64,000 bases of DNA from Pseudisothecium myosuroides. Taxonomy: Eukaryota > Streptophyta > Bryopsida > Hypnales > Lembophyllaceae. Where the stretch lies: assembly GCA_951799445.1 (NCBI GenBank), contig OX637296.1, positions 496,001-560,000 of the forward strand. The letters run 5' to 3'. The position numbers were made by a program, and so were the translations under genes. Of the stretch, positions 1-64,000 are shown one piece after another (position 1 is the first letter of the stretch; each line of letters starts with the position of its first letter). The notes below the pieces were generated by a model. The model saw only the letters and a program-made list of their open reading frames with translations, searched no databases and was not told where the DNA came from.

Positions 1-1526
1 GCAATTGCCAAGTGCCCTCTTAATTTGCTTTTGTTCCCAAGTTCTGAACTCACCGTCGAGGGATACGTGTGAGATTGTCACGGCTCGAACGGTTGAGACC
101 AGGTTAGAAATTTTTTTGTCTGTCAATTTATTGACTTCCTAAGTTTCTTCTCTTTTCAAAATACCCATGATCTACCGTACCTATTACTTTCCAGGGCTCC
201 GAGGCATGCATCAGTAGGGATACAACATGAACTATTCGTGTGTGAAGCTAGTCTGGAGTATATATATCTTTACATTGAGGTAGCCTCTTGTTGATGCGGG
301 TACAATACGAAACTTCCAAGCTGAAAGTTGGGAGGAGTCGATTTTCTGTTCACGTAGCTTCTTGATTGTCGGTACCTTCTGCATCGTTGGTGGCCTCAAA
401 ATTTGGAAGGAATGAATTTTCTGTTCAGATTTCTATTTATTTCCAAACTATGAAAGGGTCTGTGAAGGGATGGAGGTGATCGAGGTAGCTTCTCGATGAT
501 AAGGGTAGAGTATGAAACTTCTGAGCTCACTTGTAATCTGGTGTGCCAATAACTAAAGTTCCGTGGTCATGCTTTTGTACAATGTAACTGCGGTTCGTTT
601 GGACAGTATTCAGTTTTTGATTAAGCTGCTTTTTAAATTCAATTTGAAAGAAGTCTGGGAAGGCGCGGCTTGACGGAGGTAGTGTCTCAGAGTGAGTGTA
701 AGATTATAAAATCTTAAGGTTAGTTCTACTACAATTGGGCCAGTCTTTGAAGGCACGGCAATTACTATACATGAAGGCAGGCGTAAGTATATGTCTTTGA
801 TTAAATGAACTACAGATCGAAGAAGAGCGTTCAACTTTCTATCCATGTCCACTGAACCCTGAACCTGCTGTGAAATGGACATCAAATTCGCTTGAATTGC
901 CAATGCTGGAGTGTTGGTTTTCTGACGTTGTACAGGTTCAGCACCGTACAGCATCAACCAGAGTATAGCCTCACACTCCCTAACATATGATTGTCAGTAA
1001 TTCTTCCTTGTAACTGTTGCTTGCATGCTGCCGTTTGGAATTCGGATCTACACCAGAAGATTTCAGCAAATGAAATTTGTGATGTTATATAGGTATGGTT
1101 TCACAAGATTCTATCATGTGAATGTGAAGAGAGGAAAGGAGCTTTGAAGGAGGGATCATTCATTGTCCAGGTACTCTAAATTCTCCCAATTCATTTAAAG
1201 GTGAAAGCTATTTTCTGGTAGTTCGGTGTGATGTGCCGGATTGAACTGAGGTAGGCATTTTTGTTATGTTTAATTATATGACACCCACTGTCATAGTAAC
1301 CCTCTATTATTGTTGTCATGATATTTTAGATTGCAGCCTGTGCTCAACAAACAGCTTCACATTACACAAGGTACACCTAGATATGCGAACGTAACATTAC
1401 TTTTGATTTGACCCCCACCTACATTTTTTAGCTCAACTATTAGACTTTAATTCTTTGCAAATACTAGAAGACTGTTTTGCTTTTCCTTGCCCTGTATTTA
1501 AATCTTGTACTTTCAACCACCGTAGG
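1..1526. other. No supported gene; possible 5' region of the next gene
   Basis: I see no convincing coding exon here. Short partly repeated phrases occur about 205 bp apart, near 277 and 482 (both begin GAGGTAGC). They suggest an old local duplication. The last few hundred bases are T-rich and end in an AG just before the ATG at 1527, so a 5' non-coding exon may end here. Confidence 0.4.
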
Positions 1527-3370
1527 ATGGCAACCGCATCAGCAAACACTGGCAAGCGTGTGAGACTCTACTATGGCAAAAAAGACTGGTTTCAAGTTAT
1601 ATGTGGACTAAATGGTACAGGTCTAGTTCCTGGCCAAACTCTCACTGAGAAGCATATCTCAAAGCAAGATTGTGCTGACGTTTTTGGTGATCCAAGAGCC
1701 AACAATGGGTACAGAGTTAGTAAAGGCTCAGAGTGCCGTGACCGTGTTGTTTGGCTATGGAAGCGTGTTCATCAAGTTGATAGGCCACCAAATAGCGATA
1801 TTGGTCTCAAATTTTGCCAAGGGTTTCTTTATGAGGACCGCCACGGCCAAGATACAGTGGATTGGGCACAATTTGCAATGAACACAGTGACGTGGTTCTC
1901 TAATACTAAAGGAATTTCCAAGGTGCACAAGGATTGGGAATATGCATACCCATCCATTACCATTGATAAGGAAACTGGAAAGCATGTGTGTGAAGTTCAT
2001 CCTACTTTACCAGTTCAAAATACTCCAAGAACTTTCAGAGTTCTTACAACTTCCTCTGGAGTGAGTCCACTCTTGAATAATGTTCATTTCTGCATTACCT
2101 TGTATTCTGTTTTAAACCATAGACAACATGTAGTTTCATATACTTATTCCTGTTTTAGCATAAATGATTAGTCACAACTTTATCGTGAACATTATATGTG
2201 CAGGGTGAGGGTGATGCAAAGAAAAGAAGACTGGAGAAAGCATCTCTGGCGCCAAACTCAGCCATACAAAGCAAGGCAAAGAAGACTGGAGTTAAATTGG
2301 AGTACATCCCAGAGCATATTCTAACTTCGCATCCCAATCAAAAGTAATTTGAACTCCCACTCTTGTAGTAATAATTTGAAAATAATTTTTTATGAAAGGT
2401 TGTGTTAGGCACTCCTTCAATCTTTCTTTATTAGATTATTTTTAACTTTTATATTGTTATCTCCTGTTTTCTAGGGCCCCTCAACCAAATCAAGGAATGT
2501 CAAGTTCTCAATGCCCTCCACCTCCGGAGATTTCTGATCCAACACTTCCACCTGCATTGTAAGATGCACTTCTGCCCTTCTGAATTTGTTATAAAAATAT
2601 TTCTTTTTGGCCATGAGTGACTTAAATTCTTCCTTAGTCCTTCATTGTGAAAGTACTTCTAACCAAAATTATATTGTTATTATTTATTTTTCATAGGGCC
2701 ACTGAACCGATCCAAGGAATGCCACAGTCTGGATGCACTGCAACTCTAGATATTCCAAGTCCAACAATTGAAACTCCAAAGTAATTGACACTTCCACTTT
2801 TTTCCAAATAATTACTGAAATACTTTTTTGGGGGCGTGGTAGATTTATACTTCCTAAGTCTTTCTTTGTTAATATACTTATAACTTTAATTTTACTGTTA
2901 TCTTTTGTAATTTTAGGGCCTTTGCAGGATCTAAAGAAAAGCCGTTTGGATGTACTCCATCGTTTCTAAAAGCGCTCCAGCTTTTCTGATTTGACATTGA
3001 GAGGGCAGTGAATGTGAATATCAAGGATTTGAAAGAGAAGAAATCTAGGTTGAAAATCGATTTGGACCACCATCGACATGATGTAGAAGTGGCTGAGGAC
3101 ACAGTGAAAGCCTTGAAATCAGAACTTGAGAGAGCCAAAATAGACTTATTGGGTGATGATACGGATGGAAATCGAGGTGAATTGAAATACATCCAATATG
3201 CCCTCAAATCTGCAGAAAACAAAATACACTCCAAAAAGGCAAAATTTCATGAGGTCTTGGTACAATGGCGTCATCAGGAACAGTTGCTGGCTGAAAAATC
3301 CCATGGCCAGAGTGTATTGGAGGCTTCCTTCCGGTTCCAGCATGAGGAAGACCAACCATTTGGCTACTAA
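1527..3370 (+). pseudogene. Domain-X plus coiled-coil protein gene, five exons, one in-frame stop
   Basis: I do not recognise a named family. My model joins exons 1527-2060, 2204-2343, 2475-2558, 2697-2780 and 2917-3370. Each junction has GT/AG and a matching phase, and the ATG at 1527 is the first in frame. Residues about 40-120 hold a domain (motifs DVFGDPRANNGY and VDWAQFA) that is also found in the transposon RING protein at 29800-34282 (EVFGPEKSRNGF, VNWAEFA). A Pro/Ser/Thr-rich linker follows, then a charged coiled coil of about 110 residues. A TGA at 2987-2989 interrupts the frame between linker and coil, while the frame stays open on both sides. That makes this a recent pseudogene, a truncated gene, or an unrecognised splice. 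The order domain X, linker, coil matches the transposon protein, but no RING follows. It may be a relic of a related element or a host copy. Confidence 0.55.
2344..2990 (+). repeat. Tandem exon-intron duplication, ~221-bp unit
   Basis: Three successive exons begin at 2475, 2697 and 2917 with AG|GGCC, giving periods of 222 and 220 bp. The first two are exactly 84 bp and share AAGGAATG at the same offset. The introns before them share TTATATTGTTAT-type tracts, and the introns after them share the start GTAA and a CACTTC(C/T) phrase. Each unit is in phase, so each duplication added 28 residues to the linker without shifting the frame. Confidence 0.75.
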
Positions 3371-4624
3371 TTTTTCACTCTATATCAAGGTAAATCCAAT
3401 CTGTTGTGTTTAAGATTGTACCTAGGACAACATTGTTTACATTAGCTTATGTTTTTTGCAAAGCATGGATGGGAGAATATCAGTGTTCAATCTTAAAAAT
3501 TAATCTATTTATTAATCTAAAAATTATCTTTGACTGCACTCCAACCTTTGCTGATTGAATCCGTTCATTAGTGCCCAGCATAATGTCAAATCGAAGAGAA
3601 CATTGAAGCTAAGCTGTGCTTTTCCAATGTTTTGTGCAGCAAGATGGGCAAGCCAATCTCCAACATTTGATGGGAGCGTGTGTTAATAAATATTAAACGT
3701 GCTACTACAAATGAAACAATTTTCTTTCCTTGTAAATTACTTTCTTGTACTCTAAGTGTACTTTTTCATGAAGCTTACCACAAGCTTAGGTGATGCATTT
3801 TTACAGACTTCACTGTGGGACTTCCTGGCCCCTGGTTAAGGGCTCTATTTTAATCTGGACTAGCTTAGGTACAAACTTCAAAACCTTTCTAAAAATAAAA
3901 AAGCTTGCCTCACATGAACCTGAAGTCTTGCTATAGATATGTAGTACAAACTCTGTTCAGCTGTAGAGAAACTACAACATGACTACCTAAAATTGGAAAG
4001 AGACACCAGAATATCACCACCACTTTGAATGCCACATAATTCATTCATAATGCACAACAATATTCCAAGGAGTTCTGAACTAGTACAAGAGGTAACACAA
4101 ATACAACTAGCTCCTGCATCCACTGACAATTTGAATCACAATATAAATTAAACAACGATTCATGAAACCCAAAATCCAAACCCTAACCCAAGAAGATGAA
4201 GCCACCAGGGCTTACATTGTAGGCTTCATTCCCAATTTCAAGCTCATTTTAAAGTCTTAGATACAACTTGAACACACGCAGCATTGGTTTTACTTGTCTG
4301 TGGACAACTACAAAAATATATATTAGATTAAGTAGTAAGTTATACCAGGTTTATTGACATATTCCAGCAATAGAAATGATTAAATTCAAGATTCCAAGAG
4401 ATTCTACAAATATCCCTTCAACCAGGGACTGCAGGTTACATGAAAGCTTCTAGTGAGAATGGGGTTCATTGTGAGACTTAACTCTACACCCCAATGGCAA
4501 ACTCCTGTCAATACTACTGTTCATAACCGTAAAGATTATCAATGGGTACAAAGATTTCCAGTTACAGCATAGACTTATTGAAAACATCTCTCTTAACATG
4601 GTGGACACTTTTTTAAAATTTTAG

Positions 4625-4739
<115 letters not shown>

Positions 4740-6289
4740 TTAAAAAACATATATTCAAGACTATGTAGGTGAATTAGTAACCATTATTAGATATCTGAAT
4801 TATATACTAAACTTCACCCTCCAATCCTATTCTACAAAAAGGTTATAAACCACACCATACTAGTGAAGTGTTCTTTTTAACAAAAAATAACAAGAAACTT
4901 TTCATTGATGTCATACAATTGATTTGAAGTTTAGGATTTCCTATAGTACTTCTAAGGTTTAGATTAGATACACCTATAATTCTTTGTACTCACCATAGAG
5001 CACTTGTTTATTAACCTTACATGTCCCTATTAGGTTTTAGGATTGATACACTTTTTTCTAGTACATACCATAACCCATCTTCACACAAAAATGTTGGTGT
5101 GATGTATATTAAAAATACATTTAATTATATTGGCCTACATTGTCTATTTTGTTGAAAACTAATAATAAATTCAAGTTTTAGTATATCATATCAAGTACAT
5201 TATTTTAATTTCACTTAGAAGTTCATTCAAAAATGACTACCAATAAAATAATAATACCCATGAACTCTTTGACTTAACAAAAAATTACGACTAACACGAC
5301 TAGGGTACATGTCTATTTTTTGAAGTTTCCATATATAAGTTTCTACAAAATGACCTTAGATAAATACATTTTTATTTCTTATAGTTAAGGTACATTATAA
5401 GTAATGCAACTTCTTCAACTAAGAGAAAGTAGAAAAATTTGAAACGGCGGAGTGAATTAAATTGAATGATCTTGAACCTTGAGAGAGTCTTAAAATTTAT
5501 TAGTCAAGGATGTAAAAACAAACAAGTATGAGTTCAATTTCCTTTAAAGACTCTCAATCCATCCTCATATAAAATCTAGTTTTTTTTTTCCTATGTCTAC
5601 AACATTAATGGAATCTTTAAGAATAATGTTTGATCTATATGTAGTGGAGTTTCAAATCCAATAAGTCTTGAAATCAAATGGCCAAAAAATTAAAACACTA
5701 CAACTGCAAGGGTGGAATTTAAGTGTTTTTGGCTTAGGTCATATATTTTACCAATTGGATAGGTGTTTAGATGAGTCTCTTCATAAAATGGTCATGAAGA
5801 CGTTTTTTGCAAAATGTTAGAAATACAAAGTCTCTAGGGAACAGTTAGCGGTATTTTTTGTACTATTTTTTCCCAAAAAATACTTGAGAGTAAAATTACA
5901 CAGTTGATTTAAGATACATTTATGTAGTTGATTGAAGGAACTTCAATTTTGAAAAGAAATAAAGAACTTTTCAAGTGAACTATGTGAAATCATCATAGTG
6001 AGGTATATGGATTCTTTTGAATATATAGATATATTCAAATGTTTTCTAGTGACTTTGGTACAGATCTATGCATTAGCAAAATGTTTCAAAAACCTAAGAA
6101 CATATTGTAATAAAGAACAAAGTCCCATGTAGTAGAATCCCAAAATTTAGTAAGCTAAGTTTGGGTTTAAGGTACATAGGCATTTTGGATGATTCAATAT
6201 GAATGGAAATTTGAAATTTATTCGCATGATGTATCATTTCCAGTGCTCCCAGGTAGATCCAAAGGAAAAAAAACATATCTGAAAATCAC

Positions 6290-6900
6290 ATTTTAAACAA
6301 ATACAATTTTGAAATTGGTTCTTTCCATTTGTAAGTAGGTGAAAAGTTTGAATCATTCTATTTGAATCAATGAGTCAAAAGTGATAAGGATTATTAATTT
6401 TTAGTCATTATGAATTTGGTATTCTCGAATAAACTTAGAAGTCCTATATTTGAGTGAATTTTTAATATTTTATCCCCTAAAAAATATTGGGCGACAATTG
6501 ATGATTGCAAAACCCTAAGCCATAAATATTGGCATTTTTTTAATTTTAAATCTAAAATCTTGACAATTTAGTGTTTTAAATCTTTCTATATCTTTTTCTT
6601 CTTACTATTTTTTCCTATATGTGGTACAATTCCAAAAGATCTTGAAATTTTCAAGTCTGCATTTAACCTTTGAATAGTGGATGAATCCAAAGAATGATCA
6701 ATAAATTTTCATACGAATGTCACTTTCTGAAAGGTAGCAAGCTAGATTATTGTAGGGACCAAAAATGAGTTCAAACACTATTATCTTGCAATCCACAGTG
6801 TCAAAATTTTCAAAATAATTTATGCATTTTCTGAAACTATTTTACTACAGGATCTTATGGTTACATTGTTTCAAAAATATTTTTTCCCAAATGTTTGCTA
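6290..6900 (+). repeat. Dispersed AT-rich repeat, copy A
   Basis: This stretch resembles the left arm of the foldback at 9695-10110 and, in inverted orientation, the foldback spacer and right arm. Shared phrases include GAGTCAAAAGT preceded by CAAT, GTACAATTCCAAA and ACTACA(G/A)GATC. Three recognisable copies within 5 kb indicate a mobile or amplified repeat. I see no coding capacity, and its ends are not clear. Confidence 0.6.
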
Positions 6901-7500
6901 CTTGTATTAGGAAGGACAATTCTGAAGGATGAGGATGTCGACATTGCCTATTAAACCATATTGCCTAATCTTTTCATGCAAAGACAATAAACTATCAGAT
7001 ATTAAGATACCTGTTGCAACTAGGATCCAATGCTGGAATGATGTCACTAGACAAAGGTTTGCCCACTTCTTGCTGTTTTTTCCATTTTCTTTAACAAATG
7101 TTACACTAGGAGCTAAAAAATTGTGTGGCATCCACACGTCTCTGTGTCACAAATAGACCAAACGAAATTCTTCACTCCCAATTAGAAGAGACCAAGGTTT
7201 GGTGCTTAGCTCATGGCTATCCTTTTGAGCACCTCAACTACTGCTAATTTAGAACTGAAGTGTCTCATGCCTTCAACTTTTCAACGGCATGTTGAGTTCA
7301 AAAATGCAGTGAAACTGAACTTCTTCTTTGAACAGGAGTGTCTCAAAAGTGGAACTCCCTTTTGGTGCACTGAAATGCTCTACAGGTGCATGCTGCTTTT
7401 CTCTTCTTCCTGGTTCTCTTTCCAAGGAAGTTTGTGTAGCTTTGCAAATCCATTTCTAGCTTCTCTCGTGTATCATTTAATTCCTCTTTCTAGCACCACA

Positions 7501-8742
7501 ATGGATAGCTCACGTCCTGAGGGTGGGAGCCCCAACATTTGTTTGATTGATGCCTGATTCTGGGAATTCATTCTGAAAAACACCACAGGCCCAGATGTCC
7601 TTCCTCTTGTATCTCAGCACATCAGCGGCAACGGATTCCCCGGTGATATTCAGCGCCTGCAACAAATGTTTGCGCTCAGGGAATTGACCAACATGGCACA
7701 CGATGAGGATAGCCCCATTGTTGTTGAGACCGCCATCAATTGGCTCGAAGGTCTTCAATTGTCTCTTGTGGAGAAGGAGAGGGTGAACGAGCAGGAGTCG
7801 AAGTGGGGGATGGGATTGTCTCACCACTCATTGGATGTGAGCATACTGAGGGAGCCGATTTTGGATCTGAGGTCACAAATTATGGCTTTTCGAGCTCCGA
7901 ACGGTGCTACGGTGGATGCAACAGGGGAGATTAGGAGTCTCATGCTAGAATTCACTGAGAGTGTATGGGGTTTGTTTGGCCCCTTGGCCTTGGAGAAGAT
8001 TGTGGCGGAGTTTGTATCGCGGGGAGGAGTGTCGTCAGCCACACCTGGTGCTCTGGAGGACTATGACAGCCCCATGTGCAAACTCTCCAGGTTTGAGGCT
8101 AGTGTTGAAGAAATGCGCCGACAACATGACAACTTGCTGAAGTTGCTCAATGAGCAGAAGGAGATGTGTCAGACGGTGCTTGCCAAGCTGCCCAATGCAA
8201 GAGCACCCTCCACGCTCAGCGACAAGATGTTGCAGCTTACCCGATCCCAATCTCAGGTGATGTCGATTGGAAACAATCCCTCCGAGTCCGGTGGCTCAAA
8301 GTCTATGAGAGGAGGCCTCTCAGGATCCCCGGAGTTTGGATGGTCATCCGCATCGAAACCACCTCTTCATGAGTAGCAGAAGAAGAAGAAGAAACAATCT
8401 GTGGACGTTGATTCGGGTGATGATGGCGACATGATGATTGTAGACGCTGCACCTGGGCCTCCTCGTCAACACAGCCCTGTCCCTGTAACCCGGCGGTCCA
8501 AATACCGCCCATCATCGAAGGGTGCTAATCAGGTGGCTCCGGCAAAGGCAAAGGAGTTCACGATGAAGGAAGATCGCTGCTTGGAGAAGGGCCTTGAAAA
8601 GCATGGAAAGGACAACTTCGACAAAATATTGAGCGAATATCAGTACACCCTCTTTGGACGTTCGGTGCGAGATCTCCAAGAGCGTATTTGGGCCAGCAAG
8701 GAGGGTTCATCCTTGAACATTGTCTGGAAGGCATTGCAGTGA
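7501..8742 (+). pseudogene. Telobox/Myb-family paralogue with two nonsense codons
   Basis: Aligned by eye with the intact paralogue at 11607-12803 and the copy at 36753-37946, one frame runs from ATG 7501 to TGA 8742. The N-terminal helical domain starts after the first 18 codons (WEFILKNTTG, compared with WELLLKNTSG in the copy at 36753). A TGA at 7555-7557 replaces a conserved Trp, because the paralogue has IDSWVWE where this copy reads IDA-stop-FWE. A second stop, TAG at 8374-8376, precedes a Lys/Asp-rich linker. The C-terminal SANT/Myb-like domain (FTMKEDRCLEKGLEKHGKDN) has a degenerate third helix with VRDLQERIW in place of the telobox. Both stops can arise by one C-to-T or G-to-A change in a CHG context. 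The long open stretches indicate recent loss, or expression of a C-terminal part only. Confidence 0.75.
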
Positions 8743-11306
8743 TTGGCGTGCGATCCGGTTCTTTTCATTTTGCGGCCAATATACAATTCCTTTTGGAGTT
8801 CATGTGGTTATGTTTTTTGGATTTTGGTTTTCGAAGTACTAGACTAGCAGCTTCTGTTATTTGGGCTTCTTTTTTTGATGGTAAATAAATGTGGGTTCCT
8901 TTGTTTTACCATCAACAAGTCTTTTGACTATTTGCACCATTGATGATTGAGTGTCTCAGTGTTGGAATCGAATCACATCTCTAAGCCGTGACCCTTTGTG
9001 TTCTAGTTGAATGTACATCCAATCCAATGTTGTTTTTTCTGGCGATTTGGTGCTATTGTACATTATGGAAGGCTAGGGTGATTGGATATAGAAGGCTCTA
9101 TTGTTATTTGAGATGGAGGGAAAAAGAATTCCAAGTCATCGTTTTCCAAGTCAACTTGTTTTGTGTGCACTTTGGTGTTGTTTGCATTTGTGAGGTTACC
9201 TGTGGATTAAAAACCTCATCTAAGAAGAAGCATAGTGTTGGCATGTTTCCAGGACACAGCTTGTGGTGGGGTCCTATGGAGCTTCCAATTTCAGCTTCAA
9301 TTAATTGTGGCCTTAATATTTCTTGCATCGAGGCTTGGTGGACAAAAGAGATTAGCTTACAGTGCATAAGAGCTTTGTTTTTTCCATTTATATTTCTTAA
9401 CTGGTACTGTACAGTACAGTCAATTGAAAAGAGGCAGGGCCTAAAAATTGTCTCCTGCACTTCAAGTAAGTTTGAAGTTATTGAAACTTAACTTACTTTT
9501 TTCCAATCATACAAAGCTTCTTCTTTCTCAATTTTATATAAAGAAAAGGAGGTCAAATGAATATTTTAATTATTTGATGATTCATTTATTGATGGTTTTC
9601 CATCACTTCAATAAATCCCTAAAGGACCAGCATGTTGTTTTTAGAAACATAACAATTTTAAGCAGGTACTTGCAACTAGAAATTTGCATATTTTAGGCTG
9701 AAATTTTCATAAAAGGTGTGGATGAGGAATATCTTTCATAGGTACTAAATTTCATAACTCTTGAAAGTAAGAGTCAAAAGTTATTGCACCATATGAGTTT
9801 TTTTCTCCAAGTGTGCAATTTGGGCAGATCTTTAAACATCACTTTTTTCAAAAATATAAATTTGAAATTAATTTTCTAGATTTGTATGTAAATTGGAGGC
9901 TTCGATTTGTTCTATTTCAATTAGTGAGTCAAAAGTTATGAACAATTTTAGTTTGCGGGCAATTATGGATTGATCTCTCTGTTCTAAAATAAACTTTGTT
10001 TAATCAGTTTTCAATATTTTTCAAAAAATAATGAAACCATAGGATGTATTTTGTTTGTTACAATGTTACGACCATTGGGATAAACATTCTTCAATTCCAT
10101 AATTAAATTTTTAACAATTGAGTATTTTAACCCCTAAAGTTTCATGACTATGTAATCACCAAAAATGCTCCAAAATTGCCATTCCTAATACAACTACCAA
10201 ATTTTTGGAAAAAAACAATTTCTGACACAAATAATTGTAGGATCTTGTAGTATGATATTTTGAAAACATGTGGTGAAAATTTCAAAAAATTCCACCGTGT
10301 GGATCATAAGGTATAAGCATTGAAAGTCCCCTAAACCATTTTTTCAATCCTGTGAAAAACCGGGCAACTGCACTGTGCAAGCTCACTTTTCAATGAAAAC
10401 ATGCCAATAAAGGTGGTGCTTCTTTGAATTCGGTTTCCTGAACCAGTTGTCTATATGCTTGAAAAATCTCACATCATTTGGAATTGTACAACACATAGGA
10501 AAAAAATTGGAAGTAGAAAGAAGTAGAAAAATGATTCAAAATACGGAATTGTTAAAAATTTAATCATGGAATTTAAAAATACCAATCCCGATGGTTGTAA
10601 TGTTGTAATAATCAATCTACATCCTAGGATTTTATTTGTTTCCAAAAATATTGAAAATTGAGTTAAATAAACAACTCTAAGGTTTTTTTTAGAGTAGAAA
10701 ATCCATAACTACCCGCAATTCAAAAACCCTCATAACTTTTGACTCATTGATTGAAATGGAATGAATCAAAGCTTTTTAAGAATATATAAATGTAGAGAAC
10801 CAATTCCAAATTTTTTTTTTTTGGAAAAAATGATTTTTTCAAATCTGCCCAAACTGCCCAATTATAGAAATAAGTAATATATTAGGTCACAACTTTTGAC
10901 TCATGTTTTGAGATGTCATGAAACTTGGCACACACAAAGATATTCCTTGCCCCCACCTTCTATTAAAATTTCAGCCTCAAATATGGATATCTTTGGTCAC
11001 ACGTACCTGCCCAAAATTTATACACGGCCCTAAAATCCATGTTGGTCCTTTAGGGGTTAAGTCATTCTTACTTTTTTTTTCCTACTTATTATTTGTTTCT
11101 TGTATGTTATACATTCCTAACGATATTTCTATACATATTTATATTTGTGCACGTGGTGGTTCATTGGTCCCAGGTACAACATCACTTAATCCGAAAGTAG
11201 TAAATTATTTAAAAAAAACACAAAATGTGTATGGAACATAGGTTGTTGGAAAGTTAGTGTGGAACAATCTACTTTTACTATTTGGTTTGGGAGTGGGACT
11301 GGCCGT
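8743..11306. other. Non-coding region containing the foldback repeat
   Basis: No exon with recognisable protein content. The first 400 bp after the pseudogene look like 3' flank, and the rest is A/T-rich and dominated by the inverted repeat listed below. Confidence 0.5.
9695..10975. repeat. Large imperfect inverted repeat (foldback), arms ~415 bp
   Basis: The segment about 9695-10110 reads as the approximate reverse complement of about 10545-10975. Matching pairs include GGCTGAAATT with AATTTCAGCC, GGAATATCTT with AAGATATTCC, and GAGTCAAAAGTTAT with ATAACTTTTGACTC. The spacer of about 430 bp is itself related to copy A at 6290-6900. Transcription would give a long, mismatched hairpin. I see no target duplication or transposase. 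Confidence 0.7.
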
Positions 11307-11525
11307 ATTTCCTTTTTGAACTGCAGTTCCCACCCGCTTTACCAAACAGGATTGTGGTTCCAGTGAAATGTTCCTTTGGAATTGTGGCCCGATGATGCTT
11401 TGCCTTTGTCAGCTGGATTTCCTTTTTGAACTGCAGTTCCCACCCGCTTTACCAAACAAGACTATAGTTCCAATGAAATGTTTGTCTGGAATTGTCGCTC
11501 GGTGATGCTTTGCCTTTGTCAGCTG
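11307..11525 (+). repeat. 110-bp tandem duplication in the 5' region of the 11607 gene
   Basis: Two copies begin with ATTTCCTTTTTGAACTGCAG at 11307 and 11417, a period of 110 bp, and both end with CTTTGCCTTTGTCAGCTG. They differ at scattered positions. The repeat ends about 80 bp before the start codon, so it may lie in the promoter or 5' UTR. Confidence 0.9.
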
Positions 11526-11606
11526 CATCCCGATTGACAGAGAGCATTGTGCTGCTTAGATCTTGGAGCTGTAGACTGTTTTTCAATCCCAAGCAACAGC
11601 CCCATA

Positions 11607-12803
11607 ATGACGTTGAGTGAGAGTGGACTTGCTGGTGGACGGGAGACCCTCGATGATGGGGTGATTGATTCGTGGGTTTGGGAATACCTGCTAGGTCATG
11701 CATCTGGGCAGAAGATTGTTAGAAGTCTTGTGGGGGCCTTCGAGAATGGATTCCCGCTATCGGTGGTTCGCTTGGTTCAGATGCAGTATGTCCGAGACCT
11801 GAATGAATTATACGAGGATGAGGGTCGTTTGATAGATTTGGTGTTGACCCTCCGTTGTCTGGATTCGTTTGAAGACTCTCTTGTGGAGAGCTCGTCGGAG
11901 AATGAACAACGGTGGCATTGGGGCCCCGGTTTGGACCAGCAGTCCTTGGAGGCTGGTGCACTCAAGCTGCCAATTCAACTTCTGAGGAAATCGCTTGAGG
12001 GGTTGAGAGGCGAAGAGGAGGATGACCGTAATGTTCAGCGTGCAATACGGAGGCTATTGAAGAACTTCACGGAGCGCGTATGGCCCCAGTTTGGAGCCTT
12101 GGCTTTGCCTCGAATTGCTGCAGATGCGGTGACTTGGAGGACCCAAGGGTCGTTGGTTGTGGCACCAGGTTCTGGAGAGAAGAGGTGGCCGCGGAGAGAG
12201 AAGTTAAAAGGTTCTCTTGAAGAACTCCGACTCCGGTATGCCACATTACAAAAGCAGGTGGGCGTGGAAATAGAAGCACTTCGAGCACGTTCCAAGCAAC
12301 ACCAGAGTCCACAAGAATCTTCCGCGATGGCCGACAGAGTCATGGACATGGCTATGACTAAATCACGCGTTAGGTCGACCCAAGACTTCACCTCAAGGTC
12401 TGATTTTGGGCGGTCCAGCAGCTCCCCGGCATTTGTGCGGTCCATGAAGCGCTCTCTCAACTACGATTCCGATTTCAAAGACCAGCCCGCCTCGGGGAAA
12501 AATGCTTTTGCCCTGCGAACACCGAAATTGGAAATGTCGCACCTCCGGCCTCCTCCTCAACCAGCGACTACTGCACCCCTTGCCACTGACAATGACGTTG
12601 TTGTTAAACGTCTCAACCAAAAGTTTACAAGGGAGGAGGATGCGGTCATTGAAGCAGGCTATCAGAAACATGGGAAACACTGGAAGACGATACTTGTGGA
12701 GAATCCTGATGTTCTCCGAGGACGAACTGATGTCAACTTGAAGGACAGGTGGCGGACTATTCAAAGAAATTTGCAGAAACAAGCCCAACAGAGTGCTCAG
12801 TGA
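11607..12803 (+). CDS. Telobox Myb protein with N-terminal TRFH-like helical domain
   Basis: An intact single-exon ORF of 398 residues. The first ATG is at 11607; the frame is open further upstream but has no earlier ATG. Residues about 340-390 form a single Myb/SANT repeat: FTREEDAVIEAGYQKHGKHW, then the helix-3 signature VNLKDRWRT. That signature is the telobox of telomere-repeat-binding proteins (consensus V-D/N-L-K-D-K/R-W-R), so binding to TTTAGGG-type DNA is expected. Residues about 15-220 are predicted mostly helical and are shared with the paralogues at 7501 and 36753. Their position and helix pattern (SWVWEYLL, then MQYVRDLNELYEDEGRLIDL) recall the TRFH dimerisation domain of animal and fungal TRF proteins, but this is inference from pattern only. 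The middle is Ser-rich and probably disordered. A nuclear location is likely. It is the only undamaged copy of three in the window. Confidence 0.8.
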   Translation: MTLSESGLAGGRETLDDGVIDSWVWEYLLGHASGQKIVRSLVGAFENGFPLSVVRLVQMQYVRDLNELYEDEGRLIDLVLTLRCLDSFEDSLVESSSENEQRWHWGPGLDQQSLEAGALKLPIQLLRKSLEGLRGEEEDDRNVQRAIRRLLKNFTERVWPQFGALALPRIAADAVTWRTQGSLVVAPGSGEKRWPRREKLKGSLEELRLRYATLQKQVGVEIEALRARSKQHQSPQESSAMADRVMDMAMTKSRVRSTQDFTSRSDFGRSSSSPAFVRSMKRSLNYDSDFKDQPASGKNAFALRTPKLEMSHLRPPPQPATTAPLATDNDVVVKRLNQKFTREEDAVIEAGYQKHGKHWKTILVENPDVLRGRTDVNLKDRWRTIQRNLQKQAQQSAQ

Positions 12804-13325
12804 TGTGCTTCATTTGATTTGCCATTTTGAGGTTGCCAGCGGCAAGTTAGGGTATGATTCTGAGAGTTATGAGAGTTCCGGAAGCTTTTTTCACGTTGTG
12901 TGCGTATTACAGTCATAATTTCATTATACCTTGAATATATCTTGGTCTAGAGTCCCACTACCATTCCTGTTCTTTGAGTCTCTCATACGTTTGTGTATTT
13001 GTTGTTGTTGTTACTATTTGTGCTTCAGTATTGTGTGAGTTGGTTATTTGGTGGTATTGTGGGAACCAGTCAAGATGTGGATGGGTGCTTTTCAGTATGA
13101 CTCACAGTATAAAATTACTGGAAGACGCTAGAAATTCCCGGACTGGGTGAAGGAATTTTGGTATTTATCGAATTGGCGGAGAAACCAAGGCAGAAAAGAG
13201 AGAAGCTTTGTTCTCCATGTGTTTTTGGCCTCAAAGGTGCAAGCAGGTGTATAGGCCGGAGCATCTTGCCGGCCTCGGAAAGGACGCCGTGAGATAAGAG
13301 TAGTAGAATTACTAGTGCAGCAATC
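12804..13325. other. 3' flank, no gene seen
   Basis: Short intergenic stretch with T-rich sequence and a (TTG)n-like run near 13000. No coding signal recognised. Confidence 0.5.
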
Positions 13326-14620
13326 ATGGTGAAGCTCAAAGTGAAGGAGGCAGACCTTATCGACATTGGCAAGAAGCTGGGGAAGTCGGAGGCGAAGGAT
13401 GCACTGGTGGTACGTATTTACGGAAAATCGAATATTGAATGAGTTTTTATAGAACATGTATTTTCAGCTCTGCTTTTCGCTTTCTTCAGGTTTGGCGCGC
13501 ATTTTGGTCCTTTTTTTTGGTAATAAGAGTTTGCCGGTAGTTTTAGGATGGGTCAGAGTATTCTCGAATGGTCCCGTTTAACAATAGGTTGAAATAAGGA
13601 CACCAGGTACTCTCCCTTTCCCTATGCTAGCTCACTGAACGAAACATTGTGACAAATATGGAACAATTTTTTAGGGTTAGGATTTTGTGGAGGTTATCCT
13701 TCACCATTTCATGGTATATCATTGTGTTTTCCTCTGAATATTGTTATGCAAATGGATAGATTTCACTTGATTGTCTTCTTTGGTTTTCTTGTTCAGTTGT
13801 GCAAGCAGTCGTGCTTGTTTCTTGTTTTCATGGTCATGCCTTCTTTGGGCAATGTCTCCTTCTTAAAAGAGGTCACAGAGCTCTTGTCAAATCAGCCAAT
13901 ATATATTTTCACATAAGGAGGGCATGTTTGGACTGCCTCCAGAAGCTCTCGGTCGTCAATTTGATGTACTTTCTCTACTAGTCATGCACGTAGGTTATCG
14001 CGTTGGTGCTGACATTGTTATGAAACTTGGTTGCTGGTTACTTCATATTATGGTGATCGTCGTAACAGGTCTAGATGAATCCCACCGTATTTCTTCTTGC
14101 TTGTCAGGATTGTTCATTAAATCATGCTTTGCATGTGCAACAAGCGTCAACTTTGCTTCCAGAGTTGGATCAGTCGCCTCCACAGCACCCACTATGTGAT
14201 GAAGGGTGTTTTGATGCTTTAGTGTTGACATCTTTGTTGAAACACAAGGACAAGGAAATGGGGTAGGTTGTTGCCATTTGCATCAGTGAAATTATGAGGC
14301 CTCCTATAGTGATGACACTTTGAAGGTATTTTTCTTTTTTTCACCTTGTCTACTTTTGCATTATTACTATTACATGACACGTCCCAGTAAGATGCAAAAG
14401 TGGTTGTAATTTAGGAAATCGGTAGGGAATTCTTTCCTTCTTGACAATTCCGTGCATTTTAGCTGTCGTTGGTTTAGAGCTTAGTACCGTTTCTCTTTTG
14501 GTCGATTGTTTTGCAGGAGATATTCAAGCTTATTGTTACCATTTCTAAAGGACTATGGTTCAGGCAATGTTGAGGAGAATTGGATTCTCGATTGAGAGAC
14601 AATGTTCATAGCGAGTTCCG
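13326..14620 (+). pseudogene. PDS5-like: PDS5-type cohesin cofactor, 5' fragment, decayed
   Basis: PDS5 is a HEAT-repeat protein that regulates cohesin on chromatin. Exon 1 (13326-13409) encodes 28 residues with LIDIGKKLGKSEAKDALV and ends at a GTACGT donor, matching the start of plant PDS5. A later exon, near 14107-14325, reads ASTLLPELDQSPP, then LLKHKDKEMG, then VVAICISEIMR and YSDDTLK, in the family order. A TAG at 14264-14266 and a frameshift between SEIMR and YSDDTLK break the frame. The next exon from 14517 (EIFKLIVTIS) is also disrupted after about ten codons. The remaining 1,000 or more residues of PDS5 are absent. Retained introns show that the copy arose by DNA duplication or by decay in place, not by retrotransposition. 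Confidence 0.75.
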
Positions 14621-17340
14621 AACAATTTGGCGCCTTGTCGATTGCTGTCTGGTAGGCCTAATTGCAATGTAGACTGAATGAGCGACAAAACTTTATCGCG
14701 TAAGAGTATGGAAGATGCTGCTCGCGAAGACTGCTTGGATTTTGAAACAGCTGCGCGACTGCTTATCTCCACTTCTCAGAATGAGCGCAAATTAGGGTAA
14801 GGATTGCCGATAAGTTCAAGAATAAGAGCTTTGTAGTGCGTTTTCGTTTCTTGTAAGGTCTTGAAGAACAAACTGATTGCTGAAGTTGCAGCAGCTCAAG
14901 CTTAAGGTCTAGGGTTTAGGAGTCAATTGTTTAGTCACTCGATCATTTAGTTTGATAATAACTGTATACACAACTCTTGCCTATAATTGTCACATGTGAG
15001 TTTCTTTCTTTTTCCTTGTATATGTTCTCTCTGTTTGCAATGTCTAGTGGTCCTGCCCTTGAGATTAAGAGTCTGAAGTGTTCAGTGATTCTTTGCTCTT
15101 TGTAAAGTCTTCATTGCACATGGAATAAAATACGTTACAAATTCAAAGACTGGTTCAAGGTGTGGTATCAACGAGTCTACTGTGGAGTGACATTTGACAA
15201 GTACATTTAGGTTTGGGGATGTCCTTGCTTGTAATCGTCAGAAGTCTTCTTTTAGTATTTGAGTGATTCTAGGTATTTGGGTGAGATTGGTAGAATTTCT
15301 CTTTTAATTGCGTTGATGAGTGTAAGCTTGGATTGAAGTTCCGGGGTATTTCTGTCTATTTTATTTTTTTGTGTACTAGAGCCTAGGCAATGAAGTATGC
15401 TTGCAACTGTTTGCAATTTTTGAAGTCATTTGAGGTTTATGTGTTGCCAGGGTTTGTGTTGAGTAAGAGAATTGGAAGAGTGGTGCTCTACTTTAGGAAT
15501 GAACTCAGATGTAGGACCTCATTCACAAATGACATCCACTCGTTTTTGCAATGTTTGATCCGAGTCTGACATGGTAGTAGTATATGTGTAGGTGATTCCA
15601 GATGTGTTGATGTTATTGACAGCAAATTGGTCGTGGACAAGGAATTATCATTTGGAAGTATGCGGAAAGGATGGGAAACGAGACTGTGACCAGAGTGGGA
15701 GCACTCGGTCCCATGACCAATTTGCGCAATTTGGTCCAAGTCTCTCTGGAAGATGACCGCCTGCTCTCCCAGTAAGTCATTGCAAATCACTCGATAGACC
15801 TCAATGTTCCTAGGTTTTGCATGTCACTAATTACGTTTGCTATTTTAGCAGCGAAATTCTGTCGTTTGTTTCCAAATCCAGTCTCGCGTCATGATGTTGT
15901 CTCAGAGTACTGGGCCCTTCATTGAGATTTCAAATTCCGTTTGATCTTATAATCACATTTACAAAATTCCCTCCAATTGTGGAGCACAATTAGCAAACCC
16001 TAATGGATTATCTTTTCCTTAGCTATGAAGTGTTTGCTTAGAAAGTGGCGATAGGAGAGGGTGAGGACTTGCTGTTACATTAGTCTGGGGTGAGAAATTT
16101 GGCATGATTAGGTTTAAATTTGTGCATTGCGTTCAGTGAACTATTTCCCTATTATGTTGGTTCTGTACAACGCGATATAGTGTACTAGATTCTGTGGGGA
16201 GTCCTACAAGTGCTCTGCTTGAGAATTATAGAATGTGGGACGAATATGGACTCGGAAATTGCAATCAAGGTGCCAGTTATGAAAAATTTGGAGGTGGCAA
16301 AACAGGTTTTAACTGGAAAGTCGTGATCTCCATTGCCATTACTAGAATATTGATCTGCAAACTCCATGACTTAATCTACAGTCAGTAGCACATTGATTAG
16401 GCGTGTAGAATCAAGGGGGTACCAGACTAATAATCCGAGGTGTTATAGAATTGCAGCCAAAGGTCTGTCATTCCTACAACCTCATTATGCCATGGAGGAG
16501 CTGAACAAGGTTGCAAAGGGGAATGGGTCCACGATGATAATGGATCCTGTCTCAAATTTTTTACAAATGTCAAGTACTGATCTAACATTCAATGTTCAAT
16601 CTCCAGGCAATATAGCGTAAGTTCAAGAATACTGATTTTAGAGCGAAAGGTTTACTACTTATTTTTTGAGCGCTCTTTTGGACTACGGAGACCTGGAGAA
16701 GGATACCCAATATACTGTAGGGTGTCTTTCTCCAAGTCTGATGCTTTGAAGACCCTATAGGTGGAAGACCCCAATCTCAACTTGAGTGAGTCTGTAAAGG
16801 ACACGTGAAAATCTCCAGAATTTGAGGGTGTGAGTCAGCTAATTGCACAAATGTGATATATTTTTAGAGCGTTGGATTTTCAGGGAGTTCTGGGTGAGCT
16901 TGGTGACAACTGGTTAGCGTTGCGGCAGCTTCAGTTGTTGTAAGTACTTGAACGCCTCTCATGTAGCTTGTTGGATGATTTTCCAGTTCTTGATGGTGTA
17001 TGTCTCATGAGAATTTTGAAGTCTGAATGGTGAGCTTGTTCAAACAAGAATTTGAGCAACAAGCTCTTCGTGGGCGCAATTTCTTCTTCTTTTGGCAACC
17101 TGACTTCTCTTTCCGCTTTGTGCAGCACAATTCTTGTTAGCAGAAAATAGGACATTCTCATTTTCTACTTGCTATCCCTTCCCAACATGCCACTTAAATG
17201 ACTTATTTAACTCCTAGAGATACCAATAGCCACTTAGGGGTGAATTTGTCTTGAATGCTACTTGATTTTAGAAGTTTTTTTGAATTAATCTGATTATTAT
17301 TTTCATTTCTTGTGTTCTAAGTACTTGCCAATTTTTGTCC
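14621..17340. other. Decayed region with exon-like scraps
   Basis: No complete gene. Two stretches look like old exons: about 15670-15773, ending NLVQVSLEDDRLLSQ before a GTAAGT donor, and about 16460-16618, with GNGSTMIMDPVSNF. I cannot assign either. They may belong to the flanking pseudogenes or to another lost gene. Confidence 0.35.
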
Positions 17341-17349
17341 ACCCCATAG

Positions 17350-18391
17350 GTGACAGGTCTTGGGTAGAGATGCAGCTGGTTGGCCCTATGTTGCATTTGA
17401 CTTGGATCTTGGGAGTATGAAGGTATCCTTGTACTCTAGCATATCACTCTAGATTTGAGAGTACTACAGTTGTAGTTCAATTCTGGATATTAAACTAAAA
17501 TTTGGTACAGCATACTCCTTGTCTTAGAATAAATCCGTGGTACTCCCACAGTTCCCCACAAGAAACCACAGATTTATTTTGAGATAGGGAGTATGTTGTA
17601 TTGGCATTTGGATTCTTTTTACTTGAAGGCCAGAGGAGGTTAATCTGATTTGACGGTGATTGTTCAAGTTCTTTCCTGTAGTATGTTTGTGTCATTAAAA
17701 AACCTTCTGATAACTTTGATTTCTTATCATTTTGTGCAGGCAGCATGGAAGCTGGGTTTCCCAGTGATATATAGATGGCTCTCGACGTGTAGTGCTACAA
17801 ACAGCGTAAATCAAGCAACCTGAAGTGGTTATGGTGATGCACACAAGGCGACAGAAGTCAATGCAGTCAGTAAATTGCCTTTGTCAAGCATTTCCCCGGC
17901 CCATGTATGAGGTTTTTTGGCCCAAATGTAACTCAAATGACCTGCCTCTTTGCAGTTGATATTCTAGTCTTGGGAGGACCAATTAACGCCTGAAGACCAA
18001 AATTTCATGGTTGTAAAATGACCAATTCCATTGATCATATCAAGAAGAATGTAATTTTGATGGAGTTGAATGTTATACCACTAGAATCAGTGAAGAGCAC
18101 GGCAATCGTTGGTCAAAAATTAAATAGACCTATAATTGAATCAAAGAGGGAATTCCTAAGACATGAAAACTACTTAAAAGAACATGATGCCCAATTTCGA
18201 CCTTTAGGGTTTGAATGCTGGTCTTAATTTTCTTAATGTAGTCTTGTAAGCCCATGTAAAGTACTCAAGGGTGGGTTGTATTGTTTATTGCTGTTTTGTA
18301 GGTGCCAATCTACACAGGAGCTCAGGATTTGGATCATCTGTTTGAATTGAAGCAAGCAGGCATCACCGATTGCATACTCAAGAATGCTGAG
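17350..18391 (+). pseudogene. KEA-like: KEA-type K+/H+ antiporter, RCK/TrkA-N region only, decayed
   Basis: Three exon fragments match the cytosolic or stromal NAD-binding (RCK) domain of plant KEA1/2-type potassium efflux antiporters. The first, ending at 17422, reads GWPYVAFDLDLGSMK. The second, from 17740, reads AAWKLGFPVIYR, then shifts frame to VVLQTA, a TAA, and IKQPEVVMVMHT. The third, 18302-18391, is an intact 30-codon exon with VPIYTGAQDLDHLFELKQAG, ITDCILKNAE and a GTAAAG donor. The membrane domain is not found upstream. The nonsense codon and the frameshift mark a pseudogene. The family call rests on remembered KEA motifs (VAFDL, KLGFPV, PIYxxAQDLxHLxELKxAGAT). Confidence 0.75.
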
Positions 18392-18754
18392 GTAAAGGCC
18401 CTAGACAGCAAGGGAATACTCTGGATGAAAATGGTGCTACCCTTGAAAGAGGATTTCAGTATATTTAGACCTATCTTTACTACTGGATTATGTTCCAAAA
18501 GCCTCTATGTAGAAAGGCCATTCTTTGAATTATTATATGAAAACATAGAAATAAACTGTGAGATTCAATAGTTTCACAGTTGATTACCCATGTAGACCAT
18601 TGAATTCCAATGCTGTAGACAATGAAGATTTGTTTACAGAATGAGAATGCTATACAAATTTTTCGGAGGCTATGTAAATTATTGTATGCCATATGAAACA
18701 TTTGACATGTGCACGTACAAATCACCAATGATGACCGTTATGAAACTGCCCAAA

Positions 18755-18960
18755 TCAACATCTGGATCAACAAGTTTTTGTTCTAAATCAGCACTTTTTT
18801 GTTCCTACTCAATCACCGCATTACCACTTTTTTGTTGCAAATCAACATTTTTTTGTTCCAAATCAACAACTGAATCAACACTTTCTTGTTCCGCTTTGTC
18901 CAAGTCAACACGTCCAAATCAACAAAACAAATCAACACTTTTTTGTTAAATTTTTGTTGA
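18755..18960 (+). repeat. Degenerate minisatellite AAATCAACA...TTTTTTGTTCC
   Basis: About eight imperfect units of roughly 20-25 bp pair AAATCAACA with CTTTTTTGTTCC. The last unit is followed by an inverted copy (TTTTTGTTGATTTGG), so the right end can form a hairpin. Confidence 0.7.
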
Positions 18961-19814
18961 TTTGGACATGATTTTTCTAGTAGAAATGGTAAATTTAAAA
19001 GACGTGGTAAATAGTGCTTAAAACACAAGTTTGTGACTTTTAGTATTGTCTTTTAAGGAGCGTCCTAGACACAACATTTCAAGTAAAAATTACTTAAAGG
19101 ACTTGCACTTTAAGTATGCATTTTTTTACTGAATAACGTGCTTAAAACACCCTGTTTCTCTTGCAGTGTGACTACCAACTCTTATGAGGATGGATGGGAT
19201 TCGAAAGATTTGTACAAACTCTTTCTTCCCAAACATTGTTAATGGCAAAAAGTTAGCTTAATTGGACCTAAACCTGGAGTTTGGACATAGAGTTCAGAAG
19301 AAGTGATGTGAAGTGTGCAATGGATGATCCGCATGTCACAATGACGCTTTCTTCAATATGAACTTTCTTCTTGGAAGCTCTCAAGACCACTTTCAAGTTC
19401 CGTTGCTTGGTACTTGTACTAGCACGATAAAGGAAATTTTCGTTGGAGCTCTTGGATCACTTTCCCATTCCAACCTTGTGGTAGAAATTTTTGACCAAGT
19501 CCCCGATCCATGACGTCTTCTGTTCACTAGCTTATTGTAGTCTGATTTTTGGGGAGGCAGTAGATGTCTAGGTTGTGAATTGTCTAAATTTCCTCGATGC
19601 TTATTGTTTTTCCATCATTTGTGATTTGTGATTTCCAATTTTGCTCGATGTGTGCATTTTCCCATTGGTTGAGTGGTTTGAATGGGGTCGTTGCCTGCGG
19701 CTACTTATTGATACTGTTCTGGGTGCAGGATTTGGAGTTTGCGATACTTGGATTTTGCTCATGAGCAGCGCCTTTGGTCTTTGCAAACGATTTGAAGTTA
19801 TTCATTTGGGTTAA
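18961..19814. other. Intergenic, no gene seen
   Basis: Mixed sequence without recognisable exons. The last 100 bp before 19815 are likely the leader of the next gene. Confidence 0.4.
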
Positions 19815-21290
19815 ATGTTTGCTTCCGCGAACCGTGACCGCTCCATTGTGGACGTAGATGCCGCATGTTTTATGATGGATGTCCGTGACTTACCTCGTAT
19901 GTTTGGAGAAATCGTCAGGCCCGCCAACCATAGAGCTCCTATCAGGGATTTAAAGTATTTTCATGAGTGGTTGAGTGTGATTTCAGACCCCGTTGTTGTG
20001 AAGGTGAATGTTGGGGCCACCGCAGAGGGGAGGCAACATGGCAAACGTGTGATTTGTCAAGAGTTGCGGAGGCACCACCGATTGACATTGACTATCAGCG
20101 GCGATTCGCTAGTTCTCTCGAAGAGCCAGGTCAATATTCCTCTACAGGCCATGGTCGATGCTCTCCAAGCTTGTGGACACAAGGAATGTCGAGTGGGGTT
20201 CTATGGAATGAAATGGGCCTACCCAAATGCTCAACTGAGGATCGATCGTTGTGTTGAACTCCATACGGCTCTTCATGGTAGGCTGGCCATTATCAAAAGA
20301 AACAAATTTGACATTGGCACCCGACTGCCGACCGCAACAGTGGATGTCTTCCGCTTCAGTGAGAGACAGGTATTCCCCCATCGAATGTATAGGGAGGGAA
20401 GGGTGCATGACATGTTCAGCATTGAGGGCTTTGGTTCCATTAATTTTACCATGCCTCATCATCCAGTGATAAAAAGCATCAAAATCTATCAGAAAATGAC
20501 CCATGCTGTAATCTCGGAAATACCGAAGACTTGCTTGGATGATATGCCTAGGACCCTGCGAACTTTGCGCATACGGTTGGAACAGTTCAAGACACTGTTG
20601 CAGGATTGGGAACGCTCCGAAGATGATGAACTCAAAGAGAATATACTCGGTACGAGGATCGAAATCACGGTTGTTGGTGTTAGTTCGGTCCAAGAAGCCG
20701 CCAAGATCTGTCTTGACCTCGATCTTCTCACGATTCAGGGCATTGAAAGAATGTTGGGAGGGCCCTTCCAAGTTCGAAACATTTCCATGTATGAGGTCCT
20801 ACATAAAGCTGTGTCAAAGGTTCGTGCATTCGAAGAGCAAGTGCAGGGCAGAAATGAAAACAAGCCGACCATTAGGATGCGGACTGCATTAACAGAAGCG
20901 CGGCAGGCTCTTGGATGGAGTGGCAAGCACATGCCCAAACACCTGGTGGAAGCGAGGAACTGGATTCGACTATCCGCTGTTGCTGATCAAGGAGAAAGGG
21001 AAGTCCCTGATTTTCAATATGATGGCTGGGAGCAGGACATGGAGCATGTACGTCCAGTGATTCAGGACTTCCTCAACAATGCAAATTGGCAAAATCACAG
21101 CAATCAGCAAAATAACCCTGACCCTCATCCCATTTTCCTACAAAAGAAACGTGGGAGTGGGTATTTTAAAGTAAGGGGTGTCTACTTTGATCGTGTAAGT
21201 GGTGCTCGTCATTTTGTCAACAAGCATGGCGTTTATTGGAGGAGATGGGTTCAATCGAAGCTGCCGCCGGTAGATGTGCCTATTCCATAG
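19815..21290 (+). CDS. Intronless 491-residue protein of unknown function
   Basis: A single open frame from the ATG at 19815 to tandem TAG TAG stops (21288-21293). GC content and codon use are richer than in the flanks, and no inner stop occurs, so I take it as real. I recognise no family. Residues 1-330 look globular, with mixed helices and strands (MDVRDLPRMFGEIVRP near the N terminus and LRIDRCVELHTALHGRLAI mid-protein). About 250-345 is charged and helical. About 415-440 is Asn/Gln-rich and probably flexible. The C-terminal 45 residues form a basic aromatic block (GYFKVRGVYFDRVSGARHF) that could bind nucleic acid. No signal peptide or membrane segment is visible. It could be a lineage-specific gene or an old domesticated element. 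Confidence 0.7.
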   Translation: MFASANRDRSIVDVDAACFMMDVRDLPRMFGEIVRPANHRAPIRDLKYFHEWLSVISDPVVVKVNVGATAEGRQHGKRVICQELRRHHRLTLTISGDSLVLSKSQVNIPLQAMVDALQACGHKECRVGFYGMKWAYPNAQLRIDRCVELHTALHGRLAIIKRNKFDIGTRLPTATVDVFRFSERQVFPHRMYREGRVHDMFSIEGFGSINFTMPHHPVIKSIKIYQKMTHAVISEIPKTCLDDMPRTLRTLRIRLEQFKTLLQDWERSEDDELKENILGTRIEITVVGVSSVQEAAKICLDLDLLTIQGIERMLGGPFQVRNISMYEVLHKAVSKVRAFEEQVQGRNENKPTIRMRTALTEARQALGWSGKHMPKHLVEARNWIRLSAVADQGEREVPDFQYDGWEQDMEHVRPVIQDFLNNANWQNHSNQQNNPDPHPIFLQKKRGSGYFKVRGVYFDRVSGARHFVNKHGVYWRRWVQSKLPPVDVPIP

Positions 21291-22397
21291 TAGGTAGTTG
21301 CAAGAGCCCTCAAATAAACCCTCCCTCATCTGAAGAAAACATGGGATGTACTTGCCATATTCACCTAACAAATGATGCATATTTTTTAGATGTGAAGTTC
21401 ATTGCAAGTTCTACTGTCCTGGAGGTTTAAGTTTTGGAATAAAAGGTTGTGGTGTCATGTTGGGTGGCTTTGCAGGTGTAGCTTCTTGAGCCGAACCTAG
21501 GTGGCAAGGTTGGACTCCTTGAATTGTCTTTTTGTCATTGGGTTCTCACGGTAGCCTGGTTGGACACAGAAATTGGAGTGTTGGATTTGCTTTTTGAATA
21601 TGCTCAGTACTTTCAGCCCTTGAGATTTACATGTGACTGTGTGATTGATACATAAAACATTGTTCATTCCCAGTGTAGCCAATTTTCAAGGTGTTTTTCT
21701 TGTGGATGAACACAGAGGCCATCATGTTCAGCTCATATCTGGATGCCATTCAATTTATTAAAATCTTGAGCTGGAGGAATTGATTGAATGCTTTGGTATT
21801 AGTTGGAAGTTGCATGTTGGATCGTCTACATGGGTAATTGCAAGAATGACCGGTACTGGAACATTGTCACAAAAGTTGAAGTCGAGATATAAGTTGTTGT
21901 AACTTTTGAACCATGAGGAGTTTGAAGTTGAAATTTTTGGTGAAGGTAGATACATTCACTGCCATTGTGATGCATAATTTTCAGAAATTTTGAAAAATCA
22001 AATTGTATTTTATGTAGAATTAAAATAATTTGTCACGTTTTCAGTTTCGAAGGTTTTTAGTACTGAGGAGTACCCAAAGTTGAAGATGAAGACTTCAAAT
22101 TTTGGTGGTTTGTTCCCACATGAGGAGGGCACCCCTTTACAAAAGGGCGCCTTAAAATACTTTATTTTGTGGCCTCCACGCTTGTCGAGATAGGGCTCCC
22201 TTGCGCGCCTATTTGTGAGCAATCACGATGGTCTTCATTGCCTAATATAAGTGGAAAGTGATCACCATGAAGTCCATAGAAATGGCCAATTTTTATTTTA
22301 ATTTTTGGAAAGATGGTATATTTACTAGGAATTAAAACGTCAAAGTATCCTTTTTTGGGCAAGAAACTGGACCCTGGAATCGTCAAGTAGTGATGGG
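21291..22397. other. Intergenic, no gene seen
   Basis: 3' flank of the orphan gene followed by A/T-rich sequence up to the left end of the mobile element. No exon recognised. Confidence 0.4.
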
Positions 22398-22425
22398 TAC
22401 TGCTTAGTACTCTACAGTACTAAGA
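22398..22425. repeat. Left end of the element: TACT motifs spaced 10 bp
   Basis: TACT occurs at 22398, 22408 and 22418, two of them within AGTACT palindromes. The block is inverted at 35788-35810. Spacing of one helical turn suggests a multimeric protein binding site, and transposase is the natural candidate. Confidence 0.6.
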
Positions 22426-22741
22426 ACCGGGCCCACTAGTTCTGGCTCACGTCCACGTGGCGGAATGACATATGCATAGCCGCCGCCTCCAATTTGATTG
22501 TGCCTTCATTGATGGCAATTCATGCAAAAAAAAATCATGGACGGCGGTTTCTGAAGTTGCCGAAGGCTGCTACAGGCGGCTTAGGGTTGGCCGGTGCGCC
22601 TCGTTGAATTTGCAAAGAGGAAGATCAGTTGATCGTGTGCCTGTGCGGCCACAAGCACTGTCAGGAAGTACTGATTTCAGAGCGACGTCTAGCAGTTGAG
22701 GCGAGGTGTTCGCTAGAACATCGGTCTCATAGTCATCGCAA

Positions 22742-25700
22742 ATGCAGGCAGCTAGTACGTCGACGCATCTCGGAAGACGTCCACAGCCTGCTCCTTGTGC
22801 AGTTCCACGCACGAGACAACATGCAGTGGAGGCACAACAGCATGAAGAGCGACGGCGCAATGCACAGCGGCAGCAACGGAGCCGTGCTTGGCGAAGTGCG
22901 GTTGCTCCAGATGCTATCCCGAATGCGGTGTCGCTGGAAGAAGACGGCGCTCCACGTCCACGTGATCGTTCTTCATTTCGTACCACTGTGAAGCGGCATG
23001 CGGACCGAATCTCTGCCACCTTACTGGAGCTTCTGGAAGACGTGGACTGCCGACGCCTTCGTGCTGCTATATTGAAGAGGGTCTTCCGGTATGAGCATGT
23101 CCGATCGCTACTTCCCGATGATTATCCCAGTCCTGAAGATGTCAGAGTGCAGCAACAGATTCTGCGGAATATCCGAGCGGAGTTGGACCGCATGAAAATC
23201 CCGAATTCCAATGGAAAATTGGCAAGAAAGCGCTCCATTCTGGAAGCAGTTGTTTCCGAAGCAGATGCCGACATTAGTAGCTTTCACCGCATTCTGGGAA
23301 CAAGGAAGAGCAATTTGGTCGGAGCTGCAGAGCGCTTGCGCAGCGCTTCCAGCAGTAGCGATGACAGGTTATTGGTGCCCCGTCGAAGAAAGCGTGAGGG
23401 AGGGATTCCAGATGCTGTGAAGTGTGCAGTTGCGAATTGGTGGACTGAGGAGACCCGTGTGAGTCCTAATAGGAAGGACATTCGGAGGAAACGTTTAGGT
23501 CGGAACGTATACGACACGCATGCAGCTCATCTTCTACTTGAAACACAGGTTTCCACATCCCTCTTAGTCCTCTTTTCCATGCCTGCACTTTGTTTGCGAG
23601 ATTGCATGTACAACTGCACAGTTGTTTGCATAGTTCCAGTTGTAGTTGCTGTAAGAGGTCCTTCATATGTATTGCCGTCACCACATAGTCCAGGATGCCA
23701 TTGTTGGTGTCCATTGCGCACAGCTAAAGTAGAGTTTTCCTTCAGTATAGCATGCAATATATGGAATCACCCCTCTGTGCAGTACATTGCACTGTGAGGA
23801 TTGTCCACATCGAGCACTGCCGACTGCTAAAGCAAAGTGCCATCCTGCCACACTTCTGGTCTGCGTTTTTTAGTGTCCGACTGTAGTAATGGCTTTGGTG
23901 TTGCTTCACTTCAAACGTACAGCATCAGCGTGTTTGGGTGCCACTACTGTAGAAGTGTCCCCAACTATTTTGAGCCAGTCCTGTCCGTGTAGGTGGTGTA
24001 CTGCTGCATGCCGCGTACCTTGTAATACAAAGTATTCAGATTATGACTCGGCCAAGTGTGCCAGGTCTATGACAGTACTGGCAGCATTAGGCTGGAGTTC
24101 ATCGGACTGTCTCTAGTTTCTCTGCACGAGCGCCTTCTTCCTGTATTGTGTTCTATGGTACTGGAAGTCCTTTTCCTCAAAAACTGTATGCATCGTTTAC
24201 AGTGTCTATGCATTGGCCTCGTTCATTAGTAAGAAGGTTTTACTGATGTCGGCCTTCAGTCCTACAAGGACTTCCACTTGGAAGTATTTCTGGAAGTGTG
24301 AGTACCACAATGACTATAATCTGGTCTATTGTACTAGTACAAGTACTGACAAAGACTATGGAGTCCTCAGGAGTATCGGAAATTGATTCCGAATGGAATG
24401 CCGCATTTGAAACCTTTGTATTGTATGCGTGCTGTACATCCGAAGACGTCAGGGAATACCTCTGACGGTACTACTGAACACTATAATAATCGGAAGCCGT
24501 ACCCGTAGTACTTATACCTAGGAATCGACGTATTGGTTGAGGACTTCCATTCTATCTGATGACTGAGTAGTACTAACTAGTACTGAATAGTACTTTCCAG
24601 TACTCAGTAGTACTAATTAGTACTATATAGTACTTCTCAGTACTGGTTAGTACATAGTAGTAGTCATATGTAGTTGAGCATACTGCCTTCCAGTAGAATT
24701 ACCTCCACGTTCCAGTGCGTTCTTGACTTCATTGTTGTTCATGTCACTTTCGCTGCGACTGCTGTGTCCCACGACTCAATGCCGAAGAGCAGCTCTCGTA
24801 GGGGGCTTGCAATACGCTACTTTCCTGCTACATTCCTTATTGACCACACGAGATTTTATTAAAGGAAGTGACTGTCTGTGCAGAAGACTTTGTACAACCG
24901 CTTTGTAGTTACTCATCCGGAGTGCGTGATAATGCTCCGCTCATTTATCTACTTGCGCCCGTACTTCGTCATCAAGTGCAAGGAACGAAATGTGTGCTGC
25001 TGTCGATACCATGTTCAAGTTCTATTCCTCCTGGAGGCCCTCAATGCCTTCCGACACCCCCGGACAGGTGCACACTTCCTTCTGCATTGCAATTGCGAAT
25101 GCATCATTTGCGGAGACAACAATGGCGGTGCTTGCAGAGCAGGAGACAATCGCTTTGTGGGTGTCACGGCATTGTAGGAGTCCGTACTATGTCCTAAGCC
25201 TGATGACTCAGAGTTCCATGCACTGGAATGTCTCATGGGAACATGCACCAGATGTGGCGTCAATACATTTCAACTATGCCCACGTGAAATGACGGATGTT
25301 CCCGGACTGACCATCAAGTGGAAGCAATTCCAATACGAAGTGGTTGGCTGTTCAACAGATGGCAAGCCAAAAAAACGCATCAAAGAGGTGGTCCGTGCTA
25401 CTACTTTTCCCGAGTTCTTCGAATTCTTCAAGCCAACTATCAAACGCTTCATTTGGCACAATTTTGAAGCACGTTGGCAAACCGAACAAGCTAAGCTGGT
25501 TCGCTCCTGCTTGCAAGAGGGCACTATTCTGAGCCATATAGACTTCGCTGAAAACTACACCTTCCAAGTGCAGAATGAGATCCAGTCAATGTATTACACC
25601 TCTACTCAAATTACAATTTTGGTTCAAGTTACTTACTACATTGCCTCTGTTCAAGTGGATGGCGAAGTGCAGCCTTCCCTTACAAGAGAGACTCACTACT

Positions 25701-27140
25701 ACATCTCCGATGACCGGAGTCATGACACTCTTTTTGTGCAGCACTGTCTGCAACAACATTGGCAGTGGTTCTCATCAAATCATTTTTCACCTCGAACACA
25801 CTTCGTCTTCAGCGATGGTTGCTCTAGCCAATTCAAAGGGGCTAGAGCCTTGTATTTCGCAGCCAAGTGACCTTCCCCTTGTAAGCCTCCTATACAATCA
25901 CTTCTGCATTGCAATGACTACTTGTTACTCATGTACAAGTATGGACTCAGCCATTATGCATTGCAGGACTTCGGAAGAGTGTACTGGAACGTCACTTGTC
26001 CTGCTGTCACTAATTGAGGACGTGTAATTCATTGCTTTACAACTGCAGATATCCATCATTAACCAGCGGTTGCAAAATGGTTTGGAATTTCTTTGGCTTG
26101 GGCCACGGGAAGGGCGAATGGGATGGTGCAGGGGCTGTCGTCAAGCGGAAGCTACGGTCCGAGCAACTTCTGAATCCTAATCGCACTTTGCAAACCGCTG
26201 CTGAGTGTGTGACTTTCCTCAATGCGGCATTGGGTGGCCAAGTTCCGAACGCTCGAGATCGATTGAGGTGAGATGGAAACATATTTATTGTCTACATGAC
26301 CCAGTTCTGAATTGGTAGAGAAGTAGGTCACCTTGCACATTGTCGCTAGAGAAAAATACTTCCAAGTGATTATGACGTTCGGTACGTCCTCTGAAATTTT
26401 ACAGTGCTGCACTAACGTCCCTCTTCCACACCATCAGGTCATACCGGTTCTTTCACCACGTCGGCATTGCAGATGTCGCCCGCAGCAACCCTCATGCTTG
26501 TGATCCCATACCTGGTTCGTCAGCATTCCACTCCGTATTTGCTACGGATGAACAGGATCCCACTAAGCTCTTCGTCAGAGAGCTCTCTTGCTTCTGCGGT
26601 CCGTGCTTGGAAGACAATTTCATGCACTGCGAGAACCAGGCTTACGTAAAAGCTTGGAAAGTATTGAAGATTGAGCCTCGACGTTTACCTTCATCCCGTG
26701 CGCAGGATGTGACCGACAACGAAGACGACGCTTGGGACTGGGACTACACAGGAGAAGGTATGGCAGATTTGGTGCAGCCCGGAGACAATTTTGCCGTTCC
26801 TGCCGCGCCAGACAATGAGGAGGGGATATCATTTTATGTATTGCAGTGCCAAACTCCGAAGACTGTCGTCCGTGAAAGCTTTGATTGCACTTGGGGAGGG
26901 CACTTTGAAGCTGGAGAACATGTCATTTCAGCGACTTACTACCAAAAGTGGGGCCGACAAGACCTTCAAAACTACGTGTACTTGGCAAACTCACAGCCCG
27001 CGCATGTGGATGCCAACATAGTCCTCGCTTGCAAATTCCAGATGATTCCACGAGAACACCGTGTTAAAGGTGGTCAACGAGTGTACACTCTAGCTGACGA
27101 AACTTTGGACGTCATCCACAGTGCGCTGGATTGTCTGTGA
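22742..27140 (+). CDS. DDE-like transposase, multi-exon
   Basis: My exons are 22742-23548, 24884-25866, 26049-26267 and 26438-27140, all with phase-matched GT-AG junctions. An in-frame TAG lies just upstream of the ATG at 22742. Order: a basic N terminus; a block with VSPNRKDIRR; a Cys/His region (LRPYFV, CCCRYHV, HCNCECIICG, ECLMGTCTRCG); then the catalytic-like blocks HIDFAENY (25535-25558), FSDGCSSQFKGA (25808-25843) and FFGLGHGKGEWDGAGAVVKR (from about 26092). A Cys-rich block (LSCFCGPC) and a beta-rich C-terminal domain (about residues 560-690) follow. The series HIDFAENY, EIQSMYY, SDG..SQ.K and GHGKG..DG is one I recall from a large uncharacterised protein family in cnidarians and other animals. 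The two Asp and the late Glu/Asp fit an RNase H-like DDE/D core. One flaw: around 25071-25177 the frame ends in TAG, and a family-like ETIALW block sits in another frame, so a small intron or a lesion lies there. Confidence 0.7.
24568..24656. repeat. AGTACT array with exact 10-bp period
   Basis: TACT begins at 24571, 24581, 24591, 24601, 24611, 24621, 24631 and 24641, and a TACA follows at 24651. Most are inside T/C-AGTACT palindromes with three variable bases between. The array lies in transposase intron 1 and repeats the motif of the element ends, so it may let transposase bind and regulate its own gene. Confidence 0.9.
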
Positions 27141-27786
27141 CTTCCGTTCTCAATGCAGGACGTTGTATTATATTTGTACAGTTCGTGTTAGCTCCAGTCC
27201 TCTGGCATTAGTAGTACACTGCATACTAGTCCAGTCCTACCGTAGAACTATATTACCAATGCTAGCAGTGTAAATACCCAGTGCTTCGCACTGACATGGT
27301 ACTACAGATTCCTACTACGTGGTACTCCGGAGGACAACTTAGTAGTCGACAGAACTGCTCAGTACTCCGTAGTCCTCTCAGTACTCAACTATGCACAACT
27401 TTGCGTAGTTCTTATGACGACAGTTGTAAAAACAACGGAGTCTTTAGTATTGTGTTATGTTTACACAATGTGGCCTACGGAGGTCAAGGCCATGCAGTAT
27501 CGCTGTGCACTTCATACATGTAATTCAGTGGCCCATGCAAGTTTTATACCATCTGTCAATAACACTTATGCTATTACAAAAGGAAGACGGGAAAGTGGTA
27601 AAGTTCTGTGTTCACAGCATGAACGGAATATTACATGTCAGATATTAGAAATGCCCATTCAGTTCCCTGTCTCTATTCAAGGATAGAGCTGCCTGTAGGT
27701 CCACGGTGTACATCCAATTTCCTGTATCTACAATGGTCACTCCTTATTTAATAAGTGGAATTCGAAGTACACATCATTGGTGGAAG
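27141..27786. other. Spacer between convergent transposase and SET genes
   Basis: No gene. It holds scattered TAGTAC and AGTACT motifs (about 27205-27380) and should contain both 3' ends. Confidence 0.5.
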
Positions 27787-29190
27787 TCATTGTCCTCTAC
27801 AAAGTGTGCTACCACAGTGGCAGGCAAATGGTGCTGGTTCTTCATCGAAGGCAATGCCGTAATCCCAGGTCAGCTCTTCCCCTGCTCGTATGGTGCGGTT
27901 TGCAAAAAAAGCCACCTGCAGTAGAACCGTGCAAAGCAGTTAGAGCAGTCCATTGTCGTGTTGTAAACAGCCTGGTACACATACAAAGAACATGTACAGC
28001 AGAAGGAACACTTGCATGATATAGCATCGGGCTTCGCATGTCGACCCACACGGGCATGTTCATTAGATTAGCATCTCCACATCTGCAATAAAAAGCAGTG
28101 CAACGTTAGTATACAGAAGCGGACATCATGTTTAACGACATCTTCAACTTCATCACATTCAGGAGTGTAGGTGCAGCAGTCATGCCTATGGTTCAACCAC
28201 CTCGCCACATTTGCCATGACAGATGCATCAATGGAGTGAAGGCAGTCGTCGTTGTGCACAAGCTCAGACTCCCAGTCCGCATCCAAGGCCATGGCAAATG
28301 TCGTCCGGTCACCTCTTCTCAGCAACTCAGCGTTTGTGACCACTTCACCAGCATATTCAAAAACAAAGCTTCCCGGCAGCAAAGTCTGAGTAGTGCGAAT
28401 GCCCCAACCTTTCGAGTCATTCACGTGAAATACCTAAGCACAATAGCATGGCAGTAGACGTTAGTGATTGCAGCGACGTGCTTCAGCGGTTTGAAAAAGA
28501 AAGTAGAAGGTGGCCTTCACCTGCAAATTCACAGTGAGTCCTTTTTGGACTACTCGATTCACACAAGACGGAGGACACGTACAAGTGCTGTTGCACTCTC
28601 GAATGTACTGGAGACAAACATGTCCTTCACACACTCCATTTCTTAGCTCAGGGCAGTAGGGCTGGTCATTGCAGTAGACAAATCCTCTTGTACAACCGCG
28701 CCGTCGTTCCAAAAACTGCACAATGAAACGCAAAGTGAGCAATGACTGGAAGCATGCAGAACGGTACGCTATACAATACGAAGTCCACTCCTTCAGTGAC
28801 CATGGCAACTGTACAAACTCTGCAGGCACAGTGCTGAAGAACGCAAGGCTCATAATGAAATTGGATAGAAGAGGAGCACGTACCTGTAGTACGTACCGAG
28901 GATGCAGAAGCCCTCCCTGAATGTATGCGCACTAGCTTCTCCCAATCTCACAGCAGCAGTCTCCAGCGTTGGCCACACAACGATGCTTACTGCTGCCATA
29001 GTGTGCTTTCATATGCATTTCCCTTACAGGCAGGTCGTGCGCAGTGACGGAGGAATGAATTTGAGGACATCGGACATACGTGTAAGATTTGTCGACCACA
29101 GCGAACGACTTCCCGTTTTTCCCCTCGTCAAGGCCAATCGGGACTCTTTCTAGACCTCTAGACACATCATATGGAATGGCAGCTGGAGCA
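27787..29190 (-). CDS. SUVR-type SET-domain histone H3K9 methyltransferase carried by the transposon
   Basis: The 3' exons, in order of transcription, are 28715-28521, 28433-28186, 28082-28016 and 27915-27787. They encode a Cys-rich pre-SET end (CTCPPSCVNRVVQKGL), then SET: GWGIRTTQTLLPG, FEYAGEVVTN, SIDASVMANVARWLNHR joined to CGDANLMNMPVWVDMR, then YH joined to VAFFANRTIRAGEELTWDYG. The post-SET end is FACHCGSTLCRGQ before TGA 27789-27787. The AdoMet-binding NHRC block, the catalytic Tyr of EELTWDYG and the post-SET cysteines are all present. An upstream exon near 29188-29028 reads PYDVSRGLERVPIGL, as in plant SUVR/SUVH pre-SET regions. The 5' end and one or two pre-SET exons are unresolved. 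Two introns (28185-28083 and 28015-27916) use GC-AG sites, the first with a TACTAAC branch point. The predicted role is nuclear methylation of histone H3 Lys9. Intactness suggests function. Confidence 0.85.
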
Positions 29191-29799
29191 CCCTGTTGCC
29201 AGACGCTCATCATACACAAAGTGGGCCATGCAAGTTTGAAATAGGATCTTTCATTACAAAAAGGGATGTACAACTGCTTCTATGCATGCATGCACTTCTG
29301 CTCCGCCACCAAGGTCGGCACAGAGCGCACACTTTAGCAGCTGGAAACCACATACCATGTGCACAGAATCTGATGAAGAACACTGATGTTCGTGTTTCTA
29401 CCATCGGATTCCTACTGCGAGCCCCTCCGGCCGGGGGCAACATTGACGCCATGAAGTTCAGCCGGCATGCTTTCCGTGAGCACACACTGGGGCCTGAGGC
29501 CCACGGCTCTCTCGTGGGCCATGCACCACTCCGTGGACCCGACGTCATCTCACAAGGAAGGGGCTTTCCTGAGTACATTGTGCACTTGCAATGGGGCTAC
29601 CGCAGTGGTGGAGGCCAGTCGTACTGGCTTAGTCCCACGGGACTCCCGTGGAACCTCAACCACTGCATAGGCCCCAAATATAATATACAAACAGCATTTG
29701 AGCGTCAAAAACATAAACATTAGTACGGAGTGTCAGCAGTCCTTCACGGAGTGGAGGACTGACGGAGAAGTCATCATGTTGTACGCGAGCACAATCCAC
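29191..29799. other. Spacer between SET and RING genes
   Basis: GC-rich stretch that should contain the SET promoter or 5' exons. Open frames exist on both strands (for example minus 29578-29210), but I cannot assign them. Confidence 0.35.
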
Positions 29800-32700
29800 T
29801 TATTTCTTATTATCCACCTTGGACTTCTTTGGAATGGAACCAGGAAGACGAGTAGGTGATGAGTTGTCTCCTCCTCCTGTTCCTGCATGAGTTCGAAGTC
29901 GAAGGACTCTACTACTAGGATTTTCTGGCGGAGGAACTTCCTCCGGCATAGCGTCCACTTCTACTGCCTTTCCTGCACATGTAGGTAGTAAATTAGAAAA
30001 AGGTAACTACGAAATGTACATTATTAGTACGGAATAGGACCAAAGCAGTACAACAAAGTACTGGGAGGGTCTTCCACATAGCATGGCGCAGTACTATCTA
30101 GTGCACCATAGTACTGTGCGCTGCACTACTATGTACTAGGAACAATTTTTGTTTGGTGCAGCACGAACTGCAGTGCCAGAAATGTGACAGTTGTGAGCAC
30201 ATACAAGACATCGACGCGGGTTGACGGTAGGAATGGAAGTGGCAAAGGGACGTGCGCACAACTGCTCACCTTTCTTACCCTTTCCTTGTGGACGCGTAGG
30301 TGATGTGCTTGGCATATTTTGTAGCTCTGTTGTTGTAGGAGATGGCAGTATGATGTTGTCGTTCAGTACTGTCTTTTGCCGTTTTGAAATTCTCTGGAAT
30401 GTGATAGAATACGGATCCTCTGCAATGCCTTCCGTTGACTTTGGCATGGGATGTAGAGGGTCAACCAGCACTGCAGAAAGTGGTCCTTGTGGATTTCCTT
30501 GCTGGACAATTGACAGAACCACAAAGATAAGAAGACAAGAGAAGGGAACAGCTTTGATGACGTGTATGAAGAAATAGAATGTTTTCTGATATGTGAATTC
30601 CTGCGTTCCAAGTATGACAGAATGGAAGGAAGAAGCAGGCAACAACGGAGAATGTGTTTTGCACTTACTGGAGCTAAAAGACTGACTTGTCCGATGGCAT
30701 TTCCAGTAACGGAGGCATGTACAACGACCTTGTCAGCTTCTAAATGCATGGAATTGTTGTCCTCATGTTGGAAATTGTAGCCCGCGCCCTGCTGTTGCAT
30801 ATTCTCCCGGTTAGAGGCCGCTATTGGAACAACAGTTGTGGCGACGGTGCAAGACAGAGTGGTGTTTTGGGGGCCGAGGGCATTCACAGCTCTACCTGTC
30901 TCGGACATGGGCTCTGCTGCAGGGGACGTCTCCAGCGGCGACGTGCCTGTACGGCTGGCTTTGAAATTTGTGGATGGCGTTGATAGTTGTGACGCAAAAG
31001 CATTACAAGAGCCATCCACGTCTCTTAGTGCACACACGGGACTGAGGTCTGAACCGTCTTGCCCATATTTCATGAGCTTGGGGACGACGCCATGCTTGCC
31101 CTCCGGAATGCATTTCGAGAATGTGCTGTCTGTAGCAGATGTACTAGGAGCGCCTTCACCTCCTGTGGACGAGCCTGCAAAACGCACACAGACTGTACTC
31201 AGAGCAACGTTGAGTAGGGAAGCCACTACGTGAATAGAATGAGCATGAGCGGCAGTTCCGAACTGCTGCAGTTGGGAGGCCATAGCACTAAATGGAAGTG
31301 ACGTAGACAGTGTGGGTTATGAGTGGTCCTACAGTGTACTAGTGGCCTAAAAAGTGGTGCAAGAATTCTGAAAAGAGTGGTTCTGAAAGTGCTAGACAGT
31401 GATTCACAAAGTATCGTCAAAATGAAAGTAGTGCTACACATACGGAAGTGGAGGCCAGTCATGAACACTGTAGGGACAGGAATTCGTAATTACCTAGTGC
31501 TGCCTTTAGCGGCCACAAAGTTGATGGTTCCCACGCTCCGGGTGTAGCCGATGTTCTTAGCATGTCATCTGCTTCAACTGGAAGAAGTTGATCGTATTCA
31601 CCAAAACCCCAGCTATTGTACCACGTCCGCAACACGGCACCACAATGTGGCACAGCACACTCCACAGTGCTTCTGAACCAATGACACGCGCACCATGGAT
31701 GGTATACATGGCTGCAAGGACAGAGAATGATGTCCCAGAAGGGGAAGCCTTGCAAGCAGAGGCAACACTCTAAAATAGGTGGCAACACGGGTTCTGCATT
31801 AGTGGGAACTAGGACATCCTGAGTGTTGCATGAGGGCCACGGACGCATTACCGATGTGTCCTTCCCAACCGCCAGGTCCACCAAATATGCCTTCAAAGTC
31901 CGGAGGCGAGTGGAGTTGCCCTTTAGTGCAATGGACGCTTCACATACTTGAGCCTCCAACGCAGTTTTAGACACTGCAAATGCAGAAAGTTTCTTCACAT
32001 TTGAGTAGAACATCTTCATGATAGGCGCCATACTAACGTCATTTGGAGTAGGAGCACTTTCATCTTCTACAAGGAAAACACTGCAATTCTCTCCTGCCTC
32101 CGTCAAGGAGGCCTTGAATTGTTCCACAAGCTGGAAGGAAGCCTCCCATTGCACAGCAGCTTGACCGGCCTTTGCTGCCACATCTCGTACTTCCTGCTGT
32201 AAACGTTCCACTTCATCCTCCACCATGTGCACAAGCTCTGTAACCTTTGTTTTCCTGCAGAAGGAAGACATGGCATCCAGCATGAGTGCGAGGCAGAGAA
32301 CAGCATTCACTACCTTGGTGGCGACCATGACAGAAGAAGAATACGGCTATGATGCAGGAAGATAGAAAGGGACAAGTGAGTGCATGGGAGGACTATGTCG
32401 CGGCCACGAGAATCGGAATTGCGCTACAGTGTACTCATGGTATACTACAGGATTGTCCATGTATAGCGGAGGACTGCGGAAGAGTACTACTAGTACAAAG
32501 TGTCAATCCTGCAATGTCATTTTCTGTACTGAGAGTACATTAGAGGACTGTCTAGGAAACTGTTGGACCGCGCACGAGTACTACGACTAGTGAGGAAGAC
32601 TACAAGTGCTTGAGGGTAGGTGGTCAAGGACACAGTAGCACTGCATGTACTTATAGAAAGCGACGTTTCAGTGAAACTGCAACATGTGTGCACAGCTATC

Positions 32701-34282
32701 GCTGCGATGTATGCCACAACGGACAACAAAGTACTCACACTCACGAGACATTTTCTGTAAAGACTGGCATTGCAAGTGCGTTGCTGTACTGTCTGTGCTC
32801 TGTACTATGAAGGACGCAGCTTCCAACAAAGTGGACCACCGATAGTACAACAAAGGAACTATGCTTGCTAATCTGAGCAGTATTAGTACTTCGAAGCAAT
32901 GCACAGTATAGGGCAGTGACCAACGTCTTCAAAGGCAGTCCCTTGACAACAAGAAGTGCAATTTTACCCAATTGCAGTAGTGCATTCAGTATGTGACAAT
33001 GACGTCAACTCTGACTGCCTACGCACAAGTGCCGACTGCTGAGAAGGTATCCTATGACGAGGACACTCAGAATTCAATCTACAGCAGAAGAGCACACTAC
33101 GTGCACCAAATGGCATTCTGTTCTTGCAATTGCATCCTTCAAGGGGCAGAAATGAAATGTATGGAAAGCGTAATACCTTGCTGTCACCTCACCGTCTTGG
33201 TGGGCATCAAGTCGGAGGAAAAACGTTGGCTTCCGGTCGCCAGTTGTTGCACCGTCCATACTAACTGCTGCAGAGAAATCGAGGACTTCTTGCTTTTCAC
33301 TTGGAATGTCCGCATATTCCAGCAACCCCTCCGCAGAGTAGAGCTCATGCAGTGGCACGTCTACAGCTCTAGCCAGCCGGTGCATGCAAGCCTTCAGACG
33401 TCTGCAATATGACCTACGCTGCAGTGCATTTGTCTCTGCTGCAAACTCGGCCCAATTGACCTTTTTTTGCTTCACATTCTCCAACACATAGCCAATGGCA
33501 AATTCCTTTGCCACAACAGTACATGGCTGCGTCTTCTGGTAGCACAGGCAATAAAGCTTCTCCACATCTTTACGCTGAGTAGAAGACAATTTGTCCGTCA
33601 GAGAAAAACCGTTCCTAGATTTTTCAGGACCAAATACTTCTTCTATCTCCTCCAAGGTTATGTTCTTCCCCATCTTCAGTCTATGGGTGTTGGTTCCTTG
33701 ATGGTGAAGTCCAAATCGTGACGCAAAAGTTTGGGAACTCATCAGCGGAGGGGGCTTTTTGTCAGGTGCGGTGAGGGACGCCAACTCCTTGCGGCAATCA
33801 TACTCTGAGTACTCCTCGTCTCTCTTCTTGCTTCTTCGTGCAGGTGGGGAAGGGGCTGTGGTCATGACGACATTGTCCCCACTGTCCACATCTTCTTCGG
33901 AGTTCTGCTGCCCACGAGGAACAACATCACCACCACCCGACGACCCTGAACAAATGCTGCCGGGAGCTGCCGCTGATTTTGCCTTCTTCTTTTTTGCGGC
34001 AGGGGCCTTGTCCTTTGAGGAAGTGGTCCGCACTGTCACTGCAGAGGCCGCAGATGGCCCACCCTGTCGTTTTCTCTTTTCCGCTACAGGACCTGATTTT
34101 GGTGGAGGCAACCCCGTAGTCTGGCCCCTCATTCTGCCATCCTTATTTGTCATTTTCTTCTTGGCATATACTATGGCCGCATCTGACACAAAGTCTCCAC
34201 TGTCATCGGATGCATCAGCCTGTGCAGGTTTGTCTTCCGCAGTTGCTCGTCGGTGGACAAGAGTTTTCTTCATGTTTCCCAT
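29800..34282 (-). CDS. 925-residue domain-X / coiled-coil / RING protein
   Basis: Five exons, 34282-33177, 32254-31494, 31174-30669, 30501-30270 and 29972-29800, join in phase with GT-AG sites and give 926 codons ending in TAA. Residues 1-180 are basic, Ser/Pro-rich and disordered (AAKKKKAKSAAAPG), with likely nuclear signals. Residues about 205-340 are domain X, homologous to the gene at 1527 (EVFGPEKSRNGF, VNWAEFA). Residues about 370-510 are coiled coil (ELVHMVEDEVERLQQEVRDV). Residues about 531-573 form a RING-like zinc finger with CxxC, CxCxHxxH, CxCH and CxxxxC spacing (CCLC, CPCSHVYHPWCACHW, CAVPHC). The C-terminal 300 residues are Ser/Thr/Pro-rich and end in a Lys-rich tail. Likely roles are ubiquitin ligation or protein scaffolding. 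An alternative exon at 31287-31226 would give a shorter product. The promoter lies next to the right end of the element. Confidence 0.75.
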
Positions 34283-35787
34283 ACTTCACCTCTCTTTATT
34301 GCCGTCTGTCCTGTAAATGGCAAGCAAGACATGAATGCACAGGACAAGGGCACCAACATCCACTTGAGCAACAAGGAAAGAAGCACATAACCGTTGAACT
34401 TGTGGAATAACAACTGCAAATAGATGAGACATATTGACAGAGAGCAGAGCCTCCGGTGGCAGTAGAAGTAGGACTTCAAGTACTAAGAAGTACTGCCACT
34501 GCCGTACTGCCAGTACTTCGGAGTACCTTCGAAATGCCCTCTCCACTAGAAGTTCTAACTTGTTATAAGACGCAAAGAGAGTGGAAGATGAGCACGTGCA
34601 GGACACCAACCACTGCCAAGAATTTTGTAATGCTGAAATCTACGTGAAGGTGGGAGTCCTGTGCTTTCTAGCGAAAAGAAGACACGGCAAGACACTGCGA
34701 ACACGTTGGAGAACGAAGTTGGCACCGCAAGACCGACAGGACGGCAGAGGTCGTTCAAGCGGAACCCAAGACCAACCAATGACGACGACGGAGCTGCTAC
34801 ATCACCACCGCATGATAGCGGAAAGCCTCCTACAAGGCAACTGTGTGTGCTATTCATACAATTCTGCCAGCGAGAGAGCGTGGAAAGACGAAACCAAGAG
34901 AAGACGCCCACGTACACTGACGCTGAACCCGCTGCCACTAACGTGCAGAGGTCAATGAAAACCCTACCACGCTTGAAACATGTACCTCCCTTGCAATAAA
35001 GCCGACCAACAGAAAAAATAAGACAAGGGTGCTAGAACATACCTAAACAATCCTCCTCCGAAGTCGCTTTGTCACAGCGTCGGCGACCAAATCTCTACAG
35101 CGGTCACCACTGCAAGAAAGCCTTCTCCTCCCTTGCTCTATGGATCACGTCGCCGTCCTCTCCATGGCGGTGTGCACTGCTGTTGTCACGCAACGCACGC
35201 TTCCCTCCTCTAGCGCTTTCGCAGCCCTCATTTCTTCTACTTTGAAGCCTACTCACGAAGAACCCTAACCCGCACAGACGACGGTCCTCCCCATCTCACT
35301 TCACTGCCGTCCAACAGCGGACACCCGAACAACAGTGCTGCTTGTTTCTACAAGCATCAATTGCGGCGCATAGAACTTCCGCAATCTCACTTCCGACCAT
35401 AGCGGCAACGGTCAAAACGGCACAATTTTTCCAAACCCTACTCACCCCCGCTTGCACGACGACTACGCACAGCAATTCCAGAGAGACGAAGTGAAGACGG
35501 GTGGATGAATGTCGATGACAATGCCTCTCCAAATTTCATCCGTCCAAATTTGGATGAATGATAAGTGAAATCACGACTTCCCTGTCCAATTCTGGCTCTG
35601 CTGTCCCAACGACAGTCCTCCATTCCCATGCCACGTGTCAACATCCTTCTGACATGTCAGTTTTGAAACCCAGCTCTTTGGCGGGCACATTTATTGCAAA
35701 GGCCACGACCAGAAGACAGTTGTCCAAAGCTGAGAAGATCTGCTTTGTCATCAACGGCCACTAATGCATGTCATCGTTGCCCAATTG
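34283..35787. other. Right subterminal region and RING-gene promoter
   Basis: No clear coding exon. Holds AGTACT motifs near 34475-34525, and near 35545-35570 an inverted TTCATCC/GGATGAA pair with a direct CCAAATTT repeat. Probably promoter and leader of the leftward RING gene. Confidence 0.45.
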
Positions 35788-35810
35788 TACTCTTAGTACT
35801 GCCTAGTACT
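35788..35810. repeat. Right end of the element, inverted AGTACT block
   Basis: TACT begins at 35788, 35797 and 35807. The reverse complement of 35791-35810 matches the left block at 17 of 20 positions. Confidence 0.6.
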
Positions 35811-36395
35811 GTCTGCCGGAAGCCCAATTTCAGCCAAAACGGAACAAAAACAGCAAGTCATTCTTGCAACCACCCACATAGATATTTGAAAGAGGAAAGT
35901 AGACTTGTTGGATGCTTCGGACTGGTCTCTTACCCTATTATACCCTTGTATTTAACTCAAAAGAATTTGGTTGTATGACGTATCTTTGAAACTGCAAAAA
36001 TTGCGGTTCTCTCAGCACATATTTAGACTTTGTCTTTGCATTGTATTCCTGGATGGTGGCCAAGTCATGTACGCAAAAACACCTGAGGATGCAGTGTTGT
36101 AATTTTGGGGCCTTGAGTAAGCTCACTGAAACTGCTTGACATGAGCTTCCTTTTACAAGCAAGGACATCCAAGGACATGGATGAAACATGTAAGCCCTAG
36201 TAAATCGTGAGTGTGTTTGTCTGATCTAGTCCCATTTCATTTTCTCCATATATTTCATGCCCATCCATATGTGTGTAGGTGGCTTTTTATTGGATATCAC
36301 TACTCCCGATGGAGTCTGTTTTTCAAATTGGGATCGTACAAGTTTGGATCAACCCATGTGGAAAGATTGACATACTCAACAGCGGGAACCATCTG
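35811..36395. other. Intergenic, no gene seen
   Basis: Right flank of the element and upstream region of the 36753 locus. No exon recognised. Confidence 0.4.
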
Positions 36396-36580
36396 TGGCA
36401 CACGTACTGGCTTCTATTTTGAAACTAGTGTGTAGGTGAACCTTTCTTGTATGCAACTGCAGTGTAACAGGCGGTCTTGATGTAGGAACACTCTCTGGCA
36501 CACGCACTGGCTTCTATTTTGAAACTAGTGTGTCAGTGAACCTTTCTTGTATGCAACTGCAGTGCAAGAGGCGGTTTTTA
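36396..36580 (+). repeat. 100-bp tandem duplication upstream of the 36753 locus
   Basis: Two copies of about 85 bp start with TGGCACACG at 36396 and 36496, an exact period of 100 bp. They share CTTCTATTTTGAAACTAGTG and CTTGTATGCAACTGCAGTG. The paralogue at 11607 also has a tandem duplication just upstream, but of unrelated sequence. Confidence 0.9.
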
Positions 36581-36752
36581 TGTGTCTTTTTGTGGGCAAC
36601 TATGGTTCCAGCTCACATTCCAAGGCACATGCATACTTTTGAGCCTTCACGGTTGTTGTTTTTGTGCTCCTCGTTTCTTTTGTGAGTGAAATGTTGTCTC
36701 TAGCATTGCTCCATTCCTCCAGGATTCAAGCTCCATCTTCTTCCTCACAAAG

Positions 36753-37946
36753 ATGACGACACGCACGTATGCAGGTCCTTCCGGAGTACAGGTTGGCCGA
36801 TTTACACTTGTCACAAACTGGATTTGGGAGTTGCTCTTGAAGAACACGTCGGGTAGAAAGCTTGTTGGTACGGTTTCAGTGAGTGGTTGCTTCCCGTTTC
36901 CAATGGACACACAACGTCTCAACCAAATGATCATGGTTAGGGAATTGACCGACATGGTGGAGGATTGCAATGAGCTTATCGATGTGGACAGGGCTTTCGG
37001 TTTTCTCAGAGGCTTGCTCAAAACACTTGTCCGAAGTGATCTGGTGAATGATGAGCAGTCCAAGTGGGGACCGGGTTTCCAGCAGTTTACGTTGGGGTCA
37101 GATGAAGTTCAGATACCAATCGAGGAGTTGTTGGCTCAAATGACGGAAGAAAGCGATGAGGAAGTGAGGAAGATTTTTTGTAACTTCACTAGCTTTGTGT
37201 GGGATCTCTTCGGACCCCTTGCATTGGATGGCATCTCTGCAGGTTTCGTATCTCGGGTTGAAAGAGCTGCGCTGGTCGTGCCCCATGCTGCACAAGACCT
37301 GCATGACGAGGAATTGGAGAATATTGGGCGGGATATTGAAGGACTTCATCAAGAGCACAGGCAGTTGGTTGAGCTGCTTGGTGACCACAAGAAGTTGTAT
37401 GAAAACATGGCGGCACTCAATTGCGCAGGTCCGGGAAGGAAGTTGGGGATCAGTGACAGCGTATTACAGCAGGCAAACACGATTTCCCAAAAATTCGTGC
37501 CCACACCCTCTCCTTTGGAGTCTGTTGTCCTATTGCCTAGTGGCTCCCCAGAGTTTGCATCAGGGTCGAAGTCGATTGCACGCTCCCCTCCTTTGGATTC
37601 TGACGCCACAGATACTGTTATCATTGGCGCTACTCCGGTGTAGAGATTTGGACCCACAACGTTGGGGTCCAAATTTCTTGCAAGGGGCGGTGCGAGGGGT
37701 GCTAATGTCAGTCAAGCGCTTTTGAAGGGGAATAAAAGGTTGTTCAAGGAGTTCTCGGTTATGGAGGACCGGGCTTTTGGAGCGGGTTTAGTATCGTTTG
37801 GAGAGAACGATCTCAAAGGAATTCTTCAGGCCAAGAAAATCACACTTGAAGGACGTATTGTGAGTGATCTTCAGGAGAACCTCCGGACATGCAAGCCGGG
37901 AACAGATTTGTATGCTGCGTGGAAGCGATGTGGGGGATCAGCTTGA
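36753..37946 (+). pseudogene. Telobox/Myb-family paralogue with one in-frame TAG
   Basis: One frame runs from ATG 36753 to TGA 37946, interrupted only by a TAG at 37641-37643. Before the stop are 296 residues of the family's N-terminal helical domain (NWIWELLLKNTSGRKL, MVRELTDMVEDCNELIDV, FVWDLFGPLAL) and a Ser-rich linker. After it comes a SANT/Myb-like domain (FSVMEDRAFGAGLVSFGEND) with a degenerate third helix (VSDLQENLRT) that lacks the telobox. It is closer to the copy at 7501 than to the intact 11607 gene. The stop lies about 25 aligned residues beyond the TAG of the 7501 copy, so the two stops are independent. It could also be a functional gene for the N-terminal domain alone, truncated at 296 residues. 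Confidence 0.7.
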
Positions 37947-40227
37947 GTTCAATGTCTGTAGTAGCAGGTTTAGGATTTAGGGACTTCAAAGAGTTGAGGT
38001 AGTTGTTCATGATTGTTGCCTTAGAAGTCACCATATCGAGTCTTGATCAGGCAGATGTCCCCCATAATTGACAGATAAAAAAATTTGAACAACTTTGGAT
38101 TCATTTCATATTTCGCGACATAACTCCAAAGTTTTGATGGTTTTGTCATGAACTCTCGTGTGTTGTTACACCCTAAACCCTTTTGCACCATCTGGGAGAG
38201 GAGATGCTACAATAGGTTGTACGTCAAGTGGAGCCTGTCTTCATCTCTAAGCACTTCATTGGGGAGCAAGTTTGTTTCTCACTCTTTGATCTGGTTGCTA
38301 TACAGTATGTTGATGAAGGATTCTTGTCCTGTTGAATCTTTATTTCTTTTGGGTTGTCATTATAGCATTTGAATCAGATTAGCCCTAAAGCAAAGAGTCT
38401 TTGCTCATTGGATTTTTTGCAAAATTAAAAAAATAAGGAGACTAGCTACTTTCCTATACCACAATTTTTATGGAATTGGCAAATTTTGTACTCCTCATGT
38501 GGCAACTTGGTTGTTTGTTGTAGCATATGTCAATTGGGTTTTTCATTGAGTGTTTGAGCTTTATGAAAGCACATGGTTGACAAAATCAGCAAGTTGTGAT
38601 TTGTTGGCCACCCAAGTGTCATTGCAGCCCACAATTGTGAGCTTCATCAGGGAAGAATAGATTCCAATGATCTTTCATTGGATGGTTCGTGGGAAATACT
38701 GTCATGGAGTGTCAGAGTTGCATTGTAAGTTGTGACGTGCATAAGTAAGTGTACTTATCATGGCATCCAAAAAATGCCTTGTTATTGGAAAGAGATGTTT
38801 CCTTGATTATTGAATTTGATGTAATTTTGTGATGCAGGTGAAGGAGCCAAGTCATCAACTATTTGACCGGTGCACAAGCCTTTCCAAATGATGGAAAATA
38901 CTGCTAAAGATGAGGGAAAAATGTGTCTTAATCCTTCCTTGTAGGATACAGGTCATTTTGTTAGAAAATACATATAAGGGACTAGAAGGTGCCAAGATTG
39001 TCACACATGATGCATTATCTCCAAGTTTGTAGAGGAAAAAGAATTTCTGTGAACAAACAATAATTATACATGCCCATTAACCTGATTCGGAGTTCATTCT
39101 TGAAACTAATGCACAACAAACTCCTCTTTCCTACTTGCATCCACAATTTTTTTCATACTCACTTGCTGAATAGGGGTTTAAGAAAATCTTGTGAAGACTT
39201 CTTGATTGAATACAAAGGTGAATGACAGATTCCATTTCCTTGATAATGAGTGGGATTAGAGAACTCTGCCAGACATTCTTGCACACCTTCAAATCAATAT
39301 CTTCCATCTATCAAGGATCTATCATCTTTCTCTCCTCGTTATAATTTCCTTCAAAAGCCTGCTCAACACGCAGCGCTCAGATCTCCACTCCAGGCCTACA
39401 CTGAGATGCTAAACCTAACTCTATTGAAGCAATTTACTTTGCCAACTAGCTCATCCTTGGTGCTGTTATAAGTGGTGATCACCCGTCACCTGCCATTCCA
39501 AATCGTAAGGTCTTACATGATGAAGATTAAAGCCCAAATGTCAAAAGCAACCCGACACACTGGTCTCGTAGCCTACTCGACAAACTAAGCAAGTGGATAA
39601 AAAACCGTAAGTATGCTTTCATATCAGTCAGTGAGAAGAGAAAAATACCAGAATTCCATCGGGCGCAAGCAACTTGCACACAGATTTCCAATACTGAATC
39701 CTACGGCCAGTTGAAATATTGTCTAGAAACCTACTTACAAGGTGCACAGCAGTCCTAGAAGTCAGATCGACCCGAAGCCAAAAAACACAAAATTCACAAA
39801 AATCCATTTGATAGGGGTATATTCTTGAAATATGTGCTTGAGAGACACACACAACAAAAAGGGACAATGACCTCAGAATGACCACGATCTCGTTGTTCAA
39901 TGTCCCAGGATAGAATCCATCATCATGATAGATTCAATACTAGTAAGCCACTGCCACCACTTCATAGTAGAATGATAACAGTCCTATGCACTCATATACC
40001 TGCCATTCAATGCTCACGCAAACGGATGAAATCTCCTCGCTCTGCACATTCCAATCGGCGGGCAAAACAGATAGCTTCTCCTATCGAGCAACGGTGTTGT
40101 TGACTTCGTCACTTTCACATCCACCGCGATACCAACTTTTCAAACCACTGCAAGCCCACAAGAGTGAGAGTTCAAGAGAAGAAATTGCAACATCGTGGTT
40201 ACAGATTTCGTGTTTTTTAGTACTTAC
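37947..40227. other. Intergenic, no gene recognised
   Basis: Mostly A/T-rich. Exons of the hexokinase pseudogene downstream of 40228 on the minus strand are expected here, but I cannot find them. Confidence 0.4.
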
Positions 40228-40735
40228 TTGGGCTCCAGGATTCACACTTTCGTTGTCCACCTCATCAGCAAATGTCCAGGGCAGCCAAGCTGTTCGGAAG
40301 TTGCCCTACTCTGAGTTGATGACCTGCAATTCATGTTGACGATGACAACAACTTTGAAACTCCACTTCTCATTTTTCAATCCCCTTCTGTATCATAAAAT
40401 ATGAACAGGTGCTCTCATCCCAAATAAGCAAGGATTTGTATATCATTTGAAGGCAATCCATAATCTAAGAATGCATAAGTTGATTCCTAAGTGAGATCGA
40501 TAGCCTTGTCTGATACCTCAGCTCTCCGGAGACTCTCAAGATAATTGCCACAACAATAGCAGGATAGGCAAGAAACTTACCGTCTCCCTCGACTGGGGAA
40601 GGGTTCAATCCATTTCTTCACAGCGTCCTCTCGTTCCACGTAACAAGCATTCGTCCCTGTTCCAAGGATGGAACCAATCATTGTCTCTTCCTGAAAATTG
40701 TACTTGTCCCCCGACCGACGTGCGCTCAGTATCAC
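40228..40735 (-). pseudogene. HXK-like: Hexokinase fragment, two exons, one nonsense codon
   Basis: Hexokinase phosphorylates glucose to glucose-6-phosphate. Exon 40735-40581 encodes MIGSILGTGTNACYVERE and AVKKW, the adenosine/phosphate-binding GTGTNACYVE block of plant hexokinases. Exon 40323-40228 continues with VINSE, a TAG, then GNFRTAWLPW and ESVNPGAQ. This matches the family phrase VINMEWGNF with the Trp codon changed to TAG (40308-40306). Splice sites are intact (GTAAGT donors at both exons). The rest of the roughly 500-residue enzyme is not found. DNA-level copy, since introns are kept. Confidence 0.8.
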
Positions 40736-43700
40736 CTGTAGGTTTCACCCCTGAATCAGGCAAAGGATGCATGATGCATCTAGTTTACTTCTTGTAACTG
40801 ACCTCTCCAGTGACTTCTTGGAAATGATATTTCTTGTAACTTATCTCTAGCAACATAGCATTGAGAAGTTCACATTAAATCCTAACACGCCATCTTTCGC
40901 AAAACCTAAAATCAAAAGTCATCTCATCTGATAATTTCTGGTGCCTGCAAAGAAGCATGTATTCCTCGGAGCCGAAGTGCTCACCCTCGAGCCCTCTAGC
41001 AGATCTTCGTCTTGGTGATGCCTTTGAGCATGGAGGCCCATCCATCCTTCAAAGTAAATTGCCTTCCATTATGCATCGCTACAGCAGGCTCCCTTGCTGA
41101 TCAGCACCCCTCCACCTTCACCTCAAAGTCACTCCACAATTAATCTCAACCCCTGATTCAGGTTTCAAAACAACAACCCTACCCTCAAAAATTCACCGAA
41201 ATAACCACGCAATCGACCCTGAATCACTCCCAAACTCGTAGGGACACCGCTTCAATCACAACACTAACCAACCCTCTGCTGCCCTATCACCGCCCCCAAT
41301 CAGCCCGAAAACAAAAACATGTACTCCGCCAAAATCCCAAATTGCATTAAAACTCGGTCCACCCCGAACCCATGCAACCTTTGTCTACCTCTTTCAACTC
41401 GGGGTGTGCTTCCCGGCAAATCAAGCCAAGAACGCACATGCACAGGATCGAGAGGATCGAATCAGATCCCGCTGAGAACACGTCGGCCTGCAATACTTTT
41501 GCTGACCATAAATGCGTCGGAGCCACAAATACAATTACATTTAGACAATTCCCACCGAACGCTAAACTTAGGACACGGTTTTCCAATACCATAATCTTTT
41601 CCAACCGGTGCTGTTTCCATTTCACAATTTGATCATTACCCGAGTTGTAATAAAGAATAAAAATTCAGCAAATAGATAAACATTTGGGTGAAAATTCAGA
41701 CATGAAAAGAACCAGCAAATACATGCAAGCAGTACTTGAAGCGTAATTCATGGCCTAACTAAATGCACCTTGGAAATGCTGGCTAACAAAACCGAATCAT
41801 CCTACAGCACACCATTAATCCTACATGCAGGAATTGATGAATAGTAGTTGAAGAAACTTTACCACTGAACTCCCTGCAACGACCTTACTATTTTTCGTTA
41901 CGACAGTTATTCACGGCTCTCCTACACGCTTTGGAAAGGAGGAGATAAGTTCAAAAAGAGTCCGTTAAATACAAATGAATAAAAGGATTACCAAGGATCA
42001 CCTGCAGTCAAGTTTAGAACAATGAAATTGTACCTAATGTCCGCAATGCCTCCAATATGCTCAAACCACTCGGGAGCTTCTCCCAACTGCAACAAGGTCA
42101 CAACAGTAATACTTTGACAGGAAAATTGTTCATGCTCCAATGCTCACAGCATTAATTCACCCAACATGTTCGGAGCACAAATATTCACACCCTATTCTCA
42201 AACAAGCTGCAACCCTGCAGTAAGTACACACCCGACCATGGTGAACCTGAATTGCACACACCTGACAAATATTGTCAAATCAAAACCCCAAAAGAACTCG
42301 ACGCTGGAATAGTACCAGCCCAATTTTGAGATACAAATCCAGAATTCAAAATCCAAAACATGAACAACAAGATGATACGCACCAGCAAGTTGGAGATATC
42401 GATCTCTGATGCTTGAGTACCATAGTCAAACACAAACCTTCAGCCACATTTTGAATCTCCTACAAGATGACATCCATCAGACACTTCCGAACCAAAAATC
42501 ATTCAAGGACAAGGAAGTGAAGCCATGCCTCATTCAGAATATCAGAAAAATCATTCATCCTTCCAATGATGCATTTTCACACGTCAGGATGATGGAAGAG
42601 AACATACCCAAAGAAGTATCTGTTTGATTAGGTGCGTTTTCAGGAGGTTTGGACACATGCAACCACATCCGATCACTTGAAAGATCCAGATTCAAACACA
42701 GAGCATACTCCATGCTTTCAATCAATCGCCCTCTGATCGAAGTTGCAAAGCCACTGCATGACATCCATACAAATCAGATAGGACCGCACCAAGGTAAATT
42801 TCAAGGAGAAAAGAGTCACATGTAGAAAAGAGTCGCACAAAGGAATTGATGTGCGTGCAAGGACCGATTGCTCTGAGGAGTTGAGTACGAAACACCAGAT
42901 GAATACAACAGAAGACTCCCATTGTGTGTACCATTGTAGTTATATGGGACCCCAGATGTCAAACCAAAAAGCAAGTTATAGGGTCCTCTTGTGGTAGGGT
43001 TGGCATACAAGCGTGAAATCAACTAAGCCAGCTCCAACAACTGCAAACGCCGTTGCTTGCAACCCTAAACCAAAATCACTAGTACCGTTTAACCCTAAAT
43101 CCATCGCAGTAGCGCCTCCCTGGAAATTGCAAAAACGGAGCCTAATCCCCGCTTAAGCTCTGTCCATACAACATCCTAAAAAACAGCACATGACTTACAG
43201 GAGTTGGTCCAAAAGTGTTGCATGGTGCCTGACAGCATTGGATTATCACCTGCAGCTCGCAGTCCTGGTAACCATCCCTGCACGCCCAAAGTAATTCATC
43301 AGTCAAATACTAGGGTGAAAAAACATGATTCGATTCAGTTGAAGCATGCAATAGTTGAATAAACATGTCTTCAAGCCTACATAAATTGAAGCCTCAAGGT
43401 AACTCAATTGCAAAACACGCAAAGAACTACAAGCTCGTGGCCCCGCAAGGATGCTCATTTTCTAGCACCACTGGTTAATGAGTAAGCTCGTAGAAATACT
43501 TGGATGTTGGTAATTGTCGTCGTCGGTATCTTCTTGGATTCAAATGCTGATATGACCAATCTGTATCTGCAAGACATACCATCACAATTGAAATCAATTA
43601 ACCAGTAGCCATGAAACGAACTTCAGTGCCCTGTGGGTTCTGGACACCTGCTAAGCACTACACCCTGGGATGCGATTCAATACATTGGGCCATTGTTGCC

Positions 43701-45069
43701 ATGGACTCACTAGTGTCTAAGAGACCCGATTTCCAGCATCCCCACAATTTTCACCAAACCCAACCTGCAAAGGCGGTTGAACTGAAATCACAGCACGATA
43801 GGCTCTTGCATCTGCTAGAAAGCTTTCCGAATCTGTGGACAAAGACTCCTCTGCGCTCAGTTGCTCCCACGAAAGAAGAGCGCCTCAAACCCTAGCAATC
43901 CACGGAAGGCAACGTCCACCCTTTTCGTCGATACCCGGAATTTGTGAGCAGGGTATATGGCGGGTATACGGGATTGGTCCGGGTAATGGTGAGTGAGGTT
44001 ACCCTGATATTACCATAATCGTGAGCTTAAGCTCAAGGATTTGTGCTTTCCGCCTGGATCGACGCGCGTTCGTTCCGTGCTGATCCTGTCTTGCCGTTGA
44101 TTTTGCGCGCTCGGCATTCCATTTTTGAAAGTGGAAGTCATCCCTGAACCCTGAAACCCTCAAGAGCGGAAGCTATGATGGGGATGGAAGAAGGCGACGA
44201 CGACGTTGCACTGGTACACGAGGGTTTAGGGTCCATGCGCTGCGTAAACCCCTGCATGCGTGCGTGATCTATGATGTAATTCTCTGGGAGAAGGATCTTG
44301 GCGCCATCGTAATCTGCCGGTGTTCTTTGAGCTACGGCTTGGTTCGCGTTTGCGTTGTTTCTCTCGTTTGGGTAGTAGAATGGATGGACGCTGGAATGCA
44401 TTCCGTTGCAGAAGACGTTGTGGTATGGCGCGTGCAGTGAAGGAGAGGTGTGGCAAGAAAGCTACGGGATGCATGACAAGTCCAAGCAAGAAAACCGTGT
44501 GGCTACAACCCCGATGAAGGGTGCGGTGAATTTCAATTTCTACCCTGACCTTGAAGCGACTTCGTGAGGTACCTTTGATTCGTGGAATTCTTTGCGGAAT
44601 TGTTGTAGTTGCCTTGCTGTCGCTTGAGTGTATTTCAAGTATTTAGGGTTGGGCATGCAGATGAATCTAATTGTGGTAATGGATGCCACAGGCCTCCTGC
44701 GAGACCGGAAGTGAGGAACTTGTGAAGGATTCACTTGATGTTATTCTCGATTTCAACAACCATCCGCCCTTGTTATGTGCCCGTGAGTATTTCCTTACTT
44801 ATTTTTCTGTGAATATGTCATAACAAATATGTTGATGGTAAATATTGTTGCGCCTCTAGACCCCTGTATAATCCTATCGATAATGTAAAAAACGATGAAT
44901 TTGTAAATTTTGTGGTAGCAGGTTTGCACATGGACGTGGAGGTGAAGTATTTTGAAGCTGGGTTTAGGGTTTAGGGTCCTGATTCTTACATTCTAGTGCT
45001 TCCAAAATGGATGTTCACGTGCTGCGGTTTTAGGGTTGAGAAGAGGAGCAGCTTTCCTGTAGCCTTGTT
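40736..45069. other. Decayed region with unassigned exon-like pieces
   Basis: Possible old exons on the minus strand: about 42090-42035 (LGEAPEWFEHIGGIADIR, flanked by AG and GT) and about 43280-43200 (LGVQGWLPGLRAAG). On the plus strand, about 44450-44566 reads WQESYGMHDKSKQENRVATT and then NFNFYPDLEATS. I cannot name these. No intact gene is seen. Confidence 0.3.
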
Positions 45070-45470
45070 TATTTTTGGGACTCTCTTGTAGATGCTGGCA
45101 ACAACAATTGCATCGGCTCATTGGCCCGAGCCAATTACGGTGCCAATGACATTGATTTTCCAGGAGGGAAAGCCACTGGAAGATCTGCAATGGGCGAACA
45201 GTTGCAGATATGGTGGGTATGAAACCCTGATCCACATGCGGAAATCTGCCTTGCCTCCATAAGAATCCGACTATGTAATCAAATTGCCAGTCAGGCTTGA
45301 CATTTGTTTTCCACGTCCTTTGTAATTGAAATTCTCTCTTCTTCAGATTCCTTTTGGGCTTTTGAGTCCTTGCTATCAATGATTCCTTCAGTGGTTATTC
45401 AAGAAGAACCTTACTTCTTGGTACAGAAATGGATGTCAAGTAAGTCTTATCATGGGTTGATTGGTTACAG

Positions 45471-46886
45471 GCTTCCTAGCGCGAGCTGCCGGTGCTTGTG
45501 GATGCTGAGCATTTAAGGGAAGGTCTTGATGATATGCTGACTTATGCTACTTATATTGTAGCGTCTTCCAAATTTCCACAGGTAATTCTTTTTGCAAAGG
45601 TTTATTGCTTGTATATTCTTTGTACCGATTGTAATCATTTTGTCTATAGTAATGATTGACCTTCTGAATACATACACTGCTTCTGCAAAAAATCTTCTAA
45701 TCCCTTAAAGTTTATGTCTCAGACATAAACTCCAACAGTAGCAGAGGCGCTACTCAAAATGATGTTGCGACTTCCCCGACTCAAGTTCGTGATTGTGACC
45801 CTTGGATCATCTGGCTGCATTGTGCTGGAGAGACTCACTCCAGGTTATCTCATGTTTTACGCCTCATGTGTTGTCTCTGACAAAAATATTGACTTGAATT
45901 GGCATCTCTATATTGATAGGTTTCGTGCCCTTTTTCCTCAAGTCATGTTGCTCTTCTTTCACAGAATCTTCTAATGCTGGAGTTGAAGACGGTTTAGTTG
46001 ATGCGAACTCGCTTCTCCAGTCTCTATCGGAGGATGCAGACAAGCTCTGTGGCTTGCTTCCTACTGCTGTCTCGTCAAAGGTCAGAATTTGTACTACTTA
46101 TGCCTAGAGAATCTGGAACAGGGAAAACGAAAGATTGTGAAAAATATTCATGTTGCCACTGAAAGCTTGTTGCAGGTCTGTAAATTAAGCAGTGTGGGCA
46201 TTAAGAATACCATTCAACAAATTTGGGCAAGAATTATTGTCGGGACAGCGGAGGCGATTCCACCGTCAGAGCTTGTGGATACAACTGGGGCTGGTGATGG
46301 CTTTGTTGGTGGTGTGATGCATGGTATGGACCATCAGTTTTCCTCTTTTTTTGTGTATACCACTGATTTTTATGCTAAATTTTGTTATGCTGTTTGCTCA
46401 TCCGTAGTGGTTCTCATTCTATATACTAGTTATAGTAATCTAGACAATATGGGATGGATAATGGGGGAACCACTGGACTGAGCATTGTGTCCATTTGTGG
46501 AATTATTGCTTGTGCGTTGCAGGTATTCTGGCTGGATTGTCTCCTGAAAGACTGCTTGCACTTGGAGCAACAATGGCAAGCATCTTTGAACTTGATCCAC
46601 GATTGGGGACTGTAAAGAACATGCTCACATATATGTTTGAAATTTCAGATGAATGAACTTGATTTCTTTGATTTGCATTTGAATTCCCTTTCTTTGATGT
46701 GGCCGTCTGATTGCATACCTGTAGTCCTGCTGCGCATAGAAGATTGTGCATTCTCCAAGTTAAAAAATGCTCAGCAACTAAAGTTCGGTGTTCTTTGTCT
46801 GACAGGGTGCTACGAGTTGTGGTGCTCTTGGAGCCTGCCCTGGCCTTCCTTATCGAATGGACAATCAAATTGTCTCTCTTGAGTAG
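45471..46886 (+). pseudogene. PfkB-family sugar kinase, 3' half, nested in GDSL intron 1
   Basis: Exons 45471-45581, 45723-45843, 45965-46080, 46176-46323, 46523-46575 and 46806-46886 join in phase. They encode ELPVLVDAEHLREGLDDMLT, LKFVIVTLGSSGCIVLER, GTAEAIPPSELVDTTGAGDG, then ALGACPGLPYRM. This matches a plant PfkB carbohydrate kinase of the ribokinase superfamily. The DTTGAGD motif with the catalytic Asp is kept. A TAG at 45477-45479 (Arg/Lys expected) and a TAA at 45726-45728 interrupt it, and the N-terminal substrate-binding half is missing. The last intron uses a GC donor (ATG|GCAAGC). The good preservation of later exons suggests recent loss. Confidence 0.8.
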
Positions 46887-47551
46887 AATAGGTCTTGGTC
46901 TTCTTGTTTCTGTCAGTTACAATCTGCAAGAGAAGAAGGATTACACTCTGGTCCTAGACCAGCATGAACAACCAATCTGTTTAGAGTAGTTTTCCTAAGT
47001 ACGCCACATTCTTGCATCACATTGCCCAATCTCTTGCAAATGGACAGATTCAAGTTCTTGATGTTGCAAGTTTATGTGCTTGTCTGATGTTGACCTGCAT
47101 GCTTCATTTATTTGATGTGGATCATCCTACTCAAGAATCAGATACCTTGCCATTCATCCTTGCTGAATGTTGATTGTTCAGGATGCAATGAATGATGTAT
47201 TTCAACTTGCAGTTCCGTTCTTGGGAATTCCTTTCGGACCTGTATTCTGGACCCTGCTGCGAAGGGCGAGGCGATTCTCCAAGGGGTGAACTGTGCATCA
47301 GGAAGAGCAGGGATTCTTGACTTCACTGGCTGCACTTCTGTAAGTTTTAGATTTGGTAGATAGAAACTTCCCTTTGGGGTCATTTGTGATGTGGATTGAA
47401 GTTGTCAAGGTGAATACGGAGATTATTCAACTTGGATTGACTATTAAACAAGTAAGTCTTTGTGGTTGGGATTGCAGGTGAACCGAATTCCTATGAGGGA
47501 GCAGATCAATTTGGTTGAGAGTTGCGCCCAAATTCTCAGTTTGAAATTCTC

Positions 47552-48229
47552 AGCGTTCCAATTGATTTATGCCGTTTGTTTATTTGCCAGGTCTTTTTGT
47601 TCAATCGGTGGTCTAGTTGAAAAAGAGGCAGGAATACTGATTTAGCTGCTTGGTCCTGCTTTGCAGACATTGATTGCGGACTTCAATTCAGCGCTTTAGA
47701 AGAAGATATTGCTTCAGGTACGAGCACCAAGAACTCAGCTGCTATTATTTCCATGGGTTCATTTTTGTTAATTCTTTTGCTTTTTGTTCTGGAGAGTCGT
47801 CTCAAGGTAGATATTCGGTTTTGCCTTTACTACCGCGATACATGCAGGTTAAGCTTCTAGACGTTGTCCTGCCATGATCTCTCAAAAATTCTGCTTTGCG
47901 GGTAGATGACTCTCATCTGCAATGACGGGGTTGTTGAATAACAAGGTCACATGTACCTCTTTGAACGCTACGTGTGTTTTTACTCCGACATCTTCGACTA
48001 TGAATAGAAGGTACTCCCTAGGATGTCGATCCTTGCTGATTTTTCTATGATTCAATGTTTTGCTTCTAAAGTGGAAACCTGCTGTAAGTGCCTCCGTTAA
48101 GTTGAAATTCGACACCACAGCAAGCTTGCGGAATTCCTTTTTATATTTGAGTCAAGGTTTTCTTTGAAATTAGTCTGTTTCAAAATCTTTTTGACAGCTA
48201 TTAATCTTGGGGAAGATCATCTCTATGGG
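47552..48229. other. Intron-like sequence in the GDSL locus
   Basis: No clear exon. A short piece near 47668-47700 (TLIADFNSAL) faintly resembles a GDSL block, but I do not count it. Confidence 0.3.
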
Positions 48230-49010
48230 TCCCTGAAATGGTCTAATTTTACTGGAATCCTTGAACTCCCCTAAACCCTTAATCTATTGAGGGTCATAAA
48301 CTCCCTCCAAACCCTTAATGAAACAGGGTTCTAAACTCCTTGTGAACCCTCAATCAATCAGGGTTTGGGTTTGCCCCAAACCCTTAACCTATCAGGGTTC
48401 TAAAGCCCCCCCTAAATCTTGCTTCCATCAGGGTTTTTAAACTTCTTGAACCCTACTTGTATCAGGGTTTTACACTCCCTCCAAACCCTTAATCTAACAG
48501 GGTTTAGGATTCCCTCCAAACCATTGTTTAGCCAGGGTTTTAGACTCCCTCCAAACCCTTAATCTAATAGGGTTTTAGACTCCCACTAACCCTTGCTTCT
48601 AATCAGGGTTGTTAGAGACCTCTGAGCCCTAATTCTATCAGGGTTTTAGATTCCCCTGAATCCTTCAAATGTCAAGGCTTCTAGACCCCTAAACCCTGGG
48701 TTTATGAGAGTTTTGAATCCCCCAAACCCTGGGTTTATGAGAGTTTTGAATCCCCCAAATCCTTAATCTATCAGGGTTTTAGACTCCCACTAACCCTTGC
48801 TTCTAATCAGGGTTATAAGAGACCCCTGAACCCTGGTTCTATTAGGGTTTTATATTCCCCTAAACCCTTCAAATGTTAGGGCTTCTATACCCTTAAACCC
48901 TAGGTTTAGGAGGGTTTTAAAATTCCCTGAAACTTGGGTCTATCAGGGTTTTAGATTCCAGGAACCCTGAATTTAGCTTGGGTTTTAGCTTGGGTTTTAG
49001 AATATATCAG
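48230..49010. repeat. Telomere-box minisatellite, array 1, ~36-bp unit
   Basis: About 20 degenerate units of the type CAGGGTTTTAGACTCCCTCC followed by AAACCCTTAATCTAT. Each unit holds the telomere box in both orientations (AGGGTTT and AAACCCT), so neighbouring boxes form imperfect palindromes. The order and divergence of units differ from a simple interstitial telomere. Confidence 0.85.
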
Positions 49011-49189
49011 GATTTAGAAATGTACTTGAGGGAAGTCAATAGTGGTCTTGTGATCATCTGTGTGTTCTATATCCAAGGTTTGCGAGAGTGAGTGATTCGA
49101 GGAAATGAGTGTCTGGACGCTCTTTCGCCACTGCCCCTGTTTGTTTGCACTTGGCTTCACTTGATTACATTTCTTAAAATGAGACTGCA

Positions 49190-49450
49190 GTTTCTATTTG
49201 TTAAAGGGTTTGGCGTTGACGAGCGATGATGACATATTTGCAGTGAGCTTCAGCGTGTGAGAGAGCGAGAGAGACATTGCGGGGACTGTCGATGTACTTT
49301 GGGATGGGGGATTTTTCTCGATTCAGCAAAGTACTTGCAACTATTCTGGATGCGGGACTTGGTGACTTTGAGACGGTGTTGAAGGTGAGTATCTCTCCAA
49401 TGCGTGCACTCCTGACTGGAGTGTGTGCGCGTGTGTGTAATGGATGTTGT
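49190..49450 (+). repeat. Segmental duplication flank, copy 1 (partner at 55005-55260)
   Basis: Resembles 55005-55260 over about 250 bp. Shared phrases include TTTGTTAAAGG, ATTCAGCAAA, GATGC(G/A)GGACTTGGTG and TTGAAGGTGA. It begins about 180 bp after array 1, whereas its partner directly follows array 2. The piece 49292-49386 could be an old exon (DAGLGDFETVLK before a GTGAGT donor). Confidence 0.8.
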
Positions 49451-51329
49451 GTTTGTGAATTGCGCACGTTGTCCAAAGTCGAATTTTTTTATTGGCCTCT
49501 ACTCGGGTGAGATACTTTTGAGGTTGAGATTGTACTTAATTTGTAGCGCTGAACAATCATTGGGAGATTTGATGCTGTGTGAGAGTTTCCAACATTTCCT
49601 GTCTTTTCTAAATAGCACTTGTGAATCTTGGTCTAGTTTGGTTTACTAAACGTGGCTCTAAATCGGAGATGCTGAAGTATATTTAGAAATTAGATTATTG
49701 TAATTCCTGCGATGTCTCCTATTGGAGACCGAAAAAGAACCCCAGGAAGCCTCTTTCGTCAGTTTTCTTGACATAATCACCTTCAATTGCTAATTCGCAA
49801 CACAGTAAGACGTTGGTAATACGAAAACAAGAACTCTTGCCTAGCTAGATATCGTCTGTATGCCACCTGTCTCTTTTTGTCGTGTGGATTCCAAATCGAA
49901 AGTCTGATTCATTTCACTTTAATTTAGGATTAAATTTAAGTGCCACTCTGACTGGACGCCGTGATTCACAGGTCAAAATCTACTTACTGTCACGAGTCGC
50001 AGCAATTTTGTGTATAGAAGAACAAGTAATGAACAACATCCTTTGGTTCCTTATATTCATTTCTTGTTTGTTGAATTGATCCTTTGTTGTCTAGAGGTTG
50101 TCAGATTTAGATCTTGTAGTGCCGGCAGCTACTGTGCTCCGATACGATCACAGGGGCATTTCCAATTGTCGCAATTTCAAGATTCTCGTATTAAGTTTCA
50201 TGTTGGTTGTGTGTGGCAGCTGCATAGTTTTAGAAATGTCACAGCAGATGACTGACATAGCTTATGCTGACTATTTTCAATTACAGATATATATTCCGAG
50301 ACCTTTTTAGTATTGGTATCGCAAAGTGTTTAAAGCTCTCTTCTAAGAAAGTTTAAATGGCATGGCTGGCCAAACAGAATGGCCAATTTCCAAGATGCTC
50401 AAATGCAGCTTGATGTGTGTCAAATATCATGTCCGTTGGTGTTGACTGGACTAAAGTTGTGTTTGATTTTCTGGTCGATGCAGGTGAGATGGGATGTGGA
50501 GCGCTTGTATGGGGATGATCGATGCCATTGTTTTGTGTGAATGTCCGTTGATGTTACCTTTCCAAGAAGACCATACGGAAGAGTAAGTGCTGTTTGTTTT
50601 AACCTTTATCATTATGCTGACATGCATGTTGTCACTTGATTCACATGCATGCATGTTTTGCTAACTTGATTCCCAAATCTGACGTGGACATCAAATTTGG
50701 ATATTTATCTAAAATATCATATTAAGCTCTTCTGGACTTGTCCAACTTCCCAGTTTGGAGTAGTTGGGGAATGATATCTGTGAGTTTTTTCTGATCAATG
50801 TATATGCCGTCGATTCAAGATTCATATTTGTTGTAATGCAAATTCTGCAGGCAAATAGATCAGGGAACTGTAGATGAATGTAAGGAGGCACAGACCTCAT
50901 GGATTACCCTGGTATGTAATAACATCACATGCTTCGTAGAATTTCTTGGTGGGACACATACCTCTGGAATCCATTTCAACTTTGGTACGCTTCCATCCTT
51001 GTTCTATGATCAAAATTCATCAGGCAAAAGCCATTTTTGCATGAAATGAAGTGGTCAGCAGTCAAAGATGAAGATGGGATTGTGCTTGCAAAATCAATTA
51101 CAGGTATTTCTATTTTCTGTTCTGTTCCTGTAGTCATTTCATTTTCTGTCCTGCTCCTGTATCCCCGAATTGTGGGATAGTCACTTCATTTTCTTTTGAG
51201 ACTTATGGAAGAGGGCACTCAAAGACCTGACAAATTGAACATGACATCGTCAATTGTAACACTAATAATTTTAAACTGAGAATTTGTGTGTAACTCTCAA
51301 CCAAATTGACCAGTGATCAGATTCTGCAG
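49451..51329. other. GDSL intron 3 region with unassigned scraps
   Basis: Short exon-like pieces with splice sites occur near 50852-50912 (QIDQGTVDECKEAQTSWITL) and 51024-51102 (KPFLHEMKWSAVKDEDG). I cannot assign them, and they are not GDSL blocks. Confidence 0.3.
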
Positions 51330-52010
51330 ATGTTAGGGTCGACAACAGGACAAGAATTCCTCCTACAGCACGCCATTTACACGATCACCATGGGCTCCAA
51401 TGATTAACTCAACAACTTCTTGATCGATGGATCTCCATCTCCGATGCTCTTCACCCCGAAGCAGTTTGAAGACGCGCTCATCAGCACTTATCGCCAGCAG
51501 ATGACGGTACATACATGACCAATAGGAACTAGAAAAAGGTACATCATTCTTGTCCTTTGGTCACAACAATGTTTGAAGATGCAATTTTGCCTTGCTCTTA
51601 TGGGATGAAAAATGCATTGAATTGAGAGCCTGTTTTTGCAAATGAGAGGTGTAAGAGTTCGCTTCAAGCTAGTGTGATTGAAATTATACTATGGTGTCAA
51701 TTGGATTTTTGATTCTTGCTTGCACACTACAGTTCAGAATTCTCTCCCAAATTTTTGCTTCAGTGACTCTCCCTAACACACAGATCAACATGATTTTCAG
51801 GCTCTTGTGAATCTGGGAGCTTGAAAGTTTCTGCTCATGAATGTGGGGCCGCTAGGGTGCATCCCATATCGCATGACAATGACCGCAACGGAGAAAGGGC
51901 GTTGCGTCAAAGAAGACGACTAGCTCTTGTTGGGCTTCGACGATGCTCTCAAGTGGCTGGTGGATGAGCTCAATGGCATTCACGGTTCAGGAGCCATACT
52001 AATCATCTAC

Positions 52011-54139
52011 CAATTAAATTGAGCTGCCTTTGTTGCATTCACGCAACGGAACTTGACCTTGATATAAGAAGAGGTTAGCTTCCATGACCTTTTCTGGAAA
52101 CAAGTGATGGATCAAGAGTAGTGGGGTGCATTGTTTCTCCTACACAAAAAGTATCCAGTTGTGAAGTATTACTTTCTTTAAGGCAGGGACCGCTCATTGG
52201 TGTAACCATGTGACATTTTAATTTGTGAGCATTACTTACGTTGTTATTTGAAAGTTATGCAGGTTGAGAAGCATGCTTGAAGAAGGGCCTTAGCAAGATG
52301 ATTAGGGTCAACCATTCTCGACAAAGTTGGTAACTGCTTCGGATCGCGTGAAGGGATAGCTGTACATAAAATTTGAGAAGAATCCCTTATGTGAGACAGG
52401 TATATTGTGAGACAGGTTGTGGGAGATTTTTGAACCTGTTTTGGTTGCGGTGTGGATGCTTTTTTTTAATTAGGGCTTGTGCAAATTGTTGGAACGATTT
52501 GGTGTTGAGGGCTTTCGATCAATATAATTCTCTTACATTACAGTTGCATTCAAATTGCATGTGTGTTTTATTTAGTTGATGGTTTTAGGCATTTTGTCTA
52601 CTTATTGCGTGATGTTCACTGGTCAATTAGGTGCTGGAAGACCTTCAGATTAATCATGGTTCAAGCCTGATCTGCGGATATGTTTGCAGAGGAGATGTAT
52701 CCGCATCTGAATTTTCCTATGAACAGGTAGAGATTCATTTTGACTGGATGTTTATAAATTGCAGACTTGGGAAAGGGTGTGTCTTTGATTTTCAGACTGA
52801 AAGATTCTTCTGCTATACGCAAAGTCAACAATTTTTGAGAGTTCTGATGCGTGATAGAAGGTGAGTGCAATTACTGAAATTGTCATAATAAGCAACATGA
52901 TTGCACGGGTACAAGTCTGAAAATTTGAAAGATTTCTTTTTTTCTTTTTTTCCTTTTGTTGCTATGTAGCTTTGTGTGGTGGGGGGATTTTTTAATCGGT
53001 TTAGGATCTTCTTTCTGGCTTCATTACTGGCAACCTTATGGAGTTGTCATGTGCCTCCTTCATACTGATATTCTATAACATTTGTCAATGCTATTTCTTC
53101 AATTTACACCCTCGATGGCATCCCGTGATGTATTGCATCCTATCCAAGAGACGATGTCTCCTGTCTCTCTGTTTTTACCGTGGCAAGAAATGTTTTTGCA
53201 TCTTGCATGAATTTCTCACTAATTTGCCTCTTTTTTGCGTCCTTGGAGCATCCGGACAGATGGCAGGGCAGTGCGGCTATACGATTTGTGTGGAAGTCTG
53301 GAGATGTAGTGAACAACATGAAGCAACAAAATACCTCTTTGAGCTTGTAGACTGAGACCGGCGAAGCTGGGAGCATTTCACGACTGGAGATGGTGCTTGT
53401 CCTTCACAAATTCCATTATCTACTTTCTGCTCTAGGGACATGTGATTCTGCTGGTGGTCTTGAAATCATTCAAGTATCATACAAACTTCAAAAGACTGAC
53501 TTTCGAGAGCCAAAAATGAGTCATTGAGGAATTTGTTTAGCCTCTCATACTTCTTTGTTCTGATCAAGAAGATGCAGCAGCGGATAAAAAGTCCTTAAAT
53601 GCATGTGCGTGTCCGTCAGTGAATGAGTCTCCTGACTTATATGTGTTGAATTGTTGACAGGATTGGCAGCTAGAAGGTACAAATCTGGACATTGAGAACT
53701 TGTCAACATTTACAGCACAACATACAAGCCACGGGTTTTTCTACTCATTCTTCTCATCCATTTTATGCCAATTTCTGATAGGCATGATCTGATAGCTTAG
53801 TAGTTTACTTTCATTAAAATTGCGTGCATTTTGGCCCTGGCGTTTGGTTGGTCTTTAACTTTCAGTTTTTGACCTTGTAATGGCCGCACTTGTGACGTGT
53901 GAATAGAAAGGAGAGAAAAGCGGATTCGAGGTATGTAGCAACAGCTCTGTGAGTAGTTGACAAACTCGTTCAAGTAGCTTCTTTTTTGCAATAATCATTT
54001 GAATTTACAAAGAGGGATAGGTTTGGCTCATTCTTGAAGCTTAGATTCAGAGTTTCTACTTTTCAATCACAATGACTTGCTTTGTATGCAAGTAATGCTT
54101 GAAGATGTTGTTGCTGTTTGTTATAACGTCTTGGATAAA
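52011..54139. other. No gene recognised
   Basis: Possible exon remnants near 52632-52727 (VLEDLQINHGSSLICGYVCR before a GTAGAG donor) and 53258-53350. Neither is assignable. Confidence 0.3.
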
Positions 54140-54995
54140 CAGGGTTTAAGAGTCTTAGAAACCATGAAATCTTGGAGGGCTTAAGACTCCTAAAACCTTT
54201 GATCAACCAGGGTTATTGATTCCCCTAAACCCTGAAATTCAGTAGGTTTTTAAGCTCCCCTAATCCCTTAGGGCTATGAACTCCCCCCAAACCCTTAATG
54301 AAACAGGGTTTTACACTCCCCATGAACCCTTAATCAATCAATTTTTGAGGCAATGAAACAGGGTTTTTTACACTCCCCATGAACCCTTAAACAATCAGGG
54401 TTTGAGGCTGCCCTAAATCCTTACTCTATCAGGGTTTATACTCCCCCTAAACCCTGCTTCCATCAGGGTTTTTAGACTTCTTGAACCCTAGTTATATCAG
54501 GGTTTTAGACTCCCCCTAAACCCTTCAAATGCCAGGGTTTTTAGACTCCCCTAAACCTTGGGTTTATCAGGGTTTTGAAACTCCCCCAAACCCTTAATGA
54601 AACAGGGTTTAAAACCCCCCCTAAACCCTATTTCCATTAGGGTTTTTAGACTTCTTGAACCCCAATTATCTTAGGGTTCTAGACTCCCCTAAACCCTTCA
54701 AACCACAGGGTTTTTAGACTCTCCTAAACCTTGGGTTTATTAGGGTTTTGAAACTCCCCTTAAACCCTTAATGAAACAGGGTTTAAAAACCCTCATGAAC
54801 CCTTAGTCTATCAGGGTTTAACCCTTAATGAAACAGGGTTTAAGACCCCCTCTAAACCCTATTTCCATCAGGGTTTTTAGACTTCTTGAACCCTAGTTAT
54901 CTCAGGGTTTTAGACTCCCCTAAACCCCTCAAATGCCAGGGTTTTTAGACTCCCCTGAACCTTGGGTCTATTAGGGTTTCGAAACTCCTTGACCC
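54140..54995. repeat. Telomere-box minisatellite, array 2, ~36-bp unit
   Basis: Same family as array 1, with units alternating CAGGGTTTTTAGACT and CCCCTAAACCCTT phrases. A higher-order period occurs inside: the phrase TTAATGAAACAGGGTTT recurs at about 54295, 54592, 54768 and 54823. The duplicated flank at 55005-55260 follows directly. Confidence 0.85.
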
Positions 54996-55004
54996 TTTTG
55001 AAAA

Positions 55005-55260
55005 TGTGACTTGAGTTTTTGTTTGTTAAAGGATTTGGTGATGACGAGTGGAAATGATACATTTGCAATGGTTTTCAGTGTGTGACAGAGCTCAAAAGAC
55101 ATTATAGGGATTGTTAGAGTACTTTGGTTTGGGGGATTCTTTTGGATTCAGCAAAATGCAGGCAGCTATTATGGATGCAGGACTTGGTGTCTTTGAGACA
55201 GTGTTGAAGGTGAATATTCTCTCCAATGTGTGCACTTCCAATTGGATTGTGTGTGTGTAA
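55005..55260 (+). repeat. Segmental duplication flank, copy 2 (partner at 49190-49450)
   Basis: Diverged copy of 49190-49450. Its exon-like piece reads GDSFGFSKMQAAIMDAGLG. Array plus flank were duplicated together, about 5.9 kb apart. Confidence 0.8.
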
Positions 55261-56890
55261 TTAGGGTAATTAGAAATCAGAAATTAGCAATGCTGGGAAC
55301 TCATTGAAGGTGATATTTTGGAAGTTGTTTTTTGTATTCTTTTGTACACTTGGACACCTTTTAAATCCTAAATTTGGTGCAGATGTTTGCAAGTTTTGTA
55401 TTTTTTGGTCTCTAATCTTTATAACTAATGGTTCATTTGCTCTTCTTTTTGGTTCAGCAGATTCAATTCTTGGTAAATTTATTCATGTATTGGTAGTTGC
55501 AAACATGTAAGTCTCATGGAATTTCTACAAGCACAACTTAAAAATGTTTCACAACCATTTCTGGTAAGTTATAAGTATCCTTCTTTTCTTTTTTCAACAT
55601 GATTATTGTGTCAAAGTAAATGATTTAATTCAATTTGAGGTGTTTTGTTTTTTAGAATTATCATGAATCAAAATTGAAAAAAAAGGGTTTGTTGATATTT
55701 GATTTGGAATCCAGCTTGGATAGAATTCTAGTAGTAGTTGTCTTGAGCATTCAAGTAGTAGCTGTTTTGTGCATTTTTATTGTGAAACATCAAATTGGTT
55801 GATCACTTTGCTTGTTTTTTTGTGCAGATTCAGTTGCTGGTTGCATGCAAGTTCAGTCACGGCTTATTTCGACCCAAAGTTCAGTTGGTATATATTCCTG
55901 GATCTTTGCCTGTAAGTTTTATATTGCAATCAAGCTACTTGCTATTGTCTTGAGATTTTATTGATTTTGAAGTTGATGGTGTCTGTGCATTATACATGAC
56001 AAATGATGTCTGCATTATTGTAGTGGCTTTGTAATTCATGCATTCATGCATGCATTTCTTGCATTTCTTGCATTTCTAATTCATGCATTTCTTGTACAGC
56101 GATGCTTAAGAAGAAAGATAAACCGAAAAGGCCATTCATCGAGATGTTCTTTGATGAGATACATGTTTTCAATCTAGTTCTAGGAGCTTTGATTTTGTTC
56201 CCATATTTTTTCGTTTTTTTTGCAATCTCCTAAACTCTTTTTGTGAATTGATGCAATGTATGAATAGTTTTGCAGTAGACCTAGGTTTCATTATAACTCT
56301 CTATTGCATTGTTCTCTTATTCCACAATTCACTAGTGATCCTGTATATCTTTGCCATAGTTGAGCTGTCTATATTTCAATAGTAATGTTGCTACAAACTT
56401 TTGTAATTTTGATAAAACTTGTGTAATCTATAACAACATAGTTTAATGACGTGAATTGCTAGCACTTATCCTGTGATTACTGACTGATCATATAGTTTTG
56501 CAGATATTCAGTTTTAATGACAACAAGCCATCATTTTCTTTACAAAGTTAAGTATTGACACATATTAGTCCATAGATTCATTTCTACGCATTCAATTGGT
56601 TCTAGGATTCCTGTCTACTTTGATCTTGACCTTACACAAGTGTACAACATGATTTTTGCTTTTAACATTGTCTATTACCAATGTTTGAAATTCATTGTTT
56701 TGTTAAAAAAAAGTGATTTCAGCAAGGATTTAGAGCTTTAAAACCCTGATTAGGATTTCTACATAACATAGCATTTTCAAAAACGCTTTGGCTTTTTGGA
56801 ATCCTTGTGAGATTTCAGTCAACATTGATGTACAAACTTCATAACGAATCCCAACAGATAAAGACTTCAAAAAGCCTTGGGACGCCCCTG
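55261..56890. other. No gene recognised
   Basis: A/T-rich. One 43-codon frame at 56102-56233 starts MLKKKDKPKRPFIEMFFDE and ends in a hydrophobic stretch. It may be a chance ORF or an exon remnant. Confidence 0.3.
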
Positions 56891-56945
56891 TAACCCTAAA
56901 CCCTAAACCCTAAAACCCTAAACCCTAAACCCTAAACCCTAAACT
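56891..56945. repeat. Interstitial telomere repeat (CCCTAAA)n
   Basis: Seven near-perfect CCCTAAA units, one with an extra A. This is the plant telomere sequence in C-strand orientation, embedded between unique sequences. Confidence 0.95.
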
Positions 56946-57288
56946 CCAAACCCTACACCCGAAATCCCTTGTAATACGGTTCTTTTTGTCCTTCGATTGC
57001 GCAAAACCCTTGCTTCTTTTCAATACACTCTTTTTGCTCTTTCTATACCCTAAACCCTTCATTTCCTCCATTCAATACGCAAATTGTGCTCTCTGTACCC
57101 TAAACACGAATCAACCCTAAACCCACCAATCAACCCTACCAACTCCAAACCCTACACCCGAAATCCCTTGTAATACGGTTCTTTTTGTCCTTCGATTGCG
57201 CAAAACCCTTGCTTCTTTTCAATACACTCTTTTTGCTCTTTCTATACCCTAAACCCTTCAATTTCCTCCATTCAATACGCAAATTGTG
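56942..57288 (+). repeat. 199-bp tandem duplication, nearly identical copies
   Basis: AACTCCAAACCCTACACCCG begins at 56942 and again at 57141. About 147 bp match with one single-base insertion. The very low divergence marks a recent event next to the telomere tract. Confidence 0.95.
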
Positions 57289-58059
57289 GCTATTGTATTG
57301 CTGAATGGGTTGATTGTTGTGTTTGTCTTTTTTTCTCACACGTGACTGTATGTGTGGTTGTTTTTGTGTTTGTATTTCTGAAATTTTTTATTTTTTTAAA
57401 ACGCTAGATTTTATCTTTTATTTCCCCTAATTTTTTTATGTGGGTTGGATATAAAGTTTTTGGTTGTGGCGTCTTGCTGTGCCTTGATTTTCTTTGTTCG
57501 TCAACCATTTTTATCTTCTTTTTTCTGCCACCTCTTCTTGTTGTAATTATCTCGTCGGATTTTAGTTGCATGATGTTTTGTTGGTTCTTGTACTTCATGT
57601 TCTTTGTTTCTATGCTCATATTTTTATTTTCTAAAACCTTTCAATTAGCCTTGGATTCTTTAAACCAATGATCTTTATATTTCCTCTTAGATCCACTGTT
57701 ATATATTTTTTTTAATTTTATTGTTTTTTGTTGCCTTTGCGTTAGATGGATTTTTTTTGTTCTACTCTTTTTTTTTTGCTTATTGCTTGTCCTATAAGTT
57801 CCATTCCTCTTCATCACCATTCTTTTGTTTTGTCTTCTACCAACTTCACCACCTTCATGTCTTTCTCTTCTCTTCAATCTTCGTACATATACAATAAACT
57901 ATTTTCTGTCAAGTTTTTTCTTTCTTGAAAAAGAACATCTCAACTCCAATAATAATAAAACATGAATGAGAACAAAATAAACTGTATACTTCCACCTTTT
58001 GAAGTTTCTTGCATGATGTTTTTTTTGCACATTGGAGATTGTTGTTTGCTCTCTTGATG
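57289..58059. other. T-rich region, no gene seen
   Basis: Strongly T-rich on the plus strand. Open frames here are products of base composition. Confidence 0.4.
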
Positions 58060-58940
58060 CTAATATCCAGATATCCGAATATCCAGATATCTCTTGCTGC
58101 TCTTTCATTTCTCAATATCTCTTGTTGATTACATATTGATATATGTCGATATGAAGATATCTCTATATTGAAATATCTCATAATAGCAATGTCTTGTGTG
58201 CTCTTGGATCTGTTGCTATTGATATTGAGATATTTGAATATCAACATAGCTTTTGCTGGTCTTTGATATCTGATTAAATGTTGTTTGTGAAATCATGATA
58301 TCTCTTGCTGTATTTTATCTTCCAATATCCATTGTTGCTGATATCTCAATACGTTGAATTTGACATATCTAGATATCGATACATCTTCATACGTCAATAT
58401 TGACATATCAAGATATAGATACATATTGATATGCTGAAATCTCGATATCTCAATATTGACATCACTCAAAATCTCGATATGTAGAAATCTCAGCAAGAGA
58501 TATCCTCGATATGGATGTATCAAGATATCTTGAGATCTCAATGTTGACATATCCACATATTTTGCTGTATTGTGTTCTCTTGACATATATGGCATATTTA
58601 ACTACTTTTGGACTATTCAATGAATTTTGGACTTTACATCGGGAGATCTCTTAAAAAAATCATCAGGAGATCTCCCTTTGTTCCTATTGATCTCCTGATG
58701 TTTGTATAGATCTCCGGATGTTTTCTATTCATCTCTCAATGTTTTGCATAAAACTCTTGATGTTTTGAATTATCTCCTGATGACCATTTTTTTTTTCCTG
58801 ATGACCATTTAACTACTTTTGGACTATGGGCATATATCAAATCTCTTGATATATCTTGCTCAATATCTCTTCAGATGAGACAATATCACTGGAGCTCTCG
58901 ATATCTCTTGACATGAGACGATATCATTGGAGCTCCCGAT
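58060..58940. repeat. GATATC-rich degenerate repeat region, left block
   Basis: Dense GATATC, CAATATC and ATATCTC words with loose spacing. It is interrupted near 58620-58810 by a CTCCTGATG-type repeat. It forms the left flank of the CACTA insertion and is related to the more regular satellite at 61404-62395. Confidence 0.75.
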
Positions 58941-58948
58941 ATCTCTTT

Positions 58949-61403
58949 CACTACAAGAAAATGAGTGTTTTATGACTGCAAAATATGACTACGTTGAGTC
59001 ATAAAATCTGAAAATATGACTCTGCCGGATATCACTGTAGATGACTCGCAATATGACTACGCCCAGTCATTACCGACAAGTCATATTTTGCACCAGTCAT
59101 ATTTTCAGTCATATGGGCTTGGGGGTATAATTAACCATATTTAGCCGTATTTTGCCAACGTGGCGTATATATTGACTATCCTTGGAGGCTTGACTTTCTC
59201 ATGACCTGCTCGGCTAAATAAAAAAAAAGCCTATGTGAAATATGACTCTAGAACATGACTCAGTTCAGTCATATTTTTGGCTGATGTGGAATATGACTGT
59301 AGTGAGTCATATTTTGGCTGACGTGGCATATGACTACAGTGAGTCATATTTTTTGTTGATGCGGAATATGACTTTTGTGAGTCATATTTTTTGTTGACAT
59401 AAGAAGTGACTCTTGTGAGTCATATTTTTATTGATGTGATGCGGAATATGACTTTTGTGAGTCATATTTTTTGTTGATATAAGAAGTAACTCTTGTGAGT
59501 CATATTTTTGTTGATGTGGGAAAAATGACTCTTGTGAGTCATATTTTTTGTTGATATAAGGAGTAACTCTTGTGAGTCATATTTTTGTTGATGTGGGAAA
59601 AATGACTCTTGTGAGTCATATTTTTTGTTGATGTAGAAAGTGACTCTTATGAGTCATATTCACTATTCATATTTTTTATTTACTTGATTTATGACTCCTA
59701 TGAGTCATATTTTTGGCTATTGTAGTAGTTCACATAGAATGTTACTAGAATATTATGATTAAATGCAGTCATATTTTCAAAAGTATAGAGTTACTTTTTG
59801 GCATGACTTTGAGCATTATATGACTACAGCCAAAATTCAAGTTCAAGTTCAGAAATTCAAAAAAATTGTTAGCTTAAGTTGTAGAGCATTACATGCAGCC
59901 TATTCTAAAATAATAAAAATCTTTATAATGGAATATTTTTAGCAAAAATTATAGATGGATGAAGTTTTGTTTCTAATTTATTCTTCAAGATTTCATCCAA
60001 CATTTTCTTTGAGCCTATAAGGGTATAAATGAATTCATAAGAGCCGATGGCAATGGTGAAAAGGTTCCTTTTGGAAATGTTAATGGAATGTTCTACTGAA
60101 AGACTTCATCAATTTCATCAAAATTAGATGTAAAAATTATTCAAAGTTGTCAACAATGAAAAATTCTATTCAATATCATATCATATTCTATTCAATATTC
60201 TATTTAGCAATGATAAATTCTATTCAATATCGTACTTGCATGACACACCAACCATTAAATCTACTTATGCACAAATTCAACAGGTGATCATGTTCTGTGT
60301 TTGTTAAATAGTGAATCTTCTATGTAAATTAAAAAATTCAAGAATTTGTATATTTAAACCACTACATTTGAAAAAAGCCTCTTTCACCAAATGTATATGT
60401 CAACCTCAAAAAAAATAAAAAATAAAAAAAAAAAACATCTTTAACATGTATGCATTTTGAGACCTTCCCCCCCATCCCTTCCAGTACGACGGTTGAGAAT
60501 GACCCATCAATTGTCTTCTATTATTATTTGCTTCATTTTGCTCTACTTCCCTTGTAAATCTTACAAAAGAATTGATTAATTAATTATAGAAAAAACATGT
60601 GCCACCCAAAGATATTTGACACCGATTGTGTAATGGAGATATATACAACATCCAAAAAAAAAGAAAATTTAACACGTATTTAATCAACTCACACTTACAT
60701 CCAAAGGAATACAAGAGGGCCTTCTTAGATTGCTCACCTTTTGCTTGTACCGCCTGAAAAGAGAAAACATTACTACCCAGAAATGTGACTACAGAATACA
60801 ACTAACAATAAAAAATGACTACAAAATATGACTGAGGCAAAAATACGATTGTCCGCCCAAATTTTCCTTTGGCTGCCCCCTTCAAAAAAATGTCACTACC
60901 ATGGAGATATGACTGCAAAATATGACTCAACCAAAAATATGACTGGCAAATATGACTCGCCGTTCTGACGCTCATGTTCCCTGCCATTCTCTTTGAAGTA
61001 CTTTGGCATTCCCAATGGGTATCTCTTGGTCGATATGTCCCGATATCTCCTAATGGATATCTTCCGATATCTTTTGATGGTCATTTTCCGATATCTCCAG
61101 ATATCTGTTGCTGGATATCTTCGGATATCTCTTGCTTGACATGGACCGATATCTCTTGCTGGGCATGTACGGATATCTCTTGGTGGTTATCTTCCGATGT
61201 ATCTCGCTAGATATCTCCTGGGTATCTCTTGGTCGATATGTCCCGATATTTCCTGCCGGATATCTTTCGATATTTTCACGATACGTTCATTTGCAGTCAT
61301 TTTTTTCCCCAAGGTCTTGGCCTCCAAGAATATGACTGCATGCAGTCGCCAGTCATCCCCAGTCATGTTTTTGCAGTCATAAAACATTCATTTTCTTGTA
61401 GTG
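58949..61403. mobile_element. Non-autonomous CACTA (En/Spm-type) transposon, 2455 bp
   Basis: The terminal inverted repeats are 35 bp with one mismatch: 58949-58983 begins CACTACAAGAAAATGAGTG, and the complement of 61403-61369 begins CACTACAAGAAAATGAATG. CACTACAAGAAAA is the classic CACTA terminus. The 3-bp sequence TTT flanks both sides (58946-58948 and 61404-61406) as the target duplication. Subterminal regions are packed with ATATGACT motifs in both orientations, as expected for the TNPA-type binding sites of this superfamily. The middle (about 59750-60780) is A/T-rich without a transposase gene. About 61016-61290 is a copy of the neighbouring GATATC satellite end. Confidence 0.92.
58960..59720. 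repeat. Left subterminal AGTCATAT/ATATGACT repeats
   Basis: More than 20 copies of TGACT or AGTCA in TATGACTC...GAGTCATA pairs. From about 59265 they become a tandem array of ~47-bp units (TGACTCTTGTGAGTCATATT, then TTTTGTTGAT). Each unit can form a small hairpin. The same motif recurs at the right side (60790-60960 and 61325-61380). Confidence 0.9.
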
Positions 61404-62395
61404 TTTCTAAATATGTGCCGATATCTCTTGCTAGATATGAATCGATATCTCTTGCTGCATATGTGCCGATATCTCTTGCTGGATATGTTCCGATTTTTCT
61501 TGTTCGGTATATCCCGATACCTCTTGCTGGATATCATCCGATACCTCTTGCTGGATATCATCCAATATCTCTTTCTGGATATCATGCGATATCTCTTGCT
61601 GGATATCATGCGATATCTCTTGCTGGATATCATCCGATATCTCTTGCTGGATATCATCCGATATCTCTTGCTGGATATCATCCGATATCTCTTGCTGGAT
61701 ATCATCCGATATCTCTTGCTGGATATCATCCGATATTTCTCGCTGGATATCATCCGATATCTCTTGCTGGATATGTGTCGATATCACTTGCTGGATATGT
61801 TCTGATTTCTCTTGTTCGGTATCTCCCGATACCTCTTGTTGGATATCATCCGATATTTCTTGCTGGATATGTGTCGATATCTCTTACTAAACGTGTGCCG
61901 ATATCTCTTGCTAAATATGTGCCGATATTTATTGCTGGGTATGTGCTGATATCACTTGCTGGATATCTGCCGATATCGCTTGCTGGATATCTACCGATGT
62001 CTCTTGTTGGATATCTTCCGATATCTCTTGTTGGATATCTGCCGATATCTCTTGCTGGATATCTGCCGATATCTCCTGTCGGTCGTCTTCCGATATCTCC
62101 ACATATCTCTTGCTGGATATCTTCGGATATCTCTTGCTGGACATGGACCGATATCTCTTGCTGGTTATCTTCCCATATATCTTGCTGGATATCTCCCGGC
62201 ATCTCTTGGTCCATATGTCCCGATATCTCTTGCTTGACATGGACCGATATCTCTTGCTGGGCATGTACGGATATCTCTTGCTGGTTATCTTCCGATATAT
62301 CTCGCTGGATATCTCCCGATATCTCTTGGTCGATATGTCCCGATATTTCTTGCCGGATATCTTTCGATATTTTCACGATACGTTCACGTCCTGCG
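61404..62395. repeat. 24-bp satellite, TATCTCTTGCTGGATATCATCCGA type
   Basis: About 40 units of 24 bp, most regular between 61500 and 61780. Because 24 is a multiple of three and the unit lacks stops, several frames on both strands stay open for hundreds of codons as octapeptide repeats such as ISLAGYHP. I regard these as non-coding. GATATC occurs twice per unit in many copies. Confidence 0.93.
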
Positions 62396-63244
62396 ACTAG
62401 TCTGGGCAAGCCTGATAGGTTCTGTTCCCGATGAATCCAATATCGACAAGCTGTATACAGGATTCCCGTATGCACGGTTTTAGTTCCTGTGGAGGATGGT
62501 TGGTTTCGAATGGAGGTCGATAGAACTCCTTGATACACTATGTCGCAGTCCCAACAAAACTCAAAACGAGATCTCAAATTCCCTTAACACGATCTGCACG
62601 CAGGCGAACCTTCAGCTACAACGATGACGATATCTTGTGTATTGATCTACTACGCATGTATATGAATTGAATATTTCATTTTTTAATATCATACACGTCA
62701 ACACTAATAGGTACATATCTCTTATGGAATTTATACCAAATCACGTAAACCATGTAAGCCATTTCACCTATGAATTTTGACCCTAAACCACCAAGGACAA
62801 AGAGATACCGGGATACCCACATATGTCGATATCGAGGTATCGAATTATCAGCAGCCAGGAATATTGAGAGATCAAATGCAGCAAGAAACTTCAAACATCA
62901 ACAGCAAGCCATATCGAAATATCAGCAACATTAGATATTCAGAGATGAATGAGCGAAAAGAGATGATGTGACTTTAGGATATCGAGATATCAAACTTCAA
63001 AGAACATTGAGCAAGAAGAGATATCTCTATCGCCCCATGGAGATATGTCGATATCGAGGTATCGAGATGTCAGCAACAAGGGATATGCATTGATCGAATG
63101 CAGAAAAGAGATCGAGATATTAAGAACAGATATTTACATTACAGTACACTTGAATTTACAAATCCGACATGTTCAGGGGTGCCTTAAGCCGATACCCGGA
63201 AGAGGGAAAAACAGAAGTGGGAGCTGTTTGCATCACACTAAACC
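62396..63244. other. Intergenic with scattered GATATC words
   Basis: No gene. From about 62815 to 63125, GATATC/CGATAT words return, some in inverted orientation to the satellite. Confidence 0.45.
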
Positions 63245-64000
63245 CTAAGCCCTCAGAGCTTTGCTCTGTAGCAGGGACACTAGCGAGTGCCGGTTCTTCT
63301 TCCTAAGCGCGGACTCCGCAGCCACTCTCCCGACCCGCTCGCCCTCCTCCTCCGTGCTCGGATTCGCTGGTCGGCCGATGGAGAATTCGCGAAGGGGGCG
63401 CATCTCGCCGAGGCAGGCGGATATGTTGTAGTCCCAACCGTCGTCTCCCGCAGGGCCCCCACGTTGGCGAATGATGGGGAGGTCCGACACGGACCACGAC
63501 CTTAGATTCTCGGCCTCCGCAGTGCAGAAATGCGGTGGCTCATACCTTTGGTCTTGGCACATGAGCTCCCGCCACAGGCACTCCAGGAACCAGACTTGGA
63601 AGTCCCTTCCGGGCTTCGAAACCCAGTCACGCGGCGTCGGGGGCTTCTTCCGAGTAGTGCCCCCCCGATGACAAAGGTATTGCCAAAACATGAAGCACAT
63701 GGCGTACCCGCACTCCCAGGTGCTCGAAAAGCCCGGAAACTCGATGCGTGTCGGCTCACGACAGACCAGCTTCCACCACTCCCACTCCCCTGGGACCAGG
63801 CCGAGCGTCGTGGCAAAGGCGATGTGCAGGAGTGTGGCGAAATCGTCGGCCCACCTGTTGTCGTGTAGGTCCAGCGCCGTGCCGACGTGATATGTCTCGT
63901 CTCTCCCGACGATGAAGAGCGTCCAGTGGTCGTGATCAAGGTAGGGCATGACGGCCGTGTCCTGCTCGTCGAACCCGTTCCCTAGCCACCGCAGCCCGAG
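63245..64000 (-). CDS. Ulp1-like (C48) cysteine protease domain protein, 5' end outside the window
   Basis: The frame is open from the window edge (codons LGLRWLGNGFDEQDTAV precede the first in-window Met at 63949) to TAG 63247-63245. The order DHDHWTLFIV, then LDLHDN, then WECGYAMCFMFWQYL fits the His-Asp-Cys triad of Ulp1/SENP-type C48 proteases, which cleave ubiquitin-like tags and are often carried by plant DNA transposons. The oxyanion-hole Gln normally about six residues before the Cys is not seen. The C-terminal 150 residues are charged and lack a known domain. GC content is much higher than the neighbouring satellite. It probably belongs to a further mobile element extending beyond 64000. 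Confidence 0.6.
   Translation of the reverse strand, partial: LGLRWLGNGFDEQDTAVMPYLDHDHWTLFIVGRDETYHVGTALDLHDNRWADDFATLLHIAFATTLGLVPGEWEWWKLVCREPTRIEFPGFSSTWECGYAMCFMFWQYLCHRGGTTRKKPPTPRDWVSKPGRDFQVWFLECLWRELMCQDQRYEPPHFCTAEAENLRSWSVSDLPIIRQRGGPAGDDGWDYNISACLGEMRPLREFSIGRPANPSTEEEGERVGRVAAESALRKKNRHSLVSLLQSKALRA

Follow-up and report, generated by a model that had tools for sequence, protein, structure and literature searches.

Does a DNA transposon of the moss Pseudisothecium myosuroides carry its own histone methyltransferase and RING protein, and what might such genes do for it? The question was raised by a locus in a 64,000-bp stretch of contig OX637296.1 (the window), where a preliminary description had placed a transposase, a SET enzyme and a coiled-coil/RING protein between inverted AGTACT-type ends. 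H3K9 methylation is the means by which plants silence transposons.

Ends and copies of the element

The element measured 14,044 bp (21832-35875 of the window) and terminated in 19-bp inverted repeats (GGGT...ACCC) with 17 of the 19 pairs matching. The homology shared between the window and three other copies ran from 21832 to 35875/35876. The features at the two ends were as follows.

21828-21831, no strand: left 4-bp target site duplication, ACAT
21832-21850, + strand: left terminal inverted repeat GGGTAATTGCAAGAATGAC, the true left end by the homology limits of the copies
22406-22425, no strand: left member of a subterminal AGTACT pair, first described as the left end
35791-35810, no strand: right member of the subterminal AGTACT pair, first described as the right end
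35857-35875, - strand: right terminal inverted repeat GTCATTCTTGCAACCACCC, the true right end by the homology limits of the copies
35876-35879, no strand: right 4-bp target site duplication, ACAT

The three other copies, found in the 388-Mb genome, were about 92% identical to the element, and a fourth further copy (C8) was 72-81% identical to it in the aligned parts. The genome search proposed in the preliminary description thus yielded copies with the same genes (DDD transposase, SUVR-type SET methyltransferase and coiled-coil/RING gene) and with target duplications of their own. The 4-bp duplication was perfect in four of the five copies (ACAT, AGAA, TATA, TATA); the fifth was flanked by AGTA/AATA, with 3 of 4 bases agreeing. 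The inverted AGTACT pair was present as first described, its members 85% complementary, but it was internal: the copies were homologous out to 21832 and 35875/35876 and the ACAT duplications lay outside the pair, which excluded the AGTACT repeats as termini and led to rejection of ends at 22406 and 35810. A Sola-like cut-and-paste DNA transposon has inserted here, spanning 21832-35875. An inverted-repeat search of the fetched spans recovered the known ends of C8 and found none for C2b, C1c and C4C; a search of viral contigs with P0011 gave no match.

Coding regions

Three genes were annotated within the element, together with a repeat array in the first transposase intron.

22742-27140, + strand: transposase, four exons (22742-23548, 24884-25866, 26049-26267, 26438-27140)
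24569-24644, no strand: AGTACT tandem array, 10-bp spacing, within the first transposase intron
27787-29213, - strand: SUVR-type SET methyltransferase, five exons (29213-29028, 28715-28521, 28433-28186, 28082-28016, 27915-27787)
29800-34279, - strand: accessory gene, with an N-terminal domain (34279-33188), a coiled coil and RING (32346-31494) and a disordered basic tail (31174-30669, 30501-30270, 29972-29800)

All three genes of the first reading, a DDE-type transposase on the + strand and the SET and coiled-coil/RING genes on the - strand, were found with consistent polarity. The transposase comprised 903 codons, of which one, codon 367, was an in-frame TAG; its relatives showed DDD residues and an RNase-H fold, and many transposase matches in the genome carried in-frame stops. 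The Sola superfamily is defined by a DDD transposase and 4-bp target duplications (PMC10741241), and both were observed here. The Sola-like assignment was made on these described features; Sola was not named in the VIA rows, which does not count against it. In the transposase tree, the SET-bearing lineages A and C formed a common clade (99/99) that excluded Ceratodon and genomic row D, the latter only presumed to be SET-less and having a lineage-B SET 7 kb off on the same strand.

The SET frame was complete, as first described, and encoded 274 aa, with GC donors at two of its four introns. The SET domain was recognized in Pfam (E=9.1e-17), and the protein contained GWGIR, NHRCGDAN, ELTWDYG and a post-SET CxCx4C (CHCGSTLC); GWGIR, NHRC, ELTWDYG and CHCGSTLC we take to be the SET catalytic and post-SET zinc residues. 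The pre-SET was reduced to a cysteine-rich stretch with no Pfam pre-SET match. The best named match was SUVR4 of Linum (47%), and G9a/SUV39-type enzymes aligned with the core. In a tree built without SUVH rows, a 98/97 branch set 3 animal rows apart from the 28 others, so that the SET core groups with plant SUVR and not with animal SUV39; there was no settled order among host and transposon lineages. The product looks like an H3K9 methyltransferase, as predicted from these features. In C8, the pre-SET exon was missing and the compared frame was interrupted by a stop at codon 6.

The ORF at 33190-34279 probably belongs to one gene with the RING region, the two being joined by a predicted intron. 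The donor after 30270 was not conserved in three sister copies. The Pfam RING_11/RING_2 match (16.1-16.7 bits) fell below the cut-off of about 27, a distant 664-aa homologue matched the RING region, and the predicted structure of the protein was of low confidence (mean pLDDT 48.5).

Selection on the element genes

Comparison of the window with C8 indicated purifying selection on all four coding regions (dN/dS 0.14-0.27): 0.137 for the transposase, 0.222 for SET (95% bootstrap 0.139-0.345), 0.20 for the RING exon and 0.27 for the N-domain. Among the recent copies C2a, C1a and C1b, which differed by few changes, dN/dS ranged from 0.4 to above 1, and constraint after insertion was therefore not visible. 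Most splice sites were conserved across the compared copies, and each of the five copies examined in detail had at least one gene that was not intact.

Genome-wide linkage and gene order

The survey covered 120 transposase loci and 61 SET loci genome-wide. SET lay within 20 kb of 45 of the 120 transposases, 42 of them convergent (shuffled mean 1.8, maximum 6), and 54 convergent transposase-RING pairs were counted against a shuffled mean of 1.4 and maximum of 6; chance co-location of SET and transposase was ruled out by these shuffled controls. At 35 of the 120 transposase loci both SET and RING were convergent on the transposase, and in all 35 SET stood between RING and transposase. The genome thus holds a larger family with a recurrent, fixed gene order: an N-domain/coiled-coil/RING gene, then a SUVR-type, H3K9-methyltransferase-like gene, then a convergent transposase. 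Each of these was under purifying selection between diverged copies. With five insertions, 35 ordered loci and purifying selection on every gene in the comparison with C8, the central proposal of the preliminary description, a DNA transposon with SET and RING genes of its own, is strongly supported.

That description had also named transposase copies without the SET and RING genes, or a SET gene at one fixed locus in relatives lacking the element, as evidence to the contrary. The outcome was mixed. SET genes occupied no single fixed host locus, and among close transposase relatives (57-100% identity) 19 of 21 had SET within 20 kb; distant transposases (33-43% identity), however, mostly lacked it, with SET within 20 kb in 5 of 64, 3 of them convergent. 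These most distant loci make up 64 of the 120, and SET is therefore dispensable for the spread of such transposons. Since 15 of the 64 had RING without SET beside them, SET was probably a later addition. A count of only 2 of 75 SET-less transposases with RING nearby was attributed to limited sensitivity of the lineage-B query and discarded, because the RING query from the window found RING beside distant transposases.

At C10:1268-1288k, SET and the nearest transposase (42%) shared a strand, and another transposase of 49% lay about 22 kb away; the same-strand transposase probably belongs to a different, nested element.

Motif arrays

Noncoding AGTACT occurred 29 times in the element against 3.2 expected, about ninefold, and none of 300 first-order Markov shuffles reached 29; C8 held 39 against 3.3 expected. 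The number of array units differed by copy (about 8 in the window, 6 in C2a, about 20 in C1b). Other motifs were favoured elsewhere, GTACAA in a lineage-B stretch and CCGGAA/TCCGGA at C3:41393k. As in VANC-type systems, the noncoding DNA thus contained arrays of a short motif specific to the lineage, though enrichment was weak in the lineage-C stretch. AGTACT was excluded as the TACTAGTA site of host SUVR5, since TACTAGTA occurred only twice in the element of the window and so was not the enriched word.

Proposed role of the SET and RING genes

Because related copies, dozens in number, keep the three genes in the same order, the element is suggested to manage its own chromatin. We consider it fairly probable that this Sola-like transposon family was joined later by SET, which acts in trans on motif-marked copies to evade silencing. 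A two-gene ancestor (RING and transposase) would have gained the SET gene, which would serve the whole family in trans. An element-encoded DNA-binding protein, for which the transposase and the RING protein are candidates, would recognize the short-motif arrays in noncoding DNA and recruit SET, perhaps also RING-made ubiquitin, to the copies. The H3K9 methylation state of the copies would be altered, and the transposase gene and ends would remain usable. SET would thereby act on the element's own chromatin. Escape from host silencing is judged more likely than self-silencing, because an element gene kept by selection must normally raise the transmission of the element.

Self-restraint, in which SET would put repressive H3K9 methylation on family copies and so cap copy number and host damage, is possible but doubtful. 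Repressive marks are the usual product of SU(VAR)3-9-type enzymes (PMC4260354), and the in-frame stops in many transposase matches agree with it. Restraint in trans, however, would give a carrier copy little benefit relative to copies lacking the gene, which has nevertheless been conserved; moreover, the product of a SUVR4-like enzyme is not necessarily repressive, since Arabidopsis H3K9me3 is described as found for the most part in euchromatin and in expressed genes (PMC7218100). A self-aimed switch is an unlikely, tentative proposal: RING ubiquitin and the SUVR4-like SET would push the element's own copies to H3K9 trimethylation, the mark of expressed genes in plants, and so out of the H3K9me2-CMT3 silencing loop of the host, with a private motif code per lineage (AGTACT, GTACAA, TCCGGA).

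It is improbable that SET or RING directs or aids integration in heterochromatin, or nuclear location, instead of controlling expression. Contig C11 did hold 21 of the 61 SET loci, within about 16 Mb, but the 21 closest transposase loci were spread over 8 of contigs C1-C11 with none on C11, and copies on C11 may instead be retained longer. A shift of SET from H3K9 to another substrate, either the transposase or a silencing protein of the host, is likewise improbable; the reduced pre-SET would fit it, but the core of the SET domain still aligns with G9a/SUV39-type enzymes, and its presumed catalytic and post-SET zinc residues are retained. Gene capture is common among plant transposons, and the relaxed dN/dS of the youngest copies and the pre-SET exon lost from C8 would suit chance acquisition of host SET and RING exons as functionless cargo, but this is highly improbable, being already contradicted by the dN/dS values of SET, RING exon and N-domain in the window-C8 comparison (0.20-0.27), by mostly conserved splice sites and by a gene order fixed with SET in the middle (35 of 35).

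Comparison with known systems

The favoured reading, a family that would evade silencing in trans, concerns a plant transposon family that retains under selection an apparent writer of the silencing mark of its host, alongside a RING protein and motif arrays. This raises the testable question of whether transposons evade or tune silencing by rewriting histone marks, for which SET-plus and SET-minus relatives within one genome offer a natural comparison.

SETMAR (Metnase) is similar in that SET is linked to a DDE transposase domain, in a chimeric protein, but it is a host fusion gene and not a gene set of a mobile element. SET-bearing DNA transposons have already been reported from oomycetes; the plant version here is new. 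HarbingerS and MuDR transposons of Phytophthora are stated to encode a histone methyltransferase with a SET domain (cited in PMC12730594). These elements, known here by description and not by sequence, belong to other superfamilies and an oomycete host, whereas the present one is from a plant, with a SUVR-type SET and RING in the cassette. In the literature covered, in which subscription journals were mostly absent, SET-bearing transposons appeared only through the Phytophthora statement, and no plant or Sola-like case was found. Fungal DNA transposons with a TET/JBP dioxygenase likewise captured an epigenetic enzyme, but one that acts on methylcytosine and is not a histone methyltransferase (PMC12730594).

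Sola elements share the DDD transposase, the 4-bp target duplications and the terminal inverted repeats; they are reported in Physcomitrella, and Sola2 elements elsewhere carry an extra protein, Fanzor1, while the available text of the descriptions makes no mention of SET or RING (PMC10741241, PMC3627910). The Arabidopsis VANDAL/VANC system resembles the moss element in its short noncoding motif arrays, with array and motif differing among related families, and in its element-encoded chromatin factor (PMC5735166). VANC belongs to MuDR-type elements and is not described as a SET enzyme in the available text, and binding of the motif by the element protein was shown there, whereas for the moss element it is only presumed (PMC5735166). 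If the motif-aimed reading is true, the moss family would join VANC as a second and independent plant system of this kind, working through histones.

Element boundaries, copies and surrounding sequence

The window lay at C10:496001-560000 in the 388-Mb, 222-contig genome searched. The preliminary description had placed the ends of the transposon at an inverted AGTACT-type pair (22406-22425 and 35791-35810). This pair was present, but homology with three other copies started further left, at 21832, so it does not form the element ends. A 76-bp probe from the left end first proposed matched four genomic places, the window among them. The terminal sequences were GGGTAATTGCAAGAATGAC on the left and GTCATTCTTGCAACCACCC on the right, and the final element base was 35875, with 35876 already part of the target duplication; calculations run to 35876 include one base too many. 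The anatomy, with a transposase, defined ends and target duplications, implies transposition of the element.

Copies of the element: location, identity to the window element and 4-bp target duplication
Window, 21832-35875; ACAT
C2a, C2:15455284-15469336; about 92-94% across the element; AGAA
C1b, C1:43.33-43.35 Mb, minus strand; about 92-94% across the element; TATA
C1a, C1:11.933-11.950 Mb, carrying roughly 2.4 kb of inserted DNA; about 92-94% across the element; AGTA/AATA
C8, the fifth copy, a diverged relative; 72-81% in aligned pieces, 67% by global alignment; TATA

Other features of the window
1407-2171 (+), frame similar by eye to the N-domain that the RING gene of the transposon encodes, possibly from another element; no Pfam match
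7558-8376, 11538-12803 and 36690-37643 (+), three frames around the transposon, by eye apparent paralogues of one host gene; one ends in a MYB-like stretch
19815-21290, 491-codon open frame a short way left of the element; no significant Pfam match
60996-62272, extended tandem array of a 24-bp unit (TATCTCTTGCTGGATATC...); each strand contains long open frames

Gene structures

Four exons made up the window transposase, which spanned 903 codons and had a single in-frame stop (codon 367); its named matches were to Ceratodon purpureus (a moss), Calypogeia (a liverwort) and, more weakly, Cryptomeria (a conifer), which makes a bryophyte host, probably a moss, likely. The SET gene had five exons encoding 274 aa. 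GC donors occurred in two of its four introns; at these two sites C8 had GT at one and C1c, a further related locus, at both. The SET protein matched Pfam SET (E=9.1e-17) and gave no Pfam match for a pre-SET domain; it carries the catalytic motifs and post-SET cysteines of such enzymes. Ten of 394 candidate proteins matched it at E<=0.001, the best being SUVR4 of Linum (47% identity over 68% of the query). In C8 (L041), the pre-SET exon was missing and stretches of SET exons 1 and 3 adjoined.

The third gene began with an N-terminal domain (34279-33188), followed by a coiled coil, a RING and a disordered tail. The N-domain and the RING were treated as probably one gene, because a distant homologue held both within a single 664-aa frame and splicing 33188 to 32346 in the window left the reading frame open. 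Lineage-B elements appeared to hold a second N-domain/RING gene about 7-9 kb upstream of the first, with 27-30% identity to it (L052, C10:1268000-1277900; comparable pairs at C7, C3, C2 and C11). Splice sites were mostly conserved among copies; the third tail exon (30501-30270) lacked its donor in C2a, C1a and C1b, and some sites were also not kept in C8, C2b (another related locus) and C1c.

Reading frames and selection

None of the five copies compared at full length (window, C2a, C1a, C1b and C8) had all genes intact.

Damage to reading frames
Transposase: stops in window 1, C2a 1, C1a 3, C1b 0, C8 1, C1c 2; C2b frameshifted
SET: open in window and C1a; stops in C2a 1, C1b 1, C8 (partial frame) 1; C2b and C1c frameshifted
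RING exon: open in window, C2a and C1a; stops in C2b 2; C1b and C8 frameshifted
N-domain exon: open in window and C2a; stops in C1a 1, C1b 1, C8 2, C2b 4

Between the window and C8 (dS 0.66-1.14), dN/dS was 0.137 for the transposase (901 codons; upper bootstrap limit 0.168), 0.222 for SET (208 codons; 0.345), 0.200 for the RING exon (276 codons; 0.277) and 0.272 for the N-domain (361 codons; 0.370). The corresponding values against C2b were 0.115, 0.091, 0.197 and 0.267, and are rough since dS was 1.5-2.2 and the SET dS was saturated (limited to 3). The young copies C2a, C1a and C1b gave 0.41 to more than 1 on few changes, a relaxed ratio as expected after insertion.

Association of the SET and RING genes with the transposase

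A search with transposase exon 2 gave 122 matches, merged into 120 loci. From the matches listed, of 162 reported, 61 SET loci were picked by hand, host SETs included; at least one gene is counted twice among them (C11:6914202 and 6917983). Two RING queries gave 118 merged loci.

A SET lay within 20 kb of at least 45 of the 120 transposases, convergent in at least 42, against a mean of 1.8 and a maximum of 6 for shuffled SET positions; one SET (C7:13794236) was the nearest for two transposases. Among transposases 57-100% identical to that of the window, at least 19 of 21 had a SET within this distance, those 19 all convergent. At 44-53% identity the count was at least 21 of 35 (20 convergent). 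In the 33-43% band at least 5 of 64 had a SET (3 convergent) and, among the matches listed, 15 had a convergent RING without SET, 3 had both, 43 neither and 3 another arrangement. Conversely, 17 of the 61 listed SET loci had no exon-2 match within 20 kb, yet one of these (C3:18996k) adjoined a last-exon transposase piece (L022).

Convergent RING genes stood beside 54 transposases on C1-C11 (shuffled mean 1.4, maximum 6), and a RING lay within 20 kb of 41 of the 61 listed SET loci, the nearest being upstream on the same strand in 40. At least 35 transposases had a convergent SET and a convergent RING both within 25 kb; among the matches listed, the SET sat between RING and transposase in all 35. 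By comparison of copies, this gene order and the selection on the genes imply that the SET and RING genes work for the element. Since the 33-43% band holds convergent RING without SET, RING and transposase look like the ancestral pair and SET a later addition.

Of the 61 listed SET loci, 21 were on contig C11, together with numerous RING matches and transposase matches of 43-53% (at places up to about 16 Mb), but the 21 closest transposases were all elsewhere. C11 could represent a sex chromosome or serve as a heterochromatic refuge.

Phylogenetic analysis

The transposase tree, constructed with lineage B left out, was compatible with a later gain of SET. SET-bearing rows of lineages A (the window type) and C fell in one clade (99/99), which also took in P0011-P0016 (not scored for SET); Ceratodon and genomic row D (C10:1286k) stood outside. 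Row D is presumably SET-less, an assignment qualified by the presence, at a distance of 7 kb and in the same orientation, of a lineage-B SET.

The SET-core tree was built on 31 rows, with 20 fetched loci and 10 database proteins in addition to the window, and three more fetched lineage-B loci (L027, L029 and L030) left out; its pieces were cut by tblastn and some may extend into introns. Window-type SETs and one metagenome protein formed a clade (100/96), lineage B its own clade (98/100), and lineage C grouped with P0003, P0004 and P0007 (92/81). The likely host SUVR gene (C1:49475k) grouped with the angiosperm rows P0001 and P0005 (99/97), and animal rows were split off from all others (98/97). 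The order among the window-type, B, C and host/angiosperm clades was not resolved.

Motif arrays in noncoding DNA

AGTACT occurred 29 times in the 7,681 noncoding bases of the window element (3.2 expected) and twice in its 6,364 coding bases (0.8 expected). It was the most enriched 6-mer in the noncoding window element and in C8, and the second in C2b; two more lineage-A stretches had 15 (3.1 expected) and 8 (2.4 expected). In the flanks it was less enriched or not enriched (window left, 10 vs 3.7, shuffle maximum 11; right, 5 vs 4.6; around C8, 2 vs 1.6). The first transposase intron held an array with a 10-bp period, of about 8 units in the window, 6 in C2a and 20 in C1b. When the window was compared with C8, 12 of 31 motifs shared a column, against 14% of 148 other 6-mers, so motif positions are partly conserved and partly turned over.

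The enriched word differed elsewhere. In a lineage-B stretch it was GTACAA (45 vs 5.8), with 37 of the 44 counted outside the main frames and some inside a local direct repeat (L052, 8440-8790); at C3:41393k it was CCGGAA/TCCGGA, 18 of 19 TCCGGA beginning ahead of the SET match. Enrichment of AGTACT was weak in a lineage-C stretch (8 vs 2.4) and slight at the host SUVR locus (3 vs 1.8).

Possible mechanism and comparison with known systems

The SET and RING proteins might act on the element's own chromatin, guided by the motif arrays. A SUVR-like enzyme with a RING protein could loosen silencing instead of tightening it, which is conceivable because, according to the review PMC7218100, SUVR4 converts H3K9me1 to me2/me3 in a ubiquitin-dependent manner (two passages differ on which state needs ubiquitin), H3K9me2 recruits CMT2/CMT3, and H3K9me3 in Arabidopsis lies chiefly in euchromatin and expressed genes. 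The same source describes contact of SUVR4 with ubiquitin via its N-terminal WIYLD domain, for which the element's short SET protein seems to offer no obvious space.

DNA transposons with SET genes are already known as a class, since PMC12730594 describes Phytophthora HarbingerS and MuDR transposons that contain SET methyltransferase genes. The literature searched yielded no plant example of a Sola-like element that combines a SUVR-type SET with a RING cassette and private motif arrays. The motif arrays of the element resemble the targets of Arabidopsis VANC, which PMC5735166 describes as short noncoding motifs in tandem arrays that differ between related families.
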